A stretch of DNA of 64,000 bases, from positions 248,001-312,000 of the forward strand of contig NC_019814.1 of the NCBI RefSeq assembly GCF_000319245.1, read 5' to 3'. The stretch comes from Candidatus Kinetoplastibacterium blastocrithidii (ex Strigomonas culicis) (GTDB taxonomy: Bacteria; Pseudomonadota; Gammaproteobacteria; Burkholderiales; Burkholderiaceae_B). Each line of letters opens with the position of its first letter. Position 1 is the first letter of the stretch. The notes beneath the pieces are model-generated. The model saw nothing but the letters and a program-made list of their open reading frames with translations, searched no databases and was not told the origin of the DNA. The position numbers and the translations under genes are program-made. Below are positions 1 through 64,000 of the stretch, one piece after another.

Positions 1-106
1 TCTGTCCAGATACAGCCAATCTCTCATATTTTTTTTGTTCAGTATGAAATTTGCCAGACAGAAAGCTAAAGTATCCATCGGATAATTTTTCGGGGAATGT
101 ATTCAT
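1..106 (-). CDS. Beta-class carbonic anhydrase, N-terminal part (runs off the window)
   Basis: Only the first 35 codons are present, starting at the ATG complementary to 104-106 and open to the window edge. The peptide begins MNTFPEKLSDGYFSFLSGKF and continues through an E-x-K-x-Y-E-R-L-A-x-S-G-Q stretch. That is the helical N-terminal arm that precedes the zinc-binding C-x-D-S-R motif in proteobacterial beta carbonic anhydrases. The zinc ligands lie outside the window, so the call rests on the N-terminal arm and on its place directly downstream of ppc on the same strand. The pairing makes sense because carbonic anhydrase supplies the bicarbonate used by PEP carboxylase. Family fairly sure; function inferred. 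Confidence 0.72.
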   Translation of the reverse strand, partial: MNTFPEKLSDGYFSFLSGKFHTEQKKYERLAVSGQ

Positions 107-140
107 AAAATAATCCAGATAAATTATTATTTATATAGTA

Positions 141-2954
141 TCAACCGGAATTTCTAAGTCCAGCAGCAATTCCGTTAATAGTTATATGTATATCTCTTTT
201 TATCATTTCTTTAGAGCTTTGAGATATTGAACTATGACCATAACGATGTCTACGAAGAAGTTCAACCTGGAGGTAATTTAGTGGATCTATGTATGTAAAA
301 CGCTCTTTTAAGGCATTTAGTAACGTAGGGTTATCCTCTAGAAGATCTCTTTTAGTTAGTAATCTTAGCATTCCTATGGTTTTACGGTGTTCCAAGCTTA
401 TTGCATTAAACACATTATTTCTTAGTGTTTGATTAGGCACTAATTTTGAGTAACAAGAAGCAATACTGAGATCAGATTTTATGAGGACCATTTCCATATT
501 TGATACCAAGGTTTTAAAAGCTGGCCATTCTTTTATCATTATTCTTAATAATTCTAATCTATCATTTTTGGATTTTGAAATTACGCTAGTCCCATTTTCT
601 ATAAAATGTTCAATTGCAGATCCCACGCCATACCAACTCGTTAGCATTAACCGGCATTGAGACCAAGAGAAGCTCCAGGGTATAGCTCGCAAATCTTCAA
701 TATTTTGGAGGTTTTTGCGTGATGATGGTCTAGATCCTATATTTAATTCCGCTATTTCATTAATTGGTGTAGATGTGAAAAAATATTCTGTGAATCCTGG
801 TTTCTCATAGACTAAATTGCGATATATGTTTTCTGCATAACTAGACATAAATGACATTGCTTCTCCGTACTTATCTAGATAAGTACTATCCACATTTTTC
901 TTATTTGATCTAGGACTTAAACTAGACTCAAGGGTTGCCGCTACTAATAGTTCAAGATGCCACTTACCTACTTCTGCATTGTTATATTTGCCATGAACTA
1001 TCTCTCCTTGTTCAGTAAGTCTTATTTGTCCTGATACTGCTCCAGGTGGTTGAGATAGTATTGCTTCAAAACTTGGACCTCCGCCCCTACCAACAGAGCC
1101 TCCTCTTCCATGGAATAGTCTTAGCCTAATATTTCTAGATCTAAATACGTTTACTAGGTTTCTTTCTGCTTGGTAAAGTTCCCAATTAGAAGTTAAAAAA
1201 CCGCCATCTTTATTGCTATCGGAATATCCAAGCATAACTTCTTGAGTATTATTATGTGAGTTTCTAATAATAGAATTAACTTCCGGTAGATCCATCCATT
1301 TAGACATAATATCTGAACTATTTTGAAGATCAGTTATTGTTTCAAACAAAGGCACTACCATCAGTCCTTCATGCTCCTTATGAGGATAGTATGTTGGCTT
1401 TATCAGTCCAGTTTCTTTTTGTAGAACTAGAACTTCCAGAAGATCGCTTAATGTTTCTGTATGTGAAACTATAGATTGTAATATTGCGGCTTCTCCGTAA
1501 TCTTTTCTAATTTTAGCGGCCGCTCTAAAAATCTTCAGCTCTTTAGTAGTTTCTGCGCTATATTCAAACCATGGCGATACTAGTTGTCGGCCTTGCATTA
1601 ATTCAAATCTAAGAATTTTCACTTTATCTTCTTCATTCAAATCAGAATACCTATTTTTTTTATCATCTAGAGTTATATTTGCCTGTAGAAAGAGTTCAGT
1701 TAGTACTCTTTCATGAACATCTGAGTTTTGCCTTAAATCTAATGTAGTTAGATGGAATCCGAAGACTTTTACAGATTGCTGTAAATTTTTTAATCTTAGT
1801 GAGTTTATTAAATCTCCATGATGTTTTTCTAGGGAGCTAGATATTGTATTTAAGTCTTTGTAGAACTCTTCAGATGATTTATAAGGTAGAGCAGGGAGGA
1901 TTACTCTTCTAGCAAGATTTTTTCCAGCTAGTTTCTCTGATGTCGCCGCTAACCTAGCATATATACCTATCAATGCTTTTCTATAAGGCTCATCTTTCAA
2001 ATGAGGAGACATGTCATTGCTCTTTTCTGCTAGTGATAACAGATCTTCATCTACTTCTACTAATAGGTTGCTAAGAGATAATTCAGTTTTTAATGCAAAT
2101 ACTTCTTTTAAGTAGTGTTCCAATATAACAGAAGACTGCCTAGCCATAGCTTGTTCTAGAGTTAATTCATCTACATTTGGATTGCCATCACGATCTCCGC
2201 CAATCCAGCTACCCATCCTTAGAAAAGGCTTTAACGGCATACTAGTACAATTTTCACTAGTATTTAGTAAATTAGAAAGATCTCTGTATAATTTTGGAAT
2301 TGTTGGCAAGAATGTACTACGATAATATGATAGAGCATTTTCTATCTCATCGGTTACTGTAAGACTAGAATATCGCAGTATTCTTGTTTGCCATAGTATT
2401 GCGATGTGTCCTAATAGCTCTAAGTCAATTTCTTTTAAATCTTCTTTATTAGATCTATTATTTCTTTCTATAAGCTTTCTTGAAATATTTCTGTGGGCAT
2501 CTAATGTGCTTTTCCTTTGTATTTCTGTTGGATGGGCTGTTAGCACTGGAGACATACAAGACTCATTTAATAATTCACTAATCTCATGTGTGGTAACACC
2601 ATTATATTGCAGTTTACTAATTACATCTTTTAAGCTGCCTCGTATTGGGTAGTCGAGCTCTGAAAGATGTGCTTTATGTCTACGGTTTTGATCATTATCT
2701 TCGGCGATATTAACTAGATGCATGAAATAGCTAAATGCTCTTGCTACTGTGTTAGGATCATTATTTTCTAACTTGCTAATATAGACTTCTAATGATTCAT
2801 CATCAGGATCTTTACTATTTTGTCGAAGTCTTATAGCAGATCGTCTAATTGATTCTATTATGTCAAATAAACGTTTTCCTTCACAGCTATAGATTGTTTC
2901 TCCTAGCATCTTTCCTAATAAACGAATTTCTTGACGTAGAGTTGATATTTGCAT
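141..2954 (-). CDS. ppc: Phosphoenolpyruvate carboxylase
   Basis: Carboxylates phosphoenolpyruvate with bicarbonate to oxaloacetate, the anaplerotic feed for aspartate-family amino acids. The protein is 937 aa, slightly longer than the E. coli enzyme (883 aa). It shows the signature LTAHPTE with the catalytic His at about residue 141, the [14 protein letters not shown] motif, a [10 protein letters not shown] segment near residue 575, a glycine-rich [14 protein letters not shown] loop near 612-626, and the usual C-terminal RNSG (RNTG in most homologues). All are intact. It is followed on the same strand, 34 bp on, by the carbonic anhydrase start. The 212 bp between its start and queC must hold two divergent promoters; I could not place them convincingly. 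Confidence 0.97.
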
Positions 2955-3166
2955 TTTGTATATTTAATAGTATTGGCATAAACGCTTATTTTTATGGATA
3001 TAAATATAAAGTGATTGTATAGTAATTGGTTCTAGCTTCTCAAGCAAATTTTAATTAACATTGGAATGTTTATTAAATAGCTTAGTGAGTCTCATGAGAG
3101 TTAAGATCTTGCTTAGTTAGTATATATTTTTACAAGGTTTATAAATAAGATAAATAAGAAAATAAA

Positions 3167-3892
3167 ATGATTAATAGTATTGGTAAAAAAAAAGAAAAAG
3201 CTTTGGTCCTTTTCTCTGGTGGGCAAGATTCAACCACATGTTTATTTTGGGCATTAAATAATTATAAAAGAGTAGATACTGTGGGTTTTAAATATGGTCA
3301 AAGACATTCCGTAGAGTTAGATTGCAGGTTGTCTATTTTAAAGATTATTAATTCTCGAAAAATGGCTTATTGTAATGGAGATTTAGGTGATGATCATATA
3401 ATAGATCTAGGATTCATTAATCAGCTCACAGAGAATGCTCTTACAAGTAGTTTAGATATTGAGTATTCTGATGGAGTTCCAAATACATTTGTTCCTGGCC
3501 GGAATTTATTATTTCTAACTACAGCCGCAATTTTATGCTATAACATGAATATAGATGCCATAGTAGGGGGCATGAGTGAAGTAGATTTCTCTGGTTATCC
3601 TGATTGCCGAGATAGTACTATCAAATCACAACAAGCTACCATCAGTCTTGGATTAGAAAGATTTATAAGTATAGAAACTCCTTTGATGTGGAAGGATAAA
3701 TCTGAGATATGGCAGATGGCAGTGGATATTGGAGGCCATGATCTTATTAGAATTATTATAGAGCAAACTCATACTTGTTATTTGGGTCATAGAGATCATC
3801 TTCATGATTGGGGTTATGGTTGTGGGGTTTGCCCTGCCTGCATATTGCGTAAAGCTGGATGGGATACATGGATTAATGTAGAATCGCAATAA
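3167..3892 (+). CDS. queC: 7-cyano-7-deazaguanine synthase
   Basis: Converts 7-carboxy-7-deazaguanine to preQ0 with ATP and ammonia, in the de novo queuosine pathway. 241 aa. The N-terminal PP-loop nucleotide-binding motif SGGQDSTT sits at residues 17-24. The C-terminal zinc site is visible as a first Cys in HTCYLGH followed by C-G-V-C-P-A-C about 18 residues later. This is the full family length. The later pathway genes queA and tgt are also in the window (54086-55150 and 52957-54096), so queuosine modification is probably functional. The ATG has only an A-rich leader and no strong ribosome binding site. I saw no convincing preQ1 riboswitch upstream. Confidence 0.95.
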
Positions 3893-3980
3893 TAGCAGTT
3901 TAGTTTTTTCTGATATTTATATGTTGTTATGTAATATATCAGTCTTAATATCAATCTATTTTGAGAGTAAAAATAATATC

Positions 3981-5831
3981 ATGCCACATTATCGTTCGCG
4001 TACTTCTACTTATGGTCGAAACATGGCTGGAGCTCGTGCTTTATGGCGGGCTACTGGCATGAAAGATGGTGATTTCGGTAAACCGATTATAGCTGTAGTT
4101 AATTCATTTTCTCAATTTGTTCCAGGACATGTACATTTACGTAATCTGGGTGCGTTGGTAGCTAAGGAGATTGCATCTAGTGGAGGAGTAGCAAAAGAAT
4201 TCAATACTATTGCTATTGATGATGGAATTGCAATGGGGCATGATGGAATGCTTTATTCATTGCCATCAAGAGAGCTCATAGCAGATTCTGTAGAATATGT
4301 TGTGAATGCACATTGCGCTGATGCTATGGTATGTATTTCAAATTGCGACAAAATTACTCCAGGAATGTTGATGGCAGCAATGCGTCTGAATATTCCAGTG
4401 GTATTCGTATCAGGAGGGCCAATGGAAGCTGGGAAGATCATATCAAAAGATAAGGTTTTTAAGATTGATCTAGTTGATGCGATGATAGTTGCTGGTGATC
4501 CTAATGTTAGTGATGCTCAGGTTGATTTGACAGAGCACAATGCTTGTCAGACTTGCGGTTCTTGTTCTGGAATGTTTACTGCAAACTCTATGAATTGCTT
4601 AACTGAAGCTATAGGGTTAGCCTTGCCAGGTAATGGTACTTTGTTAGCAACACATGCAAATAGGCGTTCTTTGTTTGAGCAAGCAGGGAGGTTAATAGTA
4701 GACTTGTGTTATCGTTATTATGATAAAGATGATTCATCTGTATTACCGAGAAGTATAGCAACTAAGGCATCATTCCAAAACGCAATGGTTCTTGATGTAG
4801 CAATGGGAGGGTCGACAAATACTGTTCTTCATCTATTGGCAGCAGCACAGGAAGCCAAGGTTAATTTCACAATGGAAGATATAGATAAGATCTCAAGAGG
4901 GGTTCCTTGCCTATGTAAGGCAGCGCCTGCAACTGATAAATATCATATAGAGGATGTCCACAGAGCTGGTGGCGTAATGGGTATTCTTGGAGAGCTAGGA
5001 AGGGCAAATCTTTTAGATATGTCAGCAGGCAATATATATGGAGGAACTATTGGTAAAACGATTGAGCAATGGGACATCATTGAGAATAGCTCTGAACTAG
5101 TAACTAATTTCTATAAATCAGCACCAGGTGGTATTAGTACAACTGAAGCTTTTAGTCAGAATTCATTTTTTGATTCTCTAGATTTAGATAGAGTTTCTGG
5201 GTGTATAAGGAATTTCGAAAATTCTTATTCAAAAGATGGAGGATTAGCTGTTTTATATGGAAATATAGCTATTAATGGTTGTATAGTTAAAACAGCAGGG
5301 GTAGATGATTCTCAATTGATTTTTAATGGTAAGGCTCGTGTCTTTGAGAGTCAAGATTCTGCAGTAAAAGCTATTTTGGAAGATGAAATATTTCCTGGTG
5401 ATATAGTAATTATTAGATATGAAGGGCCTAAAGGAGGTCCAGGAATGCAAGAGATGCTATATCCAACATCTTATTTAAAGTCTAAAGGTCTTGGTAAGAG
5501 TTGTGCTTTATTTACAGATGGGAGATTTTCAGGAGGTTCTTCAGGACTGGTTATTGGTCATGCTTCCCCTGAGGCAGCAGAGGGTGGAGCAATAGGTCTT
5601 ATAGAAGATGGGGATAAGGTCTTCATAGATATTCCAAATAGAATAATAAGTCTTGTTATATCTGATAGCGAATTGAATGATAGACGTATTTTAATGGGGC
5701 AAAAAGGAGACAAGGCCTGGAAGCCTATCAATAGAGATAGAAAAATTTCTACCGCATTAAAAGCTTATGCATTATTAGCTACTTCAGCCGACCGTGGTGC
5801 TGTACGCGATATATCAAAACTTGATAAGTAG
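3981..5831 (+). CDS. ilvD: Dihydroxy-acid dehydratase
   Basis: Iron-sulfur dehydratase forming the 2-keto acid precursors of valine and isoleucine (and leucine and pantothenate). An in-frame start exists 60 bp upstream, but I chose the ATG at 3981. It gives [20 protein letters not shown], exactly the family N-terminus, and a 616-aa protein, the same length as E. coli IlvD. The cluster cysteines fall at the canonical places: Cys122 in [10 protein letters not shown] and Cys195 in [15 protein letters not shown]. The C-terminal GGRFSGG-type motif ([11 protein letters not shown]) is intact. A strong hairpin follows the stop. With the threonine dehydratase at 10676, two isoleucine-pathway steps are in this window. 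Confidence 0.97.
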
Positions 5832-5843
5832 AGGTCTTTGTAT

Positions 5844-5884
5844 AATGTATCCAGTATGTTTTTATTCTGGATACATTTTCTTAT
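5844..5884 (+). terminator. Intrinsic terminator after ilvD
   Basis: A perfect 11-bp inverted repeat, AATGTATCCAG at 5844-5854 and CTGGATACATT at 5867-5877, with a 12-nt T-rich loop. The 3' arm runs straight into a T-rich tract. It starts 12 bp past the ilvD stop, so it most likely ends the ilvD transcript before the next gene at 5959. Confidence 0.75.
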
Positions 5885-5958
5885 ATTAGATGTTTTTATC
5901 ATTTTTATTTATATTTGAGAATAAAATGATTGTTTTTATTTTTTTGTAGAGTTCTATT

Positions 5959-7023
5959 ATGAGGCCAGTATTGCCACTTTTTTTAATAGCTCGTTGGTTG
6001 TTATTGATTGTTATAGTAATAGGTGTTTATTTTATTAAAGGTTTTTTAGTGCCTTCTCTAACTGCTTTAGTTATAGGGATAGCTAGTTGGCCAATTTTTC
6101 ACCGTATAAGAATATTATTTTATGATCGCACTATATTGTCAGCTTCTATCTTATTAATATTGGTTATTTTACTACTAGTAATACCAATTACTATTGCGCT
6201 CTCTTATGCAATACAAGAGGCAGGTAATTTTATTGCATGGGCTATAGCTGTCAACAAAAATGGTATAGAGGCTCCGAGTTGGATATTATCTATGCCATTA
6301 TTTGGTGATCGTTTTTCAGAATTTTGGCGTTTATATTTGGGTGAGCCTCATGCATTAGGGAGATTAGTGCAGCTAGTAAGTGGGGAACATTTAGGGAATA
6401 TATATAGGATGATTTTATCAGCAACTGGAAATGTTTTTCATTTGCTTCTAACTTTGTTATTTATGCTTATTACTCTATTTTTTGTATATAAAGATGGAGA
6501 GAGCATGCTTAAACAATTAGATATATTAGGTGAGAGTATTATTCCCAATAAGTGGATGCGTCTATCTAGAGTAGTCCCTGCTATGATCAGTGCTACCGTA
6601 ACAGGCATGGTACTTATTGCAATGGGAGAAGGAGTTGTCTTAGGTTTTGCTTATTGGATAGCTGATGTGCCTTCTCCTGTATTGCTTGGTGTTTTAACTT
6701 GTTTTATGGCATTAGTTCCTGGTGGTGCTCCGGTAGTTTTTACACTGGTATCTTTATATCTTATTGGGTCTGATAAAACAATGTCAGGAGTTTGTCTATT
6801 CTTTTGGGGAATAATAGAGTTATTTATTGTGGATAAGACGATTAGGCCAAAACTTATTGGTGGTCCAGTGAAATTACCTTTTTTGCCGACTTTTTTTGGG
6901 CTTATAGGTGGTATACAGACTATGGGAATAATAGGTCTATTCATCGGACCTGTTTTCATAGCACTTATGGTTGCTATATGGAGAGAGTGGGTTCACAGCA
7001 CAAATATACACACTTATAAGTGA
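5959..7023 (+). CDS. AI-2E/PerM-family membrane protein
   Basis: 354-aa polytopic inner-membrane protein of the AI-2E transporter (PerM/YdiK/YhhT, DUF20) family. Visible hallmarks are two N-terminal hydrophobic helices (about residues 7-50), a further pair near 55-85, a hydrophilic central part, then a helix cluster from about residue 155 with the family's FVYKDGE segment. A conserved C-terminal block follows with ALVPGGAPVVFTLVSLYL, I-x-D-K-x-I-R-P-K-L-I-G-G and a glycine-rich final membrane segment with IGPVF. Members are tentatively assigned as permeases or antiporters. The substrate here cannot be told from sequence. It stands alone between the ilvD terminator and tRNA-Leu. Confidence 0.85.
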   Translation: MRPVLPLFLIARWLLLIVIVIGVYFIKGFLVPSLTALVIGIASWPIFHRIRILFYDRTILSASILLILVILLLVIPITIALSYAIQEAGNFIAWAIAVNKNGIEAPSWILSMPLFGDRFSEFWRLYLGEPHALGRLVQLVSGEHLGNIYRMILSATGNVFHLLLTLLFMLITLFFVYKDGESMLKQLDILGESIIPNKWMRLSRVVPAMISATVTGMVLIAMGEGVVLGFAYWIADVPSPVLLGVLTCFMALVPGGAPVVFTLVSLYLIGSDKTMSGVCLFFWGIIELFIVDKTIRPKLIGGPVKLPFLPTFFGLIGGIQTMGIIGLFIGPVFIALMVAIWREWVHSTNIHTYK

Positions 7024-7045
7024 ATATCAATAATATAAAGCAACT

Positions 7046-7130
7046 TGGTGCCCGAGGCCGGAATCGAACCGGCACGCCTCTCGGCGGGAGATTTTGAGTC
7101 TCCTGCGTCTACCTATTTCACCACCCGGGC
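7046..7130 (-). tRNA. tRNA-Leu(CAA)
   Basis: Read on the minus strand, a class II tRNA of 85 nt: acceptor GCCCGGG pairs with CTCGGGC, followed by discriminator A and an encoded CCA at 7046-7048. The anticodon stem GGAGA/TCTCC encloses the loop CTCAAAA, giving anticodon CAA, and a long variable arm is present. It decodes UUG. Confidence 0.95.
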
Positions 7131-7185
7131 CATAAGATAAATAACATGAGCGATTATATATGTTTTAGAGAGAGTTGTATACTAC

Positions 7186-7213
7186 CTTGAAAAATAACAT
7201 AAAGTCTCCATGC
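7186..7213 (+). promoter_or_regulatory. Candidate sigma-32 heat-shock promoter of htpG
   Basis: CTTGAAA at 7186-7192, then a 13-nt spacer, then CTCCATGC at 7206-7213. The sigma-32 consensus is CTTGAAA, 11-15 nt, CCCCATNT. The -35 is a perfect match and the -10 has two mismatches. It lies about 75 bp before the htpG start, and htpG is a classic sigma-32 target. Assigned by eye. Confidence 0.65.
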
Positions 7214-7286
7214 TAATATTACTTGCAGTTTTTTATTATCCATGTGTTCATTAAAAATTTCTATAAATTAATTTATATATCCTATT

Positions 7287-9191
7287 ATGAGTAAAGTTAA
7301 GAATCAAGAACCAGAAACAATGAGTTTTCAAGCAGAAGTAAAGCAGTTATTACATCTGATGATACATTCCCTTTATAGCAACAAGGAAATATTTCTTCGA
7401 GAATTAATATCTAATGCATCTGATGCTTGTGATAAATTAAGATTTGAAGCTATAGATAAGCCTTATTTATTGGGAGATACTCCTGATTTGTCCATAAAGG
7501 TGTTTTATGATAGCGATCTACGTACTATTTCAATTATTGATAATGGCATAGGAATGTCATCTAAAGAAGTAGTAGATAATTTAGGTACTATAGCTAAATC
7601 AGGAACTAAAGATTTTATTAAGAATTTAAGTGGAGATCAGCAGAAAGATGCGTGCCTTATTGGTCAATTTGGAGTTGGTTTTTATTCTGCTTTTATAGTT
7701 TCAGACAAGGTCAAAGTTATTAGTAGGCGTGCTGATCTTCCTATTGATCAGGCTGTTTGTTGGACCTCAGATGGCCTAGGAGAATTTACTGTAGTTAACT
7801 TAGAGAGAGAAGATAGAGGAACTGAAATAATATTACATATAAGGAATGATTTTAGTGATCTTTTAAGCGGCTGGAAACTAAGAGAAATTATAAGAAAGTA
7901 TTCTGATCACATTTCCTTACCGATTCTTATGTGTAAGGAAGAATGGGATGAAAAGGTTGGAAAGCAAATCAAAACGAATGATCTTGAATCTGTTAATCAA
8001 TCTAATGCTTTATGGACTCGTCAAAAGTCAGAAATTACTGAAGAGCAGTACAAGGAATTTTATAAACTGGTTTTTCATGATTTTGAAGATCCTTTAATAT
8101 GGACTCATAATAAGATAGAAGGTTCTAACGAATATACTCAACTTTTTTATATCCCAAAACATTCACAATTTGATATTTGGGATCGTGAAAAATCTAACAG
8201 CATAAAATTGTATGTTCGTAGAGTTTTCATAATGGATGATTCTGATCAGCTTCTACCAAGATATTTGAGATTTATTCGTGGAATTATAGATTCTGCTGAT
8301 ATTGATCTAAATGTTTCTCGTGAGATTTTACAAGAAAGTCGTGAAGTTAATAGTATCCGTGATTCCTCAGTAAAGCGGATACTAAATCTCTTAGATGATA
8401 TATCAAGTAAAGATAATGATAAATATTTAATATTCTGGAATCAGTTTGGTCAGATTCTAAAGGAGGGTATTGGTGAGGATTTTTCAAACCAGGAACGTAT
8501 AGCAAAATTGTTAAGATTTTCATCTACTCATAACAATGATAAAGATCAAAAGATTTCGCTTAATGATTACATTTCTAGATTAAAACCCAACCAAAATAAT
8601 ATTTATTATATAACATCTGATTCTTTTGAGAATGCTATAAGTAGTCCTCATTTGGAGATTTTCAGAAAAAAAGGAATAGAGGTTTTATTATTATCAGATA
8701 GAATAGATGAATGGATGTTGTCTAGTCTTAGATCCTTTGAAAACAAATCACTGGTATCTATAGCAAAAGATAATTTAAATTCTGAAGACATAACAGATGT
8801 AGAGGAAAGGAAAGATTTAACTAGCTCTTCAGAGTCATTAAAACCTATGATTGATAGACTTTATAAGAGCCTCTCAAAAAGAGTTAAGGAGGTTAGAGTT
8901 TCTTCAAGATTAGTTGATTCTCCTGCTTGTCTAGTAGTAAATCAGAATGAGTTGAGCCCTCACTTGGTTCGTATGCTGCGGGCAGCAGGGCAGAATTCAC
9001 CTGATTCAAAACCAATTCTTGAAGTTAATGCTAATCACAAATTTCTAAAAAAACTGGAAGATATGGGAGATAATGATTTTGATAGCTGGGCGAATTTATT
9101 GTTAGATCAAGCAATCCTAACCAGTGGTGGCCAGTTACCAGAACCAAATATATTTGTTAATAGATTGAATAATATATTGTTAGACAATTAA
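7287..9191 (+). CDS. htpG: Chaperone HtpG (bacterial Hsp90)
   Basis: ATP-dependent cytosolic chaperone. 634 aa against 624 in E. coli, so full length. The N-terminal GHKL ATPase domain carries the [16 protein letters not shown] box, DNGIGMS, and the lid/P-loop glycines in [11 protein letters not shown] and [11 protein letters not shown]. The middle domain contains [20 protein letters not shown] with the conserved catalytic-loop Arg, and the C-terminal dimerization domain is present. The start at 7287 gives [20 protein letters not shown], and the second Met 12 codons on ([10 protein letters not shown]) would also fit the family. A heat-shock-type promoter and a possible 3' hairpin bracket it as a single-gene unit. 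Confidence 0.97.
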
Positions 9192-9201
9192 TAATATGTT
9201 T

Positions 9202-9229
9202 TGGAATAGTTATATAATTAGCTATTCCA
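9202..9229 (+). terminator. Possible terminator hairpin after htpG
   Basis: Inverted repeat TGGAATAG (9202-9209) and CTATTCCA (9222-9229), an 8-bp perfect stem with a 12-nt loop, 10 bp past the htpG stop. The following sequence is T-rich but lacks an immediate run of T. Plausible rather than secure. Confidence 0.45.
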
Positions 9230-9262
9230 CTAGTATTTTGTTGTTTTTAATATAGGGTTTTT

Positions 9263-10648
9263 ATGTTTGATAGCTTAACAAGTAAAATGTCTCATGTGCT
9301 AAAAAGAATACGTGGGGAGGCTCGTTTAACTGAATCTAATACTAAGGAAATGTTTAGGGAGATTAGGATTGCTCTTCTGGAGGCCGATGTTCCCTTACAG
9401 TTAGTAAAAATTTTTATAGATAATCTTAAATCTAAATCATTTGGTAGTGATGTGCTGGACAGCTTGAATCCAGGACAAACCTTGGTTGGTATTGTTCATA
9501 AAGAGTTAACTTCTATTATGGGCGGTGATCTTGGTGAATATTCTAATGAACTATCATTATCGACAACGCCACCAGCTGTTATTATGTTTGTAGGGTTACA
9601 AGGTGTTGGTAAAACTACAACTGTTGGTAAGATGGCATACTGGTTGTCTAAAGACAATCATACTAGATTTGGGAAAAAGACTGGTAAAAAGAAGATTTTA
9701 ACTGTTAGTGTAGATACATGCCGCCCTTCTGCTATTGATCAATTGAGAATATTATCAGAGCAGATAGACATTGATTTTTTTCATAGTAATGTGAATAACA
9801 GTTCAATAGATATTACTAAGGATGTTTTGTCTTATGCTAAAAAGCATTACTATGACATTGTACTGATTGATACTGCTGGTAGATTAGCTGTTGACGAAGT
9901 AATGATGAACGAAATAGAAGCATTGAGTGCGATTGCTAAACCTATAGAAACATTATTTGTAGTTGATGCTATGCAAGGGCAAGATTCAATAAATACGGCT
10001 AAATCTTTTTCTAACAAATTGCCGTTAACGGGTGTTGTTCTAACAAAACTAGATGGCGATGTTCGCGGTGGAGCTGCTCTATCAGCAAGACAAATTACAA
10101 ATGTGCCATTAAAATTTATAGGTATTTCTGAGAAACTAGATGGTTTAGAGGTTTTCTCACCAGATAGAATGGCTAGAAGAATACTTGGCATGGGTGATAT
10201 ATTGTCCTTAGTTGAGAAGGCAAAAAATAGTGACCTATCTGATATTAGCGGAATGATAGGTAAAATTAAGGCCAGTGATAAATTTAACCTAAATGATTTT
10301 CGTCTACAGATACTGCAAATGAAAAAGTTAGGTGGAATAGAAGGTATATTAGAAAGTATACCTAGTAGTTTTCGTTCTAATAGAATGCTTAGTTTCGATC
10401 AATCTGATGATTTTGTTAGAAAAGCAGAAGCTATAATAAATTCCATGACAGTTGAAGAAAGAGTTAAATCTGACATAATAAAATCATCTAGAAAGCGAAG
10501 AATAGCTAATGGAGCTGGTGTCTCTATTCAAGATATAAATAGACTTCTGAGTCAATTTGATAAGACTAACATTATGATGAAGAAAATTAAGAAAGGAGGG
10601 CTAGCTAAGATGATTAGATCAATTAAGAGTATGAGCAGCTTATTTTAA
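9263..10648 (+). CDS. ffh: Signal recognition particle protein
   Basis: GTPase of the signal recognition particle. With 4.5S RNA it targets nascent membrane proteins to FtsY and the Sec translocon. 461 aa, normal length. In order: N domain, G domain with P-loop GLQGVGKTT at residues 111-119, DTCRPSA, DTAGR and TKLDGDVRGGAALS, then a methionine-rich M domain. The M domain contains the RNA-binding segment with SSRKRRIANGAG and ends in lysine/methionine-rich helices. The gene for 4.5S RNA is not recognizable in the window. It converges with the threonine dehydratase gene, 27 bp apart, with no clear terminator between. Confidence 0.97.
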   Translation: MFDSLTSKMSHVLKRIRGEARLTESNTKEMFREIRIALLEADVPLQLVKIFIDNLKSKSFGSDVLDSLNPGQTLVGIVHKELTSIMGGDLGEYSNELSLSTTPPAVIMFVGLQGVGKTTTVGKMAYWLSKDNHTRFGKKTGKKKILTVSVDTCRPSAIDQLRILSEQIDIDFFHSNVNNSSIDITKDVLSYAKKHYYDIVLIDTAGRLAVDEVMMNEIEALSAIAKPIETLFVVDAMQGQDSINTAKSFSNKLPLTGVVLTKLDGDVRGGAALSARQITNVPLKFIGISEKLDGLEVFSPDRMARRILGMGDILSLVEKAKNSDLSDISGMIGKIKASDKFNLNDFRLQILQMKKLGGIEGILESIPSSFRSNRMLSFDQSDDFVRKAEAIINSMTVEERVKSDIIKSSRKRRIANGAGVSIQDINRLLSQFDKTNIMMKKIKKGGLAKMIRSIKSMSSLF

Positions 10649-10675
10649 TTTATATCTGATATAATATCTAACTAT

Positions 10676-11659
10676 CTAATCTTGATTAGAAGATGCATTT
10701 GTTAAGTAACAGAATCTTTCCATATCGATATTGCTTCCTGTCAATATCACTCCGATATTTTTATTGTTAAGAGCTCCATGATTATTTATAGCAGCAGCTA
10801 ATCCTAAACATCCAGTTGGCTCAACTATTAATTTTAAATAATTAGCAGCTATCTTCATTCCTTCTATTATCTGATCATCAGTGACTGTTACTATGTCATC
10901 AACATACTTTTTTATTATATTAAAAGTTTTTTTGCCCAGACATTGTGTTTGAGCTCCGTCAGCAATAGTTTTTGGTGTTTCTATTTTTACCAGCTTCCCT
11001 GAATTGAATGATTGTTGACCATCATTTGCAAACTGTGGCTCTACTCCATAGATCTTGCAATTACTAGCTAATTTGCGTCCGATTAAAGATGATCCGGCTA
11101 GTAATCCCCCTCCTCCCAAACCTATAAATATAGCATCTAAATTTTTTATTTCCTCGAAAAACTCTTTGCAAACTGTTCCGGCTCCTAATATGACATTATA
11201 ATCATCGTAAGATGAAATAGGAATTGCACCATATGTTTCCACGATATTTTTAAGCAGTTTTTCTCTCTTATCAACATATCTATCGTATAAAATTACTTTG
11301 TTAGCATATTTGCGTGTAGATTCTAATTTCGCTAATGGGGCATCAAGTGGCATTAATATTATAGACTTTACATTAAGTATCTTTGATGACATAGCCATAG
11401 CTTTAGCATGATTTCCAGAAGAAAATGTAGCTACTACAGTACTGCAATGATCACTATTTAGTTGTTTTAGTGCATTAATTGCTCCTCGAAATTTGAATGA
11501 TCCTGTTCTTTGTAAATTTTCGCATTTAAAAAAGAAATTTGCTCCAAATTTTTCATTAATTTCATGTGATACTAGGATAGGAGTTTTGTATATATAATTA
11601 GATATACGTTCAGCTGATTTTGCAATATCTTCAAAATTTGCGGCTAAAAGATCATTCAT
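10676..11659 (-). CDS. Threonine dehydratase, short form without regulatory domain
   Basis: PLP enzyme deaminating threonine to 2-oxobutanoate, the entry to isoleucine; serine could also be a substrate. 327 aa. Visible are the PLP-lysine motif SFKFRGA (Lys56), the substrate loop TFSSGNHAKAMA, and the phosphate-binding loop GLGGGGLLAG. The protein stops after the catalytic domain. It lacks the C-terminal ACT-like regulatory region of the roughly 500-aa biosynthetic IlvA, so by length it resembles catabolic TdcB-type enzymes. Given ilvD at 3981, a role in isoleucine synthesis without isoleucine feedback is my inference. Serine racemase/dehydratase is the main alternative. Confidence 0.85.
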   Translation of the reverse strand: MNDLLAANFEDIAKSAERISNYIYKTPILVSHEINEKFGANFFFKCENLQRTGSFKFRGAINALKQLNSDHCSTVVATFSSGNHAKAMAMSSKILNVKSIILMPLDAPLAKLESTRKYANKVILYDRYVDKREKLLKNIVETYGAIPISSYDDYNVILGAGTVCKEFFEEIKNLDAIFIGLGGGGLLAGSSLIGRKLASNCKIYGVEPQFANDGQQSFNSGKLVKIETPKTIADGAQTQCLGKKTFNIIKKYVDDIVTVTDDQIIEGMKIAANYLKLIVEPTGCLGLAAAINNHGALNNKNIGVILTGSNIDMERFCYLTNASSNQD

Positions 11660-11705
11660 TTTTCATCTTAATGACAATTACTATATTTTATTTATCGAGT
11701 ATTTT

Positions 11706-13769
11706 TTAACTTATTCGTGTCCCAGGTTTAGCAGAGTTAGGAGGTTCTATTAAGTAAATTTTACTTGACGATCCATCTGTACTGCTGGCGGCTAATACCA
11801 TTCCTTCTGATATGCCGAACCTCATCTTGCGAGGTTTTAGATTAGAAACTAGAATCACTAATTTTCCGATAATATCATTTGGTTTGTAGTGTCCTTTAAT
11901 TCCAGAAAAAACGTTCCTATAATTTTTTTCTCCGCAATCCAATGTCAATCTTAGCAACTTATCAGATTGATCTACATTTTCACAATCTATAATCTTAGCT
12001 ACTATAAGTTCTAGTTTGATAAAATCTTCTATGTTTATGAATTCCTTGTTAGTTGCAATCGGCATATTTTCTTTTTTTTCGGGATTTTGATCAAACAATT
12101 TAGAAAATATATCTTCATCAACCCTGCTCATCATGTGTTTAAATGACTCTATTTTTTCAGGCAATATTAGTGCATCTTGCCATTTTGCTGGGTATTCGAT
12201 CTTAAAAAAATCTAGAAATATTGATCTTGCTGTTTTCGGTAATATAGGAGATAGCATTACAGATAGTGCTTTAAATCTAGCTATTGTAGCTGAGCAAATT
12301 TCATGGAGGTTTTTTGTAGCTAAAGGATCAATATTTTTTGCTTTCTTTAAAATATCCCAAGGTCTTGAGTTGTCAAATATTTGGTTTGTATAATTAGCAT
12401 AGCCCATGATCTCTCTTATAGCTTTATTATATTCACGTTCCTCAAATAAATTACTTACTAAGTCCACCTTAAGTTCTATTTCATTTATAAGCTCTTCGGT
12501 ATTCTCATCAAATTTTAGTTTGCCATCAAAAAATTTAGTAATAAATGGAGCTGCTCGGCTGGCAATATTTATATATTTCCCAACGAGATCGCTATTTACC
12601 TTAACTATAAAATCATTTTTATTTATATCTATATCTTCTACTTTAGAATTAAGTTTTGATGCAAAATAATACCTTAGCCACTCTGGATTTAATCCAAGAT
12701 CTAGGTAGCGCAATGGAGATATCCCAGTCCCACGGCTTTTTGACATTTTTTCTCCATCTATAGTTACAAAGCCATGCACATACACAGAGTCTGGTGTTTT
12801 TCTTTCTGAGAAATTTAGCATTACAGGCCAGAACAATGTGTGAAAATAAATGATATCTTTACCTATAAAATGGACTTGTTCTATGGAATTATTTTTATTT
12901 AGTAATTTTTCGAAGTCTATTCCTTGTAAGGCACAGTAAGATTTTAAAGATGATAAATAACCTATAGGAGCATCAAGCCAGACATAAAAATACTTTCCTT
13001 TAAAATCTGGTATTTCTATACCAAAGTACGGTTCGTCTCTAGATATATCCCAATCTTCTAATTTAGAATTTTCTTCATCTTTTCCTAGCCATTCCCTTAT
13101 TTTTGCTACAACCTCATCCTGTAGTTTATTTTTATTGTTAATGTTTTTAGTTCTGATCCATTCTCTTAAGAAATTCACACATCTACTGTCAGATAATTTA
13201 AAGAATAAATGTTCAGAAGATCTTAATAATGGAGTCGCTCCCGTTAATGTAGAATATGGATTAATAAGCTCATTAGGGTTATAAGTGCTACCGCATTCTT
13301 CGCAGGAGTCACCGTACTGGTTGTCAGATTTGCACCTTGGGCATGTCCCTTTTATATAGCGATCAGCAAGGAACATATTCTTTATTGGATCATATAATTG
13401 TTGAATTGTTCTTCTTTCTATAAGGTTTTTTTCTTTAAGTTTTTTATATATCTCATGTGATAGTGATATGTTTTCTTTTGAATCAGTTGAATGCCAGTGA
13501 TCAAATTTTATATTAAAACCATTTAGATATGTAGGTCTTTCTTTGTTGTATAGGTCAGTTAGTTCTTTGGGGGTTATTCCCATTGCTTCAGCTTTAAGCA
13601 TTATGGGAGCTCCGTGAGCATCATCAGCACTAACAAAATACACTTTATGGCCATGCATTCTCATTGACCTAACCCAAATATCAGCCTGTATATACTCCAT
13701 AATATGTCCAATATGAAATGATCCATTAGAGTACGGGAGTGCTGTAGTGACAAATATAGTTCGCTGCAT
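11706..13769 (-). CDS. metG: Methionyl-tRNA synthetase
   Basis: Charges tRNA-Met. 687 aa, the long dimeric form. The class I signature HIGH is at residues 19-22 (FHIGHIM) and KMSKS at 341-345. A zinc-binding knuckle inserted in the catalytic domain shows as CPRCKSDNQYGDSCEECG. After the anticodon-binding helical domain comes a C-terminal tRNA-binding (EMAP/Trbp111-like) domain beginning around EDFIKLELIVAKI. It is divergent from apbC, an arrangement common in betaproteobacteria. The start at 13769 gives MQRTIFVTTALPYSNGSFHI, the expected N-terminus. Confidence 0.98.
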   Translation of the reverse strand: MQRTIFVTTALPYSNGSFHIGHIMEYIQADIWVRSMRMHGHKVYFVSADDAHGAPIMLKAEAMGITPKELTDLYNKERPTYLNGFNIKFDHWHSTDSKENISLSHEIYKKLKEKNLIERRTIQQLYDPIKNMFLADRYIKGTCPRCKSDNQYGDSCEECGSTYNPNELINPYSTLTGATPLLRSSEHLFFKLSDSRCVNFLREWIRTKNINNKNKLQDEVVAKIREWLGKDEENSKLEDWDISRDEPYFGIEIPDFKGKYFYVWLDAPIGYLSSLKSYCALQGIDFEKLLNKNNSIEQVHFIGKDIIYFHTLFWPVMLNFSERKTPDSVYVHGFVTIDGEKMSKSRGTGISPLRYLDLGLNPEWLRYYFASKLNSKVEDIDINKNDFIVKVNSDLVGKYINIASRAAPFITKFFDGKLKFDENTEELINEIELKVDLVSNLFEEREYNKAIREIMGYANYTNQIFDNSRPWDILKKAKNIDPLATKNLHEICSATIARFKALSVMLSPILPKTARSIFLDFFKIEYPAKWQDALILPEKIESFKHMMSRVDEDIFSKLFDQNPEKKENMPIATNKEFINIEDFIKLELIVAKIIDCENVDQSDKLLRLTLDCGEKNYRNVFSGIKGHYKPNDIIGKLVILVSNLKPRKMRFGISEGMVLAASSTDGSSSKIYLIEPPNSAKPGTRIS

Positions 13770-13899
13770 AATAGAAATTTTAATCCTGATAAATATTTAT
13801 ATTATATTTTATATCTATTTGGATGTTTATTGAAATATATAATTCAATATGTATATATGAGAATTAATTAGAATATTTTAACTATATAGAAACATATAT

Positions 13900-13927
13900 T
13901 TGTTATTCTGTATAAGTTTCTCATAAT
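13900..13927 (+). promoter_or_regulatory. Candidate sigma-70 promoter for apbC-tamA-tamB
   Basis: TTGTTA at 13900-13905, a 16-nt spacer, and CATAAT at 13922-13927, in the metG/apbC divergent interval about 65 bp before the chosen apbC start. The region is so AT-rich that chance matches are common, so this is only a candidate. Confidence 0.35.
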
Positions 13928-13992
13928 ACTTAGAATGCGTAAGATTTTGTATTTTTGTGTATCATGATTATTATCTATTGTTTAAGGTAAAT

Positions 13993-15093
13993 ATGAGTAC
14001 ATATATGAGTATAGTTTTAGAAAAGATCAAATTTTTATTAGACAAGATAAAAGAACAAAAAAGTTGCGATATCAGCTATGATAGTTATATTATAAGAATG
14101 GAAAACTCAAGAGTTTTTGTGTTATTAGAGTTGAGTTATCCGGTTAATAATGAGTTGATTTATAAGATTAAATCTAACTTAAAATCTCGAATCTTATCTT
14201 CTATTAACTGTAATCATTTAGAGATACTTATTGATATTAATTTTAATATCCCTACACACATTCCTTGTGGTGATATTAAACCCATATCTGGTGTTAAGAA
14301 TATTATCACAGTTTCCTCTGGCAAAGGAGGAGTAGGTAAAAGCACTTTGTCTGTCAATATAGCGCTATCTTTAAGTAACTTAGGTGCAAATGTAGGCATT
14401 TTAGATGCGGATATATATGGGCCAAGTATTCCTATTATGCTAGGAATATTTGATAAGCCAGTTATATTAGAGAATGGTAATATAGCTCCTTTAGTTGGTC
14501 ATGGTTTGCAAGCTAATTCTATAGGTTTCATGTTCGATTATAATTCTCCTGCTATTTGGCGAGGACCAATCATGTCCAAATTTATTGAACAACTAGTGAA
14601 TAAAACAGAATGGCACAACTTGGATTATCTTATAATAGATATGCCCCCAGGTACTGGTGATGTAGCTATTACCATGGCAAGCAAAGTTCCTATTGTTGGT
14701 TCTATAGTTGTCACAACCCCACAGGATGTATCTTTGATTGATGTAAGAAGATGTTTAAGCATGTTAAAAAAGCTTAATATTACTGTATTAGGTATTATAG
14801 AAAATATGTCCTTCCATATTTGTTCAAAATGCAACCATAAGGAATATATATTCGGATTAGATGGTGGACATCGTTTAGCTAAACAAAATGACATGCCATT
14901 GCTTGGGAAGGTTCCTATTGATTATAGAATAAGTAAGCAATCTGATGTTGGACTACCTATAGTTGCACATGATCCTTATGGTGATATTGCTAAGTATTAT
15001 TTAGATATAGCATTAAATGTATCTATTTCATTGGCATCATTACCAAAAAAGAGCAGTGTAAGATTCCCTAAAATAATGTTAAAAAAAATTTAG
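13993..15093 (+). CDS. apbC: Iron-sulfur cluster carrier ApbC/Mrp
   Basis: P-loop ATPase that holds and transfers [4Fe-4S] clusters to target enzymes in the cytosol. A GTG at 13957 would add 12 residues, but the ATG at 13993 has AAGG 6 nt upstream and gives 366 aa, the family's usual length. The N-terminal DUF59-like domain is followed by the deviant Walker A SSGKGGVGKST at about residues 108-118, then DADIYGPS, the MPPGTGD motif and the cluster-binding CSKC within NMSFHICSKCNHKEYIFG. Clients in this window probably include IlvD and MiaB. Its stop is 10 bp from tamA, suggesting co-transcription. Confidence 0.94.
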   Translation: MSTYMSIVLEKIKFLLDKIKEQKSCDISYDSYIIRMENSRVFVLLELSYPVNNELIYKIKSNLKSRILSSINCNHLEILIDINFNIPTHIPCGDIKPISGVKNIITVSSGKGGVGKSTLSVNIALSLSNLGANVGILDADIYGPSIPIMLGIFDKPVILENGNIAPLVGHGLQANSIGFMFDYNSPAIWRGPIMSKFIEQLVNKTEWHNLDYLIIDMPPGTGDVAITMASKVPIVGSIVVTTPQDVSLIDVRRCLSMLKKLNITVLGIIENMSFHICSKCNHKEYIFGLDGGHRLAKQNDMPLLGKVPIDYRISKQSDVGLPIVAHDPYGDIAKYYLDIALNVSISLASLPKKSSVRFPKIMLKKI

Positions 15094-15103
15094 TATCTAT
15101 AAA

Positions 15104-16951
15104 ATGAATCGTTTTAATGCTTTCTTAATGATTTTGATCCTCAATATTTTTTTTGCCGCATCTTTAGCGATAGCATCTTCTCAAAAGATCTTAATTAAAA
15201 GCGATGATATACAATCAGACTTATTAATACCTATAACAAAATCAATTGAATCAGTGCTTAAGAGCGCAGATGAGAATGATACTATTGAAATTGATAGATA
15301 TCACAGGAGAGTAATTGATTCTGTAGTATCTTTGCTGTCTGCTGATGGATATTTTTCCCCACATGTTGAGGTAAATGTAGAATATGGGTTACATGAGCAA
15401 AAAATATGGAATGTTTTTATAATAGCTGGCAGAAGGACTACTGTTGCTAAATTAGACATATCATTTGCGGGTAGCATTACAGATAAAGAGTTTGATGAAA
15501 GAGTTCAATTCCTAATCAAGAATTGTTTGCTTCAGAATGGTATGGGTTTTACTAATCGAGAATGGAATAATACAAAAAGTAAACTCTTGAATGCTCTTTT
15601 GTCACATGACTTTTTTTTTGCAAAGATTGTTAAATCTGAAGCAACAATAGACCAGGAAAATGCTCTGGCTTATTTATCTATTGTTATAGATAGTGGCCCT
15701 AGGATTCTTATGGGCGCTCTTAATGTTAGTGGCCTAAATAAAGTTCCTGAGAGTTTGCTAAAAAGATATATTAGATACAATGAGGGTGACGCATTTGACC
15801 AAGATAAATTGAATGATTGGCAGCAACATTTATATTCAACAACATTTTTTCATGGAGTGTTTGTGACTATTGATCCAGCTATAACTGACAATTTTATAAA
15901 AAGAATGACAAAAGAAAATATTTCATCACTTCCATCTTCTAGCGATAATCATAAATATATTCTTCCAGTAAATATTGTTGTAGCTGAGGCGCCATCAAAA
16001 AAGATAGCTTCTTCTATTGGGATAGATGATAATGCAGGCATTAAAATAGAAGGTCTTTATAATAAAAATGTTCCATTTAGCCTTCCTATCATTTTTTCTA
16101 CAGGAATAGGAGTAGATAGGGTTAGACAAAAGATTTTTGCAGATGTTAATTTGCCACATGATGTTTATGGAAAACAAAATTCTATAGGCGCTTCATTAGA
16201 CAATTCTGATTTGCATGGTTTAAACATAACTCGTTTCGCTATAGGTTTTGCTCGCTCTAGTAATGGGTACAGTAGTGCTGCACAGAATATAAATATAACA
16301 GGGGCTAGGTATGAGGCTAATTACGGAGCTTTATTAGCGTATGACCATATAAAGATAAGAGAATATTCTGATTTTATATTGCCTTCTGCTACTGGGACAG
16401 TAGAGATAGTTAGAAGAGACTTAAATAATAACGTAGATCCACATGATGGGAATTTATTAATAATAGGTTTAGGAGCCGGCATATCATTAGATAATATTAG
16501 CCCATATGCTCGTACTAGAATAAAATTCCAGAAGTGGTTGCCTGTTAGATCTAAAGATGTATTTACATTTCGTAGCGAATTAGGAAAAGTTTGGTCTAGT
16601 GAAAATTTAAAAATACCAGATGATTTTGGTTTTCGTGCCGGAGGAGCAAATTCTATTCGAGGATATAATTATCAAAGTATTGGAGTACATAGAGGTTCAG
16701 CCGTAGTTGGAGCCTCATCAGTGGTTATATTCAGTTTTGAATATAACCACTATATTGATGATAGACTTGGTGTTAGTGCTTTCGTAGATGTAGGAGATGC
16801 ATTTAATCTATTTAAAGATATAAGTTTCGCTATTGGTTATGGTATCGGTTTGCGAATTAAAACCCCAGCTGGCCCTTTATCTTTTGATATTGCTTATGGG
16901 CAAAAATATGAAAATCTACGGTTACATCTTTCTTTAGGAATTGCGTTTTGA
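15104..16951 (+). CDS. tamA: Translocation and assembly module protein TamA (Omp85 family)
   Basis: Outer-membrane barrel of the TAM complex. 615 aa with a signal peptide (hydrophobic residues about 8-24, cleavage likely after the ALAIASS region). POTRA repeats lie roughly between residues 30 and 280, and the C-terminal 16-strand Omp85 barrel carries the RGYNYQSIG loop-6 motif (F-R-A-G-G-A-N-S-I-R-G-Y) and the terminal phenylalanine GIAF needed for BAM-dependent insertion. Partner tamB follows with a 4-bp overlap (TTGA), so the two are translationally coupled. Retention of this pair argues for a real outer membrane. Confidence 0.92.
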   Translation: MNRFNAFLMILILNIFFAASLAIASSQKILIKSDDIQSDLLIPITKSIESVLKSADENDTIEIDRYHRRVIDSVVSLLSADGYFSPHVEVNVEYGLHEQKIWNVFIIAGRRTTVAKLDISFAGSITDKEFDERVQFLIKNCLLQNGMGFTNREWNNTKSKLLNALLSHDFFFAKIVKSEATIDQENALAYLSIVIDSGPRILMGALNVSGLNKVPESLLKRYIRYNEGDAFDQDKLNDWQQHLYSTTFFHGVFVTIDPAITDNFIKRMTKENISSLPSSSDNHKYILPVNIVVAEAPSKKIASSIGIDDNAGIKIEGLYNKNVPFSLPIIFSTGIGVDRVRQKIFADVNLPHDVYGKQNSIGASLDNSDLHGLNITRFAIGFARSSNGYSSAAQNINITGARYEANYGALLAYDHIKIREYSDFILPSATGTVEIVRRDLNNNVDPHDGNLLIIGLGAGISLDNISPYARTRIKFQKWLPVRSKDVFTFRSELGKVWSSENLKIPDDFGFRAGGANSIRGYNYQSIGVHRGSAVVGASSVVIFSFEYNHYIDDRLGVSAFVDVGDAFNLFKDISFAIGYGIGLRIKTPAGPLSFDIAYGQKYENLRLHLSLGIAF

Positions 16952-19900
16952 TTAAGTTAAAGAATAATTTTAGATATATATTAGGGGTGCTATTACCAGC
17001 CATATCTATTTTAATAGCTATAATTTGTGGATTGACATTTTGGTGTGCTGCATCTCAACAAGGAACATGCTTTGTAATAAAATTAGTAGCTGGTAGGTTT
17101 GGTAGTAGTGCAACAAGTGTTCAAGGAACAATAATTAATGGATTAAAAATTGGTAATTTGAATATCAGTAATAAAGGAATGGATTGCAATCTTACTGATT
17201 TATATTTACATATAAAATGGGAATCGTTGCTTAGAGGTTTTTTTCGTGCTAGCGAATTATCTATTAAATCAGCTATCTTTAACCTTAAGGCTAGCGAAAA
17301 AAATACAAGCAGTAATGATATAGGTTTTAATTTTCCATCATGTGTAAAGGCTGATTTGTTTAGTATTGATTCTATTGCTATATATAATAAAAATGATGAG
17401 CTTGTTATTGAAGCATGTAATTTATTAGCTAGTATTAACCCTGATAAAAATTTATCAGGGTTTGTCTTAGAGAAATTGAATATACAATCTAATTCTGTTA
17501 ATGCAAGTATAAATGGAATATTTAAGGTTACATCATCAAATGATAATATGTTTTCTGCATGTGCTGATGTTATTGTTAGAAATAATTCTTCCATGAGCAA
17601 AATATTGAGAACAGATTCAATGAACTTTTTGTTAAATGTAAGAGCTAATGGTAATTTAGATAGAGTTGATATTGATTTTAATGCTGCTAATGAAGATTTT
17701 ATTATAGAAGGTTCTTCAATCCTCGCTATATGTGGCAAGCCGTCTGTTGTATCATGCACCTTAGATATTAACAGCAGAAATAATGGTGGACGGGCTTATT
17801 TTTCCATTTCAAGACAAAATAAATCATCTTGTAAGTTTTTTTCTTTAGATTGTCATGTAGATAGTTTAGATTCTAGCTTGATATTTAATAATAAAGTTCC
17901 TTCATTGTTTTTAAATTTAGTATCAAATGCTAATTTCGAGATTTTAGATAACGATGGCTGTAATATAAATGTAGATGCTAAAATTTTAGACGATAGCAAG
18001 TGGAATAATAATAAATTGTCTGGCTCGCTTAAAACTGACCTGAGTTTTATTAGTAAAGATAGTTATCTAGATGATCTACAATATATAGATTATTTATCAA
18101 ATATTTTTATTAGATTCTTGGAATTTGATATAAGTATAAATAATAACAAAGTTCTTATAAGCAATATTTTTAATGAATTACAACATTATTTATCGATTAA
18201 TGCTGAACTTCCAAATCTTTCTGATATCTGGCCTAATATATCTGGCTCTGTTAACTTAGATATTGGATCTAAGGGCTTGTTAAAAAATCACTCTGTCGGA
18301 CTTAATGCTTCATTGGATAAAGTAAAAGTTGGTAATTTTGCCAGATGGAAACATGTTGCATTATCGTCATGTTTTTCTGTCGCGCTCAATCAAAATCCTG
18401 ATAGATTATGGCTTTTTAGACTATGTGAAATTAGTGCTAATTTCGATGATCTTCTAATTTATTTAAACAAATCCTCAGATGTTAATTTAAGCTTAGGAGT
18501 TGATTTATCAAATTTGACATGGACTTTGGGGAAGTTTTGTATCGTTTTTAAATCATATAAGCATGGGGAATTGGTATTAGAGCACTTCTTATCTAGTGGC
18601 TGTCGAAATACTTTAGAGACAAAAGGAAAGTTTAAAAATTTATTGTCAGATAGTTTGATTTTCTCGGACATCTCCAAGTTATTAGGGGTAAAGTTTGATA
18701 TCCCTTGTATTAACGATGATTTACTGGGAATGTCAAGCCCATTTCCAATGCTTGGTGAATGGGATGTGTCTTTCTCTGAAAATCTACAAGGATATATTGA
18801 AATAAAAGCTTATGATAAATTTATCGGGGATTCTATTATATCTAGATCTACTCCAATATTTACTATGTTACTGGAAGCAAAGGCTAAGTCTAGTAGATTC
18901 AGCGATCTAAATGTATATATAAAACTAAAAGATCCTTATATCGGTTTTGTAGATACAAATGCGGCGTTGATCTTATGTTTTGATGATAATTTTATCGGTC
19001 TCGTAATAAATAAGAATTGCTTCATGGATATCAACATGAAGATAAATGATCTTTCTATAGTTAATAGATTTCTAAGAGATGATCTAGAGATTGGTGGATC
19101 ACTACATTCTATAATAAATTTTATTGGTTCCGATGATGGAAGATGGAATATAAATGGATCTATTTCTATAGAAGAATTGAGATTATTTATGCTGGATAAA
19201 GGTATTTATTTAGCTAATGGTTGTTTATTATCGCATTTAGAAGGAAGAAAGTTTATTGTTGACAAATTGAATTTTCCATCGACAAGCAGCATAAAGCATA
19301 AGGAAATTCATGGCAACAATCCTACTTTGTCCAATAAAAATCTTGGGGATGGTTATATACTTTGTAATGGTTATTTTAATCTAGAAGACCTAAATGGTAA
19401 ATTTTTTTCCAGAATACAAAAATTTCCAATTTTGCAGAGTTCAGATTGCTATGCATTAGTTTCTGGAAATGTCGATATGGATATCTCATTTCCTACTTTT
19501 TCCCTTACTGGAAAATTAATAGCAGATGATGGTTTAGTCAACTTAGATCACATGTTTCGTGCTTCTACTTTAGATGATGATGTTATAGTGCAGCATTTTG
19601 GAGCATTAAAAAACAAGTCAGGTAATTTCTTTCTGCTTCCAAATATTGATCTTTTATTTGATTTGGGTGATAAGTTTCGTATATCAGTATTTGGATTAAA
19701 TACAGGATTATTTGGCTCTATCAGAACTTCTTTGAAAGATAATGGTCGTTTAGTTGGCATAGGAACTTTAAAAGCTAATGATGGAATTATTGATGCATAT
19801 GGAAAAAGACTAAAAATAAAACATGGGAGCTTGACTTTTCAGGGGCAATTTAATAATCCTTTAATAGATATCGAGGCTCTAAAATCGGGAGAATTGATTG

Positions 19901-20391
19901 AATCTGGCATAAGAGTTTCTGGTACTTTACAGAAACCTGTTGTTACACTTATTTCTTATCCTGATGTTAGTGATGTGGAGAAACTTTCATGGTTAATTTT
20001 AGGTAGAGGTCCTGAAGACAATGCCAGTGATATTTCTTTATTATATTCTGTTGGAACAGCATTACTAGGAAGAGGACAGTCACTTTATCGTCAATTGGGT
20101 CTAAGTGATGTGAGCATAAAGAACGGTTCCGTAGGGAGTTTTGATAGTCTCTTCCCTGGCCAAACAGTCGTTGGTAGTTTAATCCATGATGAATATGATA
20201 GTATGTCTACACAATTTGTTGTTGCTAGTAAAAGGTTCTCGAACGGTGTAGATTTGAGTATAGAGCAATCTTTAGCTAGAACTGAGACGGTTGGAAGAAT
20301 CAGTTATAGATTATCTCATTCTTGGTCGTTTGATATAAAAGTTGGATCTGTTAATGGGGCTGCTTTTATTTGTCGTGCATTTTTCGAATAA
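16948..20391 (+). CDS. tamB: Translocation and assembly module protein TamB
   Basis: 1147-aa AsmA-like protein with one N-terminal membrane anchor (hydrophobic residues about 11-33) and a very long periplasmic beta-rich body, ending in the DUF490/TamB domain. Its C-terminal 300 residues hold the family features: glycine-rich strands, GKRLKIKHGSLTFQGQ, then LSWLILGRGP and a closing AFFE. The start is TTG, overlapping the tamA stop as TTGA, and no ATG fits as well. Members of this family bridge inner and outer membranes and are implicated in barrel assembly and phospholipid transport. Slightly shorter than E. coli TamB (1259 aa). The mid-region is low in recognizable motifs, as usual. Confidence 0.9.
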   Translation: MIKLKNNFRYILGVLLPAISILIAIICGLTFWCAASQQGTCFVIKLVAGRFGSSATSVQGTIINGLKIGNLNISNKGMDCNLTDLYLHIKWESLLRGFFRASELSIKSAIFNLKASEKNTSSNDIGFNFPSCVKADLFSIDSIAIYNKNDELVIEACNLLASINPDKNLSGFVLEKLNIQSNSVNASINGIFKVTSSNDNMFSACADVIVRNNSSMSKILRTDSMNFLLNVRANGNLDRVDIDFNAANEDFIIEGSSILAICGKPSVVSCTLDINSRNNGGRAYFSISRQNKSSCKFFSLDCHVDSLDSSLIFNNKVPSLFLNLVSNANFEILDNDGCNINVDAKILDDSKWNNNKLSGSLKTDLSFISKDSYLDDLQYIDYLSNIFIRFLEFDISINNNKVLISNIFNELQHYLSINAELPNLSDIWPNISGSVNLDIGSKGLLKNHSVGLNASLDKVKVGNFARWKHVALSSCFSVALNQNPDRLWLFRLCEISANFDDLLIYLNKSSDVNLSLGVDLSNLTWTLGKFCIVFKSYKHGELVLEHFLSSGCRNTLETKGKFKNLLSDSLIFSDISKLLGVKFDIPCINDDLLGMSSPFPMLGEWDVSFSENLQGYIEIKAYDKFIGDSIISRSTPIFTMLLEAKAKSSRFSDLNVYIKLKDPYIGFVDTNAALILCFDDNFIGLVINKNCFMDINMKINDLSIVNRFLRDDLEIGGSLHSIINFIGSDDGRWNINGSISIEELRLFMLDKGIYLANGCLLSHLEGRKFIVDKLNFPSTSSIKHKEIHGNNPTLSNKNLGDGYILCNGYFNLEDLNGKFFSRIQKFPILQSSDCYALVSGNVDMDISFPTFSLTGKLIADDGLVNLDHMFRASTLDDDVIVQHFGALKNKSGNFFLLPNIDLLFDLGDKFRISVFGLNTGLFGSIRTSLKDNGRLVGIGTLKANDGIIDAYGKRLKIKHGSLTFQGQFNNPLIDIEALKSGELIESGIRVSGTLQKPVVTLISYPDVSDVEKLSWLILGRGPEDNASDISLLYSVGTALLGRGQSLYRQLGLSDVSIKNGSVGSFDSLFPGQTVVGSLIHDEYDSMSTQFVVASKRFSNGVDLSIEQSLARTETVGRISYRLSHSWSFDIKVGSVNGAAFICRAFFE

Positions 20392-20463
20392 TTGGATATG
20401 CAGATAATTTTTATGATAGTCTTTTAACATGAAGATATAACAAAATTTTACTGTGAAATTATT

Positions 20464-21027
20464 ATGAGTATTAAAAGTGATAGTTGGATTCGTTCTGCCG
20501 CAAGTAGTGGAATGATTGAGCCATTCGAGCCTTACCAAGTTAATGTGGTAAATAATAATCGCATTGTAAGCTATGGCACTAGTAGTTATGGGTATGATGT
20601 TCGTTGTGCGAAGGAATTTAAGATTTTTACTAATATTAATCATGCCATTGTAGATCCTAAGAATTTTGATGAAAAATCATTTGTTGATTTCTATGGTGAC
20701 ATTTGTATTATTCCTCCTAATTCTTTTGCTTTGGCTCGCACAGTAGAATATTTTAGAATACCTCGCAATATACTTACAATATGTTTAGGAAAGAGCACTT
20801 ATGCTAGATGCGGAATCATAGTCAATGTTACTCCGTTAGAGCCAGAATGGGAGGGACATGTTACACTGGAATTTTCTAATACTACACCGTTGCCAGCTAG
20901 GATATATGCTGGAGAGGGTTGTGCGCAGATGGTTTTTTTGGAATCTTCTGAGATATGTGAGATGTCTTATGCGGACAGGGATGGCAAATATCAGTTCCAG
21001 AAGGGTATTACAGTTCCTTGTATTTAG
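20464..21027 (+). CDS. dcd: dCTP deaminase
   Basis: Deaminates dCTP to dUTP, the main source of dUMP for thymidylate synthase, which lies 3 kb downstream. 187 aa, full length for the proteobacterial enzyme. Visible are SSYGYDVRC near residues 40-48, the KSTYARCGI motif and [20 protein letters not shown] with the catalytic Glu, then the trimer C-terminus with EGCAQMVF. It sits 72 bp downstream of tamB and 39 bp upstream of the decarboxylase gene, all on the plus strand and possibly one transcript. Confidence 0.97.
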
Positions 21028-21066
21028 TTTGTTTTTTATAGTGATTTTGTTATTGGATGGCTAGAC

Positions 21067-23322
21067 ATGAGATTTTTATTTCCTATTTTTATAATTGATG
21101 AAGATTATCGTTCTGAAAATGTTTCTGGTCTTGGTATTAGGGCGCTGGCCGATGCTATAGAAGCCCAGGGAGTGAAAGTTATAGGCGTTACAGGCTACGG
21201 AGACATAAGTTCATTTGCTCAACAGCAAAGTCGCGCTAGTGCATTTATTTTATCTATCGATGATGAGGAGTTCGATGTTGATTCCCCTGAAGATGTGGCA
21301 AGTATTATAAAAAAACTACGTGCTTTTATTGGAGAATTAAGATTTCGTAATGCTGATATTCCGATATATCTATATGGGGAAACTAGAACATCTGAACATA
21401 TTCCAAATGATATTCTTAGAGAATTGCATGGTTTTATACATATGTTTGAAGACACTCCAGAGTTTGTTGCTAGACATATAATAAGAGAAGCTAATAGCTA
21501 TGTGGCTTCTTTAGCGCCACCTTTCTTTAGGGAATTAGTTAAATATGCCCAAGATGGGTCGTATTCTTGGCATTGCCCAGGTCATTCTGGTGGAGTTGCA
21601 TTTCTAAAGAGCCCAGTTGGACAAATGTTTCATCAATTTTTTGGCGAAAACATGCTTCGTGCAGACGTATGTAATGCTGTTGATGAATTGGGGCAATTAT
21701 TGGATCATACAGGTCCTGTTGCTGAATCTGAGCTTAATGCGGCACGTATCTTTCATGCTGATCGTTGTTATTTCGTTACTAACGGAACATCAACATCTAA
21801 TAAAATTGTTTGGCATGCAAATGTTGCTAATGACGATATAGTATTAGTTGATCGTAATTGTCATAAGTCTATTTTACATGCTATAACTATGACAGGAGCG
21901 ATTCCTGTTTTTCTAAGACCTACACGCAATAATTTTGGAATAATAGGTCCAATTCCTTTGGATGAATTTGATCCTGAAAATATTAATAAGAAGATATTGT
22001 CAAATCCATTAGCAAAAAAAATAACAAATAAAAAACCAAGAATATTAACACTTACTCAAAGCACATATGATGGTGTTATTTATAATGTTGAAATGATAAA
22101 AAATCATCTAGATGGTTATGTTGATACTCTTCATTTTGATGAGGCTTGGTTACCGCATGCATCATTCCATGATTTCTATAAAGATATGCATGCCATTGGA
22201 GAAAATAGACCTAGAGGTAGTACCTCTATGATTTTTGCTACTCACTCTACACATAAGTTATTAGCTGGAATATCCCAAGCATCTCAAATAATTGTTCAGG
22301 AGCCGACCAATAGAAAGTTTGATCACTCAGCTTTTAATGAGGCTTATTTAATGCATACTTCCACATCGCCGCAGTATGCCATTATAGCTTCTTGTGATGT
22401 TGCTGCTGCGATGATGGAGCCTCCAGGTGGTACAGCATTAGTTGAGGAAAGTATAAGAGAGGCAATGGATTTTAGACGAGCTATGCGCAAGGTGGAGTCT
22501 GAATTTGGTAAAAATGATTGGTGGTTTAAGGTTTGGGGACCTAACCGTATGGCTCATGAAGGCATAGGTAATCGTGAGGATTGGATGTTAGATTCTGATG
22601 ATCAATGGCATGGCTTTGGAGATCTAGCATGTAGTTTTAATATGTTAGATCCTATAAAGACTACAATCGTAACTCCAGGACTTAGTATTTCTGGTAGTTT
22701 TGGGGAATCAGGTATTCCAGCTTCATTAGTATCTAAGTATTTAGCAGAACATGGAGTTGTTGTAGAAAAAACAGGTCTTTATTCTTTTTTCATTCTATTT
22801 ACAATTGGTATTACTAAGGGACGATGGAATAGTTTATTGACTGCTTTACAGCAGTTTAAAGATGATTATGATCGCAATCAGCCGATGTGGCGCATATTAC
22901 CAGACTTCTGTAAGTTACATAGGAAATATGAGCGGTTAGGCATTAGAGATTTATGTTATAAAATTCATAATACATATCGAGAATACGATATAGCTCGTCT
23001 TACAACTGAGATGTATTTAAGTGAAATGATTCCGGCAATGAAGCCATCAGAAGCTTTTGCTAAGATGGCTCATCGCGAAGTGGAGAGAGTTAAGATATCC
23101 GATCTAGAAGGGCGCATTACAGGAGTGTTGCTAACACCATATCCGCCTGGAATACCATTGCTAATCCCAGGAGAACGTTTCAACAAGATAATTGTTAATT
23201 ATTTGGAGTTTGTTCGGGATTTCAATGATGAGTATCCAGGATTTGAGAATTATATGCATGGATTAACTATAGATATTAATGAGGAAGGCCATAAAAATTA
23301 TTATGTTGATTGCTTAGCTTAA
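21067..23322 (+). CDS. Orn/Lys/Arg decarboxylase, AdiA-like
   Basis: Fold-type I PLP decarboxylase of 751 aa, close to E. coli arginine decarboxylase AdiA (about 755 aa) and longer than LdcC or SpeC (711-715). An N-terminal receiver-like wing domain (residues 1-135) precedes SWHCPGHSGGVAFLKSP. The PLP-binding lysine is Lys397 in THSTHKLLAG, and the C-terminal domain has PYPPGIPLLIPGE. All family hallmarks are intact. The product would be agmatine, cadaverine or putrescine; arginine is my first guess from length and from the PYPPGIP region. No antiporter gene adjoins it, so a polyamine-supply role is more likely than acid resistance. Its stop codon directly abuts that of folA. Confidence 0.88.
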   Translation: MRFLFPIFIIDEDYRSENVSGLGIRALADAIEAQGVKVIGVTGYGDISSFAQQQSRASAFILSIDDEEFDVDSPEDVASIIKKLRAFIGELRFRNADIPIYLYGETRTSEHIPNDILRELHGFIHMFEDTPEFVARHIIREANSYVASLAPPFFRELVKYAQDGSYSWHCPGHSGGVAFLKSPVGQMFHQFFGENMLRADVCNAVDELGQLLDHTGPVAESELNAARIFHADRCYFVTNGTSTSNKIVWHANVANDDIVLVDRNCHKSILHAITMTGAIPVFLRPTRNNFGIIGPIPLDEFDPENINKKILSNPLAKKITNKKPRILTLTQSTYDGVIYNVEMIKNHLDGYVDTLHFDEAWLPHASFHDFYKDMHAIGENRPRGSTSMIFATHSTHKLLAGISQASQIIVQEPTNRKFDHSAFNEAYLMHTSTSPQYAIIASCDVAAAMMEPPGGTALVEESIREAMDFRRAMRKVESEFGKNDWWFKVWGPNRMAHEGIGNREDWMLDSDDQWHGFGDLACSFNMLDPIKTTIVTPGLSISGSFGESGIPASLVSKYLAEHGVVVEKTGLYSFFILFTIGITKGRWNSLLTALQQFKDDYDRNQPMWRILPDFCKLHRKYERLGIRDLCYKIHNTYREYDIARLTTEMYLSEMIPAMKPSEAFAKMAHREVERVKISDLEGRITGVLLTPYPPGIPLLIPGERFNKIIVNYLEFVRDFNDEYPGFENYMHGLTIDINEEGHKNYYVDCLA

Positions 23323-23823
23323 TTATAGTCGCATAAGGTTTTTGGGTTTTTTTATATAGGTAACAAAATCATAGTTATAATTATTCTCAGAAAATTGAGG
23401 TTTGCGATCAATTTCTAACCAAATTTCTGATTGTATTTTTGGAAAAAACGAATCTCCTTCCAATAATGAGTGTATTTCTGTTGCTAATATGCGTGATGAT
23501 ATTGGTAGAAATTGTTCGTATATTGATGATCCGCCTATGATAAAAATTTTTTTATTTGGCTTACATAAGCTGATAGCCTCACTAGGAGATTTTGCTAGGA
23601 CAGCTCCGTTAGTCAATATATTGTTTCGTGTTATAACTATGTTCTCTCTGTTAGGCAATGGTTTTATGGGCAATGAATCCCAAGTTTTTCTGCCCATAAT
23701 AACTGTATTGTTTACAGTATGTTCCTTGAATGATTTTAAATCAGAAGATATTCTCCACGGTAGTGTATTTTTATTTCCTATGACTCTGTTGTCAGAGTAG
23801 GCTACTATAATTGTTATTTCCAT
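23323..23823 (-). CDS. folA: Dihydrofolate reductase
   Basis: Reduces dihydrofolate, the by-product of thymidylate synthase, to tetrahydrofolate with NADPH. 166 aa. Signature pieces are VIGNKNTLPWRISSDLKSFKE near the N-terminus (substrate pocket), VIMGRKTWDSLP, and IFIIGGSSIYEQFLP. Encoded 17 bp downstream of thyA on the same strand, forming a thyA-folA operon. The stop codon is contiguous with that of the convergent decarboxylase gene, with no bases between. Confidence 0.97.
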   Translation of the reverse strand: MEITIIVAYSDNRVIGNKNTLPWRISSDLKSFKEHTVNNTVIMGRKTWDSLPIKPLPNRENIVITRNNILTNGAVLAKSPSEAISLCKPNKKIFIIGGSSIYEQFLPISSRILATEIHSLLEGDSFFPKIQSEIWLEIDRKPQFSENNYNYDFVTYIKKPKNLMRL

Positions 23824-23840
23824 GACTTTATTAATGATTA

Positions 23841-24638
23841 TTATATAGCTACATCGCCTTTTATATGGGGATGACTATTATAGTTATTTATAGTGAAATC
23901 TTCATATCTATAATCGAATATGGATTTCGGTTTCCTGTTTATAATTAGAGAAGGCAAAGGTAGCACATCTCGTGAAAGTTGTAAGTTTACTTGCGCTAGA
24001 TGATTTTTATATACATGACAATCTCCTCCTGTCCATATTAATTCACCTATATCTAATCCACATTGTTGAGCTATCATGTTTGTAAGTAATGCATAGCTTG
24101 CAATATTAAAAGGAACACCTAAAAATATATCGGCACTTCTTTGATATACTTGACAAGATAGTTTATTGTTAGCTATATAGAATTGGAATAATATATGGCA
24201 AGGTGGTAACGCCATTCTATTTATTTCTGATACATTCCACGCTGAAACTATTAATCGGCGAGAATTCTGGTCTTTCTTTATTTCGCTTATGATATTAGCT
24301 ATTTGATCTATAGGTTTATTCCCATCTGTAGATGGCCATGATCGCCATTGAGCACCATATATTGGACCTAAATCACCTTGGCTGTTGGCCCATTCATTCC
24401 AAATATTTACCCCGTTTTCTTTAAGCCACTTTATATTGCTTTCCCCTCTTAGGAACCATAACAATTCCACAATAATGCTCTTAATATGTAATTTTTTGGT
24501 TGTTATCAATGGGAATCCATCAGAAAGATTGAATCTCATTTGATATCCAAATACTGATATAGTTCCAGTATTTGTACGATCTGTTCTATCTATGCCATTA
24601 CTAATAACATGTTTTAGAAATTCTTTGTATTGTTGCAT
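23841..24638 (-). CDS. thyA: Thymidylate synthase
   Basis: Methylates dUMP to dTMP using methylenetetrahydrofolate. 265 aa against 264 in E. coli. The catalytic cysteine is Cys147 in [13 protein letters not shown]. The dUMP-binding arginines in [12 protein letters not shown] and the block [20 protein letters not shown] are intact, and the protein ends [10 protein letters not shown], near the usual PxIKMxMAV end. First gene of the thyA-folA unit. It is divergent from coq7 across a 199-bp AT-rich interval. Confidence 0.98.
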
Positions 24639-24837
24639 TTATATGCTCTAAATTGATTAATGTCTGGTTTATTTTTTGATTATAAACTCATTATATTAAT
24701 TTTTTATTATAGAGTTGTAATTGTTTTTTGTTCATTAATTAATATTATTTTTTTATCATTTTACTAATACATGTTACAAAATATGATAAAAATGCTTATT
24801 CTAAATAATTAGAAATGTTTACTAAAAAAGGATTCAT

Positions 24838-25515
24838 ATGCAAACTTTTTCTAATAACTATGGCGATAATATAAATTTTCGTAAAATTAGCATTTTTGAC
24901 AGAATTATTTCTGAAATAGAGTCTTCTTTAAGTATATTGTCTGGAAAAGTCGAGTCCAATAGAAGTAATCCTTCAATAAATATTAGCGATAAATATTTAT
25001 TGTCTGATGAGGAGAAGCTATTTATTTCTAAGCTTATGAGAATAAATCATGTTGGTGAGATATGTGCTCAGGCTTTATACAGAGGACAGGCTTTTGCATG
25101 CAAGGACAAAGTTATTAGAGATTTATTTATAGAGGCTTCTATAGAAGAAATTGACCATTTAGTATGGTGCTCACAGAGAATAATGGAATTAGACGGCCGT
25201 ACTAGTGTACTAAGTCCATTTTGGTATGTGGGATCTTTCTTCTTAGGTCTTATGGCTAATTTCCAGGGGCCTTCTATAAATTTGGGTTTTATGTCGGAGA
25301 CAGAGAAACAGGTAGAGATTCATCTTGAAGAACATTTAAATTTAATCCCGTACACTGATTCTAAGTCTAGGGCTATTATCATGCAAATGCAAAAAGATGA
25401 GATGCATCACAAGGAAGTAGCTGATAGAGCTGGAGCAGATGAGTTATCAAATGTTTCCAAGGCTATCATGAGAATAATGGCTAGATTTATGAAGGAGATA
25501 ACTTATTGGTTATGA
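24838..25515 (+). CDS. coq7: 3-demethoxyubiquinol 3-hydroxylase (Coq7-type)
   Basis: Di-iron hydroxylase for the penultimate step of ubiquinone synthesis, the O2-dependent alternative to flavoprotein UbiF. 225 aa. The ferritin-like ligand pattern is visible: MRINHVGEICAQALYRGQ (first Glu), IEEIDHLVWC (E-x-x-H), ETEKQVEIHLEEHL, and KDEMHHKEVA (second E-x-x-H). A short variable N-terminus of about 60 residues precedes the catalytic domain. The ATG follows a good AAGGA at 24828. With ubiD at 55258 it shows that the window's owner makes ubiquinone and so probably respires. Confidence 0.95.
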   Translation: MQTFSNNYGDNINFRKISIFDRIISEIESSLSILSGKVESNRSNPSINISDKYLLSDEEKLFISKLMRINHVGEICAQALYRGQAFACKDKVIRDLFIEASIEEIDHLVWCSQRIMELDGRTSVLSPFWYVGSFFLGLMANFQGPSINLGFMSETEKQVEIHLEEHLNLIPYTDSKSRAIIMQMQKDEMHHKEVADRAGADELSNVSKAIMRIMARFMKEITYWL

Positions 25516-25741
25516 ATATTATATTCACTCAAAGATATAAATGCTTGTAGTCATTTATATAAATGTGTAGTTTGTTTCGATGCCTATTTAAGATGAATAA
25601 ATTTCTTATAGTTTTGATGCGACAATGATCCTTAGAATCATTCATATCTATAGTAATTTTTCAACATTAGAGCTATGATAAACCTACATTTTCCTATTTT
25701 ATATTTATTTTTATTCACTCAAAAAAAGTATTAATTGATTT
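25516..25741. other. Noncoding interval with a 12-bp direct repeat
   Basis: 226 bp without a gene. It contains two copies of TATTCACTCAAA at 25522-25533 and 25712-25723, and a weak inverted repeat AATGAT/ATCATT at 25624-25642. No tRNA or known RNA fold was recognized. It presumably holds the end of the coq7 transcript and the start of the next one. Confidence 0.4.
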
Positions 25742-27145
25742 ATGAAATTCTTAAAAGATATTGAATCATTACTAGGTAATGAATATGTTCTTACTGGTGA
25801 TTCAATGCAAAAATTTTTGACAGATTGGCGTAAGCGATATATAGGGAATGCTCTGGCGGTAATATTGCCTAGGACATCTAGCGATGTGGCTGCAATAGTT
25901 AATTTATGTATATCATATAATGTATCAATTGTACCTCAGGGTGGGAATACTGGATTATGTGGGGGAGCAACACCAGATACTTCTGGCAAGTCTATAGTTA
26001 TATCAACTATAAGAATGAATTCTATTACAAATATTGATATTATTAATAACTCTATAACGGTTGAAGCTGGTTGTATTTTAAAAAATGTTCAGAATGCTGC
26101 TCTAGATTGCAATAGATTATTTCCTTTAAGTCTTGCCTCTGAAGGTAGCTGTACTATAGGAGGCAATCTAGCTACTAATGCTGGTGGTACTCAGGTTTTG
26201 AGGTACGGGAATATTAGAGAACTCACGTTAGGAATTGAGTTTGTTAATGCAGAAGGAAACATAGTTAATGCATTGAGAGGTTTACGGAAAGATAATTCAG
26301 GGTATAGCTTACGTGATCTTTATATTGGAAGCGAAGGAACATTGGGGATAATAACAGCAGCCTCTCTAAAATTATTTCCTAAGCCTTTAGATAGAAAGGT
26401 CATTTTAGTATCAATAGGTTCTTTAGAGCAAGCAGTTAGTTTTTTTTCATATTCCCGTAGTTTTTTTTATGAAAAAATAACAGCTTTCGAGTTGATGAGT
26501 GGTTTATGTATAGATATGGTTAAGAAATTACTTGATTTGCCGAAGAATTTCATCAATAAGTCTTCATGGTTTGTGCTGATAGAGATATCTTATAGTGATA
26601 ATCATGATGAAACTGCTGATGTGATAAGTAGTTTTTTAGAAAATTCTATAAATAAAGATCTAATTTTCGATGCCATGGTTTCTAATAATGTAAAACAAAA
26701 TGAAGAAATTTGGTTGATGAGGGAGAGTATTCCTATTGCAGAGAGAGACTTTGGAAAAGCAATTAAACATGATATATCTGTTCCTATATCTAGCATTGCT
26801 TCTTTTGTTAAGGAAACAAATAGTTTAATACAAGCTTCATTTCCAGGGGTGCAGCATATAATTTTTGGTCATATTGGGGATGGAAATTTACACTATAATA
26901 TAGCAAGGGCTAGCTGGCAAAGTGAATGTCAGTTGCTATCTTTGCAAGATGATATTTATAGGATAGTGCACAGCATGGTAGTTGATTTTGGAGGTTCTAT
27001 TAGTGCAGAGCATGGAGTAGGGATGCTTAAAGTAGGTGAATTATCTAAATATAAGAGTGTTTCAGAACTGCACATGATGAAACTTATAAAATTAGCTATA
27101 GATCCATATAATATAATGAATCCAGGCAAGATTTTAATGATTTGA
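25742..27145 (+). CDS. FAD-linked oxidase, GlcD/D-2-hydroxyacid dehydrogenase family
   Basis: 467-aa flavoprotein. The PCMH-type FAD-binding domain has VPQGGNTGLCGGA near residues 66-78, then GSCTIGGNLATNAGGTQVLRYG and a GSEGTLGIITAA segment. The C-terminal cap domain ends with FGHIGDGNLHYN (metal/substrate histidines), GSISAEHGVGMLK and IDPYNIMNPGKIL. This pattern is shared by glycolate oxidase GlcD, D-lactate dehydrogenase Dld-II and D-2-hydroxyglutarate dehydrogenase, and I cannot choose among them. No glcE/glcF partners are nearby, which favours a single-subunit D-2-hydroxyacid dehydrogenase. Converges with mutM, one base between stops. Confidence 0.88.
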   Translation: MKFLKDIESLLGNEYVLTGDSMQKFLTDWRKRYIGNALAVILPRTSSDVAAIVNLCISYNVSIVPQGGNTGLCGGATPDTSGKSIVISTIRMNSITNIDIINNSITVEAGCILKNVQNAALDCNRLFPLSLASEGSCTIGGNLATNAGGTQVLRYGNIRELTLGIEFVNAEGNIVNALRGLRKDNSGYSLRDLYIGSEGTLGIITAASLKLFPKPLDRKVILVSIGSLEQAVSFFSYSRSFFYEKITAFELMSGLCIDMVKKLLDLPKNFINKSSWFVLIEISYSDNHDETADVISSFLENSINKDLIFDAMVSNNVKQNEEIWLMRESIPIAERDFGKAIKHDISVPISSIASFVKETNSLIQASFPGVQHIIFGHIGDGNLHYNIARASWQSECQLLSLQDDIYRIVHSMVVDFGGSISAEHGVGMLKVGELSKYKSVSELHMMKLIKLAIDPYNIMNPGKILMI

Positions 27146-27146
27146 T

Positions 27147-27992
27147 TTATGTGATTTTTTTATCTACATTCTGACAATTAGGACAATAATAAGTAGAACG
27201 TCCGCTCTGTTTTATTTTTATTATTTTAAATCCGCATACATTGCAAGGAAGTTCGTTTCTTCCGTAAACAGAAGCATGATTTTTGATATAATTACCGCTT
27301 TGCCCACTAGTGCTTACATAATTTCTTATAGTGCTTCCTCCAGATTTAATAGAATTGCATAGTGTTTCACGTATACATAATATTAGTTTAGCGCAGTCAC
27401 TTATGGAAAGTTTTGATGCTGATATTAATGGGTTTATTTTTGATTTAAATAGGCTCTCTGAGGAATATATATTACCAATTCCTACTACGATATTTCCATC
27501 CAAAAGAATTTGCTTTATAGATTTTTTTTTATTGGAAAGCTTATTATAGAGGTATTGTTCTGTTAGTTTTCTTGAAAATGGTTCTAAGCCAAGGTTTTTA
27601 AAAATTTTATTATCGTACAATGTGCCATCATTTTTTATATCATGCCATAGTATTGCCCCAAATCTTCTTGGATCATTCATTCTTAGTATTGTTGAATCAT
27701 TAAAAGTCCACTCTATGTGATCATGTTTTCCAGGCGGCTCATTAGTTATAAACTGCAGTGATCCAGACATTCCCAAGTGTATTATTTGCACACCATGTTC
27801 AAAATGAAACAATAAATATTTCCCTCTACGAGAGCAGTTTATAACATTCTTATCTGTTATAATTTTTGGAAGGGAAGCTAGTATAGGCCATCTTAGCTTA
27901 TGATTTCTAATTTTGAATTTTAAAATAGTTTTATTTTGTATCCTTGGTCCTATCTCTCTTTTAAGTAATTCTATTTCCGGTAGTTCTGGCAT
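27147..27992 (-). CDS. mutM: Formamidopyrimidine-DNA glycosylase
   Basis: Bifunctional base-excision enzyme removing 8-oxoguanine and nicking the abasic site. 281 aa. It starts MPELPEIELLKREI with the catalytic Pro2 and Glu3. The helix-two-turn-helix segment GIGNIYSSESLF is present, as is a C-terminal zinc finger CNVC...CPNCQ with the intercalating QSGRSTYYC. Complete. In Alcaligenaceae mutM and lolB are commonly divergent neighbours, as here (171 bp between). Retained repair in a reduced genome is notable but not unusual for this group. Confidence 0.97.
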   Translation of the reverse strand: MPELPEIELLKREIGPRIQNKTILKFKIRNHKLRWPILASLPKIITDKNVINCSRRGKYLLFHFEHGVQIIHLGMSGSLQFITNEPPGKHDHIEWTFNDSTILRMNDPRRFGAILWHDIKNDGTLYDNKIFKNLGLEPFSRKLTEQYLYNKLSNKKKSIKQILLDGNIVVGIGNIYSSESLFKSKINPLISASKLSISDCAKLILCIRETLCNSIKSGGSTIRNYVSTSGQSGNYIKNHASVYGRNELPCNVCGFKIIKIKQSGRSTYYCPNCQNVDKKIT

Positions 27993-28163
27993 TTAAATTC
28001 CTAATAGCTATGTTATTTTCAATTATACTGTTCTTATTAAATAACATAGTATTTCATGTGTATCTTAAATTCAAATGTAAATAAATCTAATTTAACGTTT
28101 TATAATGTTATTATGATTGTGCGTTTAATTGCTATATGCCAAATAGTTTAAAATGAGATTATT

Positions 28164-28733
28164 ATGTTATCCAGATTATTTTATGCTTCAAATTTTGTTT
28201 TTCTTATTGCTTTATGTTTATTATCAAATTCTTGTATTCACAAGAATTTGATAAATGATAGGATCTTTGAAAGAACAGGTAGTTTTTATATAGTGGAGAA
28301 GGATGATTCGAGAATATTAAGAGCATTCCAAGGTACATTTTTTTGGAATGATTACGGTGAATATTATGAGCTTGGTCTATCAAATTTCTTTGGCAAGAGA
28401 GAAGTTTATCTAAAGGTATCACCTGATAATGCTTTGCTTAGAACTGCAGATGGTTTCTATTTGCAATCTCTAGATGCCGATGATCTTGCATCCCAATTCT
28501 TGGGTTATAAAATTCCTATGAATAGTTTGAGGATATGGTTGAAAGGTTCATTTATTTGCAATGATATTCCTGAGAAATTATTAACTGATAAGTTTAATAA
28601 ACCAAGTTCTTTTATCTTATCTGACTGGGATGTTAAATTATCTAGTTACGATATATTTGGCCCTAGAAAAATAATTATGCAAAAAACACAAGAAAATAAC
28701 TCTATTACTATAAAATTAATAGTTAAAAATTAA
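28164..28733 (+). CDS. lolB: Outer-membrane lipoprotein LolB
   Basis: Receives lipoproteins from LolA and inserts them into the outer membrane. 189 aa. The N-terminus is a lipoprotein signal: hydrophobic FVFLIALCLLSNSC with the lipidated Cys at residue 24 (lipobox S-N-S-C, less hydrophobic than the consensus). The remainder is divergent, with a F-x-W sequence (GTFFWNDYGEYYELGLSNFFG) typical of the LolB beta-sheet start. Identification leans on its place directly before ispE, which is the standard betaproteobacterial order, and on the lipobox. Stop to the ispE start is 4 bp. Confidence 0.82.
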   Translation: MLSRLFYASNFVFLIALCLLSNSCIHKNLINDRIFERTGSFYIVEKDDSRILRAFQGTFFWNDYGEYYELGLSNFFGKREVYLKVSPDNALLRTADGFYLQSLDADDLASQFLGYKIPMNSLRIWLKGSFICNDIPEKLLTDKFNKPSSFILSDWDVKLSSYDIFGPRKIIMQKTQENNSITIKLIVKN

Positions 28734-28737
28734 TTTA

Positions 28738-29649
28738 TTGCCGGCAATTAATGTGGATCATTTATATGATGTGAAGGCTCCAGCAAAAATAAATATATTT
28801 TTGCATGTAAATGAACGCCGTACTGATGGTTATCATTTATTACAAACTGTTTTTAGATTAATAGATTTGCAAGATAGTCTAAATTTTAGCTTACGTAATG
28901 ATGGAATCATAAGTTTTGAGATGCCTAATAATAATATCCCTAATGAAACAAATTTGGTTATTAAGGCAGCAAAATTACTCAAAATGTACACAAGAGGTAG
29001 CAAAGGAGCACATATTTTCCTGGAGAAAAATATTCCAATAGGGGGGGGTCTTGGCGGAGGATCTAGTGATGCAGCAAGCACTTTAATTGCATTGAATAAA
29101 TTATGGTCATCTAGTCTTAATAGATATGATTTAATGAAGTTAGCTAATTATTTAGGTGCAGATGTACCATTTTTTATATTTGGATGCAATGCTTTTGCTA
29201 GTGGAATAGGAAATGTATTAGTTGAGATTGATCTGCCTGTAAGATCATATCTCATTATTCAGCCTGATATTAGTATAAGTACTGCAGATATATTTTCAGA
29301 TTCTATTTTGAAAAGAGATACTAAGCATGTTACAATACAGCAGTTTATGTCTAGTCCCAGCTATTTGTTTGGAAAAAACGATTTGGAAGATGTTGTTTTT
29401 GATAGATATCCTGATGTTTGTGGCACCGTTGTTTTTTTAAAACAACATGGATTTGCATTTAAAATGTCTGGCTCTGGTTCTTGTTTTTTCGTAGAGTATG
29501 ATAATATTTCAGAATCTATTTTGGCATTGAGTAAAATAGGTAATATAATAAAAAAAGTATATGGAAGCTTTAAGTCTATCAGGTTCCGTTTTGCTGGAGC
29601 TTACATGGGTCTTATAGATCATCCATTGAAGTATTGGGTCACGAAGTAA
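28738..29649 (+). CDS. ispE: 4-diphosphocytidyl-2-C-methyl-D-erythritol kinase
   Basis: GHMP kinase of the MEP isoprenoid pathway, which supplies precursors for ubiquinone and undecaprenol. 303 aa from the TTG at 28738; a GTG at 28753 is an equally possible start, since no ATG is in frame here and neither has a clear ribosome binding site. Family motifs are PAKINIFLHVNERRTDGYHLLQT, the ATP-binding PIGGGLGGGSSDAAS and MSGSGSCFFVEY near the C-terminus. It follows lolB by 4 bp, so translational coupling is likely. tRNA-Gln begins 4 bp after the stop. Confidence 0.95.
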   Translation: MPAINVDHLYDVKAPAKINIFLHVNERRTDGYHLLQTVFRLIDLQDSLNFSLRNDGIISFEMPNNNIPNETNLVIKAAKLLKMYTRGSKGAHIFLEKNIPIGGGLGGGSSDAASTLIALNKLWSSSLNRYDLMKLANYLGADVPFFIFGCNAFASGIGNVLVEIDLPVRSYLIIQPDISISTADIFSDSILKRDTKHVTIQQFMSSPSYLFGKNDLEDVVFDRYPDVCGTVVFLKQHGFAFKMSGSGSCFFVEYDNISESILALSKIGNIIKKVYGSFKSIRFRFAGAYMGLIDHPLKYWVTK

Positions 29650-29653
29650 AAAT

Positions 29654-29730
29654 TGGGAAGTCGCCAAGTTGGTTAAGGCACCGGATTTTGATTCCGGCAT
29701 TCGAAGGTTCGAATCCTTCCTTCCCAGCCA
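29654..29730 (+). tRNA. tRNA-Gln(TTG)
   Basis: 77 nt, acceptor TGGGAAG paired with CTTCCCA, discriminator G, encoded CCA at 29728-29730. Anticodon stem CCGGA/TCCGG around the loop TTTTGAT gives anticodon TTG. The T arm GAAGG-TTCGAAT-CCTTC is intact. It lies 4 bp after ispE and before prs, the conserved betaproteobacterial position, so it is probably processed from the ispE-prs transcript. Confidence 0.96.
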
Positions 29731-29785
29731 TCTTTTGTTGGTGTTTATTTTGTTACATTGTTAAAACGATTACTGTATACTTATC

Positions 29786-30736
29786 ATGACAAAACGTAAC
29801 TTTATGGTTTTTACTGGCACTGCCAATGACAAATTAGCTTTAGACGTAGTTAGCCATTTAGGTTGTTCCTTAGGAAAGATGACAATAGGTCGTTTTTCAG
29901 ATGGGGAGGTTATGGTTGAGATTAATGAAAATGTTAGAGGTAGAGATATTTTTCTTATTCAATCAACTTGTGCTCCAACTAATGACAATCTTATGGAGCT
30001 AATGGTAATAGTAGATGCATTGAGACGATCTTCTGCCTCTCGTATTAGTGCAGTTCTTCCATATTTTGGATATGCTAGGCAAGATCGAAGATCTCGACTA
30101 TCAAGAGTTTCTATATCAGCTAAGGTGGTTGCTGACATGATACAGGTAGTCGGCGTAGATCATGTTCTAACTATGGATTTGCATTCAGAGCAAATTCAAG
30201 GTTTTTTTGATATTCCAGTTGATAATATACATGCTAGTCCTATCCTGATTAATGACATTAGAAGCAAGAATTTAATGGATTTAGTAATTGTTTCTCCAGA
30301 TATAGGAGGAGTCGTTAGAGCTAGAGCCTTAGCAAAACATCTAGATGTAGAGCTAGCTATAATAGATAAGCGCCGTCCTTTTCCTAATGTATCTGAAGTG
30401 ATGAATATAATAGGAGAGGTGAAAGGTAGATCCTGTATATTGGTTGATGATATAGTTGATACAGCAGGGACATTATGCAAAGCAGCTCAGGCGCTAAAAG
30501 AACATGATGCAAAGTCTGTATATGCTTATTGTACTCATCCAGTTCTATCGGGTAATGCTATTCAATCTATAGATAATTCATTATTAGATGAGATAGTGGT
30601 TACAGATACTATACCTTTATCTGCAGATGACTTATCCTCGAAGAAGATACGACAGTTATCATGTGCCTCTCTCTTAGGAGATACTATTTCTAGAATTTCT
30701 AAGGCAGAGTCTTTAGCTTCTTTATTTTTAATTTAG
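29786..30736 (+). CDS. prs: Ribose-phosphate pyrophosphokinase
   Basis: Makes PRPP from ribose 5-phosphate and ATP for purine, pyrimidine, histidine, tryptophan and NAD synthesis. 316 aa, standard. The N-terminal substrate loop [16 protein letters not shown], the ATP loop [26 protein letters not shown] and the PRPP-binding loop [11 protein letters not shown] are all intact. The ATG at 29786 yields [20 protein letters not shown], as expected. Followed by rplY 88 bp downstream; prs-rplY is a conserved pair. Confidence 0.98.
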
Positions 30737-30824
30737 TTTTACATTTTTCTTAAATATGCCAAGTATTGTGTTGGTCGCGGCATGATGCTTTATTTTATTG
30801 ATAATAATCTTATTGGAGTTTTTT

Positions 30825-31442
30825 GTGGAAATTAATGCTGTATTGCGAGACAAGCATGGTACGAGCGCGAGCCGCCGCCTGCGTCATGAAGGTAGAGTCC
30901 CTGCTATAATTTATGGTGGAAATTCTTTGCCAATGACTATGGAATTAGATCATAACGAGGTATATCATGCTTTGAGGAAGGAAAAATTTCATTCTTCGAT
31001 ATTAAAAATTATTATAAATGGTAAAGGTACTGAGCAGGTAATTTTGAGATCTGTCCAATGGCACCCATATAAACAGCAAGTTTTGCATATTGATTTTCAA
31101 CGTATTGATTCCAACCAAGAAATAAGCACAAGAGTCCCATTACATTTTTTAAATGAAGAGATCTCTCCAGCGGTTAAGGTTGGAGGAGCTATTATTAGAC
31201 ATGTTATAACAGAGCTTGATATTACTTGTATGCCTGATCTTCTACCTCAATTTATAGATGTAGATTTATCTTATGTTAATTTAGGAGATTCTGTTCACTT
31301 ATTGGATATTAAGCTACCTAGTGGAATTAGCTATAATTCTCATGGAATGGATATTAATCCATTACTTGCTTCTGCTTCAAGTAGTGATGATGCTTTATCA
31401 GAGTTAGAGACTTCATCTGAGGATAATATTTCTGATGAGTGA
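30825..31442 (+). CDS. rplY: 50S ribosomal protein L25 (CTC form)
   Basis: Binds 5S rRNA. 205 aa from a GTG at 30825, chosen because GGAG lies 6 nt upstream and the sequence then begins with the typical E-I-N-A-x-x-R. The longer frame from TTG 30798 adds a hydrophobic nonsense leader. Domain 1 (5S rRNA binding) has SASRRLRHEGRVPAIIYGG. Domain 2 of the long CTC/TL5 type follows, with VPLHFLNEE and the IDVDLSYVNLGDSVHLLDI segment, and it ends in an acidic, serine-rich tail. Complete. Confidence 0.94.
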   Translation: MEINAVLRDKHGTSASRRLRHEGRVPAIIYGGNSLPMTMELDHNEVYHALRKEKFHSSILKIIINGKGTEQVILRSVQWHPYKQQVLHIDFQRIDSNQEISTRVPLHFLNEEISPAVKVGGAIIRHVITELDITCMPDLLPQFIDVDLSYVNLGDSVHLLDIKLPSGISYNSHGMDINPLLASASSSDDALSELETSSEDNISDE

Positions 31443-31470
31443 TGATATTTTTTATTTATATCAGTTATAA

Positions 31471-32058
31471 ATGATTAATAGCAAGGTGTTTTTGCTAGTT
31501 GGTTTGGGTAATCCTGGAGAAAGGTATATTGGCACTCGTCACAACATCGGATTTCACACTATTGATTATGTAGCAGAAGTTTTTCAAGTTGGTTTTAGAT
31601 ATAAGGATTCTTTCTCCGGGGCAATAGCCCAAGTAAAAACATCATCTTGTGATTTGTTCCTATTAAAGCCTACTACTTATATGAATAACTCTGGAATTTC
31701 AGTGGCATCTGTACTAAATTTTTATAAATTAGCGCCAGAACAACTAATAGTTATTCACGATGAACTAGATATTTTACCTGGTGATATTCGTCTTAAACAA
31801 GGTGGAGGGTTTGCTGGACATAATGGGTTGAGGTCTATACAGCATTCAATAACAACCAGTAGTTTTTGGAGAATACGCGTTGGTATTGGTCATCCTAGAT
31901 TATTGAATTCAAGACAAAATGTTTCTGATTTTGTGCTTAATAAGCCAACTTGTGACGAATTTTGTTCTATTAGCTCTGCTATAGAACGGTTTAGAAGTTC
32001 AATTGATAGCCTGGTAAAAGGTGATTTTGAGTTTTTGCAAAAATCTTTAAAAATATAG
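31471..32058 (+). CDS. pth: Peptidyl-tRNA hydrolase
   Basis: Recycles peptidyl-tRNA released from stalled ribosomes. 195 aa. Catalytic-site motifs are visible: VGLGNPGERYIGTRHNIGFHTIDY (Asn and His of the active site), LLKPTTYMNNSG, VIHDELDI with the catalytic Asp, and GGGFAGHNGLRS. Full length. It sits 28 bp after rplY and 13 bp before the CPBP gene, so these are likely one transcript. Confidence 0.97.
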   Translation: MINSKVFLLVGLGNPGERYIGTRHNIGFHTIDYVAEVFQVGFRYKDSFSGAIAQVKTSSCDLFLLKPTTYMNNSGISVASVLNFYKLAPEQLIVIHDELDILPGDIRLKQGGGFAGHNGLRSIQHSITTSSFWRIRVGIGHPRLLNSRQNVSDFVLNKPTCDEFCSISSAIERFRSSIDSLVKGDFEFLQKSLKI

Positions 32059-32071
32059 TTAAGAAACAATA

Positions 32072-32773
32072 ATGAATATTATTTGTAATTCAGAGTTGCG
32101 TAGCTTATTTTATTTCATAAGAAATCCTAGTATAGTCTTACTTGAATGTACTAATTGCTCATATAGAGCAAATTTCTCTATAAGTAGTCTCTTGAAATGG
32201 GCATGTTTATTATGGCTTTTAAATATAATTATACTAGGCCCAATAGCCTGTGGCGTTGCTAGTGTTGTAGGAGCCAAGCATAAAGTGGAGTTTAATGTTC
32301 CATTATTTTCTGTTGCTATCTGGGCTCCCATAGTCGAGGAAATGTTATTTAGATACTGGATGGTCGCTTCTGTTCATTTTTTATTGATAATGCCACTGTT
32401 TATTTTAATATTTATCACAGGTCCTAGTTTCGTTACAGTATTATTATTGATGGGTTTATTAGCAACTTGTTTTTTAATAAACAATATTTCTTTATTGTAT
32501 AAATACCCAGTTATGTATAGATACTCTTATTTCCTATTTTTGTTTCATGCTGCTAATTTAACATTTGCTGGTTTGCATATACATAATTTTAATTTTGATA
32601 CATTTAATAATTTTTATTTAGTTCCTTTGTTAGTGTTGCCTCAATGGTGTACTGGTCTTATATTGGGTTGGATTAGATTGACTAAGGGGATAATATCTTC
32701 CATAGCATTACATTCTATATTTAATGCTGTTCCATATATCGCTATACTTCTGGTTTTAAAAAACCACAATTAA
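32072..32773 (+). CDS. CPBP-family intramembrane metalloprotease
   Basis: 233-aa membrane protein of the CAAX protease/bacteriocin-processing (Abi) family. All active-site motifs are present: E-E-x-x-x-R as EEMLFR (Glu89, Glu90, Arg94), F-x-x-x-H as FAGLH (Phe165, His169), and H-x-x-x-N as HSIFN (His214, Asn218). At least six hydrophobic segments alternate with these. The short N-terminus ahead of the first helix carries a C-x-x-C (ECTNC, about residues 25-29). Homologues process prenylated or small membrane peptides or act in immunity or signalling. The substrate here is unknown. It lies between pth and ychF, which are usually close neighbours. The intact motifs suggest an active enzyme. Confidence 0.82.
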   Translation: MNIICNSELRSLFYFIRNPSIVLLECTNCSYRANFSISSLLKWACLLWLLNIIILGPIACGVASVVGAKHKVEFNVPLFSVAIWAPIVEEMLFRYWMVASVHFLLIMPLFILIFITGPSFVTVLLLMGLLATCFLINNISLLYKYPVMYRYSYFLFLFHAANLTFAGLHIHNFNFDTFNNFYLVPLLVLPQWCTGLILGWIRLTKGIISSIALHSIFNAVPYIAILLVLKNHN

Positions 32774-32831
32774 AAGTTTATTCGTTAAAAACATTTGAAT
32801 TTGTTATTTTAATAATCTCATAGGAGTTTAA

Positions 32832-33905
32832 ATGGCCTTGCAATGCGGTATTGTCGGTTTGCCAAATGTCGGTAAATCTACTTTGTTTAATGCTTTAACG
32901 AGAGCAGGAATAGCTGCTGAAAATTATCCTTTTTGTACAATTGAACCAAATGTTGGCATTGTTGAAGTGCCAGATGTCCGTTTGATTAATTTGGCCAGTA
33001 TAGCAAAACCAGAAAAAATAATACATGCAACTGCAGAATTTGTTGATATAGCTGGATTAGTGTCAGGTGCTAGTAAGGGCGAGGGTCTTGGAAATCAATT
33101 TTTGTCTCATATTAGAGAGACTGATGCTATATTAAATGTAGTTCGTTGTTTTGATGATTCAAATATTATTAATTGTAACGGAAAAATTGATCCAGTAAAT
33201 GAAGTAGAGGTAATAGAAACAGAATTAATTCTTGCTGATTTAACTACTATAGAAAGAATTTTATCTAAGAATCAAAAAAAATCTTCTAATATATCAATAG
33301 ATCTTTTGAATAGATGCTTGAATCATTTGAATGAGAATAAATCACTTAGAGATTTAGATTTATCAATCGATGATTCTTCGTTGCTAAAAAATTATTCTTT
33401 TCTGAGTATTAAGCCTATTATGTATATAGGAAATGTTAGTGAAGATGGTTTTATTAATAATCCGTTACTAGAAAAACTAAAAAACTTCTCTTTAAAACGT
33501 AATATTCCTATGGTTACGATATGCGCATCAGTAGAGCAAGATATAGCTGATATGTTTGATGAAGATCGAAAGATTTTTTTAGAGGATATGGGTCTTAAAG
33601 AACCAGGACTGGATAGATTAATCAGAGCTGCTTTTTCTCTACTTGGTCTTCAAACTTATTTTACAGTTGGGGTCAAAGAGGTTCGTGCATGGACTATACC
33701 GGTAGGTTCTACTGCTAGCAAAGCAGCTGGCGTTATACATACTGATTTCGAGAAAGGATTTATAAGAGCGCAAACCATCTCTTACGAGGATTTTATAAAA
33801 TATGCTGGAGAATCAAGAGCCAGAGAGGCCGGTAAAGTTCGGTCTGAGGGCAAGGATTATATTGTAAAAGATGGAGATATAATGAATTTTCTATTTAATG
33901 TTTAG
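32832..33905 (+). CDS. ychF: Ribosome-binding ATPase YchF
   Basis: Obg-family P-loop protein that prefers ATP and binds ribosomes. 357 aa (E. coli 363). G1 [15 protein letters not shown] is at residues 8-22. The switch region [18 protein letters not shown] and G3 [26 protein letters not shown] follow, and the C-terminal TGS-like domain includes [14 protein letters not shown] and [18 protein letters not shown]. Preceded by a good AGGAG. The stop is 5 bp from the convergent coaD stop. Confidence 0.97.
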
Positions 33906-33910
33906 TAGAT

Positions 33911-34390
33911 TTATTTGATTTTCCGTGTCTGAAAACAATTCTCAACGTAAGGACAAACGAATTTGCTGATATCTCCACCAAGTTTGGCTATTTCTCTTAC
34001 TATGCTTCCGGAAATATATTGATATTCAGGAGAGGTGATCATAAAAAATGTTTCTATATCAGGCATTAATTGACGGTTCATGCCAGCCATTTGAAATTCG
34101 TATTCAAAGTCTGAAGTAGTTCTTAACCCTCTTAAGATTAATTTTGCATTTTTTTTGTGTACAAAGTCTTTTAATAATCCATCAAAACTTTCAACCTCAA
34201 CATTTGAGTATTTTTTCAAAATAATACTAGCAATATTTACTCGTTCCTCTATTTTAAAAAAAGGATACTTTTTTTTGCTATGGGCTATGCCTACTATTAT
34301 TTTATCAAACAATTTAGAGGCTCTAAGAATTATATTCTCATGGCCTAGTGTTAAAGGATCGAAGGTTCCAGGATATATTGCAGTAATCAT
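33911..34390 (-). CDS. coaD: Phosphopantetheine adenylyltransferase
   Basis: Penultimate enzyme of coenzyme A synthesis. 159 aa, standard. It starts [20 protein letters not shown] with the nucleotidyltransferase T-x-G-H motif, followed by [26 protein letters not shown], and [20 protein letters not shown] near the C-terminus. Its leader region shares the interval with the groEL terminator (34424-34459), so it probably starts from its own promoter just downstream of that hairpin. Confidence 0.97.
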
Positions 34391-34423
34391 TTTTCTAATT
34401 TAATTATGACAGAGCCATGAAAA

Positions 34424-34459
34424 ATGATGCAGTCCTTTAAAAATAAAAGACTGCATCAT
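34424..34459 (-). terminator. Intrinsic terminator of groES-groEL
   Basis: Perfect 11-bp inverted repeat ATGATGCAGTC (34424-34434) and GACTGCATCAT (34449-34459) with a 14-nt loop. Read on the minus strand it lies about 40 bp past the groEL stop and is followed by a T run (TTTTCA). Confidence 0.78.
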
Positions 34460-34497
34460 AAAAAGCATGTTTAAATTAAGATAGTATTATCTAGTAA

Positions 34498-36487
<1,990 letters not shown>

Positions 36488-36562
36488 AAGAAACTCCTGT
36501 TTAAAATTTTATATTAATTAAAAATTACTGGTTATTTGTTATATACCAGCTATATGGACTAT

Positions 36563-36588
36563 GTATGGCCTATATTTTTTTATTCAAG
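36563..36588 (-). promoter_or_regulatory. Candidate sigma-32 heat-shock promoter of groES-groEL
   Basis: On the minus strand CTTGAAT (36588 to 36582), an 11-nt spacer, then GGCCATAC (36570 to 36563). The consensus is CTTGAAA, 11-15 nt, CCCCATNT. One mismatch in the -35; the -10 keeps the CCAT core. No CIRCE inverted repeat is visible, so sigma-32 looks like the main control. Confidence 0.6.
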
Positions 36589-36653
36589 AGGTGAAAATTA
36601 TTTTTTTTTATAAGATTTAATTTTCCTATTTCAATGATTCCATTTAAAAATTA

Positions 36654-36682
36654 TTGAAACTATTTTATTAATTAGGTAAAAT
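36654..36682 (+). promoter_or_regulatory. Sigma-70 promoter of tRNA-Lys(CTT)
   Basis: TTGAAA at 36654-36659, 17-nt spacer, TAAAAT at 36677-36682; five of six matches in each box. The -10 ends 20 bp before the mature tRNA 5' end. Confidence 0.6.
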
Positions 36683-36702
36683 AAAGAGCTTAGTTTAAGA
36701 TT

Positions 36703-36778
36703 GGGCTGTTAGCTCAGCTGGTAGAGCAGCGGACTCTTAATCCGTAGGTCGAGTGTTCGAGCCACTCACAGCCCACCA
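36703..36778 (+). tRNA. tRNA-Lys(CTT)
   Basis: 76 nt; acceptor GGGCTGT pairs with ACAGCCC, discriminator A, encoded CCA at 36776-36778. Anticodon stem GCGGA/TCCGT around the loop CTCTTAA gives anticodon CTT. D and T arms are intact. A second lysine tRNA with anticodon TTT is at 44371. Confidence 0.95.
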
Positions 36779-36867
36779 TATAGTTTTTGCATTTAGTAAA
36801 GTGCATGATGCATTGACTATCCATTGTTATTATTTAAATTGTCCATATTTTTAATATACTCAGCCAC

Positions 36868-39186
36868 GTGCGTTTTTTTACAAGTCTAGCTTCTATTGTT
36901 TTGTGTTTGCTAACTTTTTTTAGTTCAGCTCATTCATCCGATATTTTATCAAAAGATTCGCAACAAACTAGTCAATTATATATTGATGAGATCGATAGAT
37001 TACAAACTTCCTCGACCATTAGCAAATTTGATTTGCCATCTGAAGACTTGCCATTATTTTTAATTTCCGATCAGATTAATAATAATGATGATGGCTCATT
37101 TAGTTTTATTGGTAATGCTCAATTTCGTAGAATGGATTCTGTTATAAAGGGAAATCATATTAAATTTTATCGTGACAACGGTAATATATACGTTGATGGT
37201 GATGTCTACATTAGATTGGGTAATAGCGTATTGATTGGATCAAATGCATTTTTAAATTTAGATAATGTTAATGGGTACGTAAAGGATGTTAAATTTTGGC
37301 CAGGTTATAAAGAAGTTTATGGTGAGGCAGAAAGAGCTGACATAATTAGCCAATCAACTATTAAATTAGTTAATGTTATCTATTCAGGATCTGAAATCTA
37401 CGATGAATCATGGCATACAAAGTCTAGTTCTGTAATACTAGATTTTGACAGAAATATAGGAAAACTTATTAATAGTCGTCTGTACTTATGTAATATACCA
37501 ATTCTGTATATTCCATATATGAGCTTTCCTATAAAAGATGAGCCTAAATCTGGATTTTTAATGCCAGCTTATAGCCTGTCATATGGAAATGGTTATGATG
37601 TAGTTCTTCCATATTACGTGAATATTTCTAGTTATTGTGATGCTACAATCTATAGTAGGTTTTTAAGTCAAAGAGGACTAATACTTTCCAGTGATTTCAG
37701 ATATGTTAATGATAGTTGCTACGGCATAATTAATGGTAGTTATATGCATAAAGACAAAATAACTAATTGTGATCGTTGGCACTATAAGTTTAGAAATTGC
37801 TTTTATATAAGAGATAACCTATTGCTAGATTTTGATATTTCAAGAGCATCGGATAACTATTATTTTAGGGACTTATTTTATAGGTATACAGACGTTGATG
37901 AGAAGAAGTATTTGCCTAAAATTGGTAAATTGAGTTGGACAGGAAAATATTTTGATGGACATATAACGTTATCTGCCTACCAAGTATTAGCAGATGATAT
38001 AGAAACTAGTTTCTATTACCATAGGCTTCCTGAGATTCATATTAGATATCGCGATTGCTTTTGGAGTAAACTAGGTCTTGATTTAGATTTTAATATGGTA
38101 AAGTTTGTAAGATCTCGTTATCATAGGAATTTATTGTATGATGGTGGAGATCGTCTAAGTTTTTATCCAAGCATCAATTATAAGATGGTGAGTGATTATT
38201 TTTATATGACGCCAAAGCTTGGAATTCATCTGTCAGAATATCACATAAAAAATAATAATAGTACCTATTACAAGTCAAGATTTACTCCAATATGTTCTTT
38301 AGACGGTAGTGTCTCTCGCAGCGATAGTGTTGATATATTTAAAAAATCTTTTAAACAGACTTTAGAGTCAAAGTTTTTCTATTTGTATATTCCTTACTCT
38401 AATCAGGAAGATTTGCCTTGTTATGATACAAATTTAGTTGATTTTAATTATCAAAGTCTTTTTGATGAGAATGCTTATTCAGGTGGATGGGACAGGATTG
38501 CTGATGCTAATCATATAACACTTCTTTTGAGAGCTAAATATAACGATGTTAATTCGGAGTTTGAGAGAGTATCTATTTCTGCTGCAAATAGAATATACTT
38601 AGACAACAGGAAAGTATGTATGCCTGGTGAAACATTATGTAATAATAACAGCTCTATTTTATTGCTATCTGTTAAAGCTTCTACGGAGAGTGATAAGGTG
38701 TTTGAGATGTCTTTTGATTACGATTTTTATAAGAAAAATCTATGTAAATATTCTACAAGTATTAAATGGAATCCTCAAGGGTTAACAAGCATTTATATAG
38801 CATATAAATATCAAAATGATATACAAGATCTATTGAATACAATCAGTATATCTTTTCAGTGGCCATTATCAGAAAAATTGTATGGAGTAGGTAGATTGGA
38901 TTTTTTGCATAGTTGCAATATAGAAGGCAATAAAAAAATTAGCATTCCAAAATTTCTTATGGGTTTTGAATATAAGAGAGATAAGTCATGGACTAATAGA
39001 TTAGTCTTTCACCGTTATAGCTCATTTAATGGGAATATTAATAATGCGCTATTATTTCAGTTAGAGCTTAGAGGTTTAGGTTCTATAGGTACAGATATGG
39101 CAAATTTGTTAGAAAATAATATACAGAGTTATCGTCAGTTAGATGATGTTAATTTTTCAAATTCAATTTTTGATACTTATGAATGA
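36868..39186 (+). CDS. lptD: LPS-assembly protein LptD
   Basis: Outer-membrane translocon that puts lipopolysaccharide on the cell surface with LptE. 772 aa from a GTG start; no ATG is in frame nearby. Signal peptide at residues 1-23 (FTSLASIVLCLLTFFSSAHS). The OstA/LptA-like jellyroll domain (about 60-190) contains NAQFRRMDSVIKGNHIKFY, followed by IPYMSFPIKDEPKSGFLMPAY, the family landmark at the start of the barrel. The barrel has many aromatic strands with several cysteines. First gene of lptD-surA-ksgA; surA overlaps its stop (ATGA). Confidence 0.93.
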   Translation: MRFFTSLASIVLCLLTFFSSAHSSDILSKDSQQTSQLYIDEIDRLQTSSTISKFDLPSEDLPLFLISDQINNNDDGSFSFIGNAQFRRMDSVIKGNHIKFYRDNGNIYVDGDVYIRLGNSVLIGSNAFLNLDNVNGYVKDVKFWPGYKEVYGEAERADIISQSTIKLVNVIYSGSEIYDESWHTKSSSVILDFDRNIGKLINSRLYLCNIPILYIPYMSFPIKDEPKSGFLMPAYSLSYGNGYDVVLPYYVNISSYCDATIYSRFLSQRGLILSSDFRYVNDSCYGIINGSYMHKDKITNCDRWHYKFRNCFYIRDNLLLDFDISRASDNYYFRDLFYRYTDVDEKKYLPKIGKLSWTGKYFDGHITLSAYQVLADDIETSFYYHRLPEIHIRYRDCFWSKLGLDLDFNMVKFVRSRYHRNLLYDGGDRLSFYPSINYKMVSDYFYMTPKLGIHLSEYHIKNNNSTYYKSRFTPICSLDGSVSRSDSVDIFKKSFKQTLESKFFYLYIPYSNQEDLPCYDTNLVDFNYQSLFDENAYSGGWDRIADANHITLLLRAKYNDVNSEFERVSISAANRIYLDNRKVCMPGETLCNNNSSILLLSVKASTESDKVFEMSFDYDFYKKNLCKYSTSIKWNPQGLTSIYIAYKYQNDIQDLLNTISISFQWPLSEKLYGVGRLDFLHSCNIEGNKKISIPKFLMGFEYKRDKSWTNRLVFHRYSSFNGNINNALLFQLELRGLGSIGTDMANLLENNIQSYRQLDDVNFSNSIFDTYE

Positions 39187-40580
39187 TGCAATTTAATAAA
39201 ATTATATTAATAGTTAGTTACGTTCTAATCATAATGATATCTCCGTTTATAGCCTTTGCAGATGAATTGATATATGAGGATAAAATAATAGCTATAGTAA
39301 ATAAAGATATAATAAAACTAAGCGATTTAGTTAAAGTTGAGAATTGTTTTATTAATAACTTATTAAAAAGTAGCGTCCATATACCAGATAAGTTTGTCTT
39401 ACGAGCGCAATTGCTAAATCAAATGATTGATTGTGAATTGATACGACAGGAATCTAATAAGATAGGAATTTTTGTTGATGATAATAAATTAAATACCGTT
39501 ATATCAGATATGGCCTCTGATTGTAAATTGTCTCTGGATTTATTTAGGTCAAAAATTGAAAAAGATGATTCTATACCATGGGATGTATATTTATATAATA
39601 TTAGAAATGCAATCTATTTTAATACTATAAAACAGCATCTTGTTGAAGAAAAGATGAAAATTACAGATCTGGACGTAGAAAATTTCTTATCTGATTTGAA
39701 TAAAGGAAATAAATGCCATGAAAGTTTCCTGCAAAACAGAAAAAGCTATAAGAATTTATATTCTTTATCACAGGTTTTATTAAAGCCACCACAAAATTTC
39801 TCAGGTGAGATGATTGATGACTCATGTGAGATATTGAAAGAGATTCAGGCCAAATTAAGAGCTGGAGAAAAATTTGATGATTTGCGTGATAAGTTGTATA
39901 ACAATCCTTATTTATCATTTACAGATTTTTTGGGAACTAAGCCTTTAAATTGTTGGCCTGAAGTGTTTATTAATGCTATAGAGAATTTATCTGTAGGAGA
40001 GGTCAGTGAGATATTTAGAAGCCCTAGTGGTTTTCATATTATAAAAGTACTAGATATAATCCACTGTAATAATGAAGATGATGATGTGTTATCTAAGAAG
40101 TTTCATGAAATATTAATTAGGAAAAAAGGTGATTCAGTAATTCAAAGAGAAATACAGCATATCTTGATTAAACCTCATCAAATTATTAATGAAGAGGAGA
40201 TCATTAATAATTTGGAGAAGATTCGATTAGATATGCTCTCCGGCAATATAAGTTTTGAAGATATGGCACGTAAGTATTCTGAAGATATAACAGCTTCTCA
40301 AGGTGGTAGCATGGGATGGGTGGCCCCAGGACATCTTGTTAGAGAGCTAGATAATGTTATTAATAAATTAGATCCAGGTCAGATTAGTGGGGTTATTAAG
40401 TCACAATACGGTTATCATTTGGTAAAAGTTAATGATATCAGGAGTAAAGATATATTTGATGAAAATAAGCGTATCAGGGCAAAAGAATATCTTATTGAAT
40501 TGAATTCACAATATATTTTCGATAATTGGCTAAATAATTTAAAGAAGTGCTCTTTTATAGAGAATAGATTAATGGATTAA
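39183..40580 (+). CDS. surA: Periplasmic chaperone and peptidyl-prolyl isomerase SurA
   Basis: Escorts outer-membrane barrels such as LptD across the periplasm. 465 aa with signal peptide MMQFNKIILIVSYVLIIMIS...AFA. The N-terminal chaperone domain is followed by two parvulin PPIase repeats, about residues 180-290 and 320-425. The second is the better conserved, with SEDITASQGGSMGWVAPGHLV and YGYHLVKV; the first keeps SLSQVLLKP and GFHIIKV. The ATG overlaps the lptD TGA by 3 bp (ATGA), so the two are translationally coupled. Confidence 0.95.
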   Translation: MMQFNKIILIVSYVLIIMISPFIAFADELIYEDKIIAIVNKDIIKLSDLVKVENCFINNLLKSSVHIPDKFVLRAQLLNQMIDCELIRQESNKIGIFVDDNKLNTVISDMASDCKLSLDLFRSKIEKDDSIPWDVYLYNIRNAIYFNTIKQHLVEEKMKITDLDVENFLSDLNKGNKCHESFLQNRKSYKNLYSLSQVLLKPPQNFSGEMIDDSCEILKEIQAKLRAGEKFDDLRDKLYNNPYLSFTDFLGTKPLNCWPEVFINAIENLSVGEVSEIFRSPSGFHIIKVLDIIHCNNEDDDVLSKKFHEILIRKKGDSVIQREIQHILIKPHQIINEEEIINNLEKIRLDMLSGNISFEDMARKYSEDITASQGGSMGWVAPGHLVRELDNVINKLDPGQISGVIKSQYGYHLVKVNDIRSKDIFDENKRIRAKEYLIELNSQYIFDNWLNNLKKCSFIENRLMD

Positions 40581-40597
40581 AGTAAAAAAGAGTAATA

Positions 40598-41380
40598 ATG
40601 AGTTTTAAACCTCGTAAGCGTTTTGGACAGAATTTTCTTATTGATGATAGCATTATAGAAAAAATAATGACGGCCATAGATCCTAAAAGAACTGATTCTA
40701 TTATAGAGATAGGCCCCGGCTTATCAGCTTTGACGGCTCCTCTTTTAGACAGGGTAGATTGTTTAATTGCTATTGAGATAGACAAGGATTTATCCAGAAC
40801 TTTAAAGAATAGACATTCTTCTAAAAAATTAATGCTTATAGAGAAGGATGTAATGGATCAAGATTTTAGTATATTCGGCAACAATATTAGAATAGTTGGA
40901 AATTTACCTTATAACATATCTAGTCCTTTGCTTTTTCATTTAATGTCTGTTGCTGATATCGTAAGAGACCAGCATTTTATGCTTCAAAAAGAGGTTGTTG
41001 ATAGGATGATATCTAAACCTTCCAGTAAGAATTACGGCCGTCTTTCAGTTATGCTACAAGAACGTTATAGAATAGAAAAATTATTTGATGTTCCATCAGA
41101 ATCGTTTAACCCTAAACCTAAAGTTTCTTCTTCTATGGTTAGATTAATCCCATTATCAGATGCTCGTAATAAGCCAAATGATTATTTATTATTTAAGAAA
41201 GTAGTTTTAGAAGCTTTCTCTAAACGAAGAAAAACATTGAGAAATTCCTTAAAGGATTTATCAAAGGATATTCCTTGGTGCAAATTAAAAATATCTCCTG
41301 AATCTAGAGCCGAAGATATTTCAGTTGAGCAATTCATTAATCTGTCAGATCATTTTTTAAAAAATACGCCAATATTATAG
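40598..41380 (+). CDS. rsmA: 16S rRNA (adenine1518-N6/adenine1519-N6)-dimethyltransferase
   Basis: KsgA. Dimethylates two adjacent adenines in helix 45, a late check of small-subunit assembly. 260 aa. It begins MSFKPRKRFGQNFLIDDSII, with SAM motif EIGPGLSALTAPLL, IEIDKDL, and the catalytic NLPYNISSPLLFH. The C-terminal domain has FNPKPKVSSSMVRLIP and FSKRRKTLRNSL. Complete. It lies 17 bp after surA; the pdxA gene often found between the two is absent. Stop separated by one base from the convergent mgtE stop. Confidence 0.97.
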   Translation: MSFKPRKRFGQNFLIDDSIIEKIMTAIDPKRTDSIIEIGPGLSALTAPLLDRVDCLIAIEIDKDLSRTLKNRHSSKKLMLIEKDVMDQDFSIFGNNIRIVGNLPYNISSPLLFHLMSVADIVRDQHFMLQKEVVDRMISKPSSKNYGRLSVMLQERYRIEKLFDVPSESFNPKPKVSSSMVRLIPLSDARNKPNDYLLFKKVVLEAFSKRRKTLRNSLKDLSKDIPWCKLKISPESRAEDISVEQFINLSDHFLKNTPIL

Positions 41381-41381
41381 A

Positions 41382-42830
41382 TTACAATAAGAATATTGTA
41401 GACAATCCTAAAAAAACTATAAATCCTAGAGAATCAGTAGCAAATGTTAGAAGAACTGAAGACCCTATTGCTGGGTCTTTATTGAAGTGAGTTCTAAGCA
41501 TTGGAACAATTACTCCAACTAAAGTTCCTATAAGTACATTACATATAATTGCTCCCATGATAACTAATGCTATTAAAACTGAATTTGACATGGACCAAGC
41601 AAATATAGCTGCAACTATTCCTCCACTAGTGCCAATAAAAGATGCAAGAATCATTTCTCTTTTAAGCAAAGGAAATAGATCCCTCTCTGTAATATGGTTC
41701 GTAGCAAGTGCTCTAATTACCATCGTCATAGTTTGATTTCCAGAGTTGCCTCCAATTCCAGCTACTATAGACATAAGGAAAGCTAGCACCACAAGCTCAC
41801 TGACTGTATTTTCAAATCTGGATGCTATAAATGAAGAGATAGAAGCTGTAAATAAATTCACTAAAAGCCACGGAGACCTATTCAATATAGCAGTTGTTAT
41901 TGGAGCAAATATATCTTCTTCTTGTAATCCAGCTCTTGATAAAGCCTGAGCATTTGAATCTTCTTGAATTACATCAACTACATCAGCTATTGTTACCCGT
42001 CCGATTAGTCGGCCATAATCATCTATTACTGGAGCAGAAACAAGATCATATCTTTCAAATGCTGCTGCCGCATCAGTATCTGAATCTAAAGGGCTTATAG
42101 TTAAGAAATCCCTAGTCATTACATTATAAACATCATCACTAGGATCATTGACTAATATTTTTACTAGAGGAAGAACCCCTTGTAGTTTGTCTTGTCTATC
42201 TACTACAAATATTTGATCGGTGTGATCAGGAAGTTCTTGCAATCGTCTAAGGTATCTAAGGACAACTTCAAGTGTTACATCTTCTCTTACCTTGACCATC
42301 TCGAAGTCCATTAGAGCCCCGACACTTTCTTCGGGATAGGCCATAGCCTCTAGAAGTCTAGCGCGTTCTTCATCATCTAGCCTTTTTTCTATTTCTGCTA
42401 TAACTTCTGATGGTAGATCAGTAGATATATAAGCTAGCTCATCGGCATCCATTGTGCTTGTTACAGAAACTAAATCATGCCAGCTCATTGCTTCAATAAG
42501 AGATTCTCTAACCCAATTTTCTACTTCTATAAGAACATTAGGTTGTTTATTCTGATCAACTAGAGACCATATAATAAGTCTTCTATCTTTTTGTAAAGAT
42601 TCTAAAATGAATGCAATATCAGCAGTATGGAGAGAGTTAATTAATGATCCTAGATCGTGAACTATGTTACTTTTGTTTAAATTGGTAGATATGTTTATTT
42701 CTAAATCATTTTCATGATGATGTTTTTTAAAATATTCTTGTATTTCTAATAATGAATTTTTAACATCGTCATGATCTAGTCGACGTATTACCAACGATTT
42801 TTTTTGAGAGTCATTAATAATTCTTTTCAT
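41382..42830 (-). CDS. mgtE: Magnesium transporter MgtE
   Basis: Mg2+-gated channel-type importer. 482 aa. In order: N-terminal superhelical sensor domain with MSWHDLVSVTSTMDADELAYISTDLP, two CBS repeats (about residues 160-290; DRQDKLQGVLPLVKILV and DDYGRLIGRVTIADVVDVIQED), a connecting helix, then five membrane helices with IVAGIGGNSGNQTMTMVIRAL and the pore-region conserved Asn/Gly residues. Full length. It ends one base from ksgA, and the thioesterase gene lies 7 bp upstream on the same strand. Confidence 0.96.
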   Translation of the reverse strand: MKRIINDSQKKSLVIRRLDHDDVKNSLLEIQEYFKKHHHENDLEINISTNLNKSNIVHDLGSLINSLHTADIAFILESLQKDRRLIIWSLVDQNKQPNVLIEVENWVRESLIEAMSWHDLVSVTSTMDADELAYISTDLPSEVIAEIEKRLDDEERARLLEAMAYPEESVGALMDFEMVKVREDVTLEVVLRYLRRLQELPDHTDQIFVVDRQDKLQGVLPLVKILVNDPSDDVYNVMTRDFLTISPLDSDTDAAAAFERYDLVSAPVIDDYGRLIGRVTIADVVDVIQEDSNAQALSRAGLQEEDIFAPITTAILNRSPWLLVNLFTASISSFIASRFENTVSELVVLAFLMSIVAGIGGNSGNQTMTMVIRALATNHITERDLFPLLKREMILASFIGTSGGIVAAIFAWSMSNSVLIALVIMGAIICNVLIGTLVGVIVPMLRTHFNKDPAIGSSVLLTFATDSLGFIVFLGLSTIFLL

Positions 42831-42837
42831 TTTATTA

Positions 42838-43242
42838 TTATAGAGATGTAAGAGGGCGACTATTTCCTTGTTTGTCTATTGCAACATAGGTCAATTTGGC
42901 TTCAACAGCTTTTACGGAGTCATTTTGGAAAGGTCTTTTTTGAGAATAAACATCTATAGATACTGTTATCGATGTATTTCCAGTTCTTACTATTGATGCA
43001 TACAAGCTTATTAGATCACCTACCAATATAGGATCTTTGAATTGGATAGAGTTAACTGCAATAGTAGCCACTTTCCCAGCAGCTATTTTAGCTGCTAGTA
43101 TCGAGCCAGCTATATCAATTTGTGACATTATCCATCCACCAAATATATGTCCGTTAATATTTGAGTCTGATGGCATCGGCATTATTCTTAGTACTAGTTC
43201 CTTTTCTTTAACTTCTTTATCATGTTTTGTAAGTATTGGCAT
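42838..43242 (-). CDS. Acyl-CoA thioesterase, YciA-like hotdog fold
   Basis: Hydrolyses acyl-CoA esters; physiological substrate uncertain. 134 aa from the ATG at 43242, close to E. coli YciA (132 aa). A TTG 24 bp upstream is possible but less likely. Family sequence: LRIMPMPSDSNINGHIFGGWIMSQIDIAGSI, where the Asn, Gly and Asp form the active site of the hotdog dimer, then FKDPILVGDLISLYASI. Sits 7 bp upstream of mgtE on the same strand, probably co-transcribed. A role in recycling CoA or supplying free fatty acids is an inference. Confidence 0.9.
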   Translation of the reverse strand: MPILTKHDKEVKEKELVLRIMPMPSDSNINGHIFGGWIMSQIDIAGSILAAKIAAGKVATIAVNSIQFKDPILVGDLISLYASIVRTGNTSITVSIDVYSQKRPFQNDSVKAVEAKLTYVAIDKQGNSRPLTSL

Positions 43243-43312
43243 GGTCTTATTAACTTTATAATGCAATTATTCTTAATACTAATAGTTTTTACGCTAAAAA
43301 AATTTAGAATGA

Positions 43313-44191
43313 TTAGTTTAGATTACTTATTTTTGGCTGGATAATGTTGAACAAATCAATATAAATTGATTTGTTCCCGGCCAAAACCCAACCGTTATTA
43401 ACAGGCCAAGGATTTTTTTCTATTATGTCCTCACATGTTCCACCAGCCTCTCTTAGTATTATTGTGCCAGCAGCAACATCCCATGCTGACAAACCAAATT
43501 CCCAATATCCATCATATCTGCCACAAGCAATCCATGCTAGGTCTAGAGCAGCTGATCCCATTCTTCTAATACTTCTAGTATTTTTTAATATGTCCTTCAA
43601 TATGCCCATTTGTTTTTCATGATGTAAGCAATTATTGTATGGCAATCCAGTAGATATTATAGATTTATTAATATCTTTGGTATCTGAGCATTTTATTGTT
43701 CTTCCGTTTAATAATGATCCATGACCAAGTATAGCGCTAAAAGTTTCATTTCTGCATGGGTCATATATCACTCCTATTACTGGGGTATCTTTCTCTAATT
43801 TAGTATTGTTGATAAATGTTCCAGCATGAGCTACTAAAGAAATAGATATAGAATAATGGGGTATTCCCCGTATAAAGTTCGTTGATCCATCAAGAGGATC
43901 TATATACCATGTCGCTATCTTTCCTATTTTTCCACCGGATTCTTCCGTTATAATACCGTATTCATTGCCATCTATATTCAGTTTATCTATTATTGCAGAT
44001 TCTGATTCTCGATCAGCTTGTGAGAATAAATCATTACTATTTTTATTATGTATTATCAGCTCCTGAAGGTTTTGAAAATAATATTGCAGGATTTTTGCTC
44101 CAGATTTTGCAGCATCCAACGCCATATTTAATATATTACATAAGTTCATATTACTCATGTATAAGGATTTCGAGATTATATCGTTCGACAT
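43313..44191 (-). CDS. suhB: Inositol-1-monophosphatase family protein SuhB
   Basis: Mg2+-dependent sugar-phosphate phosphatase. In E. coli SuhB also acts in rRNA antitermination and ribosome biogenesis, which probably explains retention. 292 aa. Metal-binding motifs are IITEESGG (Glu), WYIDPLDGSTNFIRGIPHY and the C-terminal GLSAWDVAAGTIILREAGG. The open frame's first Met at 44191 gives an N-terminus about 14 residues longer than the usual one. Internal ATGs at 44158 and 44149 are alternative starts; none has a clear ribosome binding site. Confidence 0.92.
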   Translation of the reverse strand: MSNDIISKSLYMSNMNLCNILNMALDAAKSGAKILQYYFQNLQELIIHNKNSNDLFSQADRESESAIIDKLNIDGNEYGIITEESGGKIGKIATWYIDPLDGSTNFIRGIPHYSISISLVAHAGTFINNTKLEKDTPVIGVIYDPCRNETFSAILGHGSLLNGRTIKCSDTKDINKSIISTGLPYNNCLHHEKQMGILKDILKNTRSIRRMGSAALDLAWIACGRYDGYWEFGLSAWDVAAGTIILREAGGTCEDIIEKNPWPVNNGWVLAGNKSIYIDLFNIIQPKISNLN

Positions 44192-44327
44192 TTATTAGGT
44201 ACAGGTTTTGTAATTATGAATATTAAAATTGCTTTATTATATCAGTGTAGCAATAATTACTTAAGATAATATTATTTTTAATCAAGGTATCAATTAAACT
44301 ATTGCATTATTTATAGCAACAATTTAA

Positions 44328-44357
44328 TTGATAATTACAATAATACTGTAGTATAAT
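44328..44357 (+). promoter_or_regulatory. Sigma-70 promoter of tRNA-Lys(TTT)
   Basis: TTGATA at 44328-44333, 18-nt spacer, perfect TATAAT at 44352-44357, 13 bp before the mature tRNA 5' end. One of the clearest housekeeping promoters in the window. Confidence 0.7.
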
Positions 44358-44370
44358 TAGAAGTTATTAG

Positions 44371-44446
44371 GGGGTGTTAGCTCAGCCGGTAGAGCAGTTG
44401 ACTTTTAATCAATTGGTCGTGGGTTCGATTCCCGCACACCCCACCA
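44371..44446 (+). tRNA. tRNA-Lys(TTT)
   Basis: 76 nt; acceptor GGGGTGT pairs with ACACCCC, discriminator A, encoded CCA at 44444-44446. The anticodon loop CTTTTAA gives TTT. It has its own promoter and ends 8 bp before the stop codon of the convergent transporter gene. Confidence 0.96.
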
Positions 44447-44454
44447 AATTCTGT

Positions 44455-45339
44455 TTATCTATTTAATCTTATAGACATAAGAATCGATGATATTGCCATG
44501 AGCATGCCAATGATGTTTTTTCTGCTCAATCGTTCTCTGAATAGAAAGGTTCCAGCAATTGTTCCCAATATAACTACCCCCAAATTCATAATAATAAATA
44601 CTGTCGATGGCATGTTATATAAACACTTGTGTGCTTTTATATATGAAAATATATTAACCCAGTTAAGAGAACCAATTAGCAGTCCATTTATGATATTATT
44701 TTTGCTAAAAATAAATTTCTTATTTATAGATAAAATATAGATTATCATTGCTATACTAGCTATTAAGAATGATAGAAATAAGCAATTTGTTAGGGAATGA
44801 TTACCACTTATTTTTTTAAACATAATATCAGCCATTCCATATGTAAAACATACTAATATGGGCCATTTAAAATTAGATAAGATTTTTACTCTTTCCTCTT
44901 CATATTCTTCTCGTTTATCTAATAAGCATAATATAGAAAATATAGTACTAGCTACATATATGATTTTTATGGCGCATGGCTTGTCATCAAATATAGTAAA
45001 AGCTGCTATTATTGGCATTACTACGGATATACGTTGAAATATTTCGCTTTTAGCCACCCCAAAATATTCTATCGATTTTGACATTGATATAAATCCTATT
45101 GGTAATAGGCATCCTAACAATAATATGTATATCATATTATTGTTTACAATGGCTAGAAGATTTTCATTGTATGTTTTAAAAAAAAATAAACTAAGAATTG
45201 TAGCTATTATGTAGTTTATTAAAACAATTTCACTAAGATCAGATTTTCTATATGTGTTTTTTTTTAGAAATTTTAAGGTTATCGATACTAGTATACTGCA
45301 AGTAATGCTTAGAAAAAGGTACAAAAAACCAACAATCAT
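44455..45339 (-). CDS. Drug/metabolite transporter (EamA/DMT superfamily) membrane protein
   Basis: 294 aa with about ten hydrophobic helices in two five-helix halves, the architecture of EamA/RhaT-type DMT permeases. The first half ends near residue 140. The second begins with ILVCFTYGMADIMFKK, and there is a conserved-looking VVILGTIAGTFLFRERLSRKNIIGM near the end, which matches the EamA signature where an F-x-E-R/K follows helix nine. The substrate is unknown; metabolite exchange with a host is a natural guess. It lies alone between tRNA-Lys(TTT) and the tRNA-Ala/Glu/Asp cluster, with no functional neighbours. The overall style reminds me of Bacteroidetes DMT proteins, but that is memory, not an alignment. 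Confidence 0.8.
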   Translation of the reverse strand: MIVGFLYLFLSITCSILVSITLKFLKKNTYRKSDLSEIVLINYIIATILSLFFFKTYNENLLAIVNNNMIYILLLGCLLPIGFISMSKSIEYFGVAKSEIFQRISVVMPIIAAFTIFDDKPCAIKIIYVASTIFSILCLLDKREEYEEERVKILSNFKWPILVCFTYGMADIMFKKISGNHSLTNCLFLSFLIASIAMIIYILSINKKFIFSKNNIINGLLIGSLNWVNIFSYIKAHKCLYNMPSTVFIIMNLGVVILGTIAGTFLFRERLSRKNIIGMLMAISSILMSIRLNR

Positions 45340-45379
45340 GGTTTTAGATCCCCTAGAAAATCATCTATGATGTGCAATG

Positions 45380-45456
45380 TGGCGGAGCGGACGGGACTCG
45401 AACCCGCGACCCCCGGCGTGACAGGCCGGTATTCTAACCAACTGAACTACCGCTCC
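45380..45456 (-). tRNA. tRNA-Asp(GTC)
   Basis: 77 nt on the minus strand; acceptor GGAGCGG pairs with CCGCTCC, discriminator G, encoded CCA at 45380-45382. The anticodon loop CTGTCAC gives GTC. Last of three tRNAs transcribed as Ala-Glu-Asp. Confidence 0.96.
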
Positions 45457-45479
45457 AGCTTATTATATACAAATAAAAT

Positions 45480-45555
45480 TGGCGTCCCCTAGGGGATTCG
45501 AACCCCTGTACTCACCGTGAAAGGGTGATGTCCTAGGCCTCTAGACGAAGGGGAC
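45480..45555 (-). tRNA. tRNA-Glu(TTC)
   Basis: 76 nt on the minus strand; acceptor GTCCCCT pairs with AGGGGAC, discriminator G, encoded CCA at 45480-45482. The anticodon stem TCACC/GGTGA encloses the loop CTTTCAC, giving TTC. Middle of the tRNA cluster. Confidence 0.96.
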
Positions 45556-45568
45556 AAAAATATAAATT

Positions 45569-45644
<76 letters not shown>

Positions 45645-45672
45645 TCCAGTTCTATTCGTTGTCTAGTTTGTC

Positions 45673-45701
45673 ATTATGCAATAGTTTCATTTTATGTGCA
45701 A
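45673..45701 (-). promoter_or_regulatory. Candidate sigma-70 promoter of the tRNA-Ala/Glu/Asp cluster
   Basis: On the minus strand TTGCAC (45701 to 45696), 17-nt spacer, CATAAT (45678 to 45673), 28 bp before tRNA-Ala. The -35 is weak and the -10 good. Confidence 0.45.
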
Positions 45702-45775
45702 GCATATTTTTATTTGTGAGTATGTCTACTTTGTTTTTTTGCATTTTAAACACAGATTAATTAACAGCTATAACA

Positions 45776-45799
45776 ATAGTTATATAGTTATATAGTTAT
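45776..45799. repeat. Three tandem copies of ATAGTTAT
   Basis: Perfect 8-bp unit repeated three times, 20 bp past the corC stop codon (corC is on the minus strand), followed by related AT-rich sequence. Probably replication slippage in a noncoding spacer. Confidence 0.8.
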
Positions 45800-45818
45800 A
45801 CTATAAAAGTTATATAAA

Positions 45819-46673
45819 CTAGAATCTTCTTACCCTTAACAATAGTGCTCTGCGACTATCAGATCTGATTACTTCTATCTGAATATCGTCATAAATAGCA
45901 CTGTCCCCACACCTAGGTATTCTGTTTATCTGTCCTCCTAACCATCCTCCTACACTATCATACTCATGATCTGGTAATTTTATATTTAGATATTTATTAA
46001 GATGATCTATATCGGTTGCAGCCATTACTATCCATTGATTAGGGCCATCTTGGAATATAGAATTTTCTTCTGCATGATCAAATTCATCTTCTATATTACC
46101 AACTAATTGTTCTAGAACATCTTCCATCGTAACAAGTCCTGAGATTCCGCCGTGTTCATCTATTATAATAGCTTGATGATTGTGATTAATGCGAAATTCT
46201 CTTAATAATATATTAAGTTTTTTTGATTCTGGTATAAAAAAAGCTGGCCTTATTAGCGATCTGATTTCTATATTTTTATCAGATATGCATCTAAGCAGGT
46301 CCTTTGCTAGCAGGACCCCTATGACATTATCACGTTCGTTTTCAAAAACAGGAAATCTTGAATGTGTTGTTTCAAGGATTATATTAGTCATATCATTTAT
46401 TGACATGGATATTTCAAGCATATTAATTTTAGAGCGTGGAATCATAATATCACTTACCGCTCTTTCTGAGATATTTATAGTGCCACGTATTACAGATAAA
46501 GCATCTAGGTCTATTAGACCTTTTGTATTTGCATCCTCAAGCAAATTTTTTATTTCCTGTATTTCTTTTGGAGAATTTTTCTGTTTTAAAAACTTAAAGA
46601 AATTCTTGGACAAAGACTTTATAGGATCAATGAATTTATATAGAACGCGAGTATAATATGAACTGTCAGACAT
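45819..46673 (-). CDS. corC: CBS-domain protein CorC (magnesium/cobalt efflux)
   Basis: 284 aa. The order is a short N-terminal region, two CBS domains (about residues 75-200; SDIMIPRSKINMLEI, VIGVLLAKDLLRCI, IIDEHGGISGLVTMEDVLEQLVG) and a C-terminal CorC/HlyC transporter-associated domain with GGWLGGQINRIPRCGD. It lacks the DUF21 membrane domain, as E. coli CorC does, so it is cytosolic or peripheral. The family is linked to Mg2+/Co2+ export and is conserved downstream of ybeY. Last gene of the miaB-phoH-ybeY-corC series, 91 bp after ybeY. Confidence 0.93.
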   Translation of the reverse strand: MSDSSYYTRVLYKFIDPIKSLSKNFFKFLKQKNSPKEIQEIKNLLEDANTKGLIDLDALSVIRGTINISERAVSDIMIPRSKINMLEISMSINDMTNIILETTHSRFPVFENERDNVIGVLLAKDLLRCISDKNIEIRSLIRPAFFIPESKKLNILLREFRINHNHQAIIIDEHGGISGLVTMEDVLEQLVGNIEDEFDHAEENSIFQDGPNQWIVMAATDIDHLNKYLNIKLPDHEYDSVGGWLGGQINRIPRCGDSAIYDDIQIEVIRSDSRRALLLRVRRF

Positions 46674-46764
46674 GACTCTGTGAAACTGGATTGATCGTTG
46701 AATGATTATATCTTAAATATTAAGATACCTTTAGATGTATATTTATTATTGTGTCTTAATAGTA

Positions 46765-47253
46765 TTATAAATATGGATTTTTTATATTAAATTTATTCAG
46801 TATTTCAATTTCTATTGCTTCCATTCTCATAGCATCTTCTTCATTTAAGTGATCAAACCCTAGTGCATGTAGTACTCCATGTATTGTTATGTGTGCTGCA
46901 TGATCCTGAAAAGTTTTTTTTTGTTGTTCTGCTTCCATTTTTACTATAGGAGGGCAAATAACAATATCCCCAATTAGACAATCATGTTCTATACCATATT
47001 CAAACGTTATAACATTCGTTGCATTGTTCTTTTTTCTGAATGTTTTATTGATTTCTTGGATTTCCTTCTCATTTACCATTCTAATGTTCAATTTTAGTTT
47101 ACTGCATGTATTATAATGGCAGTGCAAGAAAGATATGTTTATAGATTTTTCTATCCATTTTTTCAGTAATTTTTCATCAATATATATATTCGTAACTTCA
47201 TATTGAAAATTTAACTTTATATAAGGTTTTTTATTTTTTTGAGCTAAGTTCAT
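46765..47253 (-). CDS. ybeY: Endoribonuclease YbeY
   Basis: Single-strand endoribonuclease for 16S rRNA 3'-end maturation and ribosome quality control. 162 aa. The zinc site H-x3-H-x5-H is seen as [11 protein letters not shown], preceded by the fold landmark NVITFEYG and [11 protein letters not shown]. The N-terminal ATG overlaps the end of phoH by 23 bp; no other start fits, so the two are translationally coupled. Conserved gene order. Confidence 0.95.
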
Positions 47254-48205
47254 AAGCTGTTACAATTTTAGCTATCAGTGGGTGTCTTAATATATCTTTT
47301 TTAGTAAATGAATTTATAGATATTTCATTTATTTTATTTAGTATAGATATAGCATGATCTAATCCATTCTCATGTTTTAATGGCAAATCAATTTGCGATG
47401 GATCGCCTGTTATAACTGCTTTGCTGCCTAAACCGATCCTAGTTAAGAACATTTTCATCTGTTCAGGGGTCGTGTTTTGAGCTTCATCTAGTATAATGAA
47501 AGCATTGTTTAATGTTCTTCCTCTCATATATGCGAGAGGAGCTATTTCGATTATTTGTTTTTCAAATAATTTTTCTACTTGTTCGATTCCAATAAAATTA
47601 TATAATGCATCGTATAGAGGTCTTAGATATGGATTAATTTTTTGTTCTAAATCTCCAGGCAGAAATCCAAGTTTTTCCCCTGCCTCTACTGCTGGGCGGG
47701 TTAATACTAAATGTTCGACAGCATGGCTCTCTAGTGCATTTACAGCACATGCTACAGCTAGAATAGTTTTACCAGTCCCAGCCGGACCTACTCCAAATGT
47801 AATGTCCTTTTTTAATATATTGCATAAATATGTGTATTGATTTTTTGTTCTTGGCCTTATTTTTAGTTTATCCAAGTTACAAGTTTCTAAACTATGATCT
47901 AAATCATGTTTTTGTAATTCAATATTATTGTTTAATTCTGACATTCCCAAAATAATATCTTGTTTACATATCTCTTTATATTTTGATTGCTCATAAAAGA
48001 AACAAATAGCTTTTTCTGCTAAAAGGTTATTAGATCCTATAATTGTAAATTTATTATTAAATCTTATAATTTTTGTATTTATTATATTAGATATTGTTTT
48101 AAGATTTATATCTAGTGGGCCGCACATTTTTAATAGTGAGGAGTTACTAGCATTCCCTAAAACTATACTGACATTTTTTTCTACAACGTTTGGTTCTATT
48201 TTCAT
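47231..48205 (-). CDS. ybeZ: PhoH-like ATPase (YbeZ)
   Basis: P-loop protein of the PhoH family, implicated with YbeY in RNA and ribosome metabolism. 324 aa. Walker [16 protein letters not shown] lies around residues 138-152, Walker [24 protein letters not shown] follows, and [11 protein letters not shown] is the third family motif. The N-terminal KH-like region (first 80 residues) is divergent. Between miaB and ybeY, as in most proteobacteria. Biochemical role remains loosely defined in the family. Confidence 0.94.
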
Positions 48206-48229
48206 TAATAATAATTAAGTCAATTGAGA

Positions 48230-49597
48230 TTATACTTGTCCTCGTAATGTATTTCTATTTGCCTTTAATATTAATACATTTATCATCTCACCTATAAGAT
48301 TATTGTTTGATTGAAAATTCACAATTCTATTATTCTCTGTACGACCCATAAATTCTGCAGGATTTTTTTTAGAATGATTTTCAACTAAAATACGTTGTTT
48401 AGTTCCTATCATTGATATAGCTATTTCTTGTGCTTGTTTATCAATAAGTCTTTGTAATTCTTGTAGTCTTTCTAATTTTACCTCGTAAGGCACATCATCA
48501 TTTAGATTTGATGCTGGAGTTCCTGGTCGTCTTGAATATATAAACGAGAATGCTGTATCGAATCCTATTTCCTCGATCAGAGATATTGTTTTTTTAAAAT
48601 CATCTTCGGTTTCTCCAGGAAATCCAACTATAAAATCAGATGAAACAGATAGACCTGGTCTTGATTCTCTTAGTTTTTTAATTACTGATTTATATTCAAT
48701 AGCTGTATAGCCTCTTTTCATTGAAGATAGTATACGATCACTACCTGACTGAACAGGAAGATGTACAAATGATACTAATTTTGGTAAATTAGCATATGCA
48801 AGGCTAATACGTTTAGTCATTTCTCTAGGATGAGATGTAGTGTATCGTATTCGCTCAATACCTGGTATTTCATGGACATATTCTAGTAGTTTGGCAAAAT
48901 CAGCCATATCTCCATTGCTAGTTTTTCCAATGTAAGCATTTACATTTTGGCCTAGTAAAGTTACTTCTTTTATCCCATTATTTGATAAGTCAGCAATTTC
49001 TATTAGAACATCTTCAAAGGGTCTAGAAACTTCTGTTCCTCTAGTGTAAGGAACTACGCAGAAGCTGCAATATTTACTGCAACCTTCCATTATAGATACA
49101 AAAGCTGTTGGGCCTTCAACTTTAGATGGCACCATTGAATCGAATTTTTCTATTTCTGGAAAACTTATGTCAACTTGAGATCTTCCTTCATTTATTTTTT
49201 TATTTATAAGATACGGCAATCGATGCAAGGTTTGAGGACCAAAAACTATATCTACAAATGGAGCTCTATTTAAGATCTCAGAGCCTTCCTGACTAGCAAC
49301 ACAACCACCAACTCCAATAATTATATTAGGATTTTCCTGTTTAAGAGATTTTATTCTCCCAAGATCAGAAAATACTTTTTCTTGTGCTTTTTCTCTGACT
49401 GAGCATGTATTAAATAATATTAAATCAGCTTCTTCTGGATTGTTTGTTAATAATGTATAACCATGCTCATAAAGCAAGTCTGTCATTTTATTAGAATCAT
49501 ATGTATTCATCTGACAGCCAAAAGTTTTAATATAAATTTTTTTATGTTTACTTATAGATTTTTTATTAGTAAAAACTTTAATGTTTTTTTCTTTCAT
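48230..49597 (-). CDS. miaB: tRNA-2-methylthio-N6-dimethylallyladenosine synthase MiaB
   Basis: Radical-SAM methylthiotransferase modifying A37 of tRNAs reading UNN codons. 455 aa. The N-terminal UPF0004 domain has cysteines in [22 protein letters not shown] and GGCVASQEG; the radical-SAM cluster motif CSKYCSFC follows, with TRGTEVSR next. The C-terminal TRAM domain ends the protein. It needs two [4Fe-4S] clusters, which ApbC (13993) may help load. Start at 49597; the first 18 residues are lysine-rich and variable, so a start a little further in is possible. Confidence 0.96.
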
Positions 49598-49665
49598 ATT
49601 TAGAAATAATTAATTTCGCGTTGATGAATACAATATTTTATTAAATTATCCCATAATTTTTAAAT

Positions 49666-50595
49666 CTAGTAATTTTTTGCTTTACTGTGGAGGTTTTTAT
49701 TTCCAAATCTCATCCACATGGCAAGTGAGGATGCAACAAATACTGATGAATATATACCAAACCATATTCCTATTGTTAGGGCAATAGAAAAGTAATGTAA
49801 AGTTTGTCCGCCGAATATTAGCATAGATAAAACCATAAGTTGTGTGCATCCGTGGGTTATTATAGTTCTAGAAACTGTTTGTGTTATGGACATATTAATT
49901 ATCTCTACAATATTAATATTATTCCTACTAAGATGGTTTATATTTTCACGTATCCTATCCATTACTATTACGGACTCATTAACTGAATATCCTAGTACAG
50001 CTAATATGCCAGCAAGGACACACAGTGAGAATTCCCATTGAAAAAAGGCAAAGAACCCAAGAATTATTACTATATCGTGTAAATTGGCAATTATTCCTGA
50101 CAATGCTAATTTGTATTCAAATCTTATAGTTAGATATATAACAACACCTATTACTACGGTTATTAGAGCCAATATGCCATCTATTATTAGTTCATTTCCT
50201 ACCTGAGGGCCTACCGTTTCTATTCTAGTGATTTGTAAAGACGAATCGTAATTCTTAAGATCTAATAATAGATTGTTAGTTCTTTCATTTAATGCAGATT
50301 CTTTTGATAATATGGGTAATCTAATCATTATTTCACGTAAAGAATCAAATATTTGTACCTGATAATCGGTATATCCTATTTTACATATAGTCTCACTAAT
50401 ATCGTCAATAGAAATTTTATTTTCTCCTGAAAAGCTCATTTCTATAGTTGTGCCGCCAGTAAATTCTGTAGATAAATTTAATCCTTTGGTAGCAATGAAA
50501 AACACAGATACCATAAATGTCATTAGGCTTATTAAGTTAAGTGCTAATGAATATTTCATAAAAGGAATAGTTTTGTTAATTCGAAAAAATTCCAT
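49666..50595 (-). CDS. secF: Protein translocase subunit SecF
   Basis: Membrane partner of SecD that uses the proton gradient to complete periplasmic release of secreted proteins. 309 aa, six membrane helices. The first helix (about 15-37) is followed by the periplasmic domain with LSTEFTGGTTIEMSF. The second helix group carries the family motif VLGYSVNESVIVMDRIREN near residue 205, and the protein ends with VFVASSLAMWMRFG. Encoded 15 bp after secD, in the order yajC-secD-secF. Confidence 0.96.
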   Translation of the reverse strand: MEFFRINKTIPFMKYSLALNLISLMTFMVSVFFIATKGLNLSTEFTGGTTIEMSFSGENKISIDDISETICKIGYTDYQVQIFDSLREIMIRLPILSKESALNERTNNLLLDLKNYDSSLQITRIETVGPQVGNELIIDGILALITVVIGVVIYLTIRFEYKLALSGIIANLHDIVIILGFFAFFQWEFSLCVLAGILAVLGYSVNESVIVMDRIRENINHLSRNNINIVEIINMSITQTVSRTIITHGCTQLMVLSMLIFGGQTLHYFSIALTIGIWFGIYSSVFVASSLAMWMRFGNKNLHSKAKNY

Positions 50596-50610
50596 ATTAT
50601 TCCTTAATTA

Positions 50611-52482
50611 TTATTTTTTTGGTTTCCAAACTTCACCTATGGATATTTTCAATAGATCTTTCCTTTTCCCATACCAGAAGTTTACTATAGCTCTGACACA
50701 TATAACGGATGAAAACATTGATGTCATTATTCCAATACAATGTACTATCGCAAATCCACGCACTGTTCCAGATCCTAGTGTTAATAATGCTAGTCCAACT
50801 ATCATAGCTGTAAAATTAGAATCTAAGATTGTAGCCCAGGCTCTTTTAAACCCATAATATATTGCTTTTTGCGGATGACTACCGTTTCTAAGTTCTTCTC
50901 TTATTCTTTCATTTATTAAAACATTAGAATCTATTGCCATACCTACGGTAAGTGCAATAGCAGCTATACCTGGTAGGTTAATTGTTACTTGCATGAAAGA
51001 TAAGCAGGCAACTAATAAAATTACATTTATAATTAACCCAATGCTAGAAAACAACCCAAACAATCCATAGTATGTTGTTATAAAACAAACTACTGATATA
51101 AATCCATATATTGTGGACTTCAGACCTTTTTCTATATTATTTAGTCCTAAACTTGGTCCTATATTTTTTTCTTCTACTATTTTCATTGGCGCTGCTAGAA
51201 GACCAGATCTTAACAATATAGAAATCTCAGCCGCTTCTTCTGAGCTCATTGCTCCTGATATTTGAACTTGGCCTCCTGGGATTTCACTTCTTATAAAAGG
51301 CGCAGTTATTATTTCTCCTATTCCGTTTTCGAATAGAATTATTGCCATGCGTTTATTTATATTGTCTCTAGTGACATCTTTAAATATGCGAGCGCCTTTA
51401 GAGTCCAAGGTCAAGTTCACAGATGGTTGTCTTGTTTGAGGATCACGACCATAACGCGCATCTTTTATATTAGAACTAGTTAATATAGGCTGTTTATATA
51501 TAAATGTATTATTACCTTTATGATCTTTAATGTTTTCTATGCCAAAAGGAAGCAAGCCTTTTTTAAAAAGATTCTTGGTCTCATTAGAATCATCAACCAT
51601 TCTCACTTCTAGTTTCGCTGTTCTTCCTATTAGATCCTTGGCTTTTGATGTGTCTTGTTTCCCAGGGAGCTGTACAATGATGCGTCTATTACCTTGTTGC
51701 TGTATTATTGGCTCAGAATCACTTAGTCCAGTTATGCGTTTATTTAATGTAGATATATTTTGAGAAAGAGCATTAGTTTTTAGCGTTTCTAAAAGTTTTT
51801 TACTAAAGTAAATGTTTATTATTAATTGATTGCGTATATTTTCTTCTATTACTATGTCATCATCTTGCCACTGTTTTTTTATATTTTTTATTGCCTCACT
51901 CTTGTCGTTCAATTGATTTAATTTTATTAATATACCACTTTTATTGCAATCTATCTTTGATGCTATTTTTTTCCTATTAAGAATTGATCTTATTTCAATT
52001 GCAGTTTCGTTATATTTTGATTCTATTGCTGCATCAGTATCGACTTCTATTAGAAAATGTACTCCACCACGTAGGTCCAGACCTAGCGACATAGGTTTGG
52101 CACCCAAATGATCAAAGATTTTCATAAAATTTGGCGTTACACTAGTCATGCCAACTGTTATGTTATATTTCTTATCTTTATCTATGTTTTTATTCAAAAT
52201 TCCATCAAGCTTTTCTAAAAGAGAATATTGATCTTCTGATGAAAATAGCTTGATTTTAATGATAGTATCTGTCTCTAAAGATATCGAATAATTTTTTATA
52301 GCAGAATCTGCAATTATGTTTTTTATTTTCTCAATAACCATATTGTCGATTTTTCTATGTGTTCGCACCTCAGATATTTGTATACAAGGAACTAGCTCAT
52401 AAAAATTTGGTGTCATATATATACACCCAATAAGAACCGCAAATATGATAAAAAAGTTTTTCCAGGCAGGATAGCGATTCAT
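50611..52482 (-). CDS. secD: Protein translocase subunit SecD
   Basis: 623 aa (E. coli 615). An N-terminal membrane helix (about 10-28), then a large periplasmic domain starting with the signature GLDLRGGVHFLIEVD and containing IVQLPGKQDTSKAKDLIGRTA. The C-terminal half has five helices with AIALTVGMAIDSNVLINERIREEL. Complete. It co-operates with SecF, encoded next, and follows yajC by 45 bp. Retention fits the outer-membrane and periplasmic cargo encoded in this window (LptD, TamA, SurA, LolB). Confidence 0.97.
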   Translation of the reverse strand: MNRYPAWKNFFIIFAVLIGCIYMTPNFYELVPCIQISEVRTHRKIDNMVIEKIKNIIADSAIKNYSISLETDTIIKIKLFSSEDQYSLLEKLDGILNKNIDKDKKYNITVGMTSVTPNFMKIFDHLGAKPMSLGLDLRGGVHFLIEVDTDAAIESKYNETAIEIRSILNRKKIASKIDCNKSGILIKLNQLNDKSEAIKNIKKQWQDDDIVIEENIRNQLIINIYFSKKLLETLKTNALSQNISTLNKRITGLSDSEPIIQQQGNRRIIVQLPGKQDTSKAKDLIGRTAKLEVRMVDDSNETKNLFKKGLLPFGIENIKDHKGNNTFIYKQPILTSSNIKDARYGRDPQTRQPSVNLTLDSKGARIFKDVTRDNINKRMAIILFENGIGEIITAPFIRSEIPGGQVQISGAMSSEEAAEISILLRSGLLAAPMKIVEEKNIGPSLGLNNIEKGLKSTIYGFISVVCFITTYYGLFGLFSSIGLIINVILLVACLSFMQVTINLPGIAAIALTVGMAIDSNVLINERIREELRNGSHPQKAIYYGFKRAWATILDSNFTAMIVGLALLTLGSGTVRGFAIVHCIGIMTSMFSSVICVRAIVNFWYGKRKDLLKISIGEVWKPKK

Positions 52483-52527
52483 AGATTTAGATAATGGCTA
52501 TAGAAATTAATATTAATATTATAGATG

Positions 52528-52881
52528 CTATAAGGATTTCATAGTTCCTTTTGGTAAAACTCCAATAATTGCATTTTTCTGAGTTGTTATTTCAATAGGA
52601 CCTTTGTCTGCAGAATATGAAATATCGATAACAACATAATTTTCGTTTATTTTTTTTATTTTCCCTAATATTCCACCAGAAGTGATAATTTCGTCATTTT
52701 CTGATAAATTAGAAATGAGGTTCTTATGCTCTTTTTGTCGTTTTATCTGTGGTTTTATCATTAAGAAATATAAAACAAGGAACATAACTAATATAGGAAG
52801 CATGTTTAATATAGGGTTCCCTTCCGATACTGCAGCATTTGCTTGAATCATGACTAAATTCGAGATGCTATTTATATACAT
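52528..52881 (-). CDS. yajC: Sec translocon accessory protein YajC
   Basis: Small single-span inner-membrane protein that copurifies with SecDF. 117 aa. One hydrophobic helix (ILNMLPILVMFLVLYFLMI, about 24-42) is followed at once by the family motif KPQIKRQKEHKNLISNL and a small beta domain with GDEIITSGG-type sequence (NDEIITSGGILGKI). Two in-frame Met codons at residues 1 and 11 are possible starts. Lies between tgt and secD, as is standard. Confidence 0.95.
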   Translation of the reverse strand: MYINSISNLVMIQANAAVSEGNPILNMLPILVMFLVLYFLMIKPQIKRQKEHKNLISNLSENDEIITSGGILGKIKKINENYVVIDISYSADKGPIEITTQKNAIIGVLPKGTMKSL

Positions 52882-52951
52882 TATTTTATTCCTATTAGTT
52901 GAGCTTAATTAGTCATTATAATTGTTTTTTATTCTTTATCAATTTTTAATC

Positions 52952-55150
<2,199 letters not shown>

Positions 55151-55257
55151 GGTATTATTAATGTTGTTTTTATTTATAAGGTTTTATCAAGTATAATAGA
55201 CAAGATAGCAATGTTGTAGGAAATTAATCTAAAAATTTGTTTTAAAACCTATATTTT

Positions 55258-56748
55258 TTACAAACCTAAATTATCCCATAAACTGTCAATATTCTTTTTA
55301 ACAGAATCTGACATTATTATTGGCTTGCCCCATTGCCTTTCAGTTTCTCCAGGGAATTTGTTAGTAGCATCTATGCCCATTTTGCTGCCCAAACCAGATT
55401 TAGGAGAAGCAAAATCCAAGTAATCTATGGGAGTGTTTTCCACTAGCAAGGTATCTCTAAGAGGATCTGTTCTGGTGCTTATAGCCCAGACAACTTCTTT
55501 CCAGTCTCTAACATTTATATCTTCGTCTACTATTATTATGAATTTTGTGTACATGAATTGACGAAGCATCCCCCATAGGCCAAACATCATTCTTCTAGCA
55601 TGACCAGCATACTGTTTTTTAATCGATATTATAGCTACCCTATAACTGCATCCTTCAGCTGGCAAATGAAAATCTACAATTTCTGTAAACTGTCTTTTCA
55701 GGATAGGGATAAAGATTTCATTCATAGCTAAACCAAGCACAGCTGGCTCATCCATAGGTTTACCAGTATAGGTAGAGTGATATATGGGAGATTCCCTCAT
55801 AGTAATTCTGTTAACGGTCATTACAGGAAACCATTCTTTTTCATTATAATAGCCTGTATGATCGCCATAAGGGCCCTCTAAGGCCGTTTCATAGCTTGAT
55901 GATGATGGCATTATGCAGCCCTCTATAATTATTTCAGCCCTTGCTGGCACATATAATTCTGACCCAATAGATTTTGTTATTTCTGTTCTAGAGCCTCTAA
56001 GCAAGCCGGCAAACTGATATTCAGAAAGAGTGTCTGGTATTGGAGCAACTGCACCAAGCATCGTTGCTGGGTCTGCGCCAATAGCAACAGCTATGGGAAA
56101 AGGTTCATTTTTGTTAAGTTTTACATGTTCTTGAAAATCTAATGCGCCGCCTCTGTGAGGGAGCCAACGCATTATTAATTTGTTTTTTTCTAGTAATTGT
56201 TGGCGATATATTCCTATATTTTGACGTTTATTCAATGGTTTTTTTGTTATGACTAAACCCCATGTTAACAAAGGTGCTACATCATCTGGCCAGCATTTTT
56301 GAATTGGAATATCAAATAAATTAATATCGTTTTGTTCTATTACGATCTCTTGGCAAGGAGCATTATTTATTATCTTTGGATTCATGTCCCACAAAGCCGC
56401 TTTTAGCATAGAGATTTTTGAGAAAGCATCTCGAATACTATTTGGAGCCTCAGGTTCACGCAATGAGGCTAAAATCTCTCCTACATCAGTTAGTGATTTT
56501 ATAGAGCTGGAGTCTATGCCTAGAGATATTCTATCTACAGTTCCAAATAAATTTGTTAATACAGGCATAGAGGATTTTTTGTCATTATGCAATATATTTT
56601 CAAACAACAGAGCAGGTCCTTTCTTGGCAATTACTCTTGATGATATCTCTGTTATTTCTAAGTTAGAGCAAATTTGAGCATTAATCCTTTTCAATAGGTT
56701 TTTTTTCTCTAAATGCGTAATGAATTCTCTTAGGTCGCGATACTTCAC
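55258..56748 (-). CDS. ubiD: 4-hydroxy-3-polyprenylbenzoate decarboxylase
   Basis: Prenylated-FMN-dependent decarboxylase in ubiquinone synthesis (partner prenyltransferase UbiX). 496 aa, normal length. Visible features are [47 protein letters not shown] around the cofactor pocket (catalytic Arg), a conserved [11 protein letters not shown] stretch, and [16 protein letters not shown] at the C-terminal part. With coq7 it supports active ubiquinone synthesis. 21 bp downstream of rsmE on the same strand. Confidence 0.96.
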
Positions 56749-56769
56749 GTCAGATTTCCAGTTAGTTAA

Positions 56770-57495
56770 TCAGATATTCCAGTGCATCATACTACTGACA
56801 GCAGAGATAATTGCAATGCCAGCAGTTTCTGTTCTAAGAATTCTAGCCCCAAAGTTCATAGGATATATATTATTCGAATGAGCTGCTAGGTTTAATTCTT
56901 TTTTAGACCATCCTCCTTCAGGACCTATCATGATGGTTAATGATTTTGTGTCTTTGATCTTCTCGATCACATCAAAAATATTATCTTTTGATAGAGGATC
57001 GCAAATTATATGAGGATCTTCTTTGGGTCGAGACATATAGCGGCTCATACAAACATGCTCATCAATTTCGGCTAATAAGTTCCTACCGCACTGTTCACTA
57101 GCAGCTATTACAACGCGTCTCCAGTGTGACAGGTTTTTATGAGTTATATTGTTATTGCATCTTTGTGTTTGTATTGGGACAATTCGTCTAACTCCAAGTT
57201 CTGTAGATTTTTCTATTATGAAATCCATCTTGTTTTTTGATGTTATAGCTTGAACTAAGGTTATATTCCCTAATAGCTCCAATTCTTTTTCTATGTGTTC
57301 CCTTATATCAGCAAAGAAGATCTTATTGCTTATAATTAGTCTTGATAAATATTCTCCTCCAAGACCATTAAAAAGTAATATATCATCACCGTGTGCTAGT
57401 CTAAGTGCCTTAATATGGCGCATAACTCCATCAGGAAGTTGAATAATTTCGCTTATATGTAGATTTATATCGCAAAAAAAACGTGATAATTGCAT
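56770..57495 (-). CDS. rsmE: 16S rRNA (uracil1498-N3)-methyltransferase
   Basis: SPOUT-class methyltransferase of 241 aa. The N-terminal PUA-like domain (LSRFFCDINL, HIKALRLAHGDDILLFNGLGGEY) precedes the knotted SAM-binding domain with KMDFIIEKSTELGVRRIVPIQTQR, MIGPEGGWSKKEL and a final LGARILRTETAGIAII-like block (NFGARILRTETAGIAIISAVS). Complete. First gene of an eleven-gene minus-strand run that extends to corC; divergent from tkt. Confidence 0.96.
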   Translation of the reverse strand: MQLSRFFCDINLHISEIIQLPDGVMRHIKALRLAHGDDILLFNGLGGEYLSRLIISNKIFFADIREHIEKELELLGNITLVQAITSKNKMDFIIEKSTELGVRRIVPIQTQRCNNNITHKNLSHWRRVVIAASEQCGRNLLAEIDEHVCMSRYMSRPKEDPHIICDPLSKDNIFDVIEKIKDTKSLTIMIGPEGGWSKKELNLAAHSNNIYPMNFGARILRTETAGIAIISAVSSMMHWNI

Positions 57496-57530
57496 GTTAT
57501 TGATAAATTAATCCTGGTATTATCTTTACT

Positions 57531-57559
57531 TTGACATACTGTGTTTACATAGATACATT
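57531..57559 (+). promoter_or_regulatory. Sigma-70 promoter candidate for tkt-gap-pgk
   Basis: Perfect TTGACA at 57531-57536, 17-nt spacer, TACATT at 57554-57559 (four of six). It lies in the rsmE/tkt divergent interval about 115 bp before the tkt start. Confidence 0.5.
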
Positions 57560-57674
57560 AATTATAAACATAATTATAAATTTGTTTAGGCTAGGTTACT
57601 ATATTTTACACAGATGGTAAAATTAAAATCACTAGATTATTTATTTTTAAGCGTTGGAGTTAAAGAGTTATCAC

Positions 57675-59729
57675 ATGAGTAATATGACGAACACACCTAA
57701 ATATTTTTTGGCAGATTCTATACGAGTTTTATCTATGGATTCAGTTCAGCAAGCAAATTCAGGACATCCTGGGGCCCCGATGGGAATGGCAGAAATGGCA
57801 CAGGCACTTTGGAGAAATAATTTGCAGCATAATCCTTCTGATCCTAATTGGATAAATCGAGATCGTTTTGTCTTGTCTAACGGACATGCATCTATGCTCC
57901 TGTATTCTTTATTGCATTTGACAGGGTATGATCTCTCTATAGATGATTTAAAGACTTTTCGCCAATTGCATTCAAAAACCCCTGGTCATCCTGAAGTGGG
58001 AATTACTCCAGGGGTTGAGACTACTACTGGCCCACTTGGGCAAGGATTAGCTAATGCAGTAGGAATGGCTTTGGCAGAAACTTTGCTAGCTTTAGAGTTT
58101 AATAGGCCAGGATTTGATATAATAGATCATAGAACTTATGCAATAGTTGGTGATGGTTGTTTGATGGAAGGCATATCTCATGAGGTTTGTTCTCTAGCAG
58201 GAACATTGAAGCTATCTAAGTTAGTCGTATTATACGATGACAATGGTATTTCTATTGATGGTCATGTGAAGAATTGGTTTGGCGATGATACGGCAGCTCG
58301 TTTTCGTGGGTATAACTGGAACGTTATCGAAGGAATAGATGGTCATAATGTAGATGCTATTGATGCGGCCATAAAATTAGCTAGATCTCAAAATGACAAG
58401 CCTACTTTAATAATTTGTCATACTATTATTGGAAAGGGATCTCCAAATATGGCAGGTACACATAGTGTACACGGCTCTCCGTTAGGTAAGGATGAATTAG
58501 CAGCTACACGTGATAACCTGAATTGGAAGCATGATAAGTTCTTTATACCTGAAGAGGTATATGAGGCATGGGATGCTAGGGAGATAGGGGCCAAATTACA
58601 ATCAACGTGGCAATCTAAGTTTAGTATTTATAGTGATAAGTATCCTGAGTTGTCTAAAGATCTTATTCGCCGAATGAATGGAGACTTGCCTGATGATTTT
58701 GATAGTTTTGCAAATAAACTTATTAATATGACGATTGATAAGGCGGAGACACTAGCAACTAGGAAGGCGTCCCAGTTAGCTATTTCCGAGCTGGTATCAG
58801 AACTGCCAGAATTATTGGGAGGTTCTGCTGATTTAACTGGTTCAAATTTTACTGATTGGAAAGACTCGGTTTCCGTTCGATCTGATAGCAAAGGAACCAA
58901 TTTTGGTAGATACATAAATTATGGCGTGCGTGAATTCGGCATGGCCGCTATAATGAACGGAATATCATTACACGGTGGTTATTTGCCATTTGGAGGAACT
59001 TTTCTAACTTTCTCTGATTATTCTCGTAATGCTATTAGAATGGCGGCTTTAATGAGACAAAAAGTAATTCATATATTCACTCATGATTCAATAGGATTGG
59101 GTGAAGATGGTCCTACGCATCAGTCAATAGAGCATGCAGCTAGCTTACGTCTTATTCCTAATTTGTCTGTATGGAGACCATGTGACACTTTAGAGACAGT
59201 AGTTGCTTGGTTATATGGGGTTCGTAGAAATTCTAGTGTAGGAATGAGAGTTAGAGATGGGGGACCAACTGCTTTATTGCTTTCTAGACAGAATTTGCCT
59301 TTTATTGATAGAGATAGAGATACTGTTGAATCAATAAGTAAGGGTGGTTACATATTAAAGGAAAACAAGAATGCTGAGGCAGTAATTATAGCAACAGGCT
59401 CTGAGATTTCTATTGCTTTGGATGCTCAAAGCAAGTTAAGTGAAGAAGGTATCATGATCAGAGTAGTTTCTATGCCAAGTACAGATGTTTTTGATAAACA
59501 GGATATTAGCTGGAAAAACAAGGTTCTTCCTAGTGACTTGCCTCGTATAGCTATAGAAGCAGGTGTTACATCTGGATGGTATAAGTATGTTGGTATAGAT
59601 GGTATAGTTTTAGGTATTGATCGTTATGGTGAGTCAGCTCCTGCCGGTTGTTTATTTAAATTTTTTGGCTTAACTGTTGATGTTGTTGCTGATGCTGTAA
59701 GAAAGATTTTGTTAAATAAAGGGATATAA
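57675..59729 (+). CDS. tkt: Transketolase
   Basis: Thiamine diphosphate enzyme linking the pentose phosphate pathway and glycolysis. 684 aa from the ATG at 57675. An in-frame TTG at 57654 would add seven residues, and an ATG at 57684 is also possible. Motifs: [16 protein letters not shown]-type start ([20 protein letters not shown]), [20 protein letters not shown], the ThDP fold [37 protein letters not shown], and the C-terminal-half [15 protein letters not shown]. Complete. gap begins 3 bp after its stop, so the two are co-transcribed. Confidence 0.97.
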
Positions 59730-59731
59730 TT

Positions 59732-60742
59732 ATGGCAATAAGAGTTGCAATTAATGGGTATGGTCGTATAGGGCGCAATATTTTGCGGGCTCATTATGAA
59801 TATGGCAAAAAAAATAATATAGAGATAGTTGCTATAAATGATATGGGTGGTTCAGAGGCAAGTGCGCATCTGACTCGTTTTGATACTGTTCATGGCAAAT
59901 TTAATGGTTCAGTTTCAGTAGAAAAAGATCACATGGTTGTTAATGGTGATAAAATAAGAATGCTTGCTAATCGCAACCCAGAAGAGTTGCCTTGGAAATC
60001 ACTTGATATTGATGTTGTATTGGAATGTACTGGGGCCTTTGCATCTAAAGAAAAATCTATGGCTCATATTAGAAGTGGGGCAAAAAAGGTTATCATATCG
60101 GCACCTGGTGGAGAAGATGTTGATGCTACAGTAGTGTTTGGAGTCAATGATAATATACTTAGGTCATCACATACAGTTATCTCTAATGCCTCTTGTACAA
60201 CTAATTGTTTGGTTCCTATTGTTAAACCACTAAATGATGTTGTCGGTATAGAAAATGGTCTTATGACTACTATTCATTCTTATACAAATGATCAAGTTCT
60301 TACTGATGTCTCTCACAAGGATTTAAGAAGAGCCAGGTCAGCTACTATGAGCATGATTCCTACTAAAACTGGAGCTGCTGCTGCTGTTGGTTTAGTTCTG
60401 CCGGAATTAAAAGGTAAGCTGGATGGTTGTTCTATAAGAGTTCCTACCATTAATGTATCATTAGTAGACTTATCTTTTATTGCTAAAAGAGAAACTTCTG
60501 TAAAAGAAATACACGAAATATTAAAGGAAGCATCTGAAAAATCTTTGAAAGGAGTTTTAGATTTTAGCTCAGATTATCTTGTCTCTATTGATTATAATCA
60601 TAGCCCTGCATCTAGTACCTTTGATTCTACCCTAACCAAGGTGTCAGGTAGACTTGTTAAAGTATTTTCATGGTATGACAATGAGTGGGGTTTTTCTAAT
60701 CGCATGTTAGATACTACTGCTGCTCTCATGTTGGCTAAGTAG
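59732..60742 (+). CDS. gap: Glyceraldehyde-3-phosphate dehydrogenase
   Basis: NAD-dependent glycolytic enzyme. 336 aa. The Rossmann motif [13 protein letters not shown] is at residues 8-20, the catalytic Cys155 is in [12 protein letters not shown], and [13 protein letters not shown] closes the protein. AINDMGG with an Asp after the second strand (AIND) is typical of NAD specificity. Starts 3 bp after tkt. A terminator-like hairpin at 60756-60797 lies between gap and pgk. Confidence 0.98.
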
Positions 60743-60755
60743 TTAATGCTGTATG

Positions 60756-60797
60756 TACAATAAACACTTTTATTAATAATGTGTTTATTGTATTTTT
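60756..60797 (+). terminator. Terminator-like hairpin between gap and pgk
   Basis: Perfect 12-bp inverted repeat TACAATAAACAC (60756-60767) and GTGTTTATTGTA (60781-60792) with a 13-nt loop, followed by five T at 60793-60797. It has the form of a rho-independent terminator, yet only 25 bp remain before the pgk start. Confidence 0.78.
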
Positions 60798-60822
60798 GAT
60801 ATTGATATCTATAGAGGTTTCA

Positions 60823-62016
60823 ATGAGTGTTAAGACTTTGAGCGATTTATCTAGATCTGGAAAACTATTTGGCAAGAGAGTTTTTATAAGAGCAGATCTA
60901 AATGTTCCGTTTGATAATGCAGGTAATATTGCGGAAGATACACGTATTAGGGCTTCTGTGCCTGGAATCAGACTAGCTTTGGATGGCGGGGCTGCAATAA
61001 TGGTAACCTCTCATCTAGGACGGCCTAAAGAAGGAGTGTTGAGAGAGTCAGATTCTTTAGCAAAAGTAGCCCAAAGATTATCAGAAATTCTAGGTATGCA
61101 AGTAGAGCTTATTAAGGATTGGATCGAGGGTGTTAGTATTGATCCAGGTCAGGTAGTATTATTAGAAAATTGTAGGGTGAATATTGGAGAGAAGAGTAAT
61201 GACGATTCTTTATCTCGCAAGATGGCTTCTTTGTGTGATGTGTATGTTAATGATGCATTTGGTACAGCACATCGTGCAGAGGCTACTACTTGTGGCATAA
61301 CCAAATATGCTGCTACTGTATGTGCTGGGCCTTTATTAGAAGCTGAGTTAGCGGTTTTGCATCGTGTCTTTTCTTCTCCAAAGAAACCTTTAGTTGCTAT
61401 TGTTGGAGGATCTAAGGTTTCTTCAAAATTATCAGTGTTAAAGTTTTTGTCTGATAAGGTCGATTACTTGATAGTCGGTGGTGGTATTGCTAATACTTTT
61501 ATGTTAGCTGCTGGTTTACCGATTGGTAAATCTTTAGTAGAGTTGGATCAAGTGGAAAATGCACTTTTCATTATTAATAGCATGAAAAGTCGTGGTGCTG
61601 CTGTACCTATTCCGGTAGATACTATCTGTGCTAAGTTTTTTGATGTCAGTGCTGAAGCTAATTTAAAGTTATCTAAGGAAGTATTAGAGGATGACATTAT
61701 AATGGACGTTGGTCCTGAAACATCTAGAATATTTGGGGAAATACTAGATTTGGCCGGAACAATTGTTTGGAATGGTCCAGTCGGAGTTTTTGAATTCGAT
61801 CAGTTTGCGAATGGAACATCTTTTATTGCAGATACTATAGCCAAATCGAAAGGTTTTTCTGTAGCCGGTGGTGGAGATACTATTGCAGCCATAGCTAAAT
61901 ATGGAATAGAGGATAAAATCGGATATATATCTACTGGAGGCGGAGCATTTCTTGAGTTCTTAGAAGGTAAAACCTTACCTGCTGTAGAAGCTCTACAATT
62001 AAGAGCTGATCAATAG
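60823..62016 (+). CDS. pgk: Phosphoglycerate kinase
   Basis: ATP-forming glycolytic kinase. The open frame extends upstream to a GTG at 60781, but that leader overlaps a hairpin. I set the start at the ATG 60823, which has AGAGG 5 nt upstream and gives 397 aa, the normal length. Motifs: [70 protein letters not shown] and the ATP-site [14 protein letters not shown]. Complete. The stop is one base from the convergent pit stop. Confidence 0.97.
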
Positions 62017-62017
62017 A

Positions 62018-63493
62018 TTATTCTAGAATAAAGATGCCTATGGCGAATAGGGATGCAGATAATGATATTGCTGCAGGAAGAGTTAGTACCCATGCTAACA
62101 AGATGTGGCGGACAGTATTTTGTTGTAGGCTTACTTTATTAGCTACAACTGTCCCCGCAATTCCGGAAGATAGCACATGTGTTGTTGATACAGGTAGATT
62201 AAATAGGTTTGCTATCCCTATAGAGAACACAGCTGTGACTTGGGCTGCTGTTCCTTGGGCATAGGTCATTCCTTGCGTCCCTATTCTCTCCCCTACAGTT
62301 GTAACGACTCGTTTCCATCCTATCATGGTTCCAAATCCTAGAGCAGTTGCTACAGCTACTATCACCCATATTGGCGCGTATTCTACAGTGGAAGTGATAT
62401 CTGTTCTAAGTCTATCTAAATCATATATATTTGGAGTGGTTAGGTTTTGTGTTTTTACAACATTCTTGGCTATGTCATCTAAACAAAGTAAATTTTTTCG
62501 AGTATTTATTCTTTGTTTTATCGATAAGTCCTCATATTTTGATATGTTCTTTAATGTGGTCTCTATTGTGTTAATAGTTGCTAGTGTCATTTTTGGGCTG
62601 CAACTTAGGTCTTTAGAGAGGTCATTAGATATAATCTGATCACTCATATTTATGTATCCAATTATGTCTTCTTGATTTCTATTATAGAATTCTCGCATAT
62701 GCACAACAGCATTTCTTGTTCTGTCTATTTGATATGACGTACTTTGTAGATCCAATACATATTGAGCTGGGGATATTCCTATAAGAATAAGCATTACTAG
62801 ACCAATACCTTTCTGTCCGTCATTTGAGCCATGAACAAAACTAACTCCCATCGCCGAAATTACAAGAACAAGCCTATTCCAGAAAGGAGGGTGTTTTTTC
62901 GCCTCTAAAAATCTACGTTGTTTGGGAGTGTAATGCATATTTGATTTTGGCCAGATATTCTTTAATACTAGAAATAACCATCCAGCCAGAATAAATCCTA
63001 TGATAGGAGAAATTATCATTGAGAGACTGATGTCTATAGCTTTGCTCCAATTTATGCTGTCAACCATTGGCACGTTTGTTAGCCAAGAGTTAGTCAGTCC
63101 TACTCCTAAAATCGATCCAATTAGGGTATGTGAGCTTGATGCTGGTATACCAAAGAACCATGTTCCCAGGTTCCATATTATAGCAGCTGATATCATGGAA
63201 AATATCATGATTAGTCCACGAGAACTATTGACATTGATAATCAATTCGATAGGTAATAAATGTACTATAGCGTACGCTATACCAACCCCCCCCATAAGCA
63301 CACCCAAGAAATTAAATATCCCAGAAAAAATTACAGCTATATGTGGAGGCATAGCTTTAGTATATATTACAGTAGCAACTGCGTTAGCAGTGTCATGAAA
63401 TCCATTTATAAATTCGTAGACAAGGACAAAGGCCAATGCCATGATTAGGCCAAAACAAACCCACACGCTTAAACCAGAAAATATACTTATCAT
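62018..63493 (-). CDS. pit: Inorganic phosphate transporter, PiT family
   Basis: Low-affinity phosphate (metal-phosphate):H+ symporter. 491 aa (E. coli PitA 499). Two PiT signature halves are visible: YEFINGFHDTANAVATVIYTKAMPP near the N-terminus and SFVHGSNDGQKGIG near residue 220. The C-terminal set has GMTYAQGTAAQVTAVFSIGIANLFNLPVSTTHVLSSGIAGT. About ten helices with a long hydrophilic loop around residues 255-370. Complete. No phoU-like gene adjoins it. Confidence 0.94.
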   Translation of the reverse strand: MISIFSGLSVWVCFGLIMALAFVLVYEFINGFHDTANAVATVIYTKAMPPHIAVIFSGIFNFLGVLMGGVGIAYAIVHLLPIELIINVNSSRGLIMIFSMISAAIIWNLGTWFFGIPASSSHTLIGSILGVGLTNSWLTNVPMVDSINWSKAIDISLSMIISPIIGFILAGWLFLVLKNIWPKSNMHYTPKQRRFLEAKKHPPFWNRLVLVISAMGVSFVHGSNDGQKGIGLVMLILIGISPAQYVLDLQSTSYQIDRTRNAVVHMREFYNRNQEDIIGYINMSDQIISNDLSKDLSCSPKMTLATINTIETTLKNISKYEDLSIKQRINTRKNLLCLDDIAKNVVKTQNLTTPNIYDLDRLRTDITSTVEYAPIWVIVAVATALGFGTMIGWKRVVTTVGERIGTQGMTYAQGTAAQVTAVFSIGIANLFNLPVSTTHVLSSGIAGTVVANKVSLQQNTVRHILLAWVLTLPAAISLSASLFAIGIFILE

Positions 63494-63831
63494 AAAAGTT
63501 AATTTTAAATCAAAATAGTAATTTTGTTATTTATAAAAATAAGTCAAAATTCTATAGATCAGATTTTAAAAGAATGCAAAAATGCTTAATTAAAAGTTAT
63601 TGAGTTAGCATTGGTGTAAGTATGGATCAAAATATTTATTTTTTAAAGTAATAAATAAATATTTTGAAATAATATTATCAAATATGGAGAAAATCAAACC
63701 TATTAGTATTTGTTTTTATGTGTGATTTAATAGGTATTATTTATATATAATAGCCTTTATATTTTTATGATTGTGTTGTAAATTCATTTCCGGTTTTGAT
63801 ATCAACAACTTAGTTTTGGGAGAATTATCTC
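63494..63831. other. 338-bp noncoding interval between pit and fba with two inverted repeats
   Basis: No open frame or RNA gene recognized. It holds a perfect 14-bp inverted repeat, TCAAAATATTTATT (63627-63640) and AATAAATATTTTGA (63654-63667), with a 13-nt loop, and a second 8-bp one, ACCTATTA (63698-63705) and TAATAGGT (63728-63735). A TATAAT at 63746-63751 is a possible -10 for fba, without a good -35. The pit promoter on the other strand was not located. Confidence 0.6.
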
Positions 63832-64000
63832 ATGTCTTTAGTATCTATGCGTCAATTACTTGATCATGCAGCTGAAAATGATTATGGAATTCCAGCTTTT
63901 AATGTTAATAATCTTGAGCAGGTTCAGGCTATAATGGAAGCGGCTGATGAGACTAATAGTCCTGTTATTATGCAAGCATCAGCAGGGGCTCGTAAATATG
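63832..64000 (+). CDS. fba: Fructose-bisphosphate aldolase class II, N-terminal part (runs off the window)
   Basis: Zinc-dependent aldolase of glycolysis, cut by the window end after 56 codons. It starts at the ATG 63832 with GGGAG about 10 nt upstream. The peptide reads [20 protein letters not shown], then [20 protein letters not shown] and [16 protein letters not shown]. This is the N-terminal strand-helix of Calvin-cycle-type class II aldolases, where A-F-N-V-N-N is the family signature. Placement after pgk, separated by pit, fits the carbon block. The zinc histidines lie beyond the window. Confidence 0.93.

Follow-up and report, generated by a model that had tools for sequence, protein, structure and literature searches.

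How is phosphoglycerate kinase supplied from an operon in which a hairpin and a run of T's stand directly in front of its gene? This question is raised by the junction of gap and pgk in 'Candidatus Kinetoplastibacterium blastocrithidii', which we analyzed within a 64-kb stretch of DNA (here called the window; positions 248001 to 312000 of the 820,037-bp genome). Members of 'Candidatus Kinetoplastibacterium' are symbionts of trypanosomatids. The genus belongs to a family that includes Bordetella and was represented in our set by eight genomes, the seven single-contig ones measuring 741,697 to 833,125 bp. If the hairpin ended transcription, little RNA would reach pgk; if it acted within a longer transcript, it could instead set how long the upstream part of that transcript lasts.

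The gap-pgk junction and its operon

The features of the operon, all on the + strand, are as follows.

57531 to 57559, + strand: promoter-like site TTGACA-17-TACATT (10/12 in a consensus scan), upstream of tkt; a candidate promoter for tkt-gap-pgk, such a match being no functional evidence by itself
57654 to 59729, + strand: tkt, transketolase (TIGR00232, 944.6 bits, above the cut-off); start codon uncertain
59732 to 60742, + strand: gap, type I glyceraldehyde-3-phosphate dehydrogenase (TIGR01534, 422.2 bits, above the cut-off)
60755 to 60793, + strand: intercistronic hairpin of 12 Watson-Crick pairs (60756 to 60767 with 60781 to 60792) plus one G.U pair, with a loop of 13 nt
60793 to 60797, + strand: T5 tract, immediately 3' of the 12-bp stem
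60813 to 60817, + strand: likely ribosome binding site of pgk, AGAGG, with identical bases in the sister genomes G001 and G002
60823 to 62016, + strand: pgk, phosphoglycerate kinase, 397 amino acids, ATG start (residues 4 to 392 of PRK13962, 425.8 bits; this is a bifunctional model with a cut-off of 883, which the score does not reach)

The tkt and gap genes are separated by 2 bp and gap and pgk by 80 bp. A preliminary description of this DNA had reported a perfect 12-bp stem with a T5 tract dividing gap from pgk, and direct reading of the sequence confirmed it: TACAATAAACAC (60756 to 60767) pairs with GTGTTTATTGTA (60781 to 60792) across the 13-nt loop. The reported distance of 25 bp to pgk was also correct, with the T5 tract ending at 60797 and the ATG beginning at 60823. 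The hairpin starts 12 nt past the stop codon of gap (which ends at 60742), and both flanking genes lie on the same strand. Only 3 of the 12 stem pairs are G-C, and the base of the stem is A-U-rich. An in-frame GTG at 60781 falls within the hairpin and is not likely to be the start of pgk. Folded alone, the segment from 60755 to 60793 reached -13.4 kcal/mol with 13 pairs including the G.U, and none of 200 shuffles was as stable; the z of -5.0 is flattered by trimming the segment to the hairpin. In a 91-nt context the z was -2.5, and 4/200 shuffles were equally or more stable. The stem also folds on the opposite strand, but there it is not followed by a T run. The gap-pgk hairpin of the window is a genuine element, of an ordinary kind. 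Rfam gave no match at E <= 1 between 57400 and 63600 of the window and none at gathering score in seven gap-pgk junction loci. A repeat or mobile element was ruled out, since the hairpin occupies a single place in its own genome and the second match was the palindrome itself read on the opposite strand.

Perfect stems are overrepresented in this genome and need not be spacer elements. The window contains seven of at least 12 bp with loops of 3 to 16 nt, compared to 2 in total over 10 shuffled windows (0.2 each). The stem at 60756 is the only one of the seven with at least four T's within the next 12 bases, either strand being checked. The six others (16720 to 16751, 28221 to 28254, 40179 to 40214, 43349 to 43376, 45116 to 45144, and 63627 to 63667) are 12 to 15 bp long and lack T runs. 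The first five of these, from 16720 to 45144, fall within called open reading frames; thus, long inverted repeats by themselves are no sign of regulation in this genome. Stems of 11 bp also occur after ilvD (5831 to 5959) and htpG (9191 to 9263), each before the next gene on the same strand, and resemble the gap-pgk arrangement. A mechanical open reading frame call gave six convergent gene pairs (9263 to 11659, 21067 to 23823, 25742 to 27992, 32832 to 34390, 40598 to 42830, and 60781 to 63493) with gaps of 0, 1, 1, 1, 5, and 27 bp. These gaps leave little or no room for a terminator, so transcripts may continue into the opposite gene.

The preliminary description had offered three ways of supplying pgk: read-through, a promoter overlapping the hairpin or inside gap, or a hairpin that serves as a processing or stability element and reduces pgk relative to gap. 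Among 60 of the 62 sites of our consensus scan, no + strand promoter site of at least 9/12 lies between 59956 and 61467. Because the scan yields no more sites than shuffled sequence does, the missing pgk promoter is weak evidence; still, with no evident promoter between mid-gap and pgk, a strong terminator would deprive pgk of any evident promoter. Read-through combined with a processing or stability element is the best supported of the three options. A related reading takes the inverted repeat to be a regulator-bound DNA site, or part of a pgk promoter that overlaps the hairpin. The perfect inverted repeat directly upstream of pgk would suit it, and in AT-rich sequence weak -10 matches should come easily; the scan result is one point against it, and the pairing pattern in relatives, described below, is another.

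RNase E is encoded in all eight genomes of the genus, and Rho, PNPase, and RNase III are encoded in both genomes tested, that of the window (G000) and G003. In G003, the smallest genome of the genus (741,697 bp), a second match to RNase E/G is partial and below the cut-off (G003:C1:201812-202483, within an open frame of 2,080 amino acids); RNase G may be absent or truncated there. According to PMC7729029, one Kinetoplastibacterium PGK is predicted to be inactive; the Pgk of the window is full length at 397 amino acids.

Spacer hairpins in the genus and the family

A significant fold was found in the gap-pgk spacer of seven of the eight genus genomes (energy p 0.005 to 0.025); the 41-nt spacer of G003 showed none (energy p 0.54). 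Two stem sequences occur in the genus, one common to G000 through G002 and the other, with TGGGC-like and GCCCA-like arms, in G004 through G007. The stems of G006 and G007 are interrupted and were missed by the perfect-stem test but detected by folding energy. Since MAFFT apparently misplaced the 5' arm of the G004 to G007 spacers, pairs were counted from hand-chosen arms, a choice that favors pairing; the count was 64 Watson-Crick pairs, 7 G.U pairs, and no A.C.

For the family, we compared 113 stretches, 105 from other genera and 8 from the genus genomes; pgk was matched in 110/111 family genomes at E <= 1e-100. The gap and pgk genes are adjacent (at most 400 nt apart) in 106 of the 113 stretches, with 26 spacers shorter than 40 nt and 80 of 40 to 400 nt. 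The 80 longer spacers were subjected to a perfect-stem test on the first 100 nt and a folding-energy test on the first 130 nt, each taken as positive at p <= 0.05 against shuffles. Folding energy was significant in 70/80 spacers, compared to 12/80 for the 3' end of gap and 3/80 for the middle of pgk. Perfect stems were significant in 62/80 spacers, compared to 2 of 80 at the 3' end of gap, 13 at the 5' end of pgk, and 4 in the middle of pgk. Spacer hairpins are common after pgk as well (34/80 positive in the perfect-stem test just after the gene), yet their frequency at gap-pgk is well above this. Either test was passed by 73/80 spacers, and 29 of 43 genera had at least one positive. Neither gave a signal in the remaining seven (L148, L168, L170, L201, L206, L210, and L226), although L168, L170, and L201 contain a GGGCGGG stem. 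Stem sequences vary between lineages of the family. Strong folds were also noted in named records: the gap-pgk spacers of two Achromobacter records (L034 and L035) have stems of more than 20 bp (z -6.2 and -5.2), and the 153-nt spacer of Bradyrhizobium diversitatis (L112) folds very strongly (z -7.6).

The short spacers (26/106), the lack of a hairpin in G003, and the seven longer spacers without a signal indicate that the element is dispensable. Together with the perfect stems that lie inside open reading frames of the window, the short spacers and G003 could also mean that the hairpin is neutral, being either an inverted repeat of a type frequent in this genome or a spacer relic without current function. 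We consider this highly improbable, as a significant fold is found at this place in seven of eight genus genomes despite differing arm and loop sequences.

In 40 spacers of relatives, the stem takes the common form GGGCGGG-loop-CCCGCCC. The loop is a GNRA tetraloop in 25 of the 40 (GCAA in 14, GCGA in 6, GTAA in 3, and GTGA in 2). Selection of these 40 rows relied on the inner seven pairs, which leaves the outer ones as the informative part. The outer four pairs, which lie outside the selection, contained 20 G.U or U.G cells compared to 2 A.C or C.A cells, and 26 cells were altered on both sides compared to 14.1 in shuffles (0/500 as high); all shuffle values are too strong, as the 40 rows come from related genomes. 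Sliding the alignment by one column still left 24 cells changed on both sides. In the same shuffle test, 269/500 shuffles had at least as many pairs altered on both sides and 212/500 at least as many pair types, so that neither measure is exceptional; altogether, three of five measures support pairing on the sense strand. The GNRA loops and the bias toward G.U are strand specific, which argues that the element acts as RNA and not as a DNA site. This pattern, and the change of stem sequence between clades of a single genus, make a regulator-bound site or a hairpin-overlapping promoter very unlikely.

The aligned spacers of the 40 relatives have a further majority consensus, TTGnCnTnTCTG, 3' of the stem, and a 20-base motif occurred at a single place, gap-pgk, in 5/8 genomes searched, with no occurrence in the other three. 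A covariance model (R1) was run over 81 genomes and gave 32 rows of at least 34.5 bits: 29 in sense at gap-pgk, 1 antisense there, and 2 elsewhere. The on-locus matches are circular, because the model was built from gap-pgk copies, and the scan is no proof of absence elsewhere, as its filters were stricter and no genome had more than 76 first-look candidates scored. In the loci of the window's genus (L219 to L226), the model had no match at E <= 1, so it is position that links the genus hairpins to the element of the relatives. The hairpin could be the source or part of a small RNA derived from the 3' UTR, or a site for an RNA-binding protein, as the TTGnCnTnTCTG consensus and the confinement of the 20-base motif to gap-pgk would allow; we rate this as very doubtful for the window, since the TTGnCnTnTCTG stretch was not seen in the spacers of its genus and Rfam gave no match. 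A broader conjecture for the family, which we regard as improbable but less so, is that the GGGCGGG hairpin with its GNRA loop and the TTGnCnTnTCTG-like stretch together form an RNA element specific to this locus and so far undescribed. It would adjust the ratios of glycolytic enzymes, either by way of a dedicated binder or by releasing a small RNA, and its counterpart would have survived, wholly rewritten in sequence, in a 0.8-Mb genome.

T runs after the stem

The hairpin could be a leaky intrinsic terminator: hairpin and T5 would halt some polymerases after gap, read-through would supply pgk, and the same hairpin would stabilize the ends. The window does present a stable stem with a T-rich tract immediately 3' of it, at the sole perfect stem of the seven with a T run. 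On the 3' side of groEL (34390 to 34498, minus strand, before coaD), a 16-bp stem followed by TTTTC has the look of a good terminator and suggests that the genome has terminator-like hairpins. Across all stem types in the family, a T score of at least 3 was reached in 21/76 gap-pgk hairpins with stems of at least 7 bp. In the window, however, the base of the gap-pgk stem is A-U-rich, and although the three G-C pairs satisfy the rule of our terminator scan, the 13-nt loop exceeds the 3 to 8 nt that the scan allows, so the hairpin is absent from its list.

The T tract is also not kept with the stem. Within the genus, a run of at least four T's directly follows the stem in 2/7 genomes with a hairpin (T5 in the window's genome and TTTT in G004), and the two nearest sister genomes, G001 and G002, retain the stem without such a run. 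As a control, junctions of convergent genes were taken from 400 kb of two relatives with crude gene calls; a T score of at least 3 was found in only 1/13 junctions with a stem of at least 7 bp. This control fails to separate terminators, and off-locus matches of the covariance model were therefore used instead. A T run of at least four, scored in the first 12 bases past the G+C core of the stem, followed 8/40 GGGCGGG hairpins at gap-pgk (leaving 32/40 copies without one) compared to 11/14 off-locus matches, the best by E-value (Fisher p 1.6e-4, which is too strong because the rows are related and two of the 14 apparently represent one place shared by two genomes from a single genus; the end of the stem core was also set by slightly different rules on and off the locus). 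Judged by sequence, model-like hairpins elsewhere thus mostly resemble ordinary terminators and the GGGCGGG copies at gap-pgk mostly do not.

Two off-locus copies without T runs were noted. One (L247:1844-1889; G068:C39:5844-5889) lies between genes for an ABC substrate-binding protein (PF04392) and a permease (PF02653); such a junction is a textbook place for differential stability within an operon. The other (L257:2001-2046; G017:C57:29201-29246) follows a gene for a Fer2-domain reductase-like protein and is succeeded by TTGTCATGTCTG, similar to the gap-pgk arrangement; the gap-pgk spacer of the same genome, G017, measures just 11 nt.

The term 'terminator-like' in the preliminary description is thereby weakened: it suits the stem and T5 of this species, but a T run is missing in its sisters G001 and G002 and in most GGGCGGG copies of the family. 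Because the family hairpins usually lack T's, the hairpin more likely guards the gap RNA than halts transcription before pgk. We consider a leaky terminator possible but rather unlikely, and an intercistronic RNA hairpin appears to be the better description.

Proposed role of the hairpin and known precedents

We favor, with somewhat more confidence than doubt, an intercistronic hairpin that would protect the gap cistron at its 3' end within a tkt-gap-pgk transcript and thereby favor gap over pgk. Transcription would begin upstream of tkt, pass the hairpin, and enter pgk. The long RNA would then be cleaved by RNase E or RNase G, or its decay would start at the 3' end, and PNPase or other 3'-to-5' exonucleases would stall at the hairpin. 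The tkt-gap segment would thus outlive the pgk segment (segmental message stabilization), and we propose that more Gap than Pgk is made from one operon as a result. Three observations are consistent with such a role: the hairpin lies past the stop codon of the upstream gene between two genes of the same strand, which are presumably cotranscribed; pairing is kept on the sense strand of the RNA; and the nucleases for processing and 3' decay are encoded. In the window's species, T5 may contribute some termination at the same place, and partial termination of this kind is possible there; sequence alone cannot separate it from stabilization.

The best precedent for the proposed stabilization is the gap-pgk message of Zymomonas mobilis, which concerns the same gene pair and for which segmental message stabilization is attributed to Eddy et al. 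(1989, 1991) and Burchhardt et al. (1993), as cited in PMC4686702. PMC6544118 places the 1989 Zymomonas case under multiple promoters and terminators, not under differential decay. Zymomonas is a different organism, and in the operon of the window tkt precedes gap. The puf (rxcA) operon of Rhodobacter capsulatus likewise has a hairpin between cistrons (Belasco 1985 and Klug 1987, as cited in PMC4686702); the cited titles refer to segmental differences in stability and to the effects of deleting the hairpin region, and the genes are those of photosynthesis, unlike tkt-gap-pgk. For selective RNA processing and stabilization in E. coli, PMC10667835 reports that the folding free energy of stem-loops at PNPase sites is negatively correlated with the stopping of PNPase at the 3' end and that such elements determine expression within operons. 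With intrinsic (Rho-independent) terminators, the window hairpin shares the T tract directly after the stem. It differs from them in its 13-nt loop, its A-U-rich base, and the loss of the T tract in sister species, and the ribosome binding site of the next gene starts 15 bp past the T tract. We found no description of a gap-pgk hairpin element of this family in the open-licence papers searched, as judged by titles and the beginnings of abstracts. In PMC11780869 and PMC3386247, pgk or the gap-pgk operon comes up for other bacteria, but the passages concerned contain nothing on such a hairpin.

These results advise caution, as 'hairpin plus T's' is not sufficient to call a terminator in AT-rich genomes. 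They turn what looked like a curiosity of a single genome into a comparative case, in which one operon junction carries hairpins of lineage-specific sequence in most sampled genera of the family, including a genus whose genomes are strongly reduced. If these hairpins set the ratio of gap to pgk, the junction would provide a simple and testable case in which RNA structure fixes the stoichiometry of an operon.
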